A stretch of DNA of 64,000 nt from Henricia sp. BOLD:AAB3569 (Eukaryota > Echinodermata > Asteroidea > Spinulosida > Echinasteridae). The notes under the pieces were generated by a model, which did no database searches, was not told where the DNA came from, and was given only the letters and a program-made list of their open reading frames with translations. The DNA lies in assembly GCA_037783545.1 (NCBI GenBank), contig JBBELK010000525.1:2170001-2234000 (forward strand). The letters run 5' to 3'. Position numbers and translations under genes: made by a program. Below, in pieces: positions 1-64,000 of this stretch (position 1 is the stretch's first letter; every line of letters begins with the position of its first letter).

Positions 1-212
1 TTTTGTGCTGTACATTTACCAGCATGTCTGAATGAAAATTGTGGCCATGCACAACATGGAACCTTCCGACTTTTGACACAGATATGTTTTGCCAAACATA
101 TTTAATCTACGTATGCCAAACATATTTGATTTTGTGCTGTACATTTACCAGCATGTCTGAATGAAAATTGTGGCCATGCACAACATGGAACCTTCCGACT
201 TTTGACACAGAT
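1..212. repeat. 83-bp direct duplication
   Basis: Bases 1-83 recur almost exactly at 130-212. Between them two shorter copies of a motif containing ccaaacatattt lie at about 93-130. The array may continue beyond the left edge of the window. No coding sense is visible. Confidence 0.85.
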
Positions 213-404
213 GAGTAGGTGAAGTCTGTACGATGTATGTATTCATGTAGCCTTTTTGCAAATTCAACTTGATGTGCACAGGTTTCAGGATGATATACGG
301 ATACAAATACATTGCTATATTTTCTTCTTTAATAGCATAGTGCAGGTAATTTGCAGAATGAGTTATAAGTATCGTGGCAGTTTGGGTCATTAACTTACAA
401 ACTT

Positions 405-660
405 CAGGTGGAAACACCCGAAGGTTGTGGTTTTCAGACTACTTGAGGTACTTGTGCCCTTGAGCAAGGCGCTTTACCCCAATTGCTTCATCCTGTGGAT
501 GGGATGTAAAGCCCTAGGTCCAGTATTGTGTAATGCATCTCAAAGATCCTAGAACATTCTTTCGGAAGAGAAGGGGAATTTTCCCAATGTCTCTGGCTTA
601 GCCGCCACTTGCCGATCTATGTATCAATATTGAGGTGGTTCGCATTAAGATGTCAAGAGA
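405..660 (+). repeat. SINE-like fragment A
   Basis: The segment around 455-491 (cttgagcaaggcgcttt, then a taccccaattgcttc-like stretch) closely matches 1137-1172, so both are copies of one dispersed family. The pattern of an aaggttgtgg start followed by a gcaaggcrctttacc body resembles tRNA-derived SINEs of marine invertebrates. That assignment rests on memory of the pattern, not on a search. Confidence 0.4.
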
Positions 661-1109
661 CATGAAATGCGCTATTAAAGGACACCAGAAATTTATCAGT
701 AAATTTATTTGTGTACACTGATTTTGCCACTGATTTCTCAAGCAATGAAATTGCGAAAAGGCCAATAATTTAGTTATTTTCCTAACTTAATTAGTTTTAA
801 AATTATCAAAAACTAATGGTTTCCGGAAAATGCAGGTATTGATTTTCATCATCTCTCAAGCCAAGTTTCTTTCATGTCACTGCAGGGCCACATATTCCAA
901 TTTTGTTTTAGTTTTACTTTTTGCCACAAGATTTAAATTTGGAGGTTAGTTCTTTCCTTCAAAATATACGTGGGGTTCATTACCATGCACGGACACCCAG
1001 GATTTGCCTTTTTATGATCAATAAACCAAGTAAAAACACAAAAAAAATTCTGGGCCAATTTTAATATGAAATTTAGATATCCAAACAGTCAAGTGTCATG
1101 TACTCAATA

Positions 1110-1260
1110 CCTTGGTTAATTCAAAAGGTTGTAGATGTGCCTTTGGGCAAGGCATTTTACCATAAATTGCCTCTCCACACAGAACAATATAGGTACCTAC
1201 TTTGGTGGTGAATGTATAAAACTCCAGTACTATTTATATCATTAACATCAACCTAAGAAT
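1110..1260 (+). repeat. SINE-like fragment B
   Basis: It shares the gcaaggcattttacc core and the preceding aaggttgt start with fragment A. It is shorter and more diverged, with no clear target duplication. Confidence 0.35.
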
Positions 1261-2078
1261 TGCATGCCCAGATATTCATGGTAAAATTGGCTCCAAGCTC
1301 AAACAATGCATCTTTAAAGTTACAATAGAGGCTATATGATACTTACATTTAAACTGGACCCTTGGCTGGTGATCAAAAACCTGAGGAGAAAAGACAAAGT
1401 ATTGCTGTTAATAAAATAAATAAAAGGTTCCCAAGACCCTAACCATGATCATTCAAAATGGCCTCATTTTGTTGAATTATTGTTTTGTGGTAATTTTAAT
1501 TGTTCCTATGTGGATTAAATAAGAGAATTCTAGTTAAGAGTTGAGAAGTTAATCAGAATTGTTTTCCTTTAAAATAACTTATGTCGCGCTTATGCAATGT
1601 ATTTTCAATGTATAAGGAAAAAAATACCAGGAATTATTCCCAGTTGTCCGATGGTTTAGTGCAGGAAAGCTTATGTGATGTTCGACTTGTAAATTCTTTC
1701 CAAAATTACACTATCCACTATAAAATTCATGTTTCGGTAAAAGTTGAGAAGATGATTAGAATTTGTTTTGGTATGAATTCCGTTCACTGGTTGCCACTGA
1801 GACGCCGTGTGTTAAATCTATGGAACAGGGCAGTATTTTCAAGAAAATTTTTAAATGTTTGTTACTGCACAATTCACTTCCCTTTCAAATATTTTGATGG
1901 TTATTAAGTCATAAGGAGAATAAGTGGCAGCCAGTAAACATAATTCTTTCCTATTTTACTTAAATACCTGCATTATTTCATTCATACAGCTTATCTTCCG
2001 CTAAAAAAGTGAAATTTTGTTGCGAAAATATTATTTTAGCCTAGCTGAATAAAAAAAAGTTATTTTTTTCGTTTAGGT
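1261..2078. other. stretch without recognisable gene
   Basis: AT-rich DNA. The only open frame longer than 100 codons (1581-1907, + strand) shows no known motif, codon bias or splice context, and I do not call it. Nothing else is seen apart from short homopolymer runs near 2050. Confidence 0.5.
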
Positions 2079-2461
2079 TGAACAAAGATTTTAAGGAAAT
2101 TACCTCTTGGAATCAACAGATAATCCAATTCTAAGATATACTTTCCAGTTTACACATGCAATTTTGTTGCAAATGTTGCTTTTCTAAAGAAAAATGACAT
2201 TTTCTTCTTCAAAAATTGCATTTAGTTGGTGCACAAGATGAACCATGTACGCTTGCATGCAGCGGCCTCTATTGTCGCGCTTACCGGGTACTCGCTGTGA
2301 TTTTGTCTTACTCTCTGCAGTACCAGTAGTTTTATTATTTATTTATCTCAGAAATGCAACATTTCCGACAAAAGTGCAAGTGGGAAGTATATCTTAAAAT
2401 TGGATTATCTATTGATTCCAGGAGGTAATTTCCTTAACATCTTAATTGTTCAACCTAAACG
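2079..2461. mobile_element. foldback / MITE-like element with ~115-bp inverted ends
   Basis: The outer sequence gtttaggttgaacaa at 2079 is repeated inverted at 2447-2461. The match continues inwards for about 115 bp with scattered substitutions and small indels. No coding capacity is seen, so this is a non-autonomous palindromic element. Confidence 0.75.
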
Positions 2462-2741
2462 AATACAATAACAAAAAACCTTAATTTTGTTAATGAAGTC
2501 CATAAGACTTGTTGTACAAAGAGTTGAAAGTGCAGGTATTAAAGTAAAATCTTTCAGGAATTTCTTCCAATTAAGAGTTTTAACAGATCCGCAATTTACC
2601 TTTTCCAAGAAGCCGCCGTCATACGGTAGTACACGACTCCATCCTGAAAGCAAAAACAACAATCAGATTAGAAGGATGGTTACTTGATTAAGCCCCATTA
2701 TAAGCAAGGAATCATAACAAGTTCATTTCACTCAACCCTAG

Positions 2742-2845
2742 ACAAGGTAATTACCTCGGCTCGAAATTTTTCATGTGGTAATCTAAGTTTTAGTTTTAGA
2801 CAAGGTTACCTCGGCTCGAAATTGTTCATGTGGTAGCCTAATCTT
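2742..2845. repeat. two tandem ~50-bp copies
   Basis: Two copies of agacaaggt...tacctcggctcgaaat...tcatgtggta lie head to tail. A short inverted piece (agattaccacat) follows at about 2850. Confidence 0.7.
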
Positions 2846-2948
2846 TTAGAGATTACCACATAGATCAAGGAACTGTTCCTTGCTGACTATGGTCTAACTC
2901 AACCCCTTTTCCCTTCTTCAAGCATGTCAAGTAGTAGTCAGTGAGCTT

Positions 2949-3738
2949 TCCTTTCATACAGTGGATTGTTGTCATTTTGCCTCGAAATTAGAATCACACC
3001 CAAATATTTCCAGCTGGTTGTGTCCTGCATTGGTTTTAGATATTCTTGATTGGGAAAACAAACAAAAAAGAACTACTTACATTGCCGTTTTTCAATAAAA
3101 AACGTCTATTTCCGACAATCTTCGACGAGAAAATCTGTTGTTACGATGTGACCAGCTAAAATAAAGTTGGCTAGGCTTAACGCTTGGGGGCGCTCCAGCA
3201 TTTTCGGAGTCGACTCCGATTCCAAAAATGAATCAAAATTCTATTCCAGATCGATTCCATTTTTCGTATGAAAACATACGTGTACACTGCGATTTCTTGT
3301 TGTGTCCAAGACAACCCATTCTAATCGATTCTAGTGTGGAGTCACGCCAAAGTTCGACGTGGTCTTTTTTTGCGAACGTACAGTTGGTGTGCATCTACGG
3401 AGGCCCAATGAGAGTACGGGTGGCGCTCTTATGTCACGCGCATTTATACGGCGCGGCATACAATGTACAGTTTCGTTTGACGTTCTCTTTGGGCGTCCGT
3501 CAATGCACAACTACACGTTTGCAATCGTTTTTATCGTGATAAGGAGTCCGAGAAATTTCTTCGTCGAAGATTGTCGGAAATAGACGTTTTTGATTCAAAA
3601 ACGGCAATGTAAGTTGTGCTTTTTATTTGTCTTCTAATCAAGAATATCTAAAACCACTACAGGAAACAACTAGCTGGAAATAGTTGGGTGTGATTCTAAT
3701 TTCGAGGCAAAATGACAACAATCCACTGTATGAAAGGG
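2949..3738. mobile_element. foldback element with ~185-bp inverted arms
   Basis: The left arm (about 2949-3135, starting cctttcatacagtggattg) is matched inverted by about 3563-3738. Shared segments include the ttccgacaatcttcgacga block and the gttttagatattcttgatt block. The roughly 430-bp centre includes a GGAGTCGACTCCGATTCC-like palindromic start and unrelated open frames without motifs. It is probably a non-autonomous DNA transposon. Confidence 0.75.
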
Positions 3739-3948
3739 GTACCTTCTGTCCCTACGGGAGATCCCGTAGGGACAGAATCATTCTGTCTAGTCAAGTAGGT
3801 AAAAGACCCAGAAAAACTTTAATCTTTACCATTCCCACATAGCATGAAAACATAGGAATAGGATAACCGTTACAATCGTAGTTTACGTACCTAAAAATCC
3901 CACTAGCGTAGATTGTCGAGGACGTCCCGTATCATCACCAGCATCTTG

Positions 3949-4670
3949 ACCGGCCGTCGGCAGTTCGTCTGTTGCAAAATCTACCTGCTGCTTCCACAGT
4001 TCATTGCGTCCGGAATGCGGTGCATGGTTACGTAACCGAAGAATGGAAACGCGGGCTTGGGCGACTCTAGACTGGTTCCCTTGTCCACATATTTACTTCC
4101 CCGAGAGCAGCGTAGTGCACATGGACAGGGGACCAGTCTAGGGCGACTCTGGACAGCATTTTTGGAATCGATTCCGATTCCAATCGATCGCAATTCTAGC
4201 TACCCGGAATCGATTACATAAGTGGCACTGAGCGGTACTGAACGTTTATGATATGATATCAGAACCAAGCCGAGTACTCTTGCAAAACCCCATCTTCCTT
4301 TCGCAAGAGTCTTTGCTGCACACCGGAAACTCGGTGTGCAGCGTGCAGCAAAGACCCTTGCGAAAGGAAGACGGCAAAACCCGTGTATTTTGGTTCCGGA
4401 ATTTCTAAAGCCAGCCGCACACGTGAGGTCGTTTGCTGAGCAAACAGTCATTCAAAATAAATCACAAAACAAATATCTTTCCCCCCTTCAAATTCAACCC
4501 GTCAAAAGTTGGTAAAAGACACGGAAAAACAGTAATAATAACGGAAAAACCGTATCACCCAGCACCCTAACTGGCCGTCGGCAGTTCGTCTGTTGCAAAA
4601 TCTGCCTGCTGCTTCCACGGTTCACTGCTTCGTCCGGAATGCGGTGGTTACGTAACCGAAGAATGGACAG
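3949..4670. repeat. pair of ~100-bp direct repeats
   Basis: The block 3949-4045 (gccgtcggcagttcgtctg ... ggttacgtaaccgaagaatg) recurs at 4569-4670 with small indels. The palindrome ggttacgtaacc is retained in both. The spacing suggests segmental duplication or two copies of one repeat family. Confidence 0.75.
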
Positions 4671-4865
4671 TCGACTCCGCTTCAAAAAAGGAGTCGCGAT
4701 GTCACTCGGAATCGATTCCATTTTTCTTTCATGGGAAAACGATACTAAGTGTATACCCAATAATGTAAACATTTCGGGAATCGGCAGGCTATATTATATA
4801 TACTGGAAATCGAATCTAGATAAAGGGAATCGATTCCTTAAAAATTGGAATCGCGATTCCGACAT
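4140..4865. repeat. GATTCC/GGAATC-rich cryptic palindromic segments
   Basis: Repeated short words such as ggaatcgattccgattcc, ggaatcgattcc and ttggaatcgcgattcc occur at about 4160-4215, 4660-4735 and 4805-4862, with a related piece at 3205-3260. They form many small perfect palindromes around ATCGAT. No gene is apparent. Confidence 0.6.
4289..4373. repeat. perfect-looking hairpin, cttcctttcgcaag arms
   Basis: The arms start cttcctttcgcaagagtc and end gacccttgcgaaaggaag. Between them is a second inverted pair (gcacaccg / cggtgtgc). Related arm sequences appear at 43565-43625 and 44511-44545, so this is a dispersed family. Confidence 0.75.
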
Positions 4866-5107
4866 CTTAGGATTTATGTTTTTTATTTAGCGGGCCATGC
4901 AGGTCGCAAACAAAGGTGCGGGGTTAATTCAAGACGCCGCGCCGTTTGAATGCGCTACCTCTACCTCTGTGGCTCATTGCGTAATGACATAATAGGAATG
5001 GAATGACATGCAAAGTAATAAACATAATGTAGCTTTTCCCGAATCTTAACGATTTCTTTCAGAGGGGACACGGGGGACGGGAGAGGGGTGCAAAATACAT
5101 GTAGGTT

Positions 5108-5113
5108 CGGGCG
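5108..5113. repeat. Polinton target-site duplication, left (CGGGCG)
   Basis: CGGGCG lies directly outside the first base of the inverted repeat and is repeated exactly at 21548-21553. Six-base duplications are the hallmark of Polinton integration. Confidence 0.95.
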
Positions 5114-5210
5114 AGTAGTGTATAGGGTCTTGATGAGACAATCTATTGTTAGTTTATGCATGATGCACAAGAACAATGGAACTCATTAGCATAACAATTA
5201 AACCTACGGA

Positions 5211-5530
5211 CCAATGAGAAGCTTGGGCTTGATGAGACAGATTATGCAAGCGTGGGTTGAGGGCCAATGAGAAGCTAGGGTTTGATGAGACAGATTATGC
5301 AAGCGTGGGTTGAGGGCCAATGAGAAGCTTGGGTTTGATGAGACAGATTATGCAAGCGTGGGTTGAGGGCCAATGAGAAGCTTGGGTTTGATGAGACAGC
5401 TTAAGCAAGCGTGGGTTGAGGGCCAATGAGAAGCTTGGGGGTTGATGAGACAGAAATGCTAGCGTGGGTTTAGGACCAATGGGGAGCTTGGGTTTGATGA
5501 GACAGATTATGCAAGCGTGGGTTTATGGCC
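5211..5530. repeat. 53-bp tandem array with CCAAT boxes (left copy)
   Basis: There are six units of about 53 bp, each containing CCAATGAGAAGCTTGGG-like and GATGAGACAGATTATGC-like segments. CCAAT begins at 5211, 5264, 5317, 5370, 5423 and 5476, exactly 53 bp apart each time. The next register position (5529) carries the TATA box of the downstream gene. An extra GATGAGACA lies at 5132. The array works as a plausible proximal promoter of the PC4-like gene. Confidence 0.9.
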
Positions 5531-5538
5531 ATATAAAC
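5531..5538 (+). promoter_or_regulatory. TATA box of left PC4-like gene
   Basis: ATATAAAC stands 92 bp before the chosen ATG and directly follows the CCAAT array, so transcription should start at about 5560. The mirrored copy is at 21123-21130. Confidence 0.65.
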
Positions 5539-5629
5539 AGCGTTGTTGGAGTTATCCGTCAAATTCATTTCACGAATCTACGTTGTTCTACACTACACTA
5601 CGAAGCAAGCAAGAAATCAAGAAATCAAG

Positions 5630-6583
5630 ATGGCCGGTTATTACACACCTAAGTACGATGCAGCTGGTAACCGACGTGAGGTTCGCGAGTACATCCCTCC
5701 CTCGGTGACGGCCAAGGTGGACCCGGAACGCCTCCAGCGTCTGCAACGAAGGATGACCGCCAGAGCTGAGGTGAAGTTGGCCCCGTCGTTCAACGCCACC
5801 CCCTCGGTGAGACGGGAAGTCAACGCTGATCCCTCAAGAAGGTTTAAGATGACCGACGTACGCCACGTGGTAGTCGAGCCATTCAGAGATAACGTGTACG
5901 TGAAGGTCCGCGAATACTGCCCCATCAGCGACGGCACTTTCTGGGGCGGCCCCCGAGGGATCAACCTACGTATCCATGAATGGGCGAGACTGGTGGAGCT
6001 GTTACCATCCATTAACAAGGCGGTCGATGAGGCTGTTCAAGAACTGGAGAGCAGGAAGAGGAAGCGTGATGTGGCTGACGAAGAAGAAGAAGAAGAAGAA
6101 GAAGACGTCGTCCCAGACACTGGCTGCAAAGAACTGAAGATTGACGTGGAAGATCAAGATCAAGACGGAGACCAAACCGCCCCCGAGGTGGACGCAAAAG
6201 AACTTTCGTTTAATATAATCCAGTCACTACTCGTACCGACGGTGCTTAAGAAAATAGACGAAATCAGTATGAGGCATTGCTACGGGTGCGGCTTGCCCCC
6301 TGTCGATGATGTCACACAGCGCAATCATGCCTGTATGATGGATTCGATGGAGATTAAAATCGAGCAATTCTTTGATATAGCGCTGTGTGAGATCATCGAT
6401 AGGGGGTTGGGAACGTGCAGGATGGCATGGAATTTAAAAGCTCGTGAGATCGATAGCATATCCACAGCATATCCTACAATTTACCACACGAACGGTATTT
6501 TTACTGAATACGTGGACAAGCACGTGAACATCCCAGAAAAACGGGAATCTGTGCTTTTCGACGTGTGTTATAATAAATGTTAA
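5630..6583 (+). CDS. PC4-like ssDNA-binding protein in Polinton TIR (left copy)
   Basis: This 317-residue protein is identical to the copy at 20078-21031. Residues about 74-135 resemble the PC4/Sub1 coactivator fold: a VYVKVREY strand, a GGPRGINL turn and a terminal helix ending INKAVDEAV. A basic SRKRKR signal (141-146) and an eight-Glu acidic run (GAA repeats, 151-158) follow. The C-terminal half has a C-x2-C-x12-H-x-C cluster (C217, C220, H233, C235). I start at the ATG at 5630, because upstream in-frame codons lie in the leader behind the TATA box. Family knowledge suggests single-strand DNA binding during protein-primed replication, or transcription control. That role is inferred from the fold and from its place in the inverted repeat. 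Confidence 0.8.
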   Translation: MAGYYTPKYDAAGNRREVREYIPPSVTAKVDPERLQRLQRRMTARAEVKLAPSFNATPSVRREVNADPSRRFKMTDVRHVVVEPFRDNVYVKVREYCPISDGTFWGGPRGINLRIHEWARLVELLPSINKAVDEAVQELESRKRKRDVADEEEEEEEEDVVPDTGCKELKIDVEDQDQDGDQTAPEVDAKELSFNIIQSLLVPTVLKKIDEISMRHCYGCGLPPVDDVTQRNHACMMDSMEIKIEQFFDIALCEIIDRGLGTCRMAWNLKAREIDSISTAYPTIYHTNGIFTEYVDKHVNIPEKRESVLFDVCYNKC

Positions 6584-6632
6584 AATTTGTTTAAATCTGT
6601 TTGTGTACTTTGTAACTTTAACTGCTTTGTAA

Positions 6633-6638
6633 AATAAA
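6633..6638 (+). terminator. polyadenylation signal of PC4-like gene
   Basis: AATAAA lies 50 bp after the stop codon at 6583 in an A/T-rich stretch. The mirrored copy is at 20023-20028. Confidence 0.6.
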
Positions 6639-6835
6639 AATTGTGTAAAAGTTCTTGTAAAAATAATAATAAAAATAAAAACATGTTATAATAATAATAA
6701 TAACTGTAATTTGTCAACGTTCTCTGGTAAATATTTGTTCGAGAAAATAAAAGAAAGAATGAATTGGGTTAATTAAATAAATTGTTGTTTGCGTGATGAT
6801 AAAATCAGTCTGTGTGCAGACCCCGTTGCGTCAAC

Positions 6836-7030
6836 ATGAAGAGTACAAATGAGTATTTGAAAAAACTGTATTATAATTTTCATAATGAAAGCGGATTGGG
6901 TAGCATAGAAAAACTTTATCGTTATACCCATACCTTTGCATCGAGATGTAAAACATGGTTCCGTGTGGAAGAACAACGTCGTGTAATATATCTTGTACGG
7001 TTAACATCTTCCATATCTGAAAACGGCTAA
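6836..7030 (+). pseudogene. truncated duplicate of integrase 5' end
   Basis: The first 28 codons from the ATG at 6836 equal the start of the integrase gene read from 19825. At the inner edge of the inverted repeat (6921) the frame passes into unrelated sequence and stops at 7030 after 64 codons. No catalytic residue is present. It is best explained as a by-product of the inverted repeat having spread into the integrase gene on the other side and been copied here. Confidence 0.85.
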
Positions 7031-7323
7031 AATATCTAGGGGCACACACCACATGTCCAGTACCACCAATTAGTGGGGAAGAATTTTCCCACGCTATATT
7101 TGCCTTTATGAAGCCAGCTAAAATTAAGGATTTACGTGTTTTTAAATCTGAGCTTAAAGGATGGTGTGATAATGCTCCATTCACAGCCCAATGGTGGATT
7201 ATGGGCGCGACCGTTGATAATAATAGATATAAATCGATATTGACCACACCATGCGATTTATTTGCACATGGGAAGGGGGATGATGGGCACTTAACGGTAA
7301 TTACCATCGACCGGTCACAATGA
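7021..7323 (+). CDS. unassigned small open frame
   Basis: The frame is open from just after a TGA at 7018 to a TGA at 7321. The first ATG is at 7108, giving 71 codons. The encoded segment is compositionally protein-like (aromatic QWW, a GDDGHLTVITID end), but I do not recognise it. It lies directly inside the left inverted repeat, where Polintons often carry variable cargo. It could equally be the remnant of a larger gene cut by expansion of the inverted repeat, or chance. Confidence 0.25.
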   Translation, partial: KRLKYLGAHTTCPVPPISGEEFSHAIFAFMKPAKIKDLRVFKSELKGWCDNAPFTAQWWIMGATVDNNRYKSILTTPCDLFAHGKGDDGHLTVITIDRSQ

Positions 7324-8357
7324 AGATCATCCTATTGAAAGGCATTTTGTCTCATCAAATATTCCGGTTCACAAAGGGGATTATTCTGACCGGCGCCGCG
7401 CAGTCTCATCGAGGATTAAGGTTTTTAATGCGGTGACGTGTTCGAGCGCGGTAGCATGGCGCCACCAACGTTGACTGATGTCTCATTCGCTAACGCGCCC
7501 CCGGCCACATGAACGTTGCGCGAGAGATCGCTCGACCGTGGTAGCCGCCGTGTTTGCGCGCGGAAGCATAGCGCCACCAACGTCAAGTCGTGTCTCATTC
7601 ATAAACGAGTTCTTGAACGGTCCGCGTCGCGTATCGCTAGTCATCGCGTTGGCGCGCTAGACCATAGCGCCACCAACGGTGACGCTTGTCTCATTTGCTA
7701 ACGTGTTTACGGACTGTACACTTAGTCGACGTATTATGTGTAGAAACCGTATGAACGTGTGGGGGGACATGCACAAAGTCCCGAGGGAGAAAGGATATAT
7801 GTGTTCCTGTAAAGTAAATTGCAATACATTCCCAACAGAAAATGTACAACTTAAAAAAACGCTTGTATTTATTTCTTCGTACGTACGGGTGCAACGTACC
7901 GTCGTTTGAAGAAGATTTTTACCTTGTCTGTTACATAAATATATATAATAAAATAATGAAAATATTAAATGTTCATTTTATTAAATATTACTATTAAATT
8001 TCTGCTGGTTGGTTTTATTTAAAATAATTTTTATGAGGGGTGTGTGCGTTTACAGGTGTGTGTGTGGGTGCGCTACCCGTATTTTTCTTTTAAAACCGGT
8101 TTTCTAGCGCGTAAAAACCCCCCTAGTCACATATCCGTTCATATCGCTAACATGGTTCATGAATATTCATACATTTGGCATCCGGAGGGGGATTCTGGAG
8201 CACCAAGGTCAGATGGGGCTACTCGGATGAAAAAGTTGAGCTACTCGTGTGCAAAAAGTGGTTTCTGCAAAGTCCGCAAAGCACCGAACCGTGTAGACGG
8301 AGGACCACGCCCGATGACTCATCATCACAGACAATAGGATGGGGGTCGACCATATCC
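7324..8357. other. Polinton left non-coding region
   Basis: No convincing gene. It holds TGTCTCATC-type words like those of the terminal array (7349, 7403), the three GCGCCACCAACG repeats described separately, AT-rich DNA at 7920-8030, and upstream sequence of the polymerase promoter. Open frames of 60-97 codons here show no motifs. Confidence 0.5.
7456..7690. repeat. three ~105-bp diverged repeats with GCGCCACCAACG
   Basis: The word GCGCCACCAACG occurs at about 7459, 7571 and 7668, each followed 6-10 bp later by TGTCTCATT and then a (C/T)TAAACG(A/C)GTT-like piece. The TGTCTCAT part equals the reverse complement of the terminal array's ATGAGACA, so this may be a second set of element-specific cis repeats. 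Confidence 0.65.
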
Positions 8358-8365
8358 TATAAAAA
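8358..8365 (+). promoter_or_regulatory. TATA box of polymerase gene cluster
   Basis: TATAAAAA lies 115 bp upstream of the ATG at 8473. No ATG lies between 8358 and 8473, which supports 8473 as the first start codon of the transcript. Confidence 0.65.
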
Positions 8366-8472
8366 CCCGGTGTTGAATCGTGTATCTCGGTTTGACGCTT
8401 ATACTGTATACAGTGTGTGCCTCTTCTTACTTTGATACCACGCCTTTACTACCGAATCATCCCCTCTACATC

Positions 8473-11400
8473 ATGTCTCTGAATCTTAGCAACATCGCTT
8501 CTCTCTCTCTGGACGAATGTAAGGCTCTCCTCGAGTTTATGCAGTTGTCCCTTGAGCAGGAATTTGCTTTGAGACAGCGGATACGCGAGTTGGAGCTCGG
8601 CGTGGCGGACGAAGTGCCATCGTTCGGCGATGATTTCAACTTCTCACATTTTGACGCAATCAGGGCCGAAACGAGGGTAACCGAGCCGCCGATCAACGGG
8701 GGTGAGCTTTGCGAGACGTGGACCCAGCAGCCGGCGCCGAGGATCAGCGTGGGAGACCAGGCGGGGACGAGCGGTGTGAGTGGTCTGCATCCCGGCGAGT
8801 CGGACGAAGTGCCCGCGCTCGGCGATGATTTCGAGCAGTTCCCCGGTCTTGACCAGTTTTGTTCAGAGCCGGCGGTATCTTCTTGCGGCGAAATCATGGC
8901 CGGCGCGGGTGGATTTGAGCCGTCGGACAACGAAGGTAACACCCCCCTGTACTGGGACGAACATCTACAGACGTGGACCCAGCAGCCGGCCGCGCCCAGG
9001 ATCAGCGTGGGAGATCAACCGGGAACGAGCGGGCTTGGACAGCTAGGCGGCGGTGTTGTTCGCGACGGTGTGGATGTTGTGGGCTCGGACGACTCGTTCT
9101 TGGATTTATCTGATGACGACGAGGAGCCACCGCGCAAGAAGCAACGGGAGGCTGTGCCGACGGACTTCTACCGGATTGTGAACGTCAAGCAGAAGCACGT
9201 AAGAAAATTCCAAGCTCATACGTATGATTATAATGTGCAATTTATTAACATGGAACATCTCTGTATTAACGATGCTATGCAAATGTTAGGAGGTATATTT
9301 GAAAGTATTTTGCAACGCTTGGGCGTAGGTGTGCAAGCGGATGACCGGGTGCGGGTGGTTGTAAACTCTCCCGCACTCAATTATCCGATCTCGCTTCCGT
9401 TCATGCGGATAGACGAGTTAACGGCTGAACGTATCTTTGAACGAATTCAGTCGACGCTTAACAGTTACCAGTTCATTCGTTTTGACGATACCATGATCAT
9501 CCACTTTGTACACCTGAATCATCAAAAGGGTGGTAAAACAAACAAGGAGGCTCGTCTGATGAAACTAGACGAGCTGCTAAAAAGCAAAAGAAGCATTGTG
9601 CAAGTACGCGATGAAGGGACAAATACTTGTTTGGCCCGTGCTATCGCAGTCGGTCAGGCCCTTCAAGAAAAAGAGGGTAATGAATTGAAGTACATTCTGA
9701 AAAATAGGTCGAAACACATTCAGCCCTTAGTGACCGACCTTCACAGAAGGGCTGGAATTCCGGAAGGAAACCCGGGCGGGATTGACGAGCTCCAGCGTTT
9801 CCAAGCTGTACTCCCAAATTACAGGATAATTGTTCTCTCGAGAGAACATTGTTATTCATCCATCTTCAAAGGCCCTGAAAAACCACGCACAATCTACCTT
9901 CACTTGGCTAATGGGCATTACGATGTGATTAGGTCAATGTCAGGATTTTTGAACCGTAGCAATTTTTGCGATGTGTGTCTTAAAGGGTATAACTGTTCTG
10001 TATCTGATCATGTGTGTAACATTGCTTGTAAACTCTGCTACTCTGTGGGGTGTAGGACTGATGGGGTCGAATCGTGGGTGCATTGTTCAGATTGTAACCG
10101 TAATTTCATCAACCCCGCTTGCTACCAAAACCACAAATCTAAAATGGTAGGGGGCAAGACTGTTTGTCGAGCTTTTTATAGATGTAAAACATGTAACGCG
10201 TACGTGAGTGCTGCCATCACTGCTAAGCAGGGGAAACATTCATGCACAAAGAAATTTTGCGCGATTTGTAAAGAACTCGTTCCGTTTGATCACAGCTGTT
10301 TCATGAAGGTTTCCGACAAAAAATCCAAAAATACCTTCGTGGCCGCCCCCACGAGCGCGTCAGATGCTTCGGCTAGGCATGACAATTTCTTTGTTCTTGA
10401 TGCTGAGGATGACGCGGACTCATCCGAACAAAACCCTTCCGAGAAAAGCAAACCTGGTCCGATCCGATACGTTTTCTTTGATTTTGAATGCACTCAAGAT
10501 GATGGCACTCACGTTCCTAACCTATGCGTAGCCGAAATGGTGTGCGAACTGTGTGCCGGAAAATCCGGCACACAAACCGCATGCGCTAATTGTACAACCC
10601 GTAAAATATTCAAAGGGGATAACACACAGGCAGAATTCTGCGAGTGGTTGTTCCAGTCGCCTCAGACAGACAACTCGATCGCGATAGCGCATAATGCAAA
10701 AGGGTATGATTCCTACATTCTACTGGAGTTTCTCTTTAAAAATGCATGTATCCCATCCATCATCTACACCGGTTCGAAAGCCCTGTGTATCGACATCCCC
10801 CAGTATAAACGCAGAATAATAGATTCCATCAGTTTCCTTCCAATGGCACTCGCTAAACTCCCTGCAACTTTTGGTCTTACTGAACTGAAGAAGGGTTTCT
10901 TCCCCCATTTCTTCAATACAAAACGCAACCAAAACTACTCAGGCCCCATTCCCGAAGCAAAGCACTATGCCCCTGATTCCATGTCCGAAGGACGGAGGAA
11001 AGAATTTTACGAATGGTATCAATCAGAGAAGCAGGAAAATCGCGTGTTTGATTTGCAGCGAGAATTGCTTGATTACTGCATCAGTGATGTAGACATACTC
11101 AAACGTTGCTGCGTACAATTTCGTGAATTGTTCATGAAGGTAACGTCCACCGAACCTGGTGATAGCGGGGTTGACCCGTTCAAGCATTGCATAACACTAG
11201 CATCGGCTGCGAACTTGGTGTTTAGGCGCAATTTCCTCACTAGTGACACCATCGCCGTAGTACCCCCCAACGGTTACGCTAACGCAGACAAACAATCAAA
11301 AAAGGCACTAACATGGTTGCGTTGGATGAGCCGACTCGAGGGCGTTCATATCCAGCACTCGCTTAACGGCGGGGAAAAGAAGATAGGGAAATACAAAATG

Positions 11401-13047
11401 GATGGGTACAGCCAAGATGGAGGATCCGTGTTTGAGTTCCACGGTTGCTTCTGGCATGGGTGTCCGAAATGTTACAATGCAGGCACGATTCACCCCGTAT
11501 GTAATGTTCCCATGCATGAGTTGCACACCAGGACGCTTGAAAAGAAAGCTTTTATCCGTTCCGAGACTGGGTTAGCTTATGTTGAAATGTGGGAATGTGA
11601 ATGGGATGAGCTGCTCAAAGACATCCCGGAAGAAACAATGAAATCACTTGAAGCTGGGATAACAGACCCAGTGAGACTGAGTCTAAACCCAAGAGATGCA
11701 TTCTATGGCGGGAGAACCAATGCCACCAGGCTATTTTATACCGTCAAGGGGGACGAGAAAATGCAGTATGTTGATTTCTGCTCTCTCTACCCCTACACCA
11801 ACAAGTACTGCTCATACCCGGCGGGTCATCCTATAGTTATCACTGACAACTTTGTCGACGTTTCACGATATTATGGATTGATAAAGTGTAGCATACTTCC
11901 CCCTACTACTCTCTACCACCCTCTCATGCCTCACAGAGCAGCGGGAAAACTCATGTTTCCGCTATGTCGAACGTGTGCGGAAACGCAGCAACAAACACCA
12001 TGCCGTCATAGTGACGACGAGAGAACTTTAAGCGGTACTTACGTGTCACTTGAAGTTCAAAAAGCCATTGAGTTAGGGTACGCTGTCACACGCATTGATT
12101 GCGTGTGGCATTACGATAGACAGGAGCAGTACGACCCGGAAACAAAGAGTGGTGGTCTATTCACCGGTTACATGAACACATTCCTAAAAATCAAACAAGA
12201 ATGTTCGGGCTTGCCGGCATGGTGCAAGACCGAAGCCGACGTTGACAAATACATCGACGAGTATGCAAGCAATGAGGGGATACGCTTAGAACGCGCAAAA
12301 ATTGTTAAGAACCCGGGACTAAGAGCGCTCTCGAAATTTCTTTTGAATTCTCTATGGGGCAAGCTAGGTGAAAAAAACAATAGGGAACGAACAGAAGTAA
12401 TTAACGACCCTTCTAGGCTTTATGAACTTGTGTTCGCCGACGACGTCGTCGTCAATGGTGTTAACTTTTTTAACGATGAGATGGCCGAAGTTAGGTTCAC
12501 CGACGACGAAGAATTCGTCAAACCAAATCCACGCACGAGCGTGGTATTGGCGGCATTCACGACCGCCCACGCAAGGCTCAAGCTGTACTCTGTCTTGGAG
12601 AAATTACAGGAGAGAGTTTTGTATTATGACACAGACAGCGTGATATATGTAGACCGGCCGGGCGAATACACCCCCCCTCTAGGCGACTATCTCGGCGACC
12701 TGACAAATGAAATCAGTCCAAAGGATGGAAACTTCATAGAAAGCTTTGTTTCGGGCGGTCCGAAGAATTACGCTTACAAGTTAGATAGCGGCAAAACGGT
12801 GTGCAAAGTCAGGGGTTTCACGCTGAACTTCCAAAACTCCCAACACATCAATTTCGACACGGTGGTTGATATGGTGAAAAATGCCGACGCAGCACCTATC
12901 ACCATAACCAATCCTCACCACATAGTGAGAGATCGTACGAAAAAACAGTTAAAAACGCGGTCACTCTCCAAAGACTACAAGGTTGTGTACAACAAAAGAG
13001 TCATTGTAGAGGATTACAACACGATACCGTACGGGTATCAGCGATGA
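8473..13047 (+). CDS. POLB: protein-primed family B DNA polymerase (Polinton pPolB)
   Basis: This 1,524-residue protein copies the element with a terminal protein primer. Exonuclease motifs are D670-x-E (FFDFEC), N741...D746 (HNAKGYDSY) and Y868-x3-D872. Palm motifs are D1101...SLYP (A), K1288...NSLWG (B) and YYDTDS with D1386/D1388 (C). The N-terminal part is unusual. A segment pairing GDDF and TWTQQP with RISVGDQ occurs twice (within the first ~190 residues). A basic PPRKKQR signal follows, then an OTU-protease-like D380...C386...H482 arrangement and a Cys/His-rich region at about 498-611. The start at 8473 is the first ATG after the TATA box. All catalytic residues are present, so the enzyme appears intact. 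The OTU-like label is tentative. Confidence 0.97.
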   Translation: MSLNLSNIASLSLDECKALLEFMQLSLEQEFALRQRIRELELGVADEVPSFGDDFNFSHFDAIRAETRVTEPPINGGELCETWTQQPAPRISVGDQAGTSGVSGLHPGESDEVPALGDDFEQFPGLDQFCSEPAVSSCGEIMAGAGGFEPSDNEGNTPLYWDEHLQTWTQQPAAPRISVGDQPGTSGLGQLGGGVVRDGVDVVGSDDSFLDLSDDDEEPPRKKQREAVPTDFYRIVNVKQKHVRKFQAHTYDYNVQFINMEHLCINDAMQMLGGIFESILQRLGVGVQADDRVRVVVNSPALNYPISLPFMRIDELTAERIFERIQSTLNSYQFIRFDDTMIIHFVHLNHQKGGKTNKEARLMKLDELLKSKRSIVQVRDEGTNTCLARAIAVGQALQEKEGNELKYILKNRSKHIQPLVTDLHRRAGIPEGNPGGIDELQRFQAVLPNYRIIVLSREHCYSSIFKGPEKPRTIYLHLANGHYDVIRSMSGFLNRSNFCDVCLKGYNCSVSDHVCNIACKLCYSVGCRTDGVESWVHCSDCNRNFINPACYQNHKSKMVGGKTVCRAFYRCKTCNAYVSAAITAKQGKHSCTKKFCAICKELVPFDHSCFMKVSDKKSKNTFVAAPTSASDASARHDNFFVLDAEDDADSSEQNPSEKSKPGPIRYVFFDFECTQDDGTHVPNLCVAEMVCELCAGKSGTQTACANCTTRKIFKGDNTQAEFCEWLFQSPQTDNSIAIAHNAKGYDSYILLEFLFKNACIPSIIYTGSKALCIDIPQYKRRIIDSISFLPMALAKLPATFGLTELKKGFFPHFFNTKRNQNYSGPIPEAKHYAPDSMSEGRRKEFYEWYQSEKQENRVFDLQRELLDYCISDVDILKRCCVQFRELFMKVTSTEPGDSGVDPFKHCITLASAANLVFRRNFLTSDTIAVVPPNGYANADKQSKKALTWLRWMSRLEGVHIQHSLNGGEKKIGKYKMDGYSQDGGSVFEFHGCFWHGCPKCYNAGTIHPVCNVPMHELHTRTLEKKAFIRSETGLAYVEMWECEWDELLKDIPEETMKSLEAGITDPVRLSLNPRDAFYGGRTNATRLFYTVKGDEKMQYVDFCSLYPYTNKYCSYPAGHPIVITDNFVDVSRYYGLIKCSILPPTTLYHPLMPHRAAGKLMFPLCRTCAETQQQTPCRHSDDERTLSGTYVSLEVQKAIELGYAVTRIDCVWHYDRQEQYDPETKSGGLFTGYMNTFLKIKQECSGLPAWCKTEADVDKYIDEYASNEGIRLERAKIVKNPGLRALSKFLLNSLWGKLGEKNNRERTEVINDPSRLYELVFADDVVVNGVNFFNDEMAEVRFTDDEEFVKPNPRTSVVLAAFTTAHARLKLYSVLEKLQERVLYYDTDSVIYVDRPGEYTPPLGDYLGDLTNEISPKDGNFIESFVSGGPKNYAYKLDSGKTVCKVRGFTLNFQNSQHINFDTVVDMVKNADAAPITITNPHHIVRDRTKKQLKTRSLSKDYKVVYNKRVIVEDYNTIPYGYQR

Positions 13048-13095
13048 TAAAGTGTGGTCGGGGGTCGTACTGCTCTCACTTTCTCACAGGGCATC

Positions 13096-13353
13096 ATGGG
13101 GGACGCACGTTTTGTTTCGCTCCTTAACGGTTCGTCGCGTATAAATAGATCAGCGCTACTCCGTTTAATGGTTGTCGCGGTATTAATCACCATTATAGTA
13201 TTACTATCCTCTGTAATTGGGAAAGAATCGTTTTACAACGATATCTTTAGTGATCTGAATACATTTGCTTCGATTGCCTCGCTCTTACGGAATGGAAACT
13301 TTACTTATTTGTATAAAGAGTATAATATTACTGATCCAGTTATGACGTCATAA
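13096..13353 (+). CDS. small single-pass membrane protein
   Basis: An 85-residue frame starts at the ATG at 13096, 48 bp after the polymerase stop, and ends 35 bp before the ATPase. Residues about 21-41 form one strongly hydrophobic helix (LMVVAVLITIIVLL core) between a basic N-terminal side and a polar C-terminal tail with an NFT sequon. I do not recognise a family. Its place between polymerase and ATPase on the same strand supports it as a real gene, possibly a virion or egress membrane protein. That function is inference. Confidence 0.6.
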   Translation: MGDARFVSLLNGSSRINRSALLRLMVVAVLITIIVLLSSVIGKESFYNDIFSDLNTFASIASLLRNGNFTYLYKEYNITDPVMTS

Positions 13354-13388
13354 ATGAACCATAAGTTGTCTAAAAAACTACATGTATA

Positions 13389-14027
13389 ATGGCTACGAAA
13401 CTACAGCATCCTGCGACGTTCTGCGTGGCCGGCCCCACTGGCTCGGGAAAGACTAACTGGGTTACCAAGTTAATAAGACACTGTCAAGATGTATTTGTGG
13501 ACCCGCCGGAGAGAATTCTGTGGTGTTATGGTCAACATCAGTCGGCTTACGAGGAACTGTCTCGCGATCTCCCCGCTGTGCAGTTTATGGAGGGGTTACC
13601 GGAAGATTGGTCAGAAACTATCAGTCCGCAGCAGCGGAACTTGATCATTCTAGACGATTTAATGCAAGAATGCGGTAGTGACCCCCAAATCACTAAACTT
13701 TTTACACAGGGGTCACACCATCGAAACTTATCGGTAATTTACATTGTGCAAAACTTGTTTCACCAGTCTAAAGAGAGTAGAACAATTAGCCTCAATTGCC
13801 ATTACATTGTCCTTTTCAAAAATCCGCGCGACCGATCGCAGATTGTTCATTTGGCCAAGCAGATGTACCCGGGGCAAACCAAATTCATGGTGGAGGCATA
13901 TGCGGATGCCACAAGTCAACCTTACACCTATCTACTCATTGACCTTAAACCGAATTGCCCGGAAGAGCAACGATTGAGAACCAATATTTTCCCCGGTGAA
14001 ACAACTTTTGCATATGTGCCTAAATAA
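13389..14027 (+). CDS. ATP: FtsK/HerA-type DNA-packaging ATPase
   Basis: This 212-residue protein has Walker A GPTGSGKT at 15-22 and Walker B LIILDD at 85-90, followed by a polar IVQN sensor-like strand (119-122). This is the pattern of the A32-like packaging ATPases of Polintons, virophages and large DNA viruses, which pump DNA into a capsid. The length is normal for Polintons. It is the third gene of the rightward cluster, and its own stop is 34 bp before the next start codon. It appears intact. Confidence 0.95.
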   Translation: MATKLQHPATFCVAGPTGSGKTNWVTKLIRHCQDVFVDPPERILWCYGQHQSAYEELSRDLPAVQFMEGLPEDWSETISPQQRNLIILDDLMQECGSDPQITKLFTQGSHHRNLSVIYIVQNLFHQSKESRTISLNCHYIVLFKNPRDRSQIVHLAKQMYPGQTKFMVEAYADATSQPYTYLLIDLKPNCPEEQRLRTNIFPGETTFAYVPK

Positions 14028-14061
14028 GACTGTTATTTTAATATTGTGCTCATTAATCATC

Positions 14062-14391
14062 ATGACACGGCGGCTGAAGGATAACGCTCACGCCCTACGG
14101 GTATTGAGTAAAGCAACGCCCAAGAGAAGAAAGGTTATTCTTAAACATGCCGATAATGACCTTATCAAATGCCTTTGTGAATGCGCTCTGAACGTTTTAA
14201 AAGGCACCGTTCATCTTTCTACCGGTCAAAAGAAGAAACTGCAACGGCACAAGAAACACCTCCGAGCACTAGCCGATAAAAAGGCTTCGCTGACGAAGCG
14301 CAAACGGCTTTTAGTCCAAAAGGGTGGATTTTTGGGATCGCTACTTGCACCCATCTTGAGTACATTGGGCGGACTGTTGTTTTCAAAGTAA
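14062..14391 (+). CDS. small basic protein with hydrophobic C-terminus
   Basis: This 109-residue protein is very rich in Lys/Arg through residue 87. It ends in a Gly-rich hydrophobic tail from about 88 (GGFLGSLLAPILSTLGG). It matches my memory of a small protein common in animal Polintons and often seen in database proteins of transposon origin. Its function is unknown; a core, DNA-condensing or membrane-active virion component is plausible. The ATG at 14062 is preferred because earlier in-frame codons would overlap the ATPase gene. Its TAA overlaps the next gene's ATG as TAATG (14389-14393). Confidence 0.8.
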   Translation: MTRRLKDNAHALRVLSKATPKRRKVILKHADNDLIKCLCECALNVLKGTVHLSTGQKKKLQRHKKHLRALADKKASLTKRKRLLVQKGGFLGSLLAPILSTLGGLLFSK

Positions 14392-15167
14392 TGCGATACG
14401 CAAGAAAAATGATGATCAGCGCCCCAAACGATCAAGTTACCAAGGCTCTGCAGAATGTACTCCTTACTCGCAACATCACACAGAATAAACTGCAGTCGCT
14501 GGAAGAAAATATGAAAAATATCATAACCCGCACGGATTTACCCGACGACACTAAAGTCAGCATGTATCAACAGGCTTTACAGCAGTATCTCCAGTATGAA
14601 CATGCTCGAAAACATGAACCGCTTTCCGTTAAATTGACGTCCCCCCAGTTGGAAGCCGGGGCCATTACGGAGAACCTCCAGGAACACCCTACCGTTAATG
14701 CGGCAAAAGAACCGGACCGTAAACCGATCGATGACCTCACACCGCAGATTCTTGACAGTGTTCCCAAAACATTGCATCGTAAGGCTAAAATACTCTTGAA
14801 CAAACTGAAGAATAATGACGTCATGACATGGAACAATATGGGCGAACTTATTTATGATGGAAATGTAATAACTGGCTCAAATGTAGTTGACTTGGTTAAT
14901 GATACTTTACGGAGTAAAAAGGGGTTTGATCCATACGGATGGCAGCATTTTACGCGCGGATTAGCCCGTACGAATGCCCCCGAAAGTATAATTGGTAATG
15001 ATGTTAGACGCATGGTTGTTAGAAAATATAAACAGTTGGGTTCCAGCGCTCAAAAGCTTGTGCCTCTGCAACTTACTCCCACTACCCCCGCTCGTTTTCG
15101 TAAACAAAAGGTTTTATCTACTCCGCTAAAATTTAAGAAAAAAAGGTTCGCTTGGGAAACTATGTAA
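14391..15167 (+). CDS. Polinton conserved protein of unknown function
   Basis: This 258-residue protein has a charged, helix-rich first half (residues about 10-75, coiled-coil-like). Its C-terminal half includes FDPYGWQHF and a basic tail. I recall similar proteins, with a conserved Pro-x-Gly-Trp region, next to the small basic protein in other Polintons, but no biochemical role is known to me. The start ATG shares its A with the stop of the preceding gene, which suggests reinitiation or co-transcription. It is the last gene of the rightward cluster. Confidence 0.75.
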   Translation: MRYARKMMISAPNDQVTKALQNVLLTRNITQNKLQSLEENMKNIITRTDLPDDTKVSMYQQALQQYLQYEHARKHEPLSVKLTSPQLEAGAITENLQEHPTVNAAKEPDRKPIDDLTPQILDSVPKTLHRKAKILLNKLKNNDVMTWNNMGELIYDGNVITGSNVVDLVNDTLRSKKGFDPYGWQHFTRGLARTNAPESIIGNDVRRMVVRKYKQLGSSAQKLVPLQLTPTTPARFRKQKVLSTPLKFKKKRFAWETM

Positions 15168-15721
15168 ATATTTTAATGAATTGTGTTAGTTCGTTGTACT
15201 TAGAAATTGTTTGTAATGGTTGTTTAATTTGAGTAATGTATAATCCACATTTTCTGACACGATTGTTTTTTTTTTGTCTTCTATAGTTTTTCAGACATGA
15301 CGATTATTTGTTTTCAACCGGAACCTTTCCCCTTCTATACACTCTTCCACTTCTCACCCATCCCTCCCGGCAATGATTTCGATACCGCTGTATATCATAC
15401 GTTTAACGTGACTTACAGATTGGTATGTGGTTGGAGTTGATCTGAAATATCATCTTCTCCACTACACGCATGAGCCACCCCTCCTCCCCCCTCCCCCCCG
15501 GAACAATGTTTTTTTAAATTATAAATAATAATAATAATTCTGTAGATGTGTGTGGTGGTGGTTGTATTTTATATTTTGGTGTTAAGCAATGTCAATTACG
15601 GTTAGAAATAGAACAAAAATACACAAAATGTTTATTTACATTGAACTCTTGGTTTATTGGTAATAAATGTATCACAACATACAACGGAGAAAAGAAAAAA
15701 CATATGTAGCTAGTGTATAAA
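15168..15721. other. intergenic region between converging Polinton gene clusters
   Basis: No gene. It is A/T-rich with a C-rich patch at 15478-15501 and an (AAT)n run at 15523-15538. TTTATT at 15631-15636 is an AATAAA signal for the leftward cluster ending at 15722. Transcription from both sides must end here. Confidence 0.6.
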
Positions 15722-16243
15722 TTATTTATGTTTGGATGTACAAATTTGTCTAGAAATTAACTCAAAATCCATCACCGGTGCATCGATCTCGTACATTTCT
15801 TCCATAAAATCTTGAACTAATACATCGTTAACTAAAGAATCATCTGTAAATACAGATACTATTTTATTCAAAGCTAAATTTCTACATCTATGCAAACAGT
15901 AAAAAAGACAGTATTGACCGCACACAGTTGTATTTAATGATTGCAGGCATTTAACGTTACATGCGTAATGAAAACAGTGTTTATCTAAAAATCTTTTAAA
16001 ATACGGTCCGTACATTTCTGGAAGCAGGCCGTACGAATCGAAGAATTCTCCAGTACCATCCACGGTATCTATGTACATGGCGATCCAATGTGCACCGGAT
16101 TGATTACTCTTGTCTGTGTTTACTATGTACACGCTAGGATGATTGACAACTCCAGGCAAACGATCGGCCGGGCACACGCCTCCAAGGAAACGGCTGGTTT
16201 CACGGTCCGCTTTCAGGACGGACAATAGCTGCTTAGTGTCCAT
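15722..16243 (-). CDS. PRO: adenain-like cysteine protease
   Basis: This 173-residue protein fits the adenovirus protease/Ulp1 family. The catalytic set is visible as H52 (GAHWIAMYID), D69 (FFDSYG), Q101 and C108 (VCGQYC), in the order and spacing of adenain. In adenoviruses and presumably Polintons it matures capsid and core proteins after Gly-Gly type sites. It is the last gene of the leftward cluster. Its ATG follows the major capsid stop by 7 nt. All key residues are present. Confidence 0.95.
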   Translation of the reverse strand: MDTKQLLSVLKADRETSRFLGGVCPADRLPGVVNHPSVYIVNTDKSNQSGAHWIAMYIDTVDGTGEFFDSYGLLPEMYGPYFKRFLDKHCFHYACNVKCLQSLNTTVCGQYCLFYCLHRCRNLALNKIVSVFTDDSLVNDVLVQDFMEEMYEIDAPVMDFELISRQICTSKHK

Positions 16244-16250
16244 ACTTGGT

Positions 16251-17576
16251 TCAGTTTGAATAGTCTATTAGAATATTACGGCTCCTGTCCACTTCCAGTA
16301 TAGATTCGAATTCGCTGTAGACAATAACATTCACCGTGGTGGGCAATGCAACCGCAAATTTCAGTTCCAGCCGTAGATTACTGCGCTTGACCAAATTGAA
16401 ATGCGTTCCGCACGAAAGATCGGGAGACAGATCAAATGCAAACAACGAGTAACCTTCCCGGTACTCTTCTCTGTCGATTTGATTTCCAGTGTCCTGGTAG
16501 AGGGTATTTATCCCCGAAAATAATGTTTGGTAAGCCAGCGCTGTGGACTTATCTTTTCCCGTAAACTTCGGTTGTATCGGACGCCACGGCGTTTGTTCAT
16601 TGTCTACGTACAAACCCAGAAAATTCAACTCGTAATGTTTGAAATTGAATGGATTGCCTCTATAATCCCCATTGAAAGCAGTGTTATCCACCATTCCGAT
16701 CACCACGCGTCTAGGAATTTGCCCAAGAAATAGGTTTTCCCGCGTAAATGACTGATTTCCCCGTGGGATTGAAAAGGTTTTGACTTCCACCCGACGAATG
16801 GGATATTTGGCCGTGACTGTCTGAAGCATCTTAGCGTGGGCTAGCGCTACCTGTGAACTTATAGCCACCTTCCTCACGTACAACGCCGCGTCCATTATCT
16901 TGACTCTGTAATTACTATCCGGGGTCGGTGATAACAGACAAAAGGAATTTTTGCTCCGATGAAATTTTAATTTAAGGTTGACGCCGTTAAGAAGAAATCT
17001 ATCTTGAAAAAATACGTCTCCGTGAATTTGTCCGAGAAGGTCGACGACGCGACTCTCTTTGGTCAATTCATACCGCTGTTTGAGGCCGTCATTCCCAGCT
17101 GCGGCTTTGGGGTCGACGGTGTCCATTTTACCGGCGACATCCTTGTAAAACAACGACGAAGTCAGCTGGGAGCGCTTGGCAGCGGGTCCGTAAGTCAGCA
17201 ACGTCTCCAAGAGGGCACGGTATGGGTACGTATTGGAGGAGGATGAGATGAGTTTATCGTTCAGCGTGACGTCTACCTCGGAGAACATGGAGTGCAGGAA
17301 CAAGTTGACCGGTGCAACGGAGTCGTCTTCGTCCAGGTCAGTACCATTTTCTTTAACTATCTTCGCTTTGACGTTGAGCATGGTATTGGCCAAATCCAAA
17401 TATTGTTCGGTCGAACCGGTTATGTTAAACTCGATCAAATCGGAATCCACCACATTAGTCAGTGGATTGTATTGCACCCACTGGCCCTTTACAATCGATG
17501 TTTGAGTGGGAGGAACCGCAAACAGATCCAGTTCCGATTTCGTGCATTCGCACGAGTGCTTGCTGATAAATGCCAT
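16251..17576 (-). CDS. MCP: major capsid protein, double jelly-roll
   Basis: This 441-residue protein starts with the SELDLFAVPPTQTS block (about 14-27) that I know from Polinton major capsid proteins. It continues in the beta-rich pattern of double jelly-roll capsid proteins. It should form the trimeric hexons of an icosahedral particle. The ATG lies 2 nt after the stop of the upstream pVI-like gene. No breaks are visible. Confidence 0.92.
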   Translation of the reverse strand: MAFISKHSCECTKSELDLFAVPPTQTSIVKGQWVQYNPLTNVVDSDLIEFNITGSTEQYLDLANTMLNVKAKIVKENGTDLDEDDSVAPVNLFLHSMFSEVDVTLNDKLISSSSNTYPYRALLETLLTYGPAAKRSQLTSSLFYKDVAGKMDTVDPKAAAGNDGLKQRYELTKESRVVDLLGQIHGDVFFQDRFLLNGVNLKLKFHRSKNSFCLLSPTPDSNYRVKIMDAALYVRKVAISSQVALAHAKMLQTVTAKYPIRRVEVKTFSIPRGNQSFTRENLFLGQIPRRVVIGMVDNTAFNGDYRGNPFNFKHYELNFLGLYVDNEQTPWRPIQPKFTGKDKSTALAYQTLFSGINTLYQDTGNQIDREEYREGYSLFAFDLSPDLSCGTHFNLVKRSNLRLELKFAVALPTTVNVIVYSEFESILEVDRSRNILIDYSN

Positions 17577-17578
17577 AG

Positions 17579-17983
17579 TTAATAGTCGAATATGTCGGGG
17601 GTCCGCTTTCTCCGCTTGCCAGAAGTATTTCTGCCGGTTTTACCCCGCGCCTTTCTTTTTAAAGGTTTGCTGCGAGGTCCTGACACTTTTCTCTTTATCG
17701 TATCAGTTGCCCGATCAAACACTCGAGACCCCGCCTCTTTTAAGCGCTCTCTTGCGGCGGTCTTCACGTTTTGCCCGCTGAGGGCGTCTGACGCAATATG
17801 AACTCCTGTCCTTAATGCTTCTTTACCGAGACTTTTAGCCCCCTGCTTTAATAGTGGTAGGGCCGATCGAAATAACCCCCCAAGAATATTCCCGAGTCCA
17901 TAACCTTTCTGTATGCGGGCACCGCTGAAGAAGGTGCCCCCACCTCCGGCCTGATTTCGGTAGTACTGTTCGTAATTAATCAT
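17579..17983 (-). CDS. pVI-like small basic virion protein
   Basis: This 134-residue protein has a Gly-rich N-terminus (GGGGTFFSG). An amphipathic hydrophobic segment follows (about 30-48, NILGGLFRSALPLLK), then a Lys/Arg-rich tail (GKRRKR near the end). The layout resembles adenovirus protein VI or core precursors. ILGG followed by L (I33-G36/L37) fits the adenain cleavage rule (M/I/L)-x-G-G-x, and cutting there would release a 36-residue leader. It lies 2 nt from both neighbours (penton upstream, major capsid downstream). The role in membrane lysis is inferred. Confidence 0.75.
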   Translation of the reverse strand: MINYEQYYRNQAGGGGTFFSGARIQKGYGLGNILGGLFRSALPLLKQGAKSLGKEALRTGVHIASDALSGQNVKTAARERLKEAGSRVFDRATDTIKRKVSGPRSKPLKRKARGKTGRNTSGKRRKRTPDIFDY

Positions 17984-17985
17984 GT

Positions 17986-18741
17986 TTAATACAGAGACGG
18001 GCGAATTTTGCGGAAATGTAGTGCTATCGTGAGTTTCCCGCTTTGAAATGGTACTTTTACACCCGTGTCCTTCCTTATATCCACGTGAATAATTTCAAAA
18101 TTTTTAGTTTTCACAGGTATGTAATGAGGCGTCGTGAATGTGTGGGCGATGGTGTCTCCATACAAAACACCGGATGTCTGAAGCGGTACGACTCTCAACA
18201 AGGGGGCACTCGCATCTCCAACCAGCTGATTTTCCACAATGTCGCAGTAGACGTACATCCCGTAAAATCCATTGTTCACATCGATAGGAACTTCACCGTT
18301 TACGGTCTGATTCACCGATTTAAATTTTAACCCCAGCATGCGATACAGTTGCTCGTTAAAGTAGATGTACGCACCCGCCCGGAGACTTATGCGTATTTTA
18401 CCCGAATATTTATCCGATCTTATACTTATTCTCGATCTACCGGAGTCATTCATTTCGTGTGAGATTGCCTTCACTAAATCATCGATCGATTGGTAATAAC
18501 CGTTAGTTAATTTACCATGTATTTGATGGGCACCATCCGAGCTGTAAACGAAGGTGTCGTTTTCGGGCGTGATGTTGTACCACGTGAACGGGTAGTGAAT
18601 TTCCGTGATAGCCACTTCCCAGTTTCCCGTGAGATTAATCTGATCAACCAGGTGCGTCGTGTAACCCGACAATGTGTTGTTCGGGTATAGCGATACAGAA
18701 GCATTGCTCGGTAGCGTTACGTAGAATTGGGTACGAGACAT
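17986..18741 (-). CDS. mCP: minor capsid (penton) protein, single jelly-roll
   Basis: This 251-residue protein contains the CDIVENQLVGD block and a following PLLRVV that I recall from Polinton penton proteins. It starts with SRTQFYVTLPSNAS. It should occupy the five-fold vertices of the particle. It lies between integrase (10 nt upstream) and the pVI-like gene (2 nt downstream). The reading frame is intact. Confidence 0.9.
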   Translation of the reverse strand: MSRTQFYVTLPSNASVSLYPNNTLSGYTTHLVDQINLTGNWEVAITEIHYPFTWYNITPENDTFVYSSDGAHQIHGKLTNGYYQSIDDLVKAISHEMNDSGRSRISIRSDKYSGKIRISLRAGAYIYFNEQLYRMLGLKFKSVNQTVNGEVPIDVNNGFYGMYVYCDIVENQLVGDASAPLLRVVPLQTSGVLYGDTIAHTFTTPHYIPVKTKNFEIIHVDIRKDTGVKVPFQSGKLTIALHFRKIRPSLY

Positions 18742-18751
18742 GGTTATGTCT

Positions 18752-19825
18752 TTACTGACGATGATTCCTTACCCAACTGTTAAACTTGGTTGGATAACCA
18801 AGCCATTTAACGAAATATTCAGTTCTTCCATTCTTCTTGCGCGTGCGAATGACTCTCTCAACGCGGTAAACATCGTCACGTTTGTCCACCTTTTGTAATT
18901 CCTCCTCGTAAAACGTACCCAGGATCTCTTCTTCTGAATAATCTTGCAGTTTGTACACAGGTTTTTGTCTCAGGCCGATCATCTTCGACACCGTGAAGAT
19001 TTCCTCCGTCCACGCCGGGAGGTAAGACTTTTCAAACTTCATACGCTGTTTACTGATTCTCACTTGATCACCCATTTGAAACTTGAATACCATTGAGCTC
19101 GTTTTAGGCCCGTATAAATTTTTCCAGACCTGGCTCTCGTTCTCACCGTCCACCTCTGAAGGTTTCATCTTTATTGACCGATGATATGAACCGTTGTATG
19201 CTTTTACAATTTGTTGCAATACCGGAGCGTATTTGAGCGTATTTTTATATGTGAAATAGCGCCACATTTTCGATTTAAGAGTACGGTTAAACCTCTCGAC
19301 AACCGAGGCTTTTGTTTCACTGTTCGTAGTGTAGAAATGGATGTCTTTGCTCTTCAACAATTTTTGAAACTTCTTATTTGTGAATTCACTGCCTTTATCC
19401 GTGTGAATCATTATAGGTTTTCTCCCGCTGGATTTGATATTCCGTCTGAAAGCTTCTACCAATGTGTCACCCGTCTTGTTCTTTAAAGGAATCACCCAGG
19501 CAAACTTGGAGAACACGTCGATCCACGTCAGTAAGTATCTGTATCCTCCGTTATATTTTGCCAAGTTTGACAAGTCCGCTAAGTCCAGCTCGTGTATTTC
19601 ATCACGTCCGACTGCTAAAACTCTATTCCGCGAAAAATTCTTTCTGGCGGGTTTGTGCAGCGTGTACGTATCCTGTTTACGTAAGAAGTCTGTAATCTGC
19701 TTGCGCGTTATAACGTATTTGCCGTCACGTTTAACGGCGCGATAAAGTTTTTCTATGCTACCCAATCCGCTTTCATTATGAAAATTATAATACAGTTTTT
19801 TCAAATACTCATTTGTACTCTTCAT
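18752..19825 (-). CDS. INT: Polinton integrase with C-terminal chromodomain
   Basis: This 357-residue DDE recombinase inserts the element and makes the 6-bp duplication. Catalytic residues are D81 (HELDLADL), D143 (HTDKGSEF) and E177 (VVERFNR). The C-terminus carries a chromodomain (YRVERVI...YFVKWLGYP), known in other integrases to bind modified histones. I start at the ATG at 19825; an earlier in-frame GTG is unlikely in a eukaryote. The first 86 bases (codons 1-28 and part of 29) lie inside the right inverted repeat, so the gene start is duplicated at 6836-6921. It heads a tight cluster with the capsid genes. Confidence 0.95.
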   Translation of the reverse strand: MKSTNEYLKKLYYNFHNESGLGSIEKLYRAVKRDGKYVITRKQITDFLRKQDTYTLHKPARKNFSRNRVLAVGRDEIHELDLADLSNLAKYNGGYRYLLTWIDVFSKFAWVIPLKNKTGDTLVEAFRRNIKSSGRKPIMIHTDKGSEFTNKKFQKLLKSKDIHFYTTNSETKASVVERFNRTLKSKMWRYFTYKNTLKYAPVLQQIVKAYNGSYHRSIKMKPSEVDGENESQVWKNLYGPKTSSMVFKFQMGDQVRISKQRMKFEKSYLPAWTEEIFTVSKMIGLRQKPVYKLQDYSEEEILGTFYEEELQKVDKRDDVYRVERVIRTRKKNGRTEYFVKWLGYPTKFNSWVRNHRQ

Positions 19826-20077
19826 GTTGACGCAACGGGGTCTGCACACAGACTGATTTTATCATCACGCAAACAACAATTTATTTAATTAACCCAATTC
19901 ATTCTTTCTTTTATTTTCTCGAACAAATATTTACCAGAGAACGTTGACAAATTACAGTTATTATTATTATTATAACATGTTTTTATTTTTATTATTATTT
20001 TTACAAGAACTTTTACACAATTTTTATTTTACAAAGCAGTTAAAGTTACAAAGTACACAAACAGATTTAAACAAATT

Positions 20078-21031
20078 TTAACATTTATTATAACACACGT
20101 CGAAAAGCACAGATTCCCGTTTTTCTGGGATGTTCACGTGCTTGTCCACGTATTCAGTAAAAATACCGTTCGTGTGGTAAATTGTAGGATATGCTGTGGA
20201 TATGCTATCGATCTCACGAGCTTTTAAATTCCATGCCATCCTGCACGTTCCCAACCCCCTATCGATGATCTCACACAGCGCTATATCAAAGAATTGCTCG
20301 ATTTTAATCTCCATCGAATCCATCATACAGGCATGATTGCGCTGTGTGACATCATCGACAGGGGGCAAGCCGCACCCGTAGCAATGCCTCATACTGATTT
20401 CGTCTATTTTCTTAAGCACCGTCGGTACGAGTAGTGACTGGATTATATTAAACGAAAGTTCTTTTGCGTCCACCTCGGGGGCGGTTTGGTCTCCGTCTTG
20501 ATCTTGATCTTCCACGTCAATCTTCAGTTCTTTGCAGCCAGTGTCTGGGACGACGTCTTCTTCTTCTTCTTCTTCTTCTTCGTCAGCCACATCACGCTTC
20601 CTCTTCCTGCTCTCCAGTTCTTGAACAGCCTCATCGACCGCCTTGTTAATGGATGGTAACAGCTCCACCAGTCTCGCCCATTCATGGATACGTAGGTTGA
20701 TCCCTCGGGGGCCGCCCCAGAAAGTGCCGTCGCTGATGGGGCAGTATTCGCGGACCTTCACGTACACGTTATCTCTGAATGGCTCGACTACCACGTGGCG
20801 TACGTCGGTCATCTTAAACCTTCTTGAGGGATCAGCGTTGACTTCCCGTCTCACCGAGGGGGTGGCGTTGAACGACGGGGCCAACTTCACCTCAGCTCTG
20901 GCGGTCATCCTTCGTTGCAGACGCTGGAGGCGTTCCGGGTCCACCTTGGCCGTCACCGAGGGAGGGATGTACTCGCGAACCTCACGTCGGTTACCAGCTG
21001 CATCGTACTTAGGTGTGTAATAACCGGCCAT
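20078..21031 (-). CDS. PC4-like ssDNA-binding protein in Polinton TIR (right copy)
   Basis: Its 317 residues are identical to those of the gene at 5630-6583: PC4-like region at 74-135, SRKRKR at 141-146, poly-Glu, and the C217/C220/H233/C235 cluster. This copy lies 252 bp upstream of the integrase and points the same way, so it may share its promoter with the leftward virion cluster. Identity of the two copies implies recent insertion or continuing gene conversion between the repeats. Confidence 0.8.
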   Translation of the reverse strand: MAGYYTPKYDAAGNRREVREYIPPSVTAKVDPERLQRLQRRMTARAEVKLAPSFNATPSVRREVNADPSRRFKMTDVRHVVVEPFRDNVYVKVREYCPISDGTFWGGPRGINLRIHEWARLVELLPSINKAVDEAVQELESRKRKRDVADEEEEEEEEDVVPDTGCKELKIDVEDQDQDGDQTAPEVDAKELSFNIIQSLLVPTVLKKIDEISMRHCYGCGLPPVDDVTQRNHACMMDSMEIKIEQFFDIALCEIIDRGLGTCRMAWNLKAREIDSISTAYPTIYHTNGIFTEYVDKHVNIPEKRESVLFDVCYNKC

Positions 21032-21122
21032 CTTGATTTCTTGATTTCTTGCTTGCTTCGTAGTGTAGTGTAGAACAACGTAGATTCGTGAAATGAATTT
21101 GACGGATAACTCCAACAACGCT

Positions 21123-21130
21123 GTTTATAT
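21123..21130 (-). promoter_or_regulatory. TATA box of right PC4-like gene
   Basis: This is the exact mirror of ATATAAAC at 5531-5538, next to the CCAAT array. Confidence 0.65.
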
Positions 21131-21450
21131 GGCCATAAACCCACGCTTGCATAATCTGTCTCATCAAACCCAAGCTCCCCATTGGTCCTAAACCCACGCT
21201 AGCATTTCTGTCTCATCAACCCCCAAGCTTCTCATTGGCCCTCAACCCACGCTTGCTTAAGCTGTCTCATCAAACCCAAGCTTCTCATTGGCCCTCAACC
21301 CACGCTTGCATAATCTGTCTCATCAAACCCAAGCTTCTCATTGGCCCTCAACCCACGCTTGCATAATCTGTCTCATCAAACCCTAGCTTCTCATTGGCCC
21401 TCAACCCACGCTTGCATAATCTGTCTCATCAAGCCCAAGCTTCTCATTGG
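21131..21450. repeat. 53-bp tandem array with CCAAT boxes (right copy)
   Basis: Mirror of 5211-5530. It has six ATTGG (reverse CCAAT) words with the same 53-bp spacing. Confidence 0.9.
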
Positions 21451-21547
21451 TCCGTAGGTTTAATTGTTATGCTAATGAGTTCCATTGTTCTTGTGCATCA
21501 TGCATAAACTAACAATAGATTGTCTCATCAAGACCCTATACACTACT

Positions 21548-21553
21548 CGGGCG
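21548..21553. repeat. Polinton target-site duplication, right (CGGGCG)
   Basis: Exact copy of 5108-5113. Confidence 0.95.
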
Positions 21554-21623
21554 GGCTTACTTATGATTCCAAAAATTTTATGATTAAGATTTTCCTCAAA
21601 ATTGCAGGAAATGTGCTTAAAAC

Positions 21624-21656
21624 CATAGAGTTGTATACGGCTTATACAACTCTATG
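21624..21656. repeat. 14-bp-arm hairpin
   Basis: catagagttgtata and tatacaactctatg are exact inverted copies separated by five bases. Confidence 0.7.
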
Positions 21657-21937
21657 CTTAGAGCCCATAGATAATATTCCTTGAATTTGAAAATGAAATT
21701 TTAAAAATTTCAATGTCAATTTCAATTTTTCCGTTAAAATAAAGTAAATGCTTTTAAAATGTGTTCGGAGCCCCTGGCCCTCCGAACACACAAAAAAAAA
21801 ATCTAATTTGCTGAGAACCACGGACAATATAACTAATTTTTATTTTATTTTATTTCAAGAACCAAAGAAAATTTGGATCATTCCGATCATTTGTAGAAAG
21901 AAACAAAAGTACGATATTCCAATAGACACTTTTCACA

Positions 21938-22072
21938 GGCGGCCATATAACAGGGGCAGCCGAGTCACATTGTCACTGTGCGTTATGCACGAGTAGGCAC
22001 TTTGTGGATCTATTGTCGCTCCATTTAAATACCTGCATGCCCCTGTCATGGCGGCCGGTGCAAACGGTCTTA
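21938..22072. mobile_element. MITE family, copy 1 (GGCGGCCAT ends)
   Basis: The ends share GGCGGCCAT...CAGGGGC in inverted form. The central GCACGAGTAGGCACTTTGTG recurs inverted at 62180-62230 within a second, diverged copy (62138-62265). Confidence 0.65.
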
Positions 22073-22937
22073 CTATTCGCTGGCAGAGTGTGACGTCACT
22101 TTCGCCCAGTTCGCATTCACTGCTACTGCTTTGACACTATACTTGTATGACAACGGGTATGTCCAGTACATTCGTTTCATTACACACATGCCACAAGGGG
22201 AACATTTTCCGCGCGTTTTTCTGTTACATGTACAGGTAGGTATAACCAGTGAAAATCATTATTGTTCATATTTGTAAATAATTTCTTCAAAAAGAGTACC
22301 GGTAATAATAAAATACGCAAACACAATGAAAGTAAAACGTAAGCGTGAACCAGTGACCATTGCAACGGTCCAGTGACCCCGATGTGACGTCAGACTCTGC
22401 CGGCGAATTGAGTCCACATTTATATAATTTATTGTCCTATTTTAACTCCCCATATTAAACGCAAACAACATGAAGCCTAATTTTCCCACCAAAGAAAAGA
22501 ACAAATTAAACCAAAAGCATTTCTTTCCCGGAAATTTCATTTAAAGGACGTCGCTGTTTATATTGCCAAACTGCCTCATCTGACTTCACTTAGTATTGCG
22601 ATAATATTCCCGGCGTTCAACTTCGCCAAGATTTTGACCGTCTGAAATAAAGATAGAAAAGAAACTCTTCTCTAAAACACAGTAATGACAATATTAACGT
22701 CAAATTATTAATGTGACTTCTCCAAACGCTTTGTTCTCTGTTTGGATGACATTTATAGGTAAAGGACCATATCGATTTCTGTGGGTAAAATTATTATTTT
22801 ATTTTTATAATTTTCAAAATGAGCGCTAATCGTTTATGATGTTTTGTCACTTAAATTTAGGCCAATTGTATCATTTGCAATGACCCAATTTTGTTTTTCA
22901 TGAATTGACAAGAAAACCTTACTCAAAGTGTTGATAG
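22073..22937. other. stretch without recognisable gene
   Basis: AT-rich host DNA between the Polinton side and the Gypsy element. No coding sequence or strong repeat is seen. Confidence 0.5.
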
Positions 22938-23676
22938 TGTAACGAAACAGTATATTATAGTAAACATAGGGATCATGGTATTTGTGCATAATTAGGTTGC
23001 GCGCGCAGGGGAGGTCACCGACTGTCGCCTGTGCACGTAACCGTGGGCGCGCATGTGACTGCCAGCGGGCAGGGAGAGCGATTCTAGAGAGCTTCAAAGA
23101 CGGACGAGTTGTTCGAGTGTTTACCGGCAAAAGTAACGAACCGTTCGTCGGTAAGTTGTGCAGCAGCAATTGGTTTATTTATTGACAGTGTGTCTGCAGG
23201 CGTAATAGGCAGCGCTGCGGTGGGACGTGTGTCGTTCCTAATAGCGTTTGATGCTTATGCCTTTTCGAGTTCGGCGCGGAATAGTATCCAAGTTTGGAAC
23301 CCGGGCGCTCCACATTCTTTGACTAGTTCACGGTGCTAAATTAACTGAGTAAGGGCACGCGGACTGCGGTAGAAGTACCGATTTAGGCTAAAGGTGGCGT
23401 GTGCTGCAAGGTACGTTGTGTCGAGCTGTAGGTCAGCTCAAGAAGTTCGCCATTTTGAGCGAGACAACGTACTGGTAAATGTGTATTACTTACCCTACGT
23501 GCAGTACTTAATCAACGTGCCTTACTTACTCAATGTGCAGTACTTACTAATGAGCGTGCATTACTTACACATCGGGCATTGCTACATGCTGTGGAGTCGT
23601 GCATAACTTAAGCTCGTACATGTGCGTCACGTACAGAGCTGTTATTCACAGACTTGTGGAATAATGTTAATTGTTG

Positions 23677-24030
23677 CCTGTGCATAACTTACCGAGCTGC
23701 CGTGTAACTTACTGCGAGTGCGTGTAACTTACCGAGCTGCTGTGTAACTTACTGAGCTGCTGTGTAACTTACTGCTAGTGCGTATAACTTACCGAGCTGC
23801 TGTGTAACTTACTGCGAGTGCGTGTTACTTACCGAGCTGCTGTGTAACTTACTGAGATGCTGTGTAACTTACTGCTAGTGCGTGTAACTTACCGAGCTGC
23901 TGTGTAACTTACTGCTAGTGCGTGTAACTTACTGAGCTGCCGTGTAACTTACCGAGCTGCCGTGTGACTTACTGCTAGTGCGTGTAACTTACCGAGCTGC
24001 CGTGTGACTTACTGCGAGTGCGTGTAACTT
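23677..24030. repeat. 20-bp tandem array in 5' LTR
   Basis: About 17-18 units of roughly 20 bp, each GTGTAACTTAC(C/T)G followed by AGCTGC or CGAGTGC-like variants, in mixed order. Every unit contains ACTTAC, which reads GTAAGT on the minus strand, the consensus of a 5' splice site. Confidence 0.9.
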
Positions 24031-24450
24031 ACCGGCTACGTTATATTGAACCAGCTGCACAACACTGACTGTAAGGTTCATTGATCCCTAGAGTGTATTA
24101 CTTACTTGTGTGTCTGTCGCCCGAAGTAAGCCCTGAGAAACAAAGTGTCAGTCATAATACAAGAAAGCCCTATATAAGACCACCTTTTCTTTATTTCACT
24201 AAGTAATTGTTTACACCTACAATTAAGCCACCCAACGTGTTGAACATTAATAAAACTGTCATAAGTTGCTGACAAAGTCCTTGTCCTTCCCTTGCTTTAT
24301 TTTATGAGTCTTGATTTGTCATAGGGCCTGACAACCGATATCCAACCGGCGGTATATTTCCTCCAAAACGGACCAGCACCTTTTGCCTTGAGGTCGCTTA
24401 GAGTAGACTCTCGCCCGAGGAAGAATCTTAGTTTAAGGGAATTTGTCGTC

Positions 24451-24570
24451 GCCACATATGGTGTCAGACTTGATCCTCCCAGACTGAGGTTCGGCCCGGG
24501 GAAACACGCCACATATGGTGTCAGACTTGATCCTCCCAGACTGAGGTTCGGCCCGGGGAAACCCGCCACA
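24451..24570. repeat. 57-bp duplication at LTR 3' end with primer-site-like starts
   Basis: GCCACA(T/A)ATGGTGTCAGA occurs at 24451, 24508 and 24565, exactly 57 bp apart. The third instance runs into the real primer-binding site. So the LTR end holds two internal copies of the LTR/primer-site junction. Confidence 0.9.
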
Positions 24571-24572
24571 AA

Positions 24573-24590
24573 TGGTGTCAGAAGTGGGAT
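24573..24590 (+). promoter_or_regulatory. primer-binding site, tRNA-Leu
   Basis: TGGTGTCAGAAGTGGGAT begins two bases after the LTR. It is complementary to the 3' end of animal tRNA-Leu (...ATCCCACTTCTGACA plus CCA) as I remember it. It primes minus-strand DNA synthesis. Confidence 0.85.
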
Positions 24591-24691
24591 GGTTGGAATT
24601 GGTTAAGTTGGCCTTGTGAAATAATCTGATCAGGGATTCGTAGGGTAGAGTTTGCCGGTATTGGTACTAGCCAGAGGAAGCCGGGAGCAAT

Positions 24692-26335
24692 ATGACCGAG
24701 GACGCTGCAAAGAACCAGGGTGCCTCAGGTACAGAAAATGAGTTACATAGGCTTAGGTTGGAGACCCAGCTGCTGAGGTGGGAAAAAGATCACTCTGCAA
24801 AGCAGTTGGAAGCTGCCATGAAAGAGTTGAACTCTGAAAGTGTTAGGGGTTCCGTAAGTGCAGTGGACGAGAGCACGCCTAAGGTGGCCAGACGTGCTAA
24901 GTATTGGGTTGACTCTGAAATTGAGTTACGGTTACCCATTGAAGGGACATCTGGGTATGTCTCAGGTACGACAAAAGAGTTGTCGTATGCCGGCCTATCG
25001 CCCGAAGGAGCGACGGCGCCGAAGCAAAGGAAAGATGTGATTCACGTAGCAAGCACGCCTCTTAGAGTGGGCTCAGGGGCATTGCCTCGAGCCGATTGTA
25101 CACCTATAAGGGAGGCAGATGGCTCTGTTGCGGATGATCTGATGTTGTTTTTGTCAGGTCAAAGTAATCCAGAACAGGGGTGGAAAGGGACCAACCCGTT
25201 CTTGGTGGATAGGGAGGTGGAAACCCCCAAGAAATTACATAGCGAACTGTTAAGTTTTGCAACTCGTCCTGACGAGAAATGCAGGGACAGTTCAGCTGAG
25301 AACAAGTCGAGTTCCTCAGTGGGGCCATGGCCACTGAGAAGAAATTCTAAAAGAATCTATGGAGGTGATAAGAGGGAATCTCGTCCGGAGCGCGAAGATC
25401 GGCGCCCAAATATTACCCCTGATAGGTACAGTGGTAAGGTACCATGGGAAGAATACCACCGACATTTTGAATCATGTCGACGAGTGAACCAGTGGAACGA
25501 GAAGCAAGCTGCAGACTACTTAACAGCTAGTTTGCAAGGCAATGCTCTCCGAACATTAGGTGATTCGGGACAAGATCACAGTTATGGTGGAATTGTCAAG
25601 TTGCTGGAGAGACGTTTTGGGTCTGGCCGACAAAGTGAAAATTTCTTGGTCGAGCTGAGACACCGACGTCAGGGCCACAAAGAGTCCTTGCAAGAGATGG
25701 GACAATCAATACGTGAGTTGACGTCGAAGGCGTACCCTGAAATACAGGAAGACGCCCGAGACCGACTTGCGAAAAATCACTACCTTGATGCGGTAGAAAG
25801 TCAGTCAATACGGGAGGGTATAAATAGGGCCCGACCCAAGACCCTGGATGAAGCTATCCGGGCGGCACTTGAGACTGAAAACTTAGAGAACGTCGAGATG
25901 CAAAGAGTGCTCGACAGAAAGCCCGCAAAATTTGCGAGGGCTGCGGATCCCGGTGTCGAACAAAGATTGGGAATGGTAGAGAAGAGTTTTAGTGAGCATG
26001 CCCGAACCTTGCAAACACTAGTTGAAACTCTAAAAGATTTGACAGATCGAGTTCAGGGCCAAGGTTCAAACCAGGGCGTGTCTGCAAATAAGACACAAAA
26101 AGTCCCTACGGTGGAGCCGGGTGGTCGAAAATGTTTCAATTGTGGAGAGAAAGGGCATTTCGCTCGTCAATGCAAACTGCCCCGAAGACAGAATTTCCAG
26201 AATCAGGGAAACGCCAGTCAGCCTCTCGTTGGACCCGTGGGAAGGCTGGATATGCGAGAGGGTCCAAAAGGCGACATGGTGGCATTGACAGAGAAGCAGA
26301 GAAGCGGAGGAGAGAGGGAGACAGGCAAAGAATGA
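24692..26335 (+). CDS. gag: Gypsy Gag polyprotein
   Basis: This 547-residue protein packages the element RNA. The N-terminus is helical and charged. A capsid-like region spans about 240-420, and one CCHC zinc knuckle (C481, C484, H489, C494; CFNCGEKGHFARQC) lies near the end. The ATG at 24692 is 101 bp after the primer site. Its TGA overlaps the pol ATG as ATGA (26332-26335). No break is seen. Confidence 0.93.
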   Translation: MTEDAAKNQGASGTENELHRLRLETQLLRWEKDHSAKQLEAAMKELNSESVRGSVSAVDESTPKVARRAKYWVDSEIELRLPIEGTSGYVSGTTKELSYAGLSPEGATAPKQRKDVIHVASTPLRVGSGALPRADCTPIREADGSVADDLMLFLSGQSNPEQGWKGTNPFLVDREVETPKKLHSELLSFATRPDEKCRDSSAENKSSSSVGPWPLRRNSKRIYGGDKRESRPEREDRRPNITPDRYSGKVPWEEYHRHFESCRRVNQWNEKQAADYLTASLQGNALRTLGDSGQDHSYGGIVKLLERRFGSGRQSENFLVELRHRRQGHKESLQEMGQSIRELTSKAYPEIQEDARDRLAKNHYLDAVESQSIREGINRARPKTLDEAIRAALETENLENVEMQRVLDRKPAKFARAADPGVEQRLGMVEKSFSEHARTLQTLVETLKDLTDRVQGQGSNQGVSANKTQKVPTVEPGGRKCFNCGEKGHFARQCKLPRRQNFQNQGNASQPLVGPVGRLDMREGPKGDMVALTEKQRSGGERETGKE

Positions 26336-29300
26336 TTACACTGCCTGGTCTTAATTTGAGCCCCCGCTATGGTCTGTTTGTGGAAGGGACGGTAAGAGCG
26401 ACCAAGTGCCGATTTCTTATTGACACTGGTTCTACCGATACCCTAATCAGTAGTACGGTGTACTACCAGATTCCCAAAGAACAGAGGCCCGTCTTTGAGA
26501 CGGATGACATTCGGGTTAAGCAAATTGACGGTACTCCCCTCGCAGTATTGGGTACTGCTTGGGTTGAGATCCAAATTGGCAAAATTACGCACTCGGTAAA
26601 GACAGTCTTTACTGAAATGCAGTATCCCGCAATTTTGGGCATGGATTTCCTCGTGTCCACGGGTGGCAATTTGGATTTCCGAGCAAAGGAGCTCAGGATC
26701 AATGGAGAGAGAATTGGTTGCATTAGCAGTGCAGGAGAACCATTCGTTGGTCGAGTGGTAGTGTCCCAAACGACAGTGATCCCGGCGGGTCACGAAGCAG
26801 TAGTTCCGGGTATAATGGCCCGAAGAAGCGAAGAGTTGGCAGGGCCAGCCATAGTTGAACCCGTAGAAGGAGGTGGTGACCTGGCAAAGAAGGGCTTAGT
26901 GTTAGCCAGATCCTTGGTCGAATTTGGGTCACCAGTTATTCCTCTGCGAGTTTTAAACCTGGGTAAAGAAACCAGAGTTGCCAAAAAAGGGACAACCGCT
27001 GCTGTTATTACCCAGGTTGGGGCTGGTTCCGTGCAAGATAAGAGTTGCAGCGAAGGGAACGCCGTGGAGGGGTTTCCCTTGCATTTGCGAGATCTCTATG
27101 AGAGGGGTACGGCCAATATAGAGGCTAAGTACCATGAGGAAGTCCGCAACTGTCTTGTTGACTTTCAAGATGTCTTCTCAAAGGGAGAAGGTGACATAGG
27201 AAGAACCCATGTGGTGGAACACCACATAAGGACTCATGAAAATGTCGGGCCAATGAAAGAAAGGCCTAGACGTCAGCCTTATAGTCACCAACAAGAAATA
27301 CAAAGACAGGTCGGGGAACTGCGGAAGAGAGGAGTAATTGAACCCTCTAACAGTCCCTGGGCCGCGAATGTCGTCCTGGTAGACAAGAAAGACGGTAGTA
27401 AGCGCTTCTGCGTCGACTACCGAAGACTAAACGCAGCCACGATAAAGGATGCGTATCCGGTGCCTCGCATCGATGAATCATTTGACGCATTGGGAGGGGC
27501 TAAATGGTTCACTACGCTAGACCTAGCCTCTGGTTACTGGCAAGTGGCATTAGACAAAGACGCCAGTAAAAAGTCTGCGTTTGTGACACGAAGTGGGCTG
27601 TATCAGTGGAAATGCATGCCGTTTGGGTTGTGCAATGCGCCGGCAACCTTTGAACGGCTCATGGAAACAGTTATGGCCGGTCTTCAGTGGGACATTCTGC
27701 TGATATATTTGGATGACGTCATTGTCTTCGGTCAAACAGAGACTGAAGCAATAGATCGTCTCCGCGTCGTTTTGGACAGGTTAAGACAAGCTGGGCTTAA
27801 ATTAAAGCCCAGTAAGTGTCATTTGCTGAAAAAGTCAGTGAATTACCTGGGACACATTGTGTCGACAGAAGGTGTGGCCACCGACCCTAAGAAGGTCAGG
27901 GCAGTGGCTGAGTGGCCAGTCCCGAAATGCTTAAAGGAAGTACGTAGCTTCCTGGGACTAGCGTCCTACTATAGGAAGTACATTCGTGGATTCGCCAAGA
28001 TTGCAAGCCCATTGCATGCCCTCACTGAAAAGTCAAGGACCTTCATGTGGAGTGAAGCGTGCCAAGAGGCATTTGAGGAGCTGAAGGGTAGACTCCAAAC
28101 CGCCCCAATTCTGGCATATCCGCTCCCTGATGGCGACTTTATTTTAGACACAGATGCCAGTGGTGACGGCATCGGGGCAGTGTTGTCGCAGATCCAGGAT
28201 GGCGAAGAGAAAGTTCTGGCGTACGCCAGTCGTAAACTCAGTAAACCAGAGCGCAACTACTGTGTGACGCGCAGAGAGTTGCTAGCTGTAGTAGTACACT
28301 TGAAATATTTCAAGCAGTACTTATACGGCAGAAAACTGAAAGTTAGGACCGACCACGCCGCATTGCGGTGGCTCTTGAATTTTAAGAACCCAGAAGGTCA
28401 GGTCGCCAGATGGATTGAAACCATCTCGCAGTACGACGTCAGCATTGAGCATAGGCCGGGAAAGAAGCATACCAATGCTGATGGGCTGTCACGGCAGCAG
28501 TGTAAACAGTGTGGTCAAGGGTTAGATGTTGATCCCGAAATGGTACCTTCGGGTGATACTCAAGATACCGTGGTTAGGGGAGTCGTAGCCCAGTCACAGG
28601 TGTCGAAGGAAGCCCTTAGACAGGCTCAATTAGAAGATAAGTTGCTGGGTTGGATTGTGAAACCCAAAGAAGAAGGGCGGGACCGCCCTAAATGGGAAGT
28701 AGTGTCGCACATGGCAGCAGCGTGCAAGACTTATTGGTCAATGTGGGACCAATTGGAGGTTCGTGACGGGCTCTTGTGCAAGCGCTGGGAGTCCGATGAT
28801 GGACAAGTGGTGAAATGGCTGGTAGTGCTGCCTGAGAAATTTAGAGAGGGCGTGTTTGAGGAATTGCACGGTGGCCAAGTCAGTGGGCACTTGGGACTCA
28901 GTAAAACGCTGAGAAAATTGAAGTGCAGGTACTACTGGCCAGGGATGACTGCCGACCTCCGGTCATACCTCAGAATATGTGATGTCTGTGCAAGGAGGAA
29001 GTCTCCCTCTAAAAAGAGGAGAGCTCCTCTGCGGCAGTATCAGGTCGGGGCCCCACTTGAACGGATAGCTATAGATTTGCTCGGGCCACTGCCCAAAACG
29101 GACAGTGGTAACCAATGCGAACCGTCTGTTACAGATCGACTCGCGAAGAGAAAAATGCCGCGAGGAAGAGGTAACACACGCTCCCACAAGGAGCAAGTAA
29201 AAATAAGAAAATACAAGTGCCGACAGTGCCCGGCATGGTATTTACACCGCCAGAGCCTGTACAAGCACATCAAAGAACGGCACCAGGATGAGCAGGTCCT

Positions 29301-29901
29301 GAAGTGCAACGTGTGTTCCTACAAGGCGGGGGCAGCTGAGACTCTACAGCGCCACATGTCCATACATGCCAGTGAGGTTAAAAACGGACCTCCTGATGCC
29401 GTGGAAACAGCCGGAATCGCCAGAGTAGTGGTAACTGAGGGACAGGGCTCAACCACAGAAGCCACTCCCCAAGTAGCCGCCCAGCAAACAGCGCCGGATG
29501 TCCCCGAAGTCAATATCAGTTATGACCCGGTTGTGATATCGTTGTCTCCGACACCCATATCTCCTCTGCGTTACAACCCTTCTTCACCTGGGGACGGTGG
29601 TACCAAGTCTATGGCTGCTGCAGCACCCAGTGGGAAGCTGAAAGCGATGGAGGCACTGAGGCAGAACGTCATGACATCCCCAGGCTCCTCTACATCCTCC
29701 TCTTTTTCGATCGTGGAAGAAGACCCCGGCGAAGCGACAAGTGAGGCTACTCGACCGGCGTCCACGCAGCTAGCCACGTTCCAGAAGACCTCTACACTGC
29801 GGGTCCTCCTGGGAGGACGTACAGTGAAGAACGAGACGTGGAACGATACCTACGTAAAGCGCATCGTAGTGGACGAACACGGAGATCCGGTGTCCTTCTA
29901 G
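26332..29901 (+). CDS. pol: Gypsy Pol lacking integrase core, fused to C2H2 zinc-finger protein
   Basis: This frame has 1,189 codons from the ATG that overlaps the gag stop. Domains in order are aspartic protease (D31-T-G, later ILGMDF), reverse transcriptase (Y459-L-D-D), RNase H (D606, D608) and the integrase HHCC finger (H846, H853, C883, C886). The first integrase Asp is at 915 (IDLLGP). Just after DSGNQ (about 927) homology stops. The next catalytic Asp and Glu are absent. Instead come two C2H2 fingers (starting C963; CRQCPAW and CNVCSYK) and a low-complexity Ser/Thr/Pro/Ala tail. Pol could also be reached by -1 shifting inside gag, but no canonical slip site is visible. The fusion is read directly in one uninterrupted frame. 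Confidence 0.9.
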   Translation: MITLPGLNLSPRYGLFVEGTVRATKCRFLIDTGSTDTLISSTVYYQIPKEQRPVFETDDIRVKQIDGTPLAVLGTAWVEIQIGKITHSVKTVFTEMQYPAILGMDFLVSTGGNLDFRAKELRINGERIGCISSAGEPFVGRVVVSQTTVIPAGHEAVVPGIMARRSEELAGPAIVEPVEGGGDLAKKGLVLARSLVEFGSPVIPLRVLNLGKETRVAKKGTTAAVITQVGAGSVQDKSCSEGNAVEGFPLHLRDLYERGTANIEAKYHEEVRNCLVDFQDVFSKGEGDIGRTHVVEHHIRTHENVGPMKERPRRQPYSHQQEIQRQVGELRKRGVIEPSNSPWAANVVLVDKKDGSKRFCVDYRRLNAATIKDAYPVPRIDESFDALGGAKWFTTLDLASGYWQVALDKDASKKSAFVTRSGLYQWKCMPFGLCNAPATFERLMETVMAGLQWDILLIYLDDVIVFGQTETEAIDRLRVVLDRLRQAGLKLKPSKCHLLKKSVNYLGHIVSTEGVATDPKKVRAVAEWPVPKCLKEVRSFLGLASYYRKYIRGFAKIASPLHALTEKSRTFMWSEACQEAFEELKGRLQTAPILAYPLPDGDFILDTDASGDGIGAVLSQIQDGEEKVLAYASRKLSKPERNYCVTRRELLAVVVHLKYFKQYLYGRKLKVRTDHAALRWLLNFKNPEGQVARWIETISQYDVSIEHRPGKKHTNADGLSRQQCKQCGQGLDVDPEMVPSGDTQDTVVRGVVAQSQVSKEALRQAQLEDKLLGWIVKPKEEGRDRPKWEVVSHMAAACKTYWSMWDQLEVRDGLLCKRWESDDGQVVKWLVVLPEKFREGVFEELHGGQVSGHLGLSKTLRKLKCRYYWPGMTADLRSYLRICDVCARRKSPSKKRRAPLRQYQVGAPLERIAIDLLGPLPKTDSGNQCEPSVTDRLAKRKMPRGRGNTRSHKEQVKIRKYKCRQCPAWYLHRQSLYKHIKERHQDEQVLKCNVCSYKAGAAETLQRHMSIHASEVKNGPPDAVETAGIARVVVTEGQGSTTEATPQVAAQQTAPDVPEVNISYDPVVISLSPTPISPLRYNPSSPGDGGTKSMAAAAPSGKLKAMEALRQNVMTSPGSSTSSSFSIVEEDPGEATSEATRPASTQLATFQKTSTLRVLLGGRTVKNETWNDTYVKRIVVDEHGDPVSF
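29116..29901 (+). other. foreign C2H2 zinc-finger coding segment in pol
   Basis: After the integrase Asp region the frame reads a new protein. An in-frame ATG at 29155 (MPRGRGNTRSHKE) could be its original start, giving 248 residues. Two fingers have C-x2-C-x12-H-x4-H and C-x2-C-x12-H-x3-H spacing. The remainder is Ser/Pro/Thr-rich and ends DEHGDPVSF. It looks like a captured cellular or accessory gene without introns. I do not recognise the parent gene. Confidence 0.7.
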
Positions 29902-30410
29902 TCGGCTTCTTTTCCTTCTCCCTCGTTTGTTTAAAAGGAAAAGAGGAACTCTTGCATAACACAGTTAGTTCAGCGTATTAGTTGTTCATACATATTTGTT
30001 GCTATTTATTATAAAAACACTTTTGTCAGCAACTTTATAAACTAACAAGTCTCAGACAACCAAATATGATCTTATGGTACAGATGATTTTTTTTGTGAAA
30101 AATGTATAAATAAAACAAAAATGATCCTGTATTTATATATAACAAGTAATTTAATTAGGTTTGGAGATTTTATAGAAAGAACCCATTTTAAGACTTTGAG
30201 AAACAAGTTCTATTTTTGTACTGCTTTTTGTAAATGTCTTTTACTTAAACTAAAGTCCCATAAGTCTGGGCCAGATCGGAATAGATAAGTTGGGTTGGCT
30301 ACATGTTATTTATTTGTATGTAAGATTTTAACTAATATAATCCACTGTTTCTTTAATCTTTATTTATTGCTAAGTTGCAATGTGGAAATTGCAAGCAATG
30401 CTCGGGCCTT
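29902..30410. other. non-coding segment before 3' LTR; no polypurine tract at LTR
   Basis: AT-rich DNA with AATAAA at 30109-30114. A 16-base purine run lies at 29933-29948, but the bases directly before the LTR (gctcgggcctt) are not a polypurine tract. The segment could be the 3' UTR of the captured zinc-finger transcript. Confidence 0.55.
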
Positions 30411-32043
30411 TGTAACGAAACAGTATATTATAGTAAACATAGGGATCATGGTATTTGTGCATAATTAGGTTGCGCGCGCAGGGGAGGTCACCGACTGTCG
30501 CCTGTGCACGTAACCGTGGGCGCGCATGTGACTGCCAGCGGGCAGGGAGAGCGATTCTAGAGAGCTTCAAAGACGGACGAGTTGTTCGAGTGTTTACCGG
30601 CAAAAGTAACGAACCGTTCGTCGGTAAGTTGTGCAGCAGCAATTGGTTTATTTATTGACAGTGTGTCTGCAGGCGTAATAGGCAGCGCTGCGGTGGGACG
30701 TGTGTCGTTCCTAATAGCGTTTGATGCTTATGCCTTTTCGAGTTCGGCGCGGAATAGTATCCAAGTTTGGAACCCGGGCGCTCCACATTCTTTGACTAGT
30801 TCACGGTGCTAAATTAACTGAGTAAGGGCACGCGGACTGCGGTAGAAGTACCGATTTAGGCTAAAGGTGGCGTGTGCTGCAAGGTACGTTGTGTCGAGCT
30901 GTAGGTCAGCTCAAGAAGTTCGCCATTTTGAGCGAGACAACGTACTGGTAAATGTGTATTACTTACCCTACGTGCAGTACTTAATCAACGTGCCTTACTT
31001 ACTCAATGTGCAGTACTTACTAATGAGCGTGCATTACTTACACATCGGGCATTGCTACATGCTGTGGAGTCGTGCATAACTTAAGCTCGTACATGTGCGT
31101 CACGTACAGAGCTGTTATTCACAGACTTGTGGAATAATGTTAATTGTTGCCTGTGCATAACTTACCGAGCTGCCGTGTAACTTACTGCGAGTGCGTGTAA
31201 CTTACCGAGCTGCTGTGTAACTTACTGAGCTGCTGTGTAACTTACTGCTAGTGCGTATAACTTACCGAGCTGCTGTGTAACTTACTGCGAGTGCGTGTTA
31301 CTTACCGAGCTGCTGTGTAACTTACTGAGATGCTGTGTAACTTACTGCTAGTGCGTGTAACTTACCGAGCTGCTGTGTAACTTACTGCTAGTGCGTGTAA
31401 CTTACTGAGCTGCCGTGTAACTTACCGAGCTGCCGTGTGACTTACTGCTAGTGCGTGTAACTTACCGAGCTGCCGTGTGACTTACTGCGAGTGCGTGTAA
31501 CTTACCGGCTACGTTATATTGAACCAGCTGCACAACACTGACTGTAAGGTTCATTGATCCCTAGAGTGTATTACTTACTTGTGTGTCTGTCGCCCGAAGT
31601 AAGCCCTGAGAAACAAAGTGTCAGTCATAATACAAGAAAGCCCTATATAAGACCACCTTTTCTTTATTTCACTAAGTAATTGTTTACACCTACAATTAAG
31701 CCACCCAACGTGTTGAACATTAATAAAACTGTCATAAGTTGCTGACAAAGTCCTTGTCCTTCCCTTGCTTTATTTTATGAGTCTTGATTTGTCATAGGGC
31801 CTGACAACCGATATCCAACCGGCGGTATATTTCCTCCAAAACGGACCAGCACCTTTTGCCTTGAGGTCGCTTAGAGTAGACTCTCGCCCGAGGAAGAATC
31901 TTAGTTTAAGGGAATTTGTCGTCGCCACATATGGTGTCAGACTTGATCCTCCCAGACTGAGGTTCGGCCCGGGGAAACACGCCACATATGGTGTCAGACT
32001 TGATCCTCCCAGACTGAGGTTCGGCCCGGGGAAACCCGCCACA
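30411..32043 (+). repeat. 3' LTR of Gypsy element
   Basis: 1,633 bp, the same start, end and internal arrays as the 5' LTR at an offset of 7,473 bp: 20-bp array at 31150-31503 and 57-bp duplication at 31924-32037. No difference was found in the parts compared. Confidence 0.95.
31150..31503. repeat. 20-bp tandem array in 3' LTR
   Basis: Same order of unit variants as 23677-24030. Confidence 0.9.
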
Positions 32044-32308
32044 ATAGCAATGGTAACAAACACCACATGAATTAATTTCCGTCCAAAATGGTATTTCATG
32101 CTGGAAATTGACAACCGAAGGTGGTCTTCTATATTTACCATTCACTTGTACACAAAATCCATATATAGATTTTCAAGGTTTTCTGAAGCACTGATGCATC
32201 TAAGTAGCCAACATTTCTTCAGGCTAGTTTACCAACATTCTTCCTTAAATATGTTACACTCTTATTCCACGAATCTGTAAAATGTTTTATCTTGCATAGG
32301 GCCTTTGG
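32044..32308. other. stretch without recognisable gene
   Basis: Begins with the ATAG target duplication. No feature is seen otherwise. Confidence 0.4.
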
Positions 32309-32562
32309 GTGGATTCACACTGAGCCTTTTCGTGAGTAATTTCGACGCGCGTCGCTATATGAGAACAAAACGGCGTGGAGGGAATTTGGAGCGAAACGAA
32401 GCACGGAAAACCACAAAACTAACTTGGGCAGAGAGAGTTTTTGTTATTCTGTGATTTTCAGTACGTCGTTTTATACTTCAAATTCCTTCCATAGCGACTT
32501 TAGTCAAAGCGGCGCTCGTCGAAATTATACGCGCGAAAAAGCTCGTGTGAAAACCACCCTAA
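32309..32562. mobile_element. MITE family GGATTCACAC, copy 1
   Basis: Inverted ends of about 100 bp start GGGTGGATTCACACTGAGC and end in a diverged reverse complement (GTGTGAAAACCACCCT). Related sequences are at 51448-51560 and 56720-56815. Confidence 0.75.
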
Positions 32563-33171
32563 AACACAATGTTATGCTCTTCAAGTGAGAGTGTACTATA
32601 GCTGATTCATTCTCATATATAATTCATTCTCATATCTCAAGTATAACAATTATGTGGAGTTTACAGACATCGACAAAGAAATGCTAAAATCACAGGGTTT
32701 TGTTGGTCCCGTTCGCGGGTTTTGGAATCGAAGTGGTATTCCTTTTATTTGAAATCAGTGTTTTAATCGTGGTCATTTATACCTCGTTTCTGCCCGGGGT
32801 CACCGCTTGACTGATGATGGCGTTTGTGGGCACCGAGAATGGATGTTTCATGCTCGACCCCTAGAAAAGAAACGATTACGTTACTGAATAGTTCACAAAA
32901 ATTGCAGTTCGAAATTAAGGTTATCATTTGAAACAATAATTGCTCACGCAAATTAAATTGAATTAATGGTAAAGAACATTTCAATACATAGAGCCCTCGA
33001 AGTGCATGAGCTTAGGAAAGCACTTCAGTCAGGGTGGCGCACGGAGGCTCTAACGGAGGCTGGTGCAATCAGCCGGTGTTTATTAACTTTATCAACCGAT
33101 AAAACATATTATATAGGCTATCTTTTGGTCAGAGTGTAGTTTGCGTGTTTTTGTTTCCTTTTCTTATACTT
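32563..33171. other. stretch without recognisable gene
   Basis: No coding or repeat signal beyond a short duplicated attcattctcatat at about 32605-32640. Confidence 0.4.
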
Positions 33172-33317
33172 TCTCAAAGGCACGGGCTCATCAGCAATGC
33201 GCGCACGCCAATCTCGTGCCACGAAATACGCAGCTCCATGCCTTTGCTATAGAGCTGCGTATTTCGTGGCACGAATTTGGCGCGCGCGCATTGCTGACAA
33301 GCCTGTGCCTTTAACCT
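33172..33317. mobile_element. near-perfect palindromic MITE, copy 1
   Basis: The arms from AAAGGCACGGGCTC to GCCTGTGCCTTTAA pair over nearly their whole length. They include GCGCGCAC/GCGCGCGC and TCGTGCCACGAAATACGCAG, leaving a tiny loop near 33240. A second copy lies at 49764-49903. Confidence 0.85.
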
Positions 33318-34004
33318 TTAACCTTAAACCATGTATTATTCAATTTCAATATTAAACGCGAATATAATATAGGCGACAAAAATGTTACCCGTTGGTTTTT
33401 CATCGCCTAACGTTCGATGCCAACTGGATACAGAGACTACGAGTCCCAACAATAACAGCGTCACAAGGAAGAACCTTAATAAGACAAAACGCAAGTGTAA
33501 ATTTCACGGTTAAATCACAATGACACTCAATGTCAAACACATTTGAAAGTGAATAAAATTAATAAAATTGTGAAAAAGAGGTACACACATGATTTTAACG
33601 AACGCAATATACGGCGCCTATTGAAACGAAACAACCAAACTTGGGATGAGTATACCGAGACCTCTAACTCACCATACAGACGCTCTATACTAGATGAGCT
33701 ATAAGGTACAGTGGTATAGGCCTACTCCCTTAGGTTTTTTTCTATGAAGTTAACACAATTTGTTTCTCGGCGTTGCATATTATGCGCAACTGGGCAAAGT
33801 AACGAACGCAATATCTGGTATTCACCATGCATTGAAATGAAACAACCAAACACGATTTTAAAGGCAGTAGGCCTATATACAATCATTGGTAATCTCGAAA
33901 ATCAGAAATGTTCACAGATTTACGCCTAACTTACACAATATAAACATGACGACCGTAGAAAACTTCCCCTGAAATGGTTTTGTCTGAAGTGATATAGTCT
34001 TTGA
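33318..34004. other. stretch without recognisable gene
   Basis: AT-rich DNA. Two similar pieces near 33615-33640 and 33825-33850 share gaaacaaccaaac. No gene is seen. Confidence 0.4.
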
Positions 34005-34200
34005 GAAATGAGTAAAACCATTTCGCCCAAGTGCCATTTCGCCCCAAACCACTTCGCCCGAGTGCCATTTAGCCCCAAATCACGTCGTCCAAACACTACA
34101 TCGCCCAAATGCTACTTCGCCCCAAACCACTTCGTGCACAGGCTAGGCCGTGGTTCAGGGCGAAATATTGCAGGGCGAAGTGGTTTTGGGGCGAAATGAC
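34005..34200. repeat. TTCGCCC-rich short repeat cluster with inverted half
   Basis: At least six copies of CCA(T/C)TTCGCCC-like words with 15-20 bp spacing lie at 34018-34135. The inverse GGGGCGAAATG/GGGCGAAGTGG lies at 34158-34198, so the cluster can fold back. Confidence 0.75.
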
Positions 34201-34525
34201 TTCAAACCCTTTTTTGACCGTTTTCTCAAAAGTTAGACGAAGTACGGAGCTGGTTTTTTCTCAGGTTGGTTTTAATCATGCACATCTTCAATCACACAGC
34301 AGGGGGATAAAACTATTTGTAACAGTTTACCAATCATGTATACCGGTACTATCTTTAAGTAACTCAAGAAATGCACACAATTAATAACGACTAGGCCTGC
34401 ATATACAAACGCAAAGAACACACAAAGACACCCGAGAAAACAATGCGACAGGTATTTTGTTGTCTTACCGCGCTATATAGAATCGACGTTTGTCCAAAAT
34501 AATGCCCGAGAGATTACTCCTATAG

Positions 34526-35384
34526 TGAAAGAAATGGCGACTAGTAGGCGGAAATAAATCACCAAATCACAGTATTTTAATTATCGATGCTCCAGGAATT
34601 GCCTATTAATTAAAGTTGCAGGTCAAAGGTCAGGTGATGGTGGGGTTAAGGTTCATGGATGAAGGAACTGGCAGAGTTGCAATATTGACTGGAAGTAGCT
34701 CCTTCTACGGGTTTAAGTCATGCAAGGTTTCATGCCAGAGAAGGTTGCAGTATGCCAGGTCTGGTTAGGCGTGTCTCTTTAGGTCATGTGGGTTCTCGTT
34801 AAGTAATGGTGGTTCTCGGTAGGCCATGGTTCTACAAGAAACAAAATTATACAATCATAAGTTTACATGCAAAATGACGGTAATACATGTACATGTATAT
34901 GCATGGCGGTACATGCACCCAAAATACTAGTTATAAATTTGCCTTATTAAACAAATCTTCGGATACATCAGCAAGAAAATGAGTCCTTACTTGTCCTCAT
35001 AACTAATTAAGAGATTAGGCATTACACAACAAAACCTTATATTATACGAACGCTAAATTACATGAAAAACATGCGGGTGTTGCATGGACTATGCATTAAC
35101 ACAACGGCAACATTGTAAACAATTACGTGATAAAACTAGCCAACAAATTATCTCTTTTATCATCTAAATGAGTACTCACTTTAACTAATCACGCATGGCA
35201 CGGAAGGAGAACCTTCCAAATGACTAGCTAATTACAGTTAGTCTGAGATTTATGATTAATTGGATGGATAATTGTGGTTAAAATTGGCACAATTATGTAA
35301 ACACAACATGTTTATCGGTGATCATCAGAATCAATGTCAACAGAGGGCGCTATACCACTTTAACGGTGCTCTCACTTTCGCACA
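34526..35384 (-). repeat. 3' LTR of BEL element (minus orientation)
   Basis: In element sense it starts TGTGCGAAAGTG and ends TTTCA. It matches 41284-42142. Confidence 0.95.
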
Positions 35385-35393
35385 GCCGCCCCT
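35385..35393 (-). promoter_or_regulatory. short purine-rich tract before 3' LTR
   Basis: On the minus strand AGGGGCGGC directly precedes TGTGCG. It is a short and imperfect polypurine tract, the likely plus-strand primer site. Confidence 0.5.
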
Positions 35394-35466
35394 AAATTTG
35401 GGTATAAAATTTAAAGAATCAGAAAGTATCCCAATATAAACACATTTCAGCACAAGGAGTCTCAGT

Positions 35467-38400
35467 TTAGGCTTGGTCGACTTCACCGCCGAGTAGGTTA
35501 TCGTCGCTGACCTCTGGGAGGCGTATCAGCCGGGCCACGGGTCGAGTGTAGGTCTTATTCCGAACCTTGACGTTGGCAGTACGGATACGACCATCTGAAC
35601 CAGGAAAGGTTTCTGCGACTCTTCCTATGGGCCACTGAGCTCTACTTAGTGCCGGGTCGATGATCATGACGACGTCATTGGTAGTCAAGTTAGGACGCTC
35701 CACCTGCCATTTCTGACGCCTTTGAAGGGTTGGGAGGTACGATTTGACGAAGCTGGCCCAGAAGCGGTCAGCGAGGACCTGTGAGTGTTTCCAGCGTCGT
35801 CGGCCAAGTAGATCTCTGGCAGGATAGACGACTTGAGGCAAGGAGGCATCAAGCCGCCCCATCAGGAGGAGGTTTGGAGTAACTGGGTCAGGATCCTCAA
35901 CATTCGATGAGACATATCCCAGAGGCCTCGAATTCAAGATTCCCTCCACCTCGATAAGCACAGTGCGTAGTACCGACTCCGGAACGGTCTGTCCATTCAA
36001 GACGACTTTGAGGCCATCCTTCACACACCTGATCTCCCGTTCCCATGCTCCTCCAAAGTGTGGGGCTCTCGGAGGGTTGAACGCAAACTTAACTTGGTAC
36101 TTGGAGAGCTCCTGTTGGAGACTCGGCTCCATAGCGGCAAAGGCATTTTGTAGTTCGGATTCACCTCCCTTAAAATTGGTGCCGCAATCACTGAGGATCT
36201 CCTGGGGCCTTCCTCGTCTAGAAATGAACCGCCTGAAGGCCATCAGGAAGGCATCGGTGTCAAGGCTGTCTAGTAAGTCAAGATGGAGGGCTCTGGTTGT
36301 CATGCATTTAAAGATGATTCCCCAACGCTTCTCCGTCCTTCGCCCGATCTTGCAGGTCATTGGACCGAAACAATCTACCCCAGTTGAGTAAAACGGAGGC
36401 TTAAACAGACGAAGGCGCGCTGGCGGTAAATCTCCCATCTTGGGAACTTGGGGGCTAGCTCTCCACCTTTGACAGGCGAAGCACTTGCGTTGATGTTTGC
36501 GGACTGCTTCCCTCCCGCGCAGTATCCAGAACTTGCGTCGGATCTCCGCGAGTACTCGCTCTGGTCCGTAATGCAGCAATTTCTCATCGTAGTCGCCAAT
36601 GAGAAGGCGGGTTATGGGGTGCACTGGATCCAGCAGGATGGGGTGCTTGGTATCTTTAGCTAGGTCCTGGGTACGACGAAGACGTCCTCCTACTCGGATG
36701 AGACCACAAGACTCATCATACTCTGGAGCAAGCTGCAGAAGTCTGCTGCTGCGAGGAATCTCTCTGCCTGCCTTAATGCAAGCAAGCTCCTCAGTGAAGG
36801 AATCTTCCTGGGCACGCTGAAACAGGTGGGTCTCAGCTTCTGTCCGCTGGTCGGCTGTGGGGTCAGCATCTTCGGCCGCCCCATGAAGACGTTGTACAGT
36901 GGCCGTAACAAGGTCATCCCATGTGTCGTACTCGGATGGGTCTGGTAGGTTGTTTGGCTGTATGGTAATTACACCACAGAAGACAGACCTCTTGTATTCA
37001 GATGTATCATCTGTCTGAGTGGCTGGGTGAGCTGGCCACATATCGGATGTCAGTCTTAGGAAGGGAGGACCATCTCTCCATCTGCTGGCACGGCCGAGGT
37101 CAACTAAGGTCTTGCCTCTGGTGAGGTCATCAGCAGGGTTATTCTTCGTGTCGACGTACCGCCACTTGTCAATGTCGGTGAGTGTTTGAATTTCTGCAAC
37201 ACGAGTGCCTACGAAGACCTTGTAGCGGCAGGATTCGGATTTCAACCAGGTAAGGACTGTGGTCGAATCACTCCACATGACGACGTCACTGATTGGAAGA
37301 GTCAACTCTTTCCGGAGGAGCTCAGCCAGCTGGGCACCTGCTAAAGCTGCAGACAGCTCCAGTCGAGGCATGGAGAGTTGTCGTTTGGGGGCAACACGGG
37401 ATCTGGCCATTATGAAGCTGGCGTGGATGTTGTGTGCTTTATCTTCCGTGCGGAGATAAGCTACGGCACCGTAGACTCTTTCGGATGCGTCACAGAAAAT
37501 GTGGAGCTGCCGGTAGGCTACTTCTGGATCAACATCAGTGGGTGTATAGCACCTGTTGAGTTTGACTTCAGTCAGGTTGGGCAGTTCATTCTCCCAAGCT
37601 TGCCATCGCTCTCGGATCTCTCCGGCTTCAAGGGGATCATCCCAACTGCGCTTCGTCTTCCACAGGTCTTGGACAAGAACTCTCGCTCGGGCGGTGAATG
37701 GAGTAAGATACCCTATGGGATCATACTGGCTGGCCAGTATTTTATACATGTTCCTCATGGTGAGACAATCGTAGGTAATTGGTCGATGGCGATACTTCAG
37801 GATATCTGAGCTGCACTCCCACAGCAATCCCAAGGTAGCTTCTGTGGAGTTTGCTTCCCCAAAGGTTAACCATAACTCGCAGCCATCTGACCGAGCCTCG
37901 GGTGGCAGATTCTCTACTACATCAGGGATGTTGCTGGCCCATTGGCGTATTTCAAAGCCAGCCCCAGCAAGAAGGTCTCGCATGTTATGGACGAGAGTTT
38001 TGGCATCTTCCTTCGTTGGTAGGCTTCGCAGGCAGTTGTCGACATAGAAAGACTCATCCACTGCACTTGCAACTTGTGGACAATCTTCCTGGTGGTCGAG
38101 GGCATGCTTCCTCAGGGCAAAGGAAGCGCAGCAAGGACTACAGGTAGAGCCGAAAGGAAGAACCTGCCATTCATAGATGTCTGGTTCCTTATTAGCCTGT
38201 AGGTTTCGCCACAGAAAGCGGAAGAGGCATCGGTCCTCTGGCAGCAGGCACACTTGATGAAACATCGCCTTGATGTCACCGGAGATGGCAACTTTATCCT
38301 GCCTGAAGCGAAGTAGTACGCCGATGAGTGACGCACCAAGGGTCGGTCCAGGGAGGAGATGCTCGTTGAGGACTAGGCCATCATACCGGAAAGAGCAGTT

Positions 38401-41250
38401 AAAGACTAGCCGAAACTTTCCGTTATGCTGCACTGTATGATGGGGGATAAACCACGACTCTTCAGACTGAGCTGCGACATCGTTTGGTAAAATGCGCACA
38501 TGTCCGCCATCAACCAACTTGGCGATGAGCTCGGTATGCTTCTGGGCAAGCATTGGATGTTTGTTGAGCCTTTTCTCGGTCCCCTTCAAGATTGGTAGCA
38601 CTGCCTCCTTAGGGGCTTGGAACTTGACATCGTCCTTCAGCCTCAACAGGGGCGTTGCGTAACGCAATATGCCATTGACTTTAGTACGGCAAGTCTTGGC
38701 CTCTAACATCTGGATTGCCTGCTGATCTTGCTTTGAGCGGGTAGCATGTTTGTCATTCAGGTATGGAAGTACATCTGCCTGCCACAGCCTCTCTACATGC
38801 TGCATGACATCGTTTGTCGGAGGAAACAGGGAAGTCTTAAAGACCCGCTGTTCTTTCAGCTGCTTCAGGTTCCCCGTCGGTCCCTGGAGGGTCCAACCCA
38901 ACTTTGTGTTGATGGCCACTGGAGCGCCACGAGGACCAGCTCTGATGGGATGTCTGGCTGCGATGAGATCTGCCTGATCAGATCCAATGAGGACAAGTGG
39001 AGAAGCCTTGTTGATTATAGGCAACTGCAGACAGCGCAGATGGAGGTAACGGTGTTGAAGTGCTTCAACTGGGTAGGTATATTGTGATAAGCACAAGTTA
39101 CTGGCTGAGAAGGCACCTGTTATTGTGTACATCACTTCAGGACTATCTTTGGCAGTCACCTGGAAAGTGCAAAACTGACCTTGGCACTCAACAATGTCCT
39201 CACGGATGGTTCTCAGCAGCATAGTCTCAGGTTTGCCACTAAGCTTGAGCTGGTCAGCTGCAGACTGCATTATCATGGTTCTTTCAGAACCGTCGTCCAA
39301 GATGGCATAGGTGTCAATAGAGCCTCCTGGACCATGAATAATGACTGGCACAATCTTTAACATCACGTTGTGTGGGCGAGTCGGCTTATCAATGAAGACA
39401 GCCTGGGTAGTCGTCTGGAGCCTGTACACATGGCTGGTAGCACTTTGGGCGGCGTCATGTAGTACAGTCAGGTGGATTTCCTTGCATGTATGACAAGGCT
39501 TCTTTAGTGTGCAGTCACTGGGTTTATGGGCTCGGCCACACTTCCAACATCGCCCCTTATCTTTGATCCAATTGCGGACCTGGTCAGTACTTAACCTTTT
39601 GATTTCAGGGCATCCACCAAGGTAATGTTCCTTGTTCTCACAGTAGGGACAATATGGCATTGGCTTGTTCTTATATTTCTCCTTCGTGTTCGGCGACGAC
39701 ATGAACACATTGGTAGAAACCTCTTTCTTCGGTGGCCGGAATTGACTCGGCTGGTGAGTCGGTTTGGAGCTGGCAGAGGTGTAACTCGACACTGCTCTGT
39801 TGGCGAAGCTCTGGGACTGCGACTTATTGCGAAGCCACGCTGAGAACTGGGGCAATGTGTACGTCGCACTACTGTCAGACTTCAATATGCCCTTGTTCAG
39901 GCAATACTCCATGAAACTGTTCCGGTGAGAAAGGGGGAGTTTACACAGGAGTCGGTCGACATGTGACCCGCATCGGAGTTCAACTCCATCAGGACCCTCT
40001 AATGCTTGAAGCATCCCAACGAGGGAGAGAACATCAAGGGAGAACTCATCAAAGGCGTTGGCATCTCCATACTTGATTAGTGGAGTTAACATGATGGCTG
40101 CAATCTCGCTCTGCACGAGCTGTCTTGGTTGACCATGCTTTTCTGTAAGGGCAGAAAGGGCTAAAGTGTATGGCTTAGGGGCATACAGGAATGACTTAGC
40201 GAGCTTTAAAGCTCTGCCACCAAGTCGGTCAATCAAAATTTGATATTTGTATTGTTCGGTGAGATGTGGATGCACATCAATTAAATTAACCAACGCTAGT
40301 TTGAGAAGGGCAAATTCCTTTTCCTTCCCATCGGAAAACTTGGGCAACGTTGGCTTAGGGATGCCATGTGATGAGGCAACAAGAAGGTCCATCACCGTCG
40401 GTACTGGCGGAGCTGCTAAGGAGGGTGCCGGAGCATACGGGAATGCTAGATGTGGAGGGAAATTCCTCTGTACAGGGCTGGATTGTCCTGGGATGACGTC
40501 ACAGGTTGGCACTGGTGCTGGTATGGTCGAACTCAATGGGGCACCATGACAAACAGAGGATGAAACACATAGGGGTGTTTGATGAATGTCCGGTGGTGAC
40601 GTCAAAGGGGGAGCCCTGGGTGGAGCATCATGACACTCGGGTAAGGAAACACATGGGGGTGTTAACTGGGTGTCTGGAGGCGGAGGTAAGGGCACAGCAG
40701 CGCTTGACGGTGGTGGGTGCAAGGGCGGTGGATTCAGGACGGCATCAGGTTTGGTCGCCACATTACTGGTTACATGTATGGGTGGCACGACATTCAATGC
40801 TGATGACTCATCGTTGATCATTTGACTAATCGTTTCAAACTCAATCATTTCTTGTTGGGCTTGACGAAGTCTGCGTTGGCGGGACAATTTTGTCGTAAGT
40901 GCCTCACGTTCACGTAAGGCCTGGCGTTCTATTTCCTCGGCTTGAAATCGAGCGGAACGAGCTTGGTTATCAATTTGACGTAGCTGGCGGTCGGCAGCTT
41001 CATCCTCTTGAAGCTGTTGCTGCAACTCGTTGAAACGAATTTGCTTTCTGAATGCTCGCATCTTTGCCGCATATTTATCACTAAGGCCAGACACATACGT
41101 CAAGTCAGAACTCGTCGAGCTGATTGACTTGTGGCTCCGTCTGGATGAGCTTTTGCTTCCAGCATCGGACTTATTACTGGCAGGACTGTCGGGTGGATTG
41201 TCCAGGACCACTTCACTGTGTTGGGACATGGCTGGGTTTGGATTATCCAT
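35467..41250 (-). CDS. gag-pol: BEL/Pao Gag-Pol polyprotein
   Basis: A single uninterrupted 1,927-residue frame. The order is a coiled, Gln/Glu-rich N-terminus, a Pro-rich linker (about 170-290), a Gag region, and a zinc knuckle CWKCGRAHKPSDC near 565 followed by CHTC. The protease has DDG at about 650 (YAILDDGSE). The reverse transcriptase has FYVDN near 1067. The RNase H Asp is in FCDASERVYGA near 1250. Integrase residues lie in VDCFGP (about 1627), LSDCGTNF (about 1686) and HFGGAWERE (about 1733), and a DUF5641-like end contains WPIGRV. All catalytic residues seen are intact. The ATG at 41250 lies only 33 bp after the 5' LTR. Confidence 0.96.
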   Translation of the reverse strand: MDNPNPAMSQHSEVVLDNPPDSPASNKSDAGSKSSSRRSHKSISSTSSDLTYVSGLSDKYAAKMRAFRKQIRFNELQQQLQEDEAADRQLRQIDNQARSARFQAEEIERQALREREALTTKLSRQRRLRQAQQEMIEFETISQMINDESSALNVVPPIHVTSNVATKPDAVLNPPPLHPPPSSAAVPLPPPPDTQLTPPCVSLPECHDAPPRAPPLTSPPDIHQTPLCVSSSVCHGAPLSSTIPAPVPTCDVIPGQSSPVQRNFPPHLAFPYAPAPSLAAPPVPTVMDLLVASSHGIPKPTLPKFSDGKEKEFALLKLALVNLIDVHPHLTEQYKYQILIDRLGGRALKLAKSFLYAPKPYTLALSALTEKHGQPRQLVQSEIAAIMLTPLIKYGDANAFDEFSLDVLSLVGMLQALEGPDGVELRCGSHVDRLLCKLPLSHRNSFMEYCLNKGILKSDSSATYTLPQFSAWLRNKSQSQSFANRAVSSYTSASSKPTHQPSQFRPPKKEVSTNVFMSSPNTKEKYKNKPMPYCPYCENKEHYLGGCPEIKRLSTDQVRNWIKDKGRCWKCGRAHKPSDCTLKKPCHTCKEIHLTVLHDAAQSATSHVYRLQTTTQAVFIDKPTRPHNVMLKIVPVIIHGPGGSIDTYAILDDGSERTMIMQSAADQLKLSGKPETMLLRTIREDIVECQGQFCTFQVTAKDSPEVMYTITGAFSASNLCLSQYTYPVEALQHRYLHLRCLQLPIINKASPLVLIGSDQADLIAARHPIRAGPRGAPVAINTKLGWTLQGPTGNLKQLKEQRVFKTSLFPPTNDVMQHVERLWQADVLPYLNDKHATRSKQDQQAIQMLEAKTCRTKVNGILRYATPLLRLKDDVKFQAPKEAVLPILKGTEKRLNKHPMLAQKHTELIAKLVDGGHVRILPNDVAAQSEESWFIPHHTVQHNGKFRLVFNCSFRYDGLVLNEHLLPGPTLGASLIGVLLRFRQDKVAISGDIKAMFHQVCLLPEDRCLFRFLWRNLQANKEPDIYEWQVLPFGSTCSPCCASFALRKHALDHQEDCPQVASAVDESFYVDNCLRSLPTKEDAKTLVHNMRDLLAGAGFEIRQWASNIPDVVENLPPEARSDGCELWLTFGEANSTEATLGLLWECSSDILKYRHRPITYDCLTMRNMYKILASQYDPIGYLTPFTARARVLVQDLWKTKRSWDDPLEAGEIRERWQAWENELPNLTEVKLNRCYTPTDVDPEVAYRQLHIFCDASERVYGAVAYLRTEDKAHNIHASFIMARSRVAPKRQLSMPRLELSAALAGAQLAELLRKELTLPISDVVMWSDSTTVLTWLKSESCRYKVFVGTRVAEIQTLTDIDKWRYVDTKNNPADDLTRGKTLVDLGRASRWRDGPPFLRLTSDMWPAHPATQTDDTSEYKRSVFCGVITIQPNNLPDPSEYDTWDDLVTATVQRLHGAAEDADPTADQRTEAETHLFQRAQEDSFTEELACIKAGREIPRSSRLLQLAPEYDESCGLIRVGGRLRRTQDLAKDTKHPILLDPVHPITRLLIGDYDEKLLHYGPERVLAEIRRKFWILRGREAVRKHQRKCFACQRWRASPQVPKMGDLPPARLRLFKPPFYSTGVDCFGPMTCKIGRRTEKRWGIIFKCMTTRALHLDLLDSLDTDAFLMAFRRFISRRGRPQEILSDCGTNFKGGESELQNAFAAMEPSLQQELSKYQVKFAFNPPRAPHFGGAWEREIRCVKDGLKVVLNGQTVPESVLRTVLIEVEGILNSRPLGYVSSNVEDPDPVTPNLLLMGRLDASLPQVVYPARDLLGRRRWKHSQVLADRFWASFVKSYLPTLQRRQKWQVERPNLTTNDVVMIIDPALSRAQWPIGRVAETFPGSDGRIRTANVKVRNKTYTRPVARLIRLPEVSDDNLLGGEVDQA

Positions 41251-41283
41251 AGGTCGCTGGTTCGAATCCGGCTCGAAGGACCA
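41245..41283 (-). promoter_or_regulatory. extended primer-binding site copying tRNA-Tyr 3' half
   Basis: Read on the plus strand, 41250-41283 equals 31 bases of the 3' end of animal tRNA-Tyr(GTA) plus CCA as I remember it: GGTCGCTGGTTCGAATC, then CGGCTCGAAGGACCA. With one mismatch the match extends to 41245. A normal primer site needs about 18 bases. It fills the leader and overlaps the start codon at 41250. Confidence 0.85.
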
Positions 41284-42142
41284 TGAAAGAAATGGCGACT
41301 AGTAGGCGGAAATAAATCACCAAATCACAGTATTTTAATTATCGATGCTCCAGGAATTGCCTATTAATTAAAGTTGCAGGTCAAAGGTCAGGTGATGGTG
41401 GGGTTAAGGTTCATGGATGAAGGAACTGGCAGAGTTGCAATATTGACTGGAAGTAGCTCCTTCTACGGGTTTAAGTCATGCAAGGTTTCATGCCAGAGAA
41501 GGTTGCAGTATGCCAGGTCTGGTTAGGCGTGTCTCTTTAGGTCATGTGGGTTCTCGTTAAGTAATGGTGGTTCTCGGTAGGCCATGGTTCTACAAGAAAC
41601 AAAATTATACAATCATAAGTTTACATGCAAAATGACGGTAATACATGTACATGTATATGCATGGCGGTACATGCACCCAAAATACTAGTTATAAATTTGC
41701 CTTATTAAACAAATCTTCGGATACATCAGCAAGAAAATGAGTCCTTACTTGTCCTCATAACTAATTAAGAGATTAGGCATTACACAACAAAACCTTATAT
41801 TATACGAACGCTAAATTACATGAAAAACATGCGGGTGTTGCATGGACTATGCATTAACACAACGGCAACATTGTAAACAATTACGTGATAAAACTAGCCA
41901 ACAAATTATCTCTTTTATCATCTAAATGAGTACTCACTTTAACTAATCACGCATGGCACGGAAGGAGAACCTTCCAAATGACTAGCTAATTACAGTTAGT
42001 CTGAGATTTATGATTAATTGGATGGATAATTGTGGTTAAAATTGGCACAATTATGTAAACACAACATGTTTATCGGTGATCATCAGAATCAATGTCAACA
42101 GAGGGCGCTATACCACTTTAACGGTGCTCTCACTTTCGCACA
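41284..42142 (-). repeat. 5' LTR of BEL element (minus orientation)
   Basis: Matches 34526-35384 at an offset of 6,758 bp. Confidence 0.95.
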
Positions 42143-42258
42143 TATAGCGAAATGACGATCGGATCCAAGCAAACGCAAACCTATATAGGCCTACAGAGAT
42201 CAAGCTGTTTTCACTTCCCTCGATGCAAGACACTCATTATACAATTCTGACTATTAAA

Positions 42259-42564
42259 GGCCGGGGTCACCCGAATTACGAGATCCAATAATTTATTGTA
42301 GTATACGATTACGAGATTTTGTCCGTGTGGCCCCAAACCCATTGTAATCGTATCACAATCGGTCAACGACGAGAATTCTCATCATTCTATCGTGATACGA
42401 TATTATTGTGATCGAACCACTATCATTAAAGTATCATGAGTTGTTTTATATTACTACTATCACGATAGATTGGCGTGTGACCGCTCTCGTCATTTATTCT
42501 ATATCATGATGATCGTATCATAACAGAGTAATTACGAGATTTTTCTCGTGTGACCCCGCCCTAC
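42259..42564. mobile_element. MITE with GGCSGGGGTCAC ends
   Basis: GGCCGGGGTCACCCGA at the left pairs with TCGTGTGACCCCGCCC at the right. The inside repeats ATTACGAGAT near both ends and many ATCGTATCA words. No clear target duplication was seen. Confidence 0.7.
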
Positions 42565-43166
42565 GCTTACCCGAACTTCTGTTAAAAATTCGTCCATAAA
42601 CTTTAATAACTGAAAATACATGAATATACTGTAGTTTAACCACAACAAATATTCACAATACGGGAAAATTTACACAATATTACGGAAAGACGGTCTTTTG
42701 AATTACAAATTATATAAATTTATAACAATAAAAAGCGCCACAAAATTCCAATGCGGAACTAGCACGCTTAAAGATTTGTTTAAGCAATATGGTCACAATA
42801 TATACATGCTAATGAAGTGTGGTAACTTTTTTTGTGATTTTTGTGATTTTCTTTTTAAATTTTTAAATTCGGATCATGATTGGAGTATTTTTGGCCAATC
42901 TGATGACTGTTCAGCGTGCGCTACGCGTATATGTAGCAGCAAATGCAAATATGTTCGTGTAATAGCCCCATTGTACGGGCAGCCATGACAGGAGCATTAA
43001 TTATTGTCCCCTAAAAATACGCTAACCGTGGCAACACACAAAGGGTGACGTTTTTACTTTAGTAGTCTATTGCAGATCAAAATTAAGTTATTTCAAATGA
43101 GCCTAAAAACTAAATATGAAGAATGTTTCAATCCATGCGGTATAACCAAAACCATGGTACATGTAC
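42565..43166. other. stretch without recognisable gene
   Basis: AT-rich DNA. One 96-codon open frame (42698-42988, +) lacks motifs and is not called. Confidence 0.4.
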
Positions 43167-43421
43167 CAGGGGCGGATCCAGGATTTTGAAAAGGGGGGAG
43201 CGTGAAATTTTTAAGCATGAAATGCTGATGACAATGAAATAGCGAGCGCGTAGCGCGAAGCCCTAATGGCTTCTAGATGGATTCTAGATGCTCTGTGGTG
43301 CGATCTGGGGCAATATTTAACCACTTTAAGCAAAGAAAGTGTGCACAAAAAGTGTTTTTTTGTTTAAGAGGGGGTAGGGGCGTGCGCCCCCCACGCCCCC
43401 CCCCCCCCGGATCCGCCCCTG
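43167..43421. mobile_element. hAT-like MITE, CAGGGGCGGATCC ends
   Basis: CAGGGGCGGATCC at 43167 and GGATCCGCCCCTG at 43409-43421 are exact inverted ends. TGTAC flanks both sides (43162-43166, 43422-43426). Short CAGGGGCGGATCC ends are widespread among hAT-type non-autonomous elements. The family assignment is from memory. Confidence 0.8.
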
Positions 43422-43564
43422 TGTACTACGTGTCAAGAAAACCTGTTCTACTTTTGATCTTGAATAACTGTTTATTTTCTAACAGATTAATCCAAAATTT
43501 CCGATCATGTACACAAGGCCTGACAAATTATATTGTGTGAATTTCATCAGTTTTGGACGAAAAC

Positions 43565-43625
43565 CATCTTCCATTCGCAAGGGTATTTGCTGCACTTCGA
43601 ATTTCCCAAAACCCTTGCTGCATCG
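43565..43625. repeat. relative of the cttgcgaaaggaag hairpin
   Basis: catcttccattcgcaagg, then tttgctgcac and an inverted ccttgctgcat, resembling 4289-4373 and 44511-44545. Confidence 0.5.
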
Positions 43626-43711
43626 AGTTGAGCTAAGCTGTATTTTAGGGCCTCGGGCTGTTCAACCAATGAGGGACAAAGGATTTTTTTGACCTGGATC
43701 GTTTGACCTTT

Positions 43712-44095
43712 TAAAGTTGCACTGCCCGTGTTTCGGTGAAAAGATTAAAAAAATTAATTTACACAAGCGAACGAATTTAGAAAGCTTACGTGTCTCTGTA
43801 ACGAAAAATATCAAAAACTTGAATTTCCGACGTCGAGAACTGGAGATTATTGGTCTAAGCCTTTTTCCTAAAACGTCAAAACATCATACGTCAACACTCT
43901 CTCGATTAAATGACCTGCCAGCCATTTAATCATTTCTTGTTTTTAATCGACTGGCATTAATCCTTGACGGATTTTTGCGTTCTTGGTACCAAATGAAAGC
44001 TAATAACTTTTTCTATTCTAGAAAAATACCTATTTATCTTTAAAAAAATAAAATTGACGCCCAAATCGGCCAAAACACGGGCAGTGCAACTTTAA
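43712..44095. mobile_element. MITE with AAGTTGCACTGCCC ends, TA flanks
   Basis: AAGTTGCACTGCCCGTGTTT at the left and its inverse AAACACGGGCAGTGCAACTT at the right are each flanked by TA. This fits a Tc1/mariner-type non-autonomous element. Confidence 0.75.
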
Positions 44096-44989
44096 TGAAG
44101 CCGTTTATAACAATCATCTCGCGCGTTGTATCTCGCGACATCGTATCTCGTTCATCTGAATAAAGATAGGCCTATTAAAAAACGTCATTACAGTGACTGT
44201 TCATTTAAACGTTAGACCCCACCCCCTATAAAGTGGACGCTATACCACTAAACGGAGCGAGGCGCGTGATTGGCTCTTGCTGTTGGCAACAGTGTCCGTA
44301 GCCAGCTATGATGCAATTTTGAATGTCGCGCTATACGTGCTACGTGCACGCGCGCTTTATATCGGCACTGCATGCGATGACCGAGCAACATGCGCGGCGC
44401 GTGATTGGTCAGTTGCGATCACTGTCACTGGCTAATCAATATTCATATATATTCCTCAATACAGCCGAGCTCAACTCGTTTCAGCAAGGTCTTGGCGAAC
44501 TAGGTACGTGTGCAGCAAAGACCCTTGCGAAAGGAAGATGGACGAAAGGGTGAGATTTAAAAGCCATAGGCCTATACGAATAAAACCCTAAATATTATAA
44601 TTTGCCACTTTCGATTTAGCATCCTCCATTGTCAAGAAAATTGTCTATGTCTGAGGTCCCTTTACACCTCTTGATGAGTTGTGCAAAACGATCAAGATGG
44701 TTTGCAATAACATTAGGGGTGATCCTGCATTCCTTCATGGAATGCATATTCCATCAGTCGCCAGCGGTGTATCGCCAATGGAGGAGGCCAAGTCGAAAGT
44801 GGCAAATTCTGAAATTTAGGTGTGTTTTTTCGTATGGCTTTTAAAATCTTACCCTCTCGTCCAAAACTGATGAAACTCACGCAATAAAATTTGTCATGCC
44901 TTGTTTACATGATCTGAAATTTTGGTTTAATTCCGTTGGAACATAAAAAAGTTATTCAAGATCAAAAGTAGGACATGTTTTTTGACACG
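44096..44989. other. stretch without recognisable gene
   Basis: Contains the hairpin-family piece at 44511-44545 and a CTATACCACTAAACGG word (44230) similar to the BEL LTR end. Nothing else is seen. Confidence 0.4.
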
Positions 44990-45478
44990 TATATATAAAC
45001 TCCTAAAAAAAGGTTCGAAAAGTCAAGTTTGACTGACGATTTCTCTCTTGTTACTTGAATTTGGTATCATTGGAAAGCCCTGTTATTCCTCTTTACGATG
45101 ATGTGTTATTTGTTACGATTAAGCAATTGCGGGATGTGCAGCACAGCTGAATACGGGGGCGGGTGTAAAGTGAAATGTCACAAAATGCATTGCTATTGTC
45201 AAAAAGTGCATTGACACATTCCCATCCTCCAAGCAAAATGGGAATGCACTGCATGACAATAGCAGTGCATTTTGTGACATTTCACTTTCCACACACCCCT
45301 GTATTCCGCTATACTGCACATCCCCCAATAATTGATTAATCATAACAAATGACATATTACTGTAAAGAGGAATAACAAGGCTTTCCAATGATACCAAATT
45401 CAAGGGAAATGATTTAGTAACAAGAGAGAAATCGTCAGTCAAACCTGACTTTCCGAACTTTTTTTGAGGAGTTTATAC
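44990..45478. mobile_element. foldback element with ~200-bp arms
   Basis: From ATAAACTCCTAAAAAAAGG to CTTTTTTTGAGGAGTTTAT the two halves pair over almost their whole length. Examples are GACGATTTCTCTCTTGTTA and AATGCACT near the centre at about 45225. It is non-coding. Confidence 0.85.
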
Positions 45479-46639
45479 AGTAGAAATACTATACAAAGTC
45501 ATGTTCGCCACTAATTCTTCCTACATGATAATGCCCCAGAAAGTTTAAATTTGATGAGGAAACATGATTTATAGCAGTGATTTTTAATGGCATGCTCCAT
45601 AGCAAGTCTTTAAGTAGGCCTACTGCAGTCTCAACTGGTGAACGTGTATGTATCGTGGCGTTACGCCACTTGCGTACAAGGGACATCGCAATTGCAAATA
45701 CTTGCGATGTCGCACATTTCCCGCAAATATCTTTGCAAATATTTGCGATGTCGCACATTTTTTTCCCTGCAAATATATTGGCTTGTCGTAGTATAGGCCT
45801 AACACATTTTTACAAAGCAAAGACATTCTGTGCGAAGCAAATTTTTGTGCTAAACAGCGCCGTAAAATTGGTCCCCGAGTCATACCAAAGCGTGAGCGCG
45901 GGACGGATTGCCCTTTTAGCAAATTCAAAGCAATTGCATAAAATACACAAAAAGTACAAAATTGGCACCGGATTGGCACCTAGCCAGTAATTGTACTTAT
46001 AAAGGGAAATATCGACAAGAGTATAAACGCCAATTTGAGGCCGTTTCATGCATAATATTACTTTTTGTAAAAGGAAATCCACTTTATATTCAAAGTCTGG
46101 CGCAGATGTTTAGTAGATGGCAAATGGCTTCCGTGCAGCATAGCTTTTGATTTGTAAATTTGTTTGAGTAATTAATCGGATTTTGGTCACCTGTTGGGCC
46201 TCGCTGGCTTTCTATAGAAAATGTACAAAAGAATTACATATACACCACTGTCAATAAACGATTGTAAATTGGGCTCCTTGAACGTCGTTTGAATGGTCAT
46301 CTTTTGTTCTGAATTTAATCACCGATTTTGAAAGTTGGGATGAACTTTTTTTTGTTTTTTTTACGAGGGCACTTGAAAGGTTATGAACAAAAAAACACTA
46401 TGTTGATGCATATTATTTGTTGCCAGTGGCAAGCGTTTAGCTATATCACGTTTTAATCGATAATTTAATTTCGCAACGTAGGTCACAGGAATTTTGATTT
46501 GGGAGCATTTTATTATTTTAAATGTACTTTTTGACTCACTGCAATTAAAAGATCATATTTTCTAATAGCCTTTTGGAAGTATGGCGGACTAATAGGAGAG
46601 ATGGCAACTTTATTTGGGTAATTTCAGTAAAGTACAGTA
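45479..46639. other. stretch without recognisable gene
   Basis: A local duplication with GCAAATA(C/T)TTGCGATGTCGCACATTT lies at about 45692-45762. No gene is seen. Confidence 0.4.
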
Positions 46640-47480
46640 AAACCTCCTATTAAGGCCACCTTGATACGGAGGCCACCTGTTCATGGCCACTAGCCTTTGG
46701 TCCTAAATGTATACTGCTGTCGTAGGGTTTTGGTCCGGACCAAAATCAAAATGTTGTCGTGGGATTGTTTTGCTCGTGGCCATGTCGCAGCAAAGTCGTA
46801 AGACTGTCCTACGACATGCGTACGATTATCGTACGATTCTAGGGTCTTCCAAGGCCCTCAAAATCGTATGATAATCGTACGCACGTCGTAGGACAGTCTT
46901 ACGACTGACGTACGATGCTCGTACAATGGTTGTTTTGTTTTGCAACAATCGCACGACGAAAAAACATCGTACGACAAACGTAGGGCAGTCGCAGGACAAT
47001 CGCAGGACATTCGTACGATATACCTACGATAAAGTGCCCATTTGTTTGCCACGACGGACGCACGACATAATTTTCCTTTCAACTGCGTTTCGTCCGTGAT
47101 CCGATCACGATAGTGCATGTTGTGCAGTCGCATCACAAGGTGTACGGGTTTTGCGATGCGTTCCGATGGCGATGTGGTCACGATTTTGTGTACGTGTCCG
47201 TCGCAACGCAATCGCAGAATTTCGAGCATGCTCGAAATTTGGCGTGTCTGTGCAATCGCAACGAAGTCGGAACGCAAGGTGTACGTCCGGCTTAAAGCCG
47301 CCCTCAGGTGGACCTTGCGACGACGCAGAACAGGCAACGACTGGCTTTTTATGACCAAGCTGCGCCTGAGATACGCCCGTCGGCATCAAAATCATTCGGC
47401 GATTGTTCTGCGACCTGAGTGTAGATCCGACGGCGAGTGTAGATCAAGCGGCGCTAAAAAAAATCAAGAGTTGAACATGT
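46640..47480. repeat. foldback region rich in CGTACGA / TCGTAGGA words
   Basis: 46793-46909 is a strong inverted repeat (GTCGTAAGACTGTCCTACGA with its inverse). It is followed by many ATCGTACGA, TCGCAGGACA and ACGACAAACG words, then a perfect palindrome AATTTCGAGCATGCTCGAAATT (22 bp, from about 47218). CAGTAAAACCTCC at about 46645 resembles the end of pogo/Tc1-type transposons. Open frames here are compositional. Confidence 0.65.
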
Positions 47481-48541
47481 TCAACTTTTTCGACGTGATG
47501 CCGATTGTCATAGCCAAGTTCTATGGAAGAAAACAAGATAGCACACACATCCATATTTTTTTAGCCAATCAGCGTGCGGAAAAATCACGCCATCGTGTGT
47601 GACAAGAGCGTGGTTGCGATTATTTTGTGTGGAGTTGCCGTTTATTCAGCGATACTCACACGATTTGTTCAGTTTTGTGACCCGGATTTAACGTTGGATG
47701 CAATTGGCTCACCAAACCAATGATTTTGTAGAAACAACGGGCGTGGCGACAGAAGATGCCGTGATTGGCTGAATATAGTTGGCCGAGCCTCTTTCAGCAC
47801 GATATTTAAAGGAAAGTAAATGACACGTTTTTCGTATTGGAAATGTCCGGCTGTAAGAACGGTCGCATTTTGAAGTAAACCACCAACGCAACAAATAACC
47901 ACGATGTTTCGGTAAGAGTTTTCATTGTCTTTAAACATGATTTTAACTTGCGTACAGACTATAATTAAATAGCGGGAAGATTTTATGTAGAAACCTCAGA
48001 TACTACCAACTTTAAGGTTTTTTGTTTTATTTGACAGTTAAAACTACCGCAATTATCGTCGTTCCATTGGAGAAGAGTTATAATGTGACAAATTTCTGCA
48101 ATTTTTTACTATAATTTTATTTACTAAAAGTATAAACCTCCAATTTTTTTTTCAACACAACTGTTTATTTTTTGGGGGGTGGGGTGAGGGTGGGGGTTGC
48201 CTTAAAACATTTTATTTTGATTTCGGGTTTGTTTTCTGACTAATTAATCCGTACAATACAGCTTAATTTTTACGTTCCCCGACACGAAAAAAACCCTGTT
48301 ATTTTGATCCAAAATTAGCGTATATTGATCAGATTATTGCTTCAACAGATTATTGCTTCAACATTAGTGAAGAGTGAGAAATGGGTGAAATTGTCAGGGT
48401 TTTGAAAATAAACTTGATATCAGCCCATTATTTCTCTTATTCCAGCATACTACTTGTCGGTTTTGCTCTTTCCGTTGTTTCTGTTGTGACGCAACTGCAA
48501 GTAGACATACCGAGTGATTCCCCAAGTCGAGGTGACACGTT
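47481..48541. other. stretch without recognisable gene
   Basis: A short G-rich patch lies at 48174-48198. ATG TTT CG followed by GTAAGAG at 47904 looks like a first exon, but its phase does not fit the peroxidase gene (see rejected items). Confidence 0.4.
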
Positions 48542-49079
48542 TTAAAGATATACAGTCCGTGCGTTTTGGGTGACTGTGGCACTGCGAAAATAACAAGTTT
48601 TTTTGAATTGATCATTTTCTAGAAACATAAAAGTTATTCGCTTTCAAATGCGACATAAACGAACAACAATCGACCGACGTTTAGTTATCGAACAATAATT
48701 ACTGTCAATATTTCGAATTATTTCGGTCCTAAATAAAAGTCTTCCCTTTGTTTGGTCTGCAGCTCCCAGCGCCAAGCACGCCATCCCTGTATACCGGTGG
48801 CCTGTCCAATCTTGTTTCTTCTGTCTCTTTTGACAGGCCACTAGTCCAGAGGGCGCGTTACACGCCGTGGATCACAGACCAAATACCAAGTCAGACTTGG
48901 GCAAGTCTATAGACAAGGTGCAAAAACGGCAATGCAAAAGCGTTTTTCACAGGGTTGCCGATGTCTAAAGTTCAAAGTTACATAAATTCTTTCCGTTAAA
49001 AGAAAGTAAATACTTTAAAAATTCGTTCAGAGAAGAAAAAAAAGAAAAAATCGAGAACCACGGACTGTATATCTTTAAG
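48542..49079. mobile_element. MITE with TTAAAGATATACAGTCCGTG ends
   Basis: The 20-bp ends are inverted copies. The right part (about 48985-49060) resembles 21729-21830 near the Polinton, so this is a dispersed family. Confidence 0.7.
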
Positions 49080-49480
49080 AGTTTAATTCTAGTTATAGCA
49101 AATTATCTTTTTTTTTGGCAAGTTAGTTTATTAGTCCGCGTTGTTCTTGCAATGGGTGGATTCGAGCAGCTTAATCGAGGCAACTCTGTCCTGATCATGG
49201 GGACGATTATGTCAACAATAGACAGAATAACCGTGTGAACGAGGTTAATCCTGGAACGACCATGCAGGGAAAGCTTCTCAAATACACCCAGAATTATTTT
49301 AAAGTAACGAAAAATAAATCCTAAAATTTTAGACCTAATTTAACTGTTATATAGGCCTACAGGTTTTCGAGAATAATTCTGAACATGCATTTTGTACAAT
49401 TTGAAACATATTTATACAACAAACATTATTAGGAATGTTTGGGAGTCGCGCGCGCGGCTCATCCCAAGCAGGGTGAAATC

Positions 49481-49723
49481 AGGGCCAAATTTCATAAAGC
49501 TGTTTAGCAAAAAAATGTGCTTAATAAAAAAATTGTTTGCTTTATAAAAATAGTTTAATAGTCAAAATTGTATGCCAACTTGTGTTTTTAGCAAGAATAG
49601 CACAACACCAGTCAACTGTAAACACATCGCATAAGATTTCGACTGCTAACCCACTTTTATAAAGCAAACGAATTTCGGATTAAGCAAATGTTTTTGCTTA
49701 ACAGCTTTATGAAATTGACCCTA
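49481..49723. mobile_element. MITE with ATTTCATAAAGCTGTT ends
   Basis: AGGGCCAAATTTCATAAAGC at the left pairs with an inverted TTTCATAAAGCTGTTAAGCA at the right. Further internal pairing is around TTTGCTTTATAAAA. Confidence 0.8.
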
Positions 49724-49763
49724 GGTTAAAACCCAACCAAATAAGTTTTTTGAGAGTCCTTAA

Positions 49764-49903
49764 AGGCAGTACAAAGACTCGTCACATTGCGCGCACGCCA
49801 AATCCGTGCCACGAAATACGCAGCTCCATAGCAAAGGCATGGAGCTGCGTATTTCGTGGCACGAATGTGGCGCGCGCGCATTGCTGACGAGCCTGTGCCT
49901 TTA
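49764..49903. mobile_element. near-perfect palindromic MITE, copy 2
   Basis: Same family as 33172-33317: GCGCGCACGCC, TCGTGCCACGAAATACGCAG and GCCTGTGCCTTTAAA. The centre reads ATAGCAAAGGCAT, the inverse of copy 1's loop, so the two copies are inserted in opposite orientation or have inverted loops. Confidence 0.85.
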
Positions 49904-50301
49904 AAGGTAGTCTACTTCTTTGGTAACGACCCTCCAATAAAATATCTGAATTATTATCTTTAAGCTTACTTGTTATCAAGATAGTAATGGTAGTAATCAT
50001 CCTGCGAAATTATTTCGTCTGAATTTTCCCCATTAATGAGAAACAAAATTACAAAATTATTTGAATCTTCAAAAATCGCCTGTAGGCGATCTTTGGAGCC
50101 ATTCATTCATGCACAAAAACCGTACTTGGATTTGTTTAGGTTTTCTGAAGTATTACTGCATGCATCTATGTGGCTTTCTACAAGGAGTTTTCTTGACCTA
50201 TATGCTTTAAATTACCAGTGGAAATCATGCCGTTTTTAACAGTTTACCAAACGAGTATACTACCTTTAAGTACATGATTTCCCCAGAAACATATCATTAC
50301 T

Positions 50302-50745
50302 ATATGGGTCTGTCCACGGTAATGGGGTACATTTCTGTAACATTCAAGATCTTAGGTCCGTGTTCACTTCAAGTGTCTTAATTTTATCTTTAAATTATTA
50401 AGCTAAACTGAGGAAATAACTTTTTCACCAAGGAGTAAGAAAAATAGTCCTACAACATACATTTCTGAAAACCCCGTGCACAAATTTTCCTATTACGCGT
50501 GTAACAAAGACGGAAAAAAATGTCACAAAATGGTCTGTCCACGTTACCTACGTAATAGGAAAATTTGTACACAAGCTTTTGAAAAATGTATGTTGTGGCA
50601 GAATTATTTTACCTTTTTGGGCAAAAGTTATCTCCTGAGAACAAAACTAGGACATTTCTTTAATTCTGAGATAAACTAAAGACATTTGAAAGGAATTATT
50701 GACTTACTTTTCAAATGTACCCCATTACTGTGGACAGACCCATAT
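50302..50745. mobile_element. foldback MITE with ATATGGGTCTGTCCAC ends
   Basis: The ends ATATGGGTCTGTCCACGGTA and the inverse TACTGTGGACAGACCCATAT are followed by GGGGTACATTT on both sides. An inner hairpin (AAATTTTCCTATTACG with its inverse) sits at about 50483-50575. Confidence 0.8.
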
Positions 50746-51006
50746 GGGAATCACTTTGTTCAAAACAGGTGCCCACCTGGAGAAATTCACTGAAGCGGAA
50801 CAGTCTTAAAAGGGATTCCAAAGTGATTCATTGATCAGTGTCTTGTTATCCACAAGTTCACTGTACATGTATTTAACAAACTTCGCTTCTGTTATAATCA
50901 AGAATTTATATTTTAAGAAAATTGTGTTCCTATTTGGGAAGTATAATATAGAGTAACCAAAATGCTCGTTGGGTTACATTATAGGTTTATTTTTGGCCTG
51001 GAACTA

Positions 51007-51228
51007 CATTGCAAAACCTGTGGTGTTAAATTAATACCAGTGGTGTTGTTTTATACAGAAACCGAGCCTCGTGTTAAAATTTAACCCCATAGGCGTTAGT
51101 TTTATTTCCACACTTGAAATAAATGCATTATTGTTAACACCCTAGGTGTTAAAACCTAACACCAGGCTTGGTATCTTTATAAGACAACACGACTGGTGTT
51201 CATTTAACACCACAGTTTTTGCAGTGTA
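51007..51228. mobile_element. MITE with CACTGCAAAA(A)CTGTGGTGTT ends
   Basis: CATTGCAAAACCTGTGGTGTT at the left pairs with AACACCACAGTTTTTGCAGTG at the right. Several GGTGTTA words occur inside. It resembles hAT-type non-autonomous elements. Confidence 0.75.
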
Positions 51229-51311
51229 TCCATTTTATCATAATATAGTGGCAGGGAAATGTTCCTGTGTTGTATACATCTTACTGTTGTTATCCTTTGA
51301 AAACTTTACAG

Positions 51312-51432
51312 CTCGTTCGCCAAGTGCCATGCTTTTAAAGTTTAACCACCCCGGAGAAAAGGTAATGAGTGCGGAAAAATTGGAAACATCCGCAGCGGTA
51401 CTTACACACATGAAAGAGCAGTACATTAATAC
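51312..51432 (+). CDS. peroxidase exon, probable N-terminal part
   Basis: The acceptor TTTACAG precedes 51312 and the donor GTTAGT follows 51432. The reading (…AEKLETSAAVLTHMKEQY…) is a helical segment like those before the peroxidase domain. Its phase (two bases left over) fits the next exon exactly. The start codon must lie further upstream, or at the internal ATG at 51330. Confidence 0.5.
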
Positions 51433-54400
51433 GTTAGTATATATATTTTTGATTCACACTGAGCCTTTTCGCGGGAAAATGCGACGCGCCTCGCTTTCAG
51501 AAAAAGCGGCGTGGAGGGAATTTGGAGGGAAATCAAGCACTGAAAATCACAGAATCACAAAAACACTTTCCGCCCAAGTCTATTCTGCGGTTTTCATAGA
51601 TTGGTTGCCGATCCCTATAGATTGGTTCGCTTATTGCGAACCAATCTATAGGGAATCCACCCTCCAAGTTAGTGTTACTGTATATAGTCGAGTCTGTCAC
51701 AAGTTCTCAAAAGTCTTCACAAGTCCACCACAAGTAACTGGGTCTTAAATCAAAGGCGTTATCGTGTGCGTGTTAAACCCTTATTGCTTCTAAATGGACT
51801 TGTGCAAGTCTACTTGAGAGTTGCAACTAGACGTGGCTCAGGGGCGTACCACACTAAATAAATCCCCATAGACAATATAGTGCTAAATATAAAAAAAAAT
51901 AGTAAAAAATAGTCCAAACTCGCTCAGAACATGGCGCCAAGTACCAAAATAATGTTTAAGACCTGAACTTTTATATACTTCTCAATGGTCACTAAGTTGA
52001 CCATTGATTTTTCCGGCAATATGGCTCCAAAGAAGACCACCCCTATAAAACTAGCATAACCCACAGGCCACCACGTATGAAAATATGCATCCACTAGGGC
52101 AAACTAGAGCACTTTTTTCCAGCATTCATTTTCACCCACAATTTCTCAGAGTTGCAAGACCACTTTGTGTAAATACCTGCTTCTTTACAACATGTGTACA
52201 TTTAGGGCCCCCAGGACGCTTTATCCTCTGATTAATTAAGGATGTGCACAAACATAATGAGCTCCGCGCACGGATCTGGCCCTTATTTAGTGTGGTGCAC
52301 CCTCCAGACCGCGTAACTATAGTCAGACACCCTCTCAATAAGCAGCACAGATGCTACAGAAATGATTTAGGGGACACGATTGAAAGTTGCTTGCGTGTGA
52401 ATAAAGCCGGCCTCCCACTCTGGGAGTTTTGCGCCGAAATTTCCACGATTATAAGAATTTTTGAGATTATATACGGATACTGTCTACAACAGTCTCAGGT
52501 ACATAATCTCAAAAAATCTTGCCCAAAACGGTGTAAATTTGCAGCAAAACTCGGCTCGCACAGTGGGAAGGCCAGCTTCAGTTTATTCAGACGAGTCGAG
52601 ATTTTAGAAATGGTATATGAGGCCTGTATGGACCTTTTGCATCGCCGGCTATGTTATAGGGGACGAGATACAACTCGTGCACGCACGACGCACTAGTGAC
52701 AATAGGGACCATTAGAAATGGTACGCGTACGGGAAACGTATATGCGGCTTGCAAAATCCGGGTTGTTATATCACAATTTTGCGTGGCTGTTCAAGAAATG
52801 TGCGGATGTGTACATGGTTATATTGATGTAAAAAGTCACATTACCTATGCTGGGCAGACAAAATAACCGCGCAAACTGTTGATACAACCATCCAGTTTTT
52901 CCCAGCCGCATACGTTTACCGTACGCGTACCATTTCTAATGGTCCCTAATGTGATTGCCTGATGGCCGCCACGTTAATGGTCTATAGGATTTTTTAATCG
53001 ACTCAAGATTATTATTATTATTTCCTTTATTTATACAGGGTAAAAGCTCAAACAGCATAAAGCTGGTTTTCATTGAGGCCCTGTTATAATGACAAAAAAA
53101 TAATATAAAGTACATCATTGTTTGTTTACAATTTTCTAATACAAACTTTTAAAATTAAAATAAAATAAGAATTTTCAAAGTAAAACCACAAGAAAGTAAA
53201 ATAACGTTGTTAGTGATAGATTAATTAAAAAACAAACAAAACAAACAAAAACAAAACAAACAAAAACAAAACAAAACAAAACACAAAACAAAACAAAACA
53301 AAAACAAAACAAACAAACAAAACACCATCAACAACCCAACAAACAACCCAAAGAATACAAAATGATTAAAAATTTAAATTGATAGGCAGTAAAAGAAAAA
53401 TCTTGTGTAAATCTTGACGTAAAAACAAGATGACAATATACATGTATAAAACACCACGAACGACAGGGTAAAAAATATATAGAATCTGAAGAGAAGTTGC
53501 TAAAATAAAAGTCGCGGAGTTGTGATTTAAACATGGCTAGTGAAGGGGCGGTCCTTACATGGGGTGGCAGTAGATTCCAAGTATTGGCACACTGACTGAT
53601 ATAATTTATAAAACTACAACAAATTTTTATGCTGGAAATAAATTGTTTGTAATTGTGTTCATCTTCAGTATGGGAATTTCCAAGGAAAAAATAAATGAGT
53701 TGATCGCCGAGCTGAAGAAAAGCATGGAAAACCGAACCTCGTGTCCACCTAGAACAAACTCCTTTCGCACCGTGGATGGTACTTGCAACAACGTGGAAAA
53801 GACTGAACAGGGCTCGGCGGGGACAGTGCTGATTCGGGTCGTAAAGAATGCATATGATGATGGTAAATAACTGTTTTATACTGTAAAAATGTCCTACTTT
53901 GTGTATGTCCACATTGTTCCCCCACATTGTACACCATCCAGTGCATGCATGAACTGTATGTTTTGCATGAACTGTATGTTTTGCATGAACTGTATGTTTT
54001 GCATGAACTGTATGTTTTGCATGAACTGTATGTTTTGCATGAACTGTATGTTTTGCATGAACTGTATGTTTTGCATGAACTGTATGTTTTGAACTGTATG
54101 TTTTGCTGTTTAGCTCTTGCATGCCATGCCTTCTTCGATCGAATGCGGTTTACTGTACGCTATACATATGCAGCACGATATGCGGCCGAGGGTACCCCCA
54201 TCGCCCCCTACCATTGTCCCCTATTGTGTCTTAAACATCCAAGGAATTCCAAAGGAATTTCTTTTAGTTTTTTTGGGGCGCGTTGAGTTGGTGCGTTAAC
54301 AAAAGGGAAGAGCTGTGTTGAGTCATATAGGGGGCTGGGAAGCGGGGGAGTCTTTAGCACGACTTGGGGCCCAAGGACTGGTATAGGCTAGTGCTAGCAC

Positions 54401-57400
54401 ACAACGATAGAAACTTCAAAACCGTTTAGGATTGTGTTTGTTTTCCTTCCAAAGGGTTCAATACACCACGTACAAAATCGGTGACCGGTAAACCGCTTCC
54501 GAGCGCCCGTGAGGTCTCCCGTGCGGTGTTCACTGCAGACACCCAGAGCACCCGGACCAACCGAGACTTAACGGTACTGCAGGCTCATTTTGGACAGATT
54601 ACGGATCACGACCTGACTGCTGTTCCCCTTCAAAAAGGTGAGTCAACACATTTACATTCAAGATCGTAGCAAGGCCGCGCAAGCTTGCAAGACCGTTGGT
54701 GATGAGACGCACTTTCGTGGAATACCTCACACATTACTCTATGCATTTTGAAGCTAGCTAGACCATCCGAAATTACATGTTGAAATGAGCATGTTGAAAC
54801 ATGTACTCGCCATGAAATTTCGTCAAAATAACGAGTTACTTAGAACGTCTTGTTTGACTCGAAATGGACGTTAACTTTGAAAGCTGGATCGTTCCCAATC
54901 TGTGCATGATAAATTCAAGAAAAGAGTAACGATTTCGGGTTATGAGACCGGTTTAAAGTTGCTGGCTTATTGCTGTAATTTGACACCTGATGACGTCACG
55001 ATTGCGTCACACTTGATGTCATCATGATGCTATACATGCTGGTGAAAGTATGCCATAGGGCCCATGACTGTATCTAATTGAGTAAAGATTCACAGCTTGG
55101 TTTCATGGGCATTGTTGCTCAGTTAGTGAAAAAAGTTGAGATTTTCGTTTTCGTTGAACTTTGACCTCAAATTGACCACAGAAGGCAGGGTCAAATGACA
55201 ATGCCTATACACAAAGAAAATTGTAGGCCATGATCTGATATATAAGCCTGCCAAATGCGAAGATCCTGGGTCACGTGGTTGTAATTTGATACCCGATCAC
55301 GTCACACTTGTATGCACACATGGGGGTGTATGTACCTACCAAGTTTTAAGTTGATAGCTTGAAACGTTTGAGTGGAAAAAGAAGAAAAAAGACAGAGAAA
55401 TCGTACGAGAGTAATAGGTGATCGGGCTGTTGGCTCGATCACCTAAAAGGAAAAGGGAAAAAAAAGACAAAGAAATCGTATACAATAGCAATAGGTGATC
55501 GGGCCAAAATCACAATTAGTCCAACGGTACAACATGCATTTATAATGTTTGTGTATTTGTAAATGAGTCATTTTCTTCCCTCCTGGATTCGCTGTACAGT
55601 TCGCTCAAGACCCGGGCTTGACAGATGCTTATTTATTACGCCGCAATATCTGGGTTCGGTGTTTACTCTTTCAGCCCAAAGATACTTTACATAAACAAAG
55701 CCCTTGAGGTTATTATCACATCATGCCCGACACGGCTTGGAAGGGTATGTTGCGTTTGGACAACTGAAATGTCACAAAAATACGACTTTATGTACAATAT
55801 CGACACTAAACATAAGCCGAAAGATACTGGTGTCGACAATCAGTCGCAGCTGTAAATTTTTGGGCGAAAATCCAAGTGCACAAACAACGCTATAACGTGT
55901 CTCGTAACGCCAGCCACTCACGTGACAGCTTGTAGCCACTCACGCTGCAGTTGTTATCAAGCACGGATGGCGCAGAGCACTGGGGATTAGTAACCCCGCG
56001 CCCAAAGTGCAATCGCCGTATGAAAGCACAGGTTTAGCAGTTTAATGGCTCAGGGAATCAGGTCTCTTTTTAATTGTATAGATGAGACCAACTCGACACC
56101 CCGCCGCACTTTATTCATATCACACTCGTCAGGCCTATAGGGGGCAACGTAAGAAAAAATTCTTAATATCGGGTACGGGGTGCAGATTGTACCATTTTAG
56201 ACTTATTTCAAGTCTGAGATCGCGCATACTTTTATGAGAAGTATACCATATACATAATTGGTGGTACGCAATCTCAGACTTGAAATAAGTATAAAATGGC
56301 ACAACCCGCCCCCCGTACCTGATATCAAGAATGTTTTCTTACGCTGCCCCCTGCACCCGTATAGTTACTTTATTTGACAAGCTATTCTATTTGTTCAACC
56401 GCAGATCCCCAGTGCCCGCTTTGTTCCACGGAGCGCGAGTGTTTACCGATCCCAATTCTCCGAACCGATCCGCTCTTCAATAGTAAAAGACCCTGTTTTA
56501 ACTTCTCACGATCGGATTTTGAGAACGACTGCTTCGGTATCCGCCAGCACATTAACTCCATCACCACGTATCTGGATGCTTCCTTCGCGTACGGCTCTAA
56601 CGAGAAGCTTGCTGACGAACTCAGACTTGGTACTTCAATTCTTTTCTTTTTAGAGACATTTTAACCTCCTAGCTATAATCCTAGTCTTTTTCTAAATGAG
56701 TAGATCCAAGACATATAGGGCTGGATTCACTCTGAGCCTTTTCGCACGTAAATTTGAAGCACGTCGTTTTGAGAAAAAACGATGTGAAGGGAATTTGAAG
56801 TGAAACGACGCACTACAATTTTTTTTAATGGTAAATTTTAAACTAGAAATCAATATCGTCAAAGAATGTGTACATCATACTGCTGTCTAATTGTTTGATA
56901 AGAAACCTATAGGCTTCACAAGATTGAACAAGTAGGCATAGACAAATCGTATGCATGTTCGGGGAAAAACTTTCTTTAATGGTAAACTGGATTTCAGATT
57001 CGGGCCTTTTGAAGCATCGCAAGGACGAAGTGACAAAACGCGACCTCCTGCCTGATGACACGGTGGATGAGGAACAAGTATGCCCCAAAGATGACGATAG
57101 GCCTATGTTCTGCAGTCTTGCAGGCGACGTTCGCGTGTCCGAGCAGCCGGGTCTTACAGCTCTACAGACCCTGTTCTTGCGGGAACACAACCGGGTGGCT
57201 TCCGAGTTGAAGTCCCTGAGTCCATCAACATGCAGCGAGGCGGTTTACGAAAAGGCACGCAAGATCGTGGGCGCCGAGTGGCAACACATCGTCTACAACG
57301 AGTACCTCCCGCTGATCATTAATAGAGCCAGGTACATCAAGAACAAGCTCTCCCCCAGCGCCCCTTACCAGTATGACCCTGAGGTAGACGCTTCCATATC

Positions 57401-60400
57401 TAACGTCTTCGCTACGGCAGCCTTTCGGTATGGTCACACCACGGTACCCAGCAACATCAAACGTGCGGATAAGTCCTTCAAAATGCTTCCGGACATCGAC
57501 TTGAACGATGCTTTCTTCAATCCGCGTTTCATATTTGACACGTCTATTAGCGACGGGGCCGTGGACTCCATTCTCAGGGGCATGACCTTCGATGATGCCC
57601 CCAAGGTAGACGGGAGCTTCGCAAATGCTCTGATTAGCAACCTCTTCGGGGGAGAAGATCAGTAAGTGCTTACACACACGACCTTAATTCCTTTCTTCTT
57701 TCTACGTACAATCACAAACATAATCTAGTGTTTCGTTTTCTGTATAGCCATCTAGCAGGTTCTCAAGTATGGCCACGAAAATGCATATGGAAATTCCCGC
57801 AGCACAAAATGGAAAACTTGCAAACGCAGCTCAGAAATACAGCCATGGAATTCACTGAAATGGATATGAGCATGTGGAATGGAAATAGTCATGTCATATT
57901 TTTCTGAAATACAAATTTCAAGTGGCTTCTAAAAGCAACATGTAATTGAATTCTTTAGACCCGCATAAGACCAAAACCCCTCGACTTTTTAGTACAAAAG
58001 AGTGAGCAATCCTGCTATTTTTTTCCGCAGAGATGGGTTCGACCTAACTGCACTGAATATCCAGCGAGGTCGTGAACACGGTCTGCCCGGCTACACCAAG
58101 TTCCGGAGGGAAGTCTGTCATCTCAAAGACTTCAAGTCCTTTAATGATCCGAAGATGAGACGCGTTTTTAAAACAAGTGTCATAAACAAACTCAAACGTG
58201 TTTACGGGTAGGTATTATTTCGTCCTTTTATCGGCGCGTATCTTTTTAGCGTTTGTCGTGGGCTAGTCACCCGGGCGTATTTGAATTTCGTAAAAATTAT
58301 TGTAAATTGCATTGTAAAATTGACTGATAAATTATCGATGAATCGTTCCATGACTCCTTTTTTTGTTCCAACAGGAAAGACGGCCTGCAAGACATGGACG
58401 CCTTTGTCGGTTTTGTTTTGGAGAAAAATCTCCCAAACGCCATTGTAGGTCCGACACTGTCCTGCATATTCGCCGATCAGTTCAGAAGACTCAAATTCGG
58501 TGATCGTTTCTTCTATAAGAATCCGGACGTTTTTACCGATGGTAGGTTAATTGCCAGTGCTACCAGTGTACTGAACTCAAGACCTTTCCTTATTCCAAAG
58601 GCTGTGGGTTTGAATCTTTGCACCTTTCCACCCAGAAATAAATGCTTGAAGCCCCCGATTTTTTGTCAAACTGGCGAGCATTTGCACATGCTCCAAGAAA
58701 GTAGCTTCAGTTCAAACTGAAGTGTACACGAGCAAACAAAGACACAGGGGGAGTATCAATGTTCCTATCACTCCATGCCATGGAAACGAACAACCTGTTG
58801 GGGAAACCGAACTAACTGCTGGGGGTAAATCTGCGATGGACTTGTATCTTATCCAGGGGAGTAGCAATGCTCCCAGCCACTCCATGCCATGAAAACTAAA
58901 GATTTTATTTGGCACATATTCTAATTAGAGCATCATGCTTGATGACATTAGAGATCCGTCACCGACAACTATCGTAAAAAATAAAATAAACAAATAAACA
59001 AAATCTGAAGGGGAGGGGTACCATGCACCCCTCCCCCCTCGGTACGCCACTTAACCCAACTAACTGCTGGGGGTAAACCTGCGATGGACTGTCATTGAAT
59101 CCATTCAGGGGAGTAGCAATGCTCCTAGTCACTTCATGCCATGGAAATCGAGGACGAGTGCCATATGAGCCAGTAGTCATGTGAAACATTTTTAGAAACC
59201 GAGAAATTTCGAAAAATCCCAAATATGACTGAGATTCGAACCAGGGACCTTATGATTACAAGTCGAGCTCTCTTCCAACCATGCAGACCACGAAGCTGGC
59301 TGCAAACCGACCGCATTCGAAACCCTAAATTCCTTTAAAATAACTAACCCTTAACCCCCAACCCTAACCTATTATATAGTCTCTTCTCAAGACGCTAAAA
59401 AGGTACAAAATCCCTCATTTTCCCCTCGCAGTGGTGTAAAAAAACATTACGCAGCCGGGACGCGCATATTAAACCTCGCCTGGGGTGGATTGCAATAAGA
59501 AAGTTAGGACATTCTAACTCCTAGGACGTCCTAACTCTGACATCACTAAGACATCATAGATTATTTTGCCTTGCAATAAACATTTATGTATCCTAACTTG
59601 TGTCCTAGGACACATCAAATTTAAGACACCTAATATACGTGTCCTAAGTTATGTCTTTAGAAAATTGTTCAAAATTTCCTGCTCAATTCAGACAAAAGGA
59701 GCATTGTGACTAGGATCAAAAGTTAATTTTTTGATAGTTTGTCTTTCTTAAACTCAGTTTTCACTGAAAGGAAATTACGATTCAAGCTGCTTGGGCCTAT
59801 GTTAATTCTGAAAGTTTTCACGATGTTTTTCACGCCACTGTCACGCGTACGTATACGGCAGCAACAACCGGCAAGTAATGTAATACACATGCGCGATGGT
59901 ATGCAAACACACGAATGCGATTGAAACGCCGCTCACAACAGTAAAGACATCCCAACTTTTGGATATTGCAAGGCATTTTTCAATGTGTCGTAGCTAAGAT
60001 GTCATAAACTCAGTTAGGACATATGATGTGTCTGGAATCCACCCCTGATCCTTAAGCCCACCGCACACCTTTGCGATTTACCGGCCCATCGGACACGGGG
60101 ATTAACGGTAACGTCCGGACGTGCATTCGGGTAACTTCGGGAACCTTCGGAAAAAAGAGGAATTCCTCCTGTTTCAAAATGGCGGAATTGGCGGCTAAGG
60201 TTACTACTAAGGTTACTCAAGCGTGCAGCTCACTGTGCCTAGCAGGTGATTAGCCATTTAGCTGGATCACGTGCCAATAGCAGTAGTTGCTGTTTTATTG
60301 TTCTGGTGGTCAATGGCTTTCACAAAAAGCGCGGGAGAATCGTTGTGAGATTTTCCGACAATTTTGTGTTTCTTCTTTGCAGAAAAAGTAATTTTTCTCC

Positions 60401-62113
60401 TTCCGTTTGCGGAATTATAGAAAAAAAGAGTATAGTGAGTACTTTTTCCATACTTTTGTGTTGGGTAGTTTGTGGGTGTGTTTATAGCCAGATTGGTTTG
60501 TCCGTAGGCCTACTGATTTTATGTTGGAAACTTGCTTAAATGATTCAACTGGGATTCATAAACAGAGGAAAGGAATGAGATAGAAAAGGCAACGATGGCA
60601 CGCCTGATGTGCGACAACGTGCACGAACTCCCCAAGATCCAACCCTATGTCTTCGCCAAACCCAAACGATTCAGGGGGCGCAATGGGAGCAAGGGGTAAG
60701 AATAAACATTCGTCTGTAGTCCCTCATTATGTGACGAGCATCTGGGCAGGTCTCGTGCTTTGGTTAGTTCCGCCGTAAGGAACGGTGGTCCAGTGGATAG
60801 CACGTTGGACTTGCAGGTGACTTTCCATGGTTCGAGCGAGGCATGGTCATCGCTTTGTATCACGAGAAAAGACATCACCCGATAGGCATATAAATGGGTA
60901 CCAATACGGGTAAACCTGGATGGACTGGCATCCAATCCAGGCCCAGGGGGGAGTAGCAAAGCTCCTATTCACTCCATGCCATGGAAACGAACAACCTGTT
61001 GGGGAAACTAACTGCTGGGGGTAAACCTGCGATGGACTGGTATCTTATCCAAGGGAGTAGCAATGCTCCCAGTCACTCCATGCCATGAAAACTAAAGATT
61101 TTATTTGGCACATATTCTAATTAGAGCATCATGCTTGATGACAAAAGAGATCCGTCACCGACAACTATCGTAAAAAATAAAATAAACAAATAAACAAAAT
61201 CTGAAGGGGAGGGGGAGGGGCACCATTCACCCATCCCCCCTCGGTACGCCACTTAACCCAACTAACTGCTGGGGGTAAACCTGCGATGGACTGCCATTGA
61301 ATCCATTCAGGGGAGTAGCAATGCTCCTAGTCACTTCATGCCATGGAAATCGAGGACGAGTGCCAAATGAGCCAGTAGTCATGTGAAACATTTTTAGACG
61401 ACCATCAGTTTTACTTGAAGTTGCAAGTAAGGTGATCAGATAACTTCATTTTGTACTTTCAAAAGCAAGTTATACGCATTCGAGTAACTGTTTGCGAGTT
61501 TATTTGTAAGAAACCTGTTAAAATGCATTTCAAAAGATAAAATGGTGTCCCCTACTAACATTAGGCCACACACAAAATCGATGCAGATGTATTCACTTGA
61601 AGCAGCAACTAGCGCCCTAAACAGCGCCCTCTACAGCAACCCCTAAACAGGAGCGCGTTTTAGCGATGCCTGGGGCGCGTTTTGGCGACAGCTAACCAGA
61701 AACATGTTTCTGGTTGAACAGTCATTGGTTGGGCGTTTTCGCGACTTCGGTTATGCTATGTGACGTCATTGTTCTGACCAAACGAGAACCGAGGTTTGGA
61801 GCTGGTTATGGTGTATGTTCATTGCGCAGTTCAAAATGGCGGAAACGCCCAACCAATGACTCAACCAGAATCATGTTTCTGGTTAGCTGTCGCCAAAACG
61901 CGCCCCATCGCCCTTTAGAGCAACCCCTAAACAGCGCCATGTGATGTTTGTCACCCTTTTAGATGGACGAGGTCATTCTCTAAATACACCAAGAAGTCTA
62001 GTGTGTGGCCGAGCAAAAAAGGACGCTGGCTGTACGGTTTGGACAACCGCAGGGTAAAATGTGAATCGACAAAGGGCCACATACCAGTCGTGGATCTTCG
62101 CAAATTCATCTAA
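51312..62113 (+). CDS. animal haem peroxidase (peroxinectin/peroxidasin class), spliced
   Basis: Joined exons: 51312-51432 (probable), 53669-53862, 54455-54637, 56405-56629, 56998-57661, 58031-58207, 58375-58541, 60566-60695, 61963-62113. All junctions are GT-AG and phases agree throughout, giving 669 codons plus TAA. Family marks in order are RTVDGTCNN; distal His in GQITDHDLT; LDASFAYGS (calcium loop); GDVRVSEQPGL; the REHNR Arg; AFRYGHT (proximal His); LNIQRGREHGLPGY; and FADQFRRL with DRFFY. A late MARLMCDN and a C-terminal IPVVDLRKF complete it. Such enzymes are secreted and use H2O2 to oxidise halides or crosslink proteins. The signal-peptide exon is not located. This is the only host gene I can support. 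Confidence 0.92.
51448..51662. mobile_element. MITE family GGATTCACAC, copy 2 (partial), with perfect hairpin
   Basis: GATTCACACTGAGCCTTTTC and GGCGTGGAGGGAATTTGGAG match 32309-32400. Near the right side, TCCCTATAGATTGGTTCGC and its inverse form a perfect hairpin at about 51613-51652. Confidence 0.65.
52406..52578. mobile_element. MITE with AGCCGGCCTCCCACT ends
   Basis: AGCCGGCCTCCCACTCTGGG at the left pairs with an inverted CACAGTGGGAAGGCCAGCTT. ATAATCTCAAAAA and its inverse form the inner stem. Confidence 0.7.
52703..52948. mobile_element. MITE with TAGGGACCATTAGAAATGG ends
   Basis: TAGGGACCATTAGAAATGGT at the left and its exact inverse at the right, followed inwards by ACGCGTACGG / CCGTACGCGT. 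A young-looking palindromic element. Confidence 0.85.
53009..53630 (-). mobile_element. 5'-truncated LINE 3' end
   Basis: On the minus strand a frame reads TWNLLPPHVRTAPSLAMFK, a pattern typical of the C-terminal end of CR1/L2/jockey-type reverse transcriptases. The element ends at about 53009 with TATAAATAAAGGAAATAATA and an (AAT)n tail, as LINEs of these groups do. Its truncated 5' edge lies about 40 bp from the peroxidase exon acceptor. An AAAAC-rich tract lies inside. Confidence 0.65.
53228..53330. repeat. (AAAAC)n/(AAAC)n low-complexity tract
   Basis: About 100 bp of aaaac and aaac units, within the LINE 3' region. Confidence 0.9.
53669..53862 (+). CDS. peroxidase exon: start of peroxidase domain
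   Basis: Acceptor TTCATCTTCAG, donor G|GTAAAT. It encodes two helices (MGISKEKINELIAELK…) and the RTVDGTCNN hallmark. Phase 1 at its end joins 54455 to read DDGFNTPR, a family match across the junction. Confidence 0.9.
53945..54105. repeat. 18-bp minisatellite, about 8-9 units
   Basis: GCATGAACTGTATGTTTT is repeated head to tail with almost no divergence, 85 bp downstream of a peroxidase exon. The open frames across it on both strands are by-products of the repeat. Confidence 0.95.
54455..54637 (+). CDS. peroxidase exon with distal histidine
   Basis: A pyrimidine-rich acceptor (TTTTCCTTCCAAAG) and donor GGTGAGTC. It encodes LPSAREVSRAVF and AHFGQITDHDLT, where the DH pair holds the distal His and a haem-linking Asp. 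Confidence 0.93.
55385..55505. repeat. intronic duplicated AGGTGATCGGGC motif
   Basis: Two copies of AGACA(A/G)AGAAATCGTA followed by ATAGGTGATCGGGC, with the inverse CGATCACCTA between them. This is a common dispersed-repeat end. Confidence 0.55.
56136..56363. mobile_element. MITE directly before peroxidase exon
   Basis: TATAGGGGGCAACGTAAGAA pairs with the inverted TTCTTACGCTGCCCCCTGCA. Further pairing covers TCAAGTCTGAGAT and GATATCAAGAAT. It ends about 40 bp upstream of the exon at 56405, so it supplies part of the intron's 3' region. Confidence 0.8.
56405..56629 (+). CDS. peroxidase exon with calcium-loop motif
   Basis: Acceptor TTGTTCAACCGCAG, donor G|GTACTT. It encodes a Cys-rich start (DPQCPLCSTEREC) and INSITTYLDASFAYGS, which includes the calcium-binding Asp region. 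Phase 1 on both sides. Confidence 0.93.
56711..56815. mobile_element. MITE family GGATTCACAC, copy 3 (partial)
   Basis: GGGCTGGATTCACTCTGAGC and CCTTTTCG, then GGGAATTTGAAG..GAAACGACG, as in copy 1. It lies inside a peroxidase intron. Confidence 0.6.
56998..57661 (+). CDS. large peroxidase exon with catalytic Arg and proximal His
   Basis: Acceptor ACTGGATTTCAG, donor CA|GTAAGT. It encodes GDVRVSEQPGLTALQTLF, the REHNR active-site Arg, GAEWQHIVYNEYLP, and AFRYGHTTVP with the proximal haem His. The 664-bp exon is uninterrupted. Confidence 0.95.
58031..58207 (+). CDS. peroxidase exon, LNIQRGREHG
   Basis: Acceptor TTTTTTTCCGCAG, donor GG|GTAGGT. It encodes DGFDLTALNIQRGREHGLPG, one of the strongest family signatures. 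Phase fits both neighbours. Confidence 0.94.
58375..58541 (+). CDS. peroxidase exon, FVGFVLEK...DRFFY
   Basis: Acceptor TTTTTTGTTCCAACAG, donor G|GTAGGT. It encodes DMDAFVGFVLEK, VGPTLSCIFADQFRRL and GDRFFYKN. Confidence 0.94.
58749..59194. repeat. 445-bp intronic repeat, copy 1 (SINE bodies)
   Basis: Nearly identical to 60950-61398. It contains two copies of ACTGCTGGGGGTAAA..CTGCGATGGACT..GGGGAGTAGCAATGCT..CCATGCCATG, typical of a SINE body. With the tRNA-like head at 59225-59297 (minus) it suggests a minus-strand SINE. Confidence 0.8.
59225..59297 (-). mobile_element. tRNA-derived SINE head
   Basis: On the minus strand GTGGTCTGCATGGTTGGAAG resembles an A box, and TCCCTGGTTCGAATCTC is a B box at tRNA-like spacing. 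It is not a functional tRNA gene. Confidence 0.55.
59481..60047. mobile_element. MITE with GGGGTGGATT ends
   Basis: TGGGGTGGATTGCA at the left and TGGAATCCACCCC at the right. Subterminal TTAGGACAT and CTAGGACGTCCTAA words recur in both directions. It lies inside the intron before the exon at 60566. Confidence 0.65.
60566..60695 (+). CDS. short peroxidase exon, MARLMCDN
   Basis: Acceptor ATAAACAG, donor GG|GTAAGA. It encodes EERNEIEKATMARLMCDN and QPYVF, which match the end of the peroxidase domain (…ARIICDN…VQPDVF type). It has no ATG-bounded frame of its own, and only phase and family motifs reveal it. Phase 1 in and phase 2 out fit both neighbours. Confidence 0.9.
60779..60840 (+). mobile_element. 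tRNA-derived SINE head
   Basis: GGTGGTCCAGTGGATAGCAC (A-box-like) and CCATGGTTCGAGCGAG (B-box-like) are followed at 60920 by the same SINE body as 58749-59194. Confidence 0.6.
60950..61398. repeat. 445-bp intronic repeat, copy 2
   Basis: Same sequence and orientation as 58749-59194, with a few substitutions and a short insertion in the G-rich part. The two copies flank the exon at 60566-60695. Confidence 0.85.
61671..61907. mobile_element. MITE with TGGGGCGCGTTTTGGCGACA ends
   Basis: About 70 bp of inverted end on each side, nearly perfect (GCTAACCAGAAACATG.. and TCATTGGTTGGGCGTTT). It is flanked outside by similar AGCAACCCCTAAACAG words. It ends 55 bp before the last peroxidase exon. Confidence 0.85.
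61963..62113 (+). CDS. last peroxidase exon with stop codon
   Basis: Acceptor TCACCCTTTTAG. It enters in phase 2 and ends in TAA at 62111-62113. It encodes a basic Trp/Lys/Ser-rich tail and IPVVDLRKF, like the IP-x-(L/V)DLS end of peroxidase domains. No ATG is needed, since phase and the C-terminal motif support it. Confidence 0.85.
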
Positions 62114-62137
62114 CTGACGTTACAAGTCGACAATTAT

Positions 62138-62265
62138 AGACCCGTTGCACCGGTGGCCATGACGGGGCAGGTTGTCATGTTTTAATGATGTGACAATATA
62201 TCCACATAGTGCCTACTCGTGCAGGACACACGGTGACTGCCCCTGTGATATTTCGGTCGTACAGG
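62138..62265. mobile_element. MITE family GGCGGCCAT, copy 2, in peroxidase 3' UTR
   Basis: GTTGCACCGGTGGCCATGAC and AGTGCCTACTCGTGCA match the reverse complement of 21938-22072. It lies between the stop codon and the AATAAA signal. Confidence 0.65.
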
Positions 62266-62298
62266 GTTAACCAATACGACGCAGTTTAGTGTCTTTTG

Positions 62299-62304
62299 AA
62301 TAAA
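62299..62304 (+). terminator. polyadenylation signal of peroxidase gene
   Basis: AATAAA lies about 185 bp after the TAA at 62113. It is the first such signal downstream. Confidence 0.5.
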
Positions 62305-64000
62305 ACAAAATTATTGCATGTCTTTACGAAATTAGTGAAAATGTAGATGGTGGTGTGAAATTATTATCTGATTAAGATACTTATTTCGGCTGAGAACTCT
62401 TATAAAGTTGGGGCAAGGGATTGTTTTCATGTTTTAAACTGAGGATTAAAGAGATTTGGGTTTAAAAAAAAGGTAATCCAAATTTGAAAGGTTGACCAGA
62501 TTAAGGTTTGCCAGTAAAAAGCATGGTAGCATCCTAAAGCAGAGGGTATATGGGCATTCCAATGATACCTGTGTTACTTTCCTAGGGTCACGCATTACTG
62601 AGCACAATTGTCTTGAAATTTAGGTGCAAATTGGGGGTTGGTTCCCTTTCATGTTGAACAAAATCGAACAGAATTGAACAAAAATAACAATCTTATTCAG
62701 TGATTGGATTTTATTCATTCACACTTTCCAACATTGGTTTCTGTCTCCAAACAAAGTTAACATAGGCGGCCCATGTCGTTGACAGCTCATCTCACATAAA
62801 AGTGAACCAACCCCCATTTTGCATCTCAATTTCAAGACAATGGTGCTCAGTGATGCAGTAGTTTGCAGGCATTTTATTCTGGCCAAACATTTTACGAGGA
62901 TTAAATATACTCGCCATATAACTAACTCGCCAAAAAAACCATAACAAGTTGTTAGTAAATGAACTGTTTACATCGTTACAACAAACGGTCAGCTGTACAG
63001 CAAAAACTTGATAACAATAATAATGAGTATATGAAATTTTTATGAACACATTTTATGGAAATTGATACTTTGGTATTTGATTATAAAGGTAACAAAAACC
63101 ATGTGAGGTCGAAGTGCCACAAAGAGCGAGACCAGTCTGTTAAAGTACATGTATTACATCAAACCTGACGCTTAAAATCGTACTTAATATCGTACTCAAA
63201 TATAATTTATGGTATTTTGGGACTATTCGGCTGGTACTTTAAGCACTGTAATATCCTTGTCTTTAAAATAAAATCATTCCCTGCTATGCAAGGATTTGAT
63301 TTTCATATTTGATTGTAATATTGGTGTTCGAATGGGATTTTTTTTGTCCGGTAATGAAATAAACCATAAACCATAAGCCAAGAATTCAAACTGATGCATG
63401 TTTATTGTTATAATAATTAATACCCGATAATGGTAACGTGGATTGGTGTGGCGTAATGAGACTAAAATAGTTAGTGAAGGCAGAATCATATTGAGAATTT
63501 CTGCTATAAACAACCATAGGATAATGTTCGACACGACAAGTGTTGGATTCGTTTTTATGTATTTGAAAGATGTATATCACATGATTGTAAACTGCTACCA
63601 ACGGCGTTATCTCCATGTGTGATTGAGGATGTCTATACGGGGCATTGTAAATCCTGCATACGGGTTTTAAAAGAGCGCCCTTGGCCAACTGTGGCATTTG
63701 TGACGTGGTCAAGCAGTGCGTAATAATTATGCAAAAACAATATTATTGGCTCTACGAATTATGACAAATTAATCACAAAGGCCTTCGTTAACAAACGGTG
63801 TTATTGATTTCGCTGGGTTATTTAATCATTTTGCGGCAAAAATAGAGACGTTAAAATATGATTGTTTTCGAGTATTCAATGCCAGTTGAATACTAAACGT
63901 GTGGAAAGACTTATCATGTGCATGGTTGGTCAATGAAATATTCCGTTTACGTGGACGGCGAGTTTTCTTCACAAGCTATAGTATAAAACTTTGGGGCGAC
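62305..64000. other. stretch without recognisable gene
   Basis: AT-rich DNA with small repeats (AATCGAACAGAATTGAACA near 62660; ATAAACCATAAACCATA near 63360). Open frames on the minus strand up to 108 codons have no motifs and are not called. Confidence 0.4.

What the first reader, a model, noticed from the sequence alone, without database searches (positions are those of the whole stretch)
29070..29901. Gypsy pol frame in which the integrase core is replaced by a C2H2 zinc-finger protein
The frame is continuous through the integrase HHCC finger and first catalytic Asp, then reads two C2H2 fingers and a 170-residue Ser/Pro/Thr-rich tail up to a clean stop. This resembles retroviral gene capture. 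With apparently identical LTRs, the chimera itself must have been reverse-transcribed and inserted recently using an integrase supplied in trans. The fingers might even give DNA targeting.
Basis: partly seen in the sequence, partly recalled or inferred. Interest (0 to 1): 0.75.

Follow-up and report, generated by a model that had tools for sequence, protein, structure and literature searches.

The report
Deleted Gypsy copy exposing resident zinc-finger gene
The odd fusion is a recently copied, internally deleted jumping gene; its zinc-finger part is not a newly captured host gene but a third gene that several related jumping-gene families in this genome carry, probably to control their own expression.

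Summary
The sequence observation is right: an open pol frame (26092-29901) runs through the integrase H2C2 finger, breaks at 29117 and continues into two C2H2 fingers and a Ser/Pro-rich tail, between identical 1633-bp LTRs. Recent gene capture is refuted. Four sister copies in the same genome carry a complete integrase, a pol stop, then the same zinc-finger ORF ("ORF3") as a separate gene; the window copy lacks the 1183-1188 bp between. One other locus shares the pol-side break and filler, so the deleted form had been copied before. ORF3 also lies behind Gypsy integrases of other families, 60-65% identical in integrase but 24-37% in ORF3. It keeps both fingers and LSP[TC]PISPL in 5 of 5 aligned families, is under purifying selection in family A, and in 5 of 7 loci its ATG follows the locus's best splice-acceptor-like site. 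Most likely it encodes a nuclear DNA-binding regulator of the element, made from a spliced mRNA (inferred). Ten library searches showed no such animal element.

The parts
22934..22937 (.). 5' target-site duplication ATAG
22938..24570 (+). 5' LTR, 1633 bp, TGTAACGA...CCGCCACA
   Evidence: identical to 30411-32043
23684..24034 (+). array of about 20-bp repeats in the LTR (TRF periods 40/60/100), upstream of a TATA-like box
   Evidence: TATA-like CTATATAAG at 24170 and AATAAA at 24249
24573..24590 (+). putative primer binding site TGGTGTCAGAAGTGGGAT; same string follows the family B 5' LTR (tRNA identity not tested)
24671..26335 (+). gag frame (first in-frame ATG 24692) with CCHC knuckle
26092..29901 (+). 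pol frame, -1 relative to gag: protease, RT, RNase H, integrase H2C2, then fused to ORF3
29117..29125 (+). deletion junction: pol side ends at 29117, 7-nt filler 29118-29124, ORF3 side from 29125; 1183-1188 bp present in 4 other copies are missing here
29125..29134 (+). remnant of the splice-acceptor-like site before ORF3; simple score 4.3 in an intact copy (L002), -1.1 here
29155..29901 (+). ORF3, 248 aa, two C2H2 fingers plus Ser/Pro-rich tail; a separate gene in intact copies
29218..29283 (+). finger 1 (C-x2-C-x12-H-x4-H)
29305..29367 (+). finger 2 (C-x2-C-x12-H-x3-H)
29542..29568 (+). LSPTPISPL motif; LSP.PISPL in 5 of 5 families of alignment A1, degenerate in family F
30411..32043 (+). 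3' LTR
32044..32047 (.). 3' target-site duplication ATAG

Best explanation
The feature is an internal deletion, most likely made by template switching of reverse transcriptase, in a Gypsy LTR retrotransposon whose intact relatives have three genes: gag, pol and a sense C2H2 zinc-finger gene (ORF3) between pol and the 3' LTR. The deletion removed the integrase core and tail and joined the pol frame in phase to ORF3. The deleted RNA was copied and inserted with integrase from intact relatives. Shown: the three-gene anatomy, the deletion, its relative at a second locus, ORF3 behind integrases in several families, purifying selection in family A, splice-acceptor-like sites. Inferred: template switching, integrase in trans, that ORF3 is translated from a spliced mRNA (about 0.75), and that it is a nuclear, sequence-specific DNA-binding regulator of the element's own transcription or silencing (about 0.5).
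For: Intact copies: L002-L005 run through 385 aa from the anchor to a pol stop, then ORF3 as a separate ORF; the missing segment is 1184, 1183, 1183 and 1188 bp. The junction query is covered in one piece only at the window and at C276. Target-site duplications in 7 of 7 copies with both outer flanks read, including 3 of 3 deletion-bearing ones (window, L006, L007). L006's joint has an 8-bp microhomology GAAGAGGT. Other families: 12 of 18 hit loci examined have a Gypsy integrase match upstream of ORF3, and 2 of 2 further finger-only hits sampled. Cys/His of both fingers and LSP.PISPL invariant in 5 of 5 families of A1. Nonsynonymous/synonymous ratios 0.28-0.48 in 14 of 15 pairs of six copies. 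The acceptor-like site near the ORF3 ATG is the best of 115-170 AG sites in 5 of 7 loci and second in one. The profile matches CTCF (2.8e-18) and the two-finger Tramtrack domain (8.6e-06).
Against: No RNA or protein data. The acceptor ranks only 30th in family D; no donor was identified. The second locus (C276) shares the pol side and the filler but differs from the window over about 10 bases on the ORF3 side, so the two joints are related, not identical. ORF3-LTR-array binding is not general: TRF reports no array inside family B's 992-bp LTR (C475 copy). Six of 18 hit loci showed no integrase upstream; family F's motif is degenerate. A single-sequence AlphaFold model was poor (mean pLDDT 42.8). 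The 7-nt filler is unexplained.
Confidence: 0.85

Rival explanations
1. Recent retroviral-style capture of a host C2H2 gene by one Gypsy copy.
For: The window copy alone reads as a pol-zinc-finger chimera with identical LTRs.
Against: The same ORF is a separate gene behind complete integrase in four sister copies and, far diverged, in other Gypsy families.
Confidence: 0.02
2. The deletion is a spliced subgenomic RNA that was reverse-transcribed: a donor inside the integrase joined to the ORF3 acceptor.
For: An acceptor-like site lies before ORF3; families A and E broke within a few bases of the same integrase codon.
Against: The window joint keeps the acceptor's own TCTGTTACAG and adds a 7-nt filler, so it is not an exon-exon joint; the family E joint lies inside ORF3, after the fingers.
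Confidence: 0.07
3. ORF3 is a genomic-RNA export or packaging factor, like CERV of Cer1, rather than a transcriptional regulator.
For: CERV is encoded by a spliced Cer1 mRNA, is nuclear and is required for genomic RNA export (PMC10309623, abstract and passages); ORF3 has splice-acceptor-like sites; some C2H2 fingers bind RNA (recalled).
Against: CERV has three predicted structured domains and a possible C4-type finger, not C2H2 fingers; the best profile matches of ORF3 are DNA-binding C2H2 proteins.
Confidence: 0.25
4. The pol-ORF3 fusions are selected, functional proteins that spread because the fusion helps or interferes in trans.
For: In-frame fusions in family A (window) and family E: one joint at four places, 99-100% over 161 bases, with open frames of 1607 and 1130 aa at two of them, and another joint at C163 (925 aa).
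Against: At the other two family E places the open frames holding the tail are 204 and 182 aa. The L006 and L007 joints are out of frame. The E fusions have lost the fingers. C276's ORF3 is frameshifted. One deletion in three is in frame by chance.
Confidence: 0.08

Closest known systems
Ty3/Gypsy (Metaviridae) LTR retrotransposons
   Same: LTRs with TG...CA ends, 4-bp duplication, gag with CCHC knuckle, pol order PR-RT-RH-IN
   Different: a sense C2H2 ORF3 is added; the window copy lacks the integrase core
Additional ORFs (aORFs) of plant Gypsy elements, e.g. TRP28 of Retand (PMC11963269 passages; PMC7264820 abstract and introduction)
   Same: [quoted passage not shown] TRP28 is predicted to bind DNA; about half of the recently active Retand elements have tandem repeats between pol and 3' LTR
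   Different: TRP28 is antisense and known only from flowering plants; ORF3 is sense, C2H2, with splice-acceptor-like sites
CERV of Cer1, C. elegans (PMC10309623, abstract and passages)
   Same: accessory nuclear protein from a spliced mRNA of an LTR retrotransposon (for ORF3 both points are inferred)
   Different: no C2H2 fingers; exons 1-3 and 5 share the reading frame of the Cer1 polyprotein
env of errantiviruses; retroviral transactivators such as Tas or Tax (recalled)
   Same: third gene 3' of pol from a spliced mRNA (env); self-encoded activator of the LTR (Tas/Tax)
   Different: ORF3 has zinc fingers and a Pro/Ser tail instead of an envelope protein; activation untested

Membership tests
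Ty3/Gypsy LTR retrotransposon | paired LTRs with 4-6 bp target-site duplication | tested here: met
Ty3/Gypsy LTR retrotransposon | gag with zinc knuckle and pol order PR-RT-RH-IN | tested here: met
   (window, IN truncated); complete IN reading frames in 4 sister copies, (these were read, not scanned with Pfam)
Ty3/Gypsy LTR retrotransposon | placement in a named clade by an RT tree | not tested
   no reference set of named elements was used
[quoted passage not shown]
Recent retroviral-type gene capture | identifiable host parent gene with introns | tested here: inconclusive
   (150 of 783 candidates scored, 36 matches): element copies and weak C2H2 hits; no parent stood out
Gypsy with conserved sense aORF between pol and 3' LTR | ORF in most copies and in related families, under purifying selection | tested here: met
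   (family A only)
Gypsy with conserved sense aORF between pol and 3' LTR | expression from a spliced mRNA | not testable with these tools
   only acceptor-like sites seen
Errantivirus (env-bearing Gypsy) | third gene encodes an envelope protein | tested here: not met
   ORF3 is a C2H2 protein and no envelope family is among the Pfam matches of the 5 members; no transmembrane prediction was run
Chromovirus | chromodomain at the integrase C-terminus | not tested
   the window copy lacks that part; complete integrases were not scanned for it

The most novel reading that the evidence does not exclude
A broad Gypsy clade carries a long-resident, fast-evolving, spliced C2H2 gene that acts as a self-encoded transcription or anti-silencing factor on its own LTRs, and repeated pol-ORF3 deletions generate spreading parasites of that system.
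Probability: 0.3. Interest if true: 0.7.

Novelty: new variant of a known kind. Interest (0 to 1): 0.48.

Why it matters
LTR retrotransposons are usually thought to depend on host transcription factors. A conserved, element-encoded C2H2 gene in several Gypsy families would mean that they bring their own DNA-binding regulator, as complex retroviruses do, and gives an arms-race system that can be tested. The deletion lineages show how such elements shed integrase and are still copied, presumably at the expense of intact relatives.

Tried and rejected
Recent gene capture: rejected, ORF3 is resident. Assembly error: unlikely. Fossil splice product: disfavoured. General LTR-array binding by ORF3: not upheld. 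TRF finds no array inside family B's LTR (C475 copy); it does find arrays downstream of ORF3 in C (both loci, short), D (one of L075 and L078; L082 has one only inside the ORF3 region) and E (both loci), but the LTR borders of C-E were not determined. Spread to other species could not be tested: IMG/VR scans with P0001 and with alignment A1 gave 4 and 45 pattern matches, none confirmed, and no other eukaryote genome is searchable here. The structure model of ORF3 was too poor to search with. NCBIfam gave one irrelevant weak hit. Ten paper searches: in their listings and in the passages read I saw no animal Gypsy element with a C2H2 third gene; the library lacks most subscription journals, and Repbase was not searched. 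Rfam and tRNA scans of the window gave nothing.

Full report
Observation. The pol frame 26092-29901 is open. Pfam finds protease, RT, RNase H and the integrase H2C2 finger (8.5e-19) and lists no integrase core. After 29117 the frame enters ORF3, 248 aa from the ATG at 29155, with two C2H2 fingers and a Ser/Pro-rich tail. The LTRs (22938-24570, 30411-32043) are identical over 1633 bp and the element is flanked by ATAG on both sides.

Sister copies. The window lies in a held genome of 740 Mb. A DNA search with 29116-29901 gave 10 places. In L002-L005 pol continues through a complete integrase to a stop, and ORF3 follows as a separate ORF. The segment missing from the window copy is 1184, 1183, 1183 and 1188 bp. 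In these 4 copies gag and pol are open in the pieces read.

How the deletion arose and moved. A query over the junction gave 17 places: two covered in one piece (window, and C276 at 91%), seven with the pol side only, five with the ORF3 side only, and three on the pol side at 83%, which are family B. A 17-base pattern of pol side plus filler, one mismatch allowed, hit only the window and C276, both without mismatch. On the ORF3 side of the filler the two differ over about 10 bases, so they share an origin but one has changed since. The C276 copy is 97% identical to the window over 317 bp of pol and 95% in ORF3, starts only near 27354 and has a frameshifted ORF3. The deleted form was thus copied after the deletion; integrase in trans is inferred. 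Two other family A copies have different deletions: L006, with an 8-bp microhomology, and L007; both joints are out of frame. Target-site duplications are present in 7 of 7 copies with both outer flanks read (window, L002-L007). LTR pairs: window and L005 identical; L003 no mismatch and 7 gap columns; L002 one mismatch; L004 one mismatch and 2 gap columns; L006 no mismatch over the 1177 bp of 5' LTR read; L007 12 mismatches and 72 gap columns. In family E a joint of integrase start to ORF3 tail occurs at four places at 99-100% (sequence read at C1047 only), inside open frames of 1607, 1130, 204 and 182 aa. C163 joins the RNase H end to the ORF3 tail in frame. The A and E breaks lie a few bases apart in the integrase, just after the first catalytic Asp; I cannot explain this, nor the 7-nt filler CGAACCG.

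ORF3 as a shared gene. A protein search with the window's ORF3 scored 150 of 783 candidates and gave 36 matches. Of these, 12 were left out as family A copies or fragments (L053-L063, L067) and 6 had no locus; the other 18 were examined, one of them (L066) again a family A fragment. 12 of 18 have a Gypsy integrase match upstream. The six without: L066, L069, L073, L074, L077 (a 3000-aa frame with further fingers) and L080 (family F). A search with the family E protein scored 150 of 289 candidates and gave 146 matches. Two of its finger-only hits were sampled and both lie behind an integrase; the rest were not examined and may include host genes. Among eight sequences of five families the integrases are 60-65% identical between families and ORF3 24-37%. 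Both trees separate D+E from A+B+C (support 0.94 and 0.96), but the order within A-C is unresolved in the integrase tree (0.27), so congruence is suggestive only. Invariant in 5 of 5 families of A1: the Cys and His of both fingers and LSP.PISPL; in family F the motif is degenerate.

Selection and expression. Six family A copies with usable ORF3 (L001-L006; L007 and L008 dropped as broken) gave ratios 0.28-0.48 in 14 of 15 pairs; the last pair has two nonsynonymous and no synonymous differences. Variable codons: 14 synonymous only and 15 nonsynonymous; a crude binomial gives P = 0.0045, ignoring shared ancestry. A simple acceptor score (weights recalled, not fitted) ranked a site within 40 nt of the ORF3 ATG first among AG sites of the locus in A, C, both E loci and G, second in B and 30th in D. 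In the window copy that site is damaged, 4.3 in L002 against -1.1. No donor was sought systematically.

Mechanism. A two-finger C2H2 protein with a basic start in A and B, a Ser/Pro tail, and matches to CTCF and Tramtrack fingers fits a nuclear DNA-binding regulator. The 20-bp repeats of the family A LTR lie upstream of a TATA-like box and would suit such a protein, but family B's LTR has no array. RNA export, as for CERV, is the main rival.

What is known. Plant Gypsy aORFs (PMC7264820 abstract and introduction; PMC11963269 passages) and CERV (PMC10309623 abstract and passages) are the closest precedents seen. In PMC2774666, PMC12477816 and PMC8220671 I read passages only and saw no C2H2 third gene.

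Verdict. The finding as stated is an ordinary deletion derivative. The third gene behind it is a new variant of a known kind and worth following.

Noticed in passing
window 5211-21450: A large element with inverted ends (mirrored 53-bp arrays 5211-5531 and 21130-21450, identical 348-aa ORFs at both ends), a long DNA-polymerase-like ORF 8377-13047, ATPase-like and integrase-like ORFs: looks like a Polinton/Maverick (recalled gene set, not family-tested).
   Followed up: no
window 35467-41298: 1943-aa minus-strand gag-pol frame between matching repeats at 34774-34830 and 41532-41588: looks like a BEL/Pao element (recalled).
   Followed up: no
window 24450-24582 and 31923-32043: A 57-bp unit at the LTR 3' end is doubled in the window copy and appears once in the other copies' LTR ends that were compared; it contains a PBS-like string, as if the LTR grew by slipping over the LTR/PBS border.
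   Followed up: partly
L083 (C1047) and C297:1390219, C104:503815, C883:104847: Family E pol-ORF3 joint without fingers, shared by four places at 99-100% over 161 bases; only C1047 was read.
   Followed up: partly
window 56928-57665: Host-like ORF resembling a haem peroxidase (recalled, not searched).
   Followed up: no
window 33176-33312: Inverted repeat with 64-nt arms, 89% complementary, 9 nt apart.
   Followed up: no
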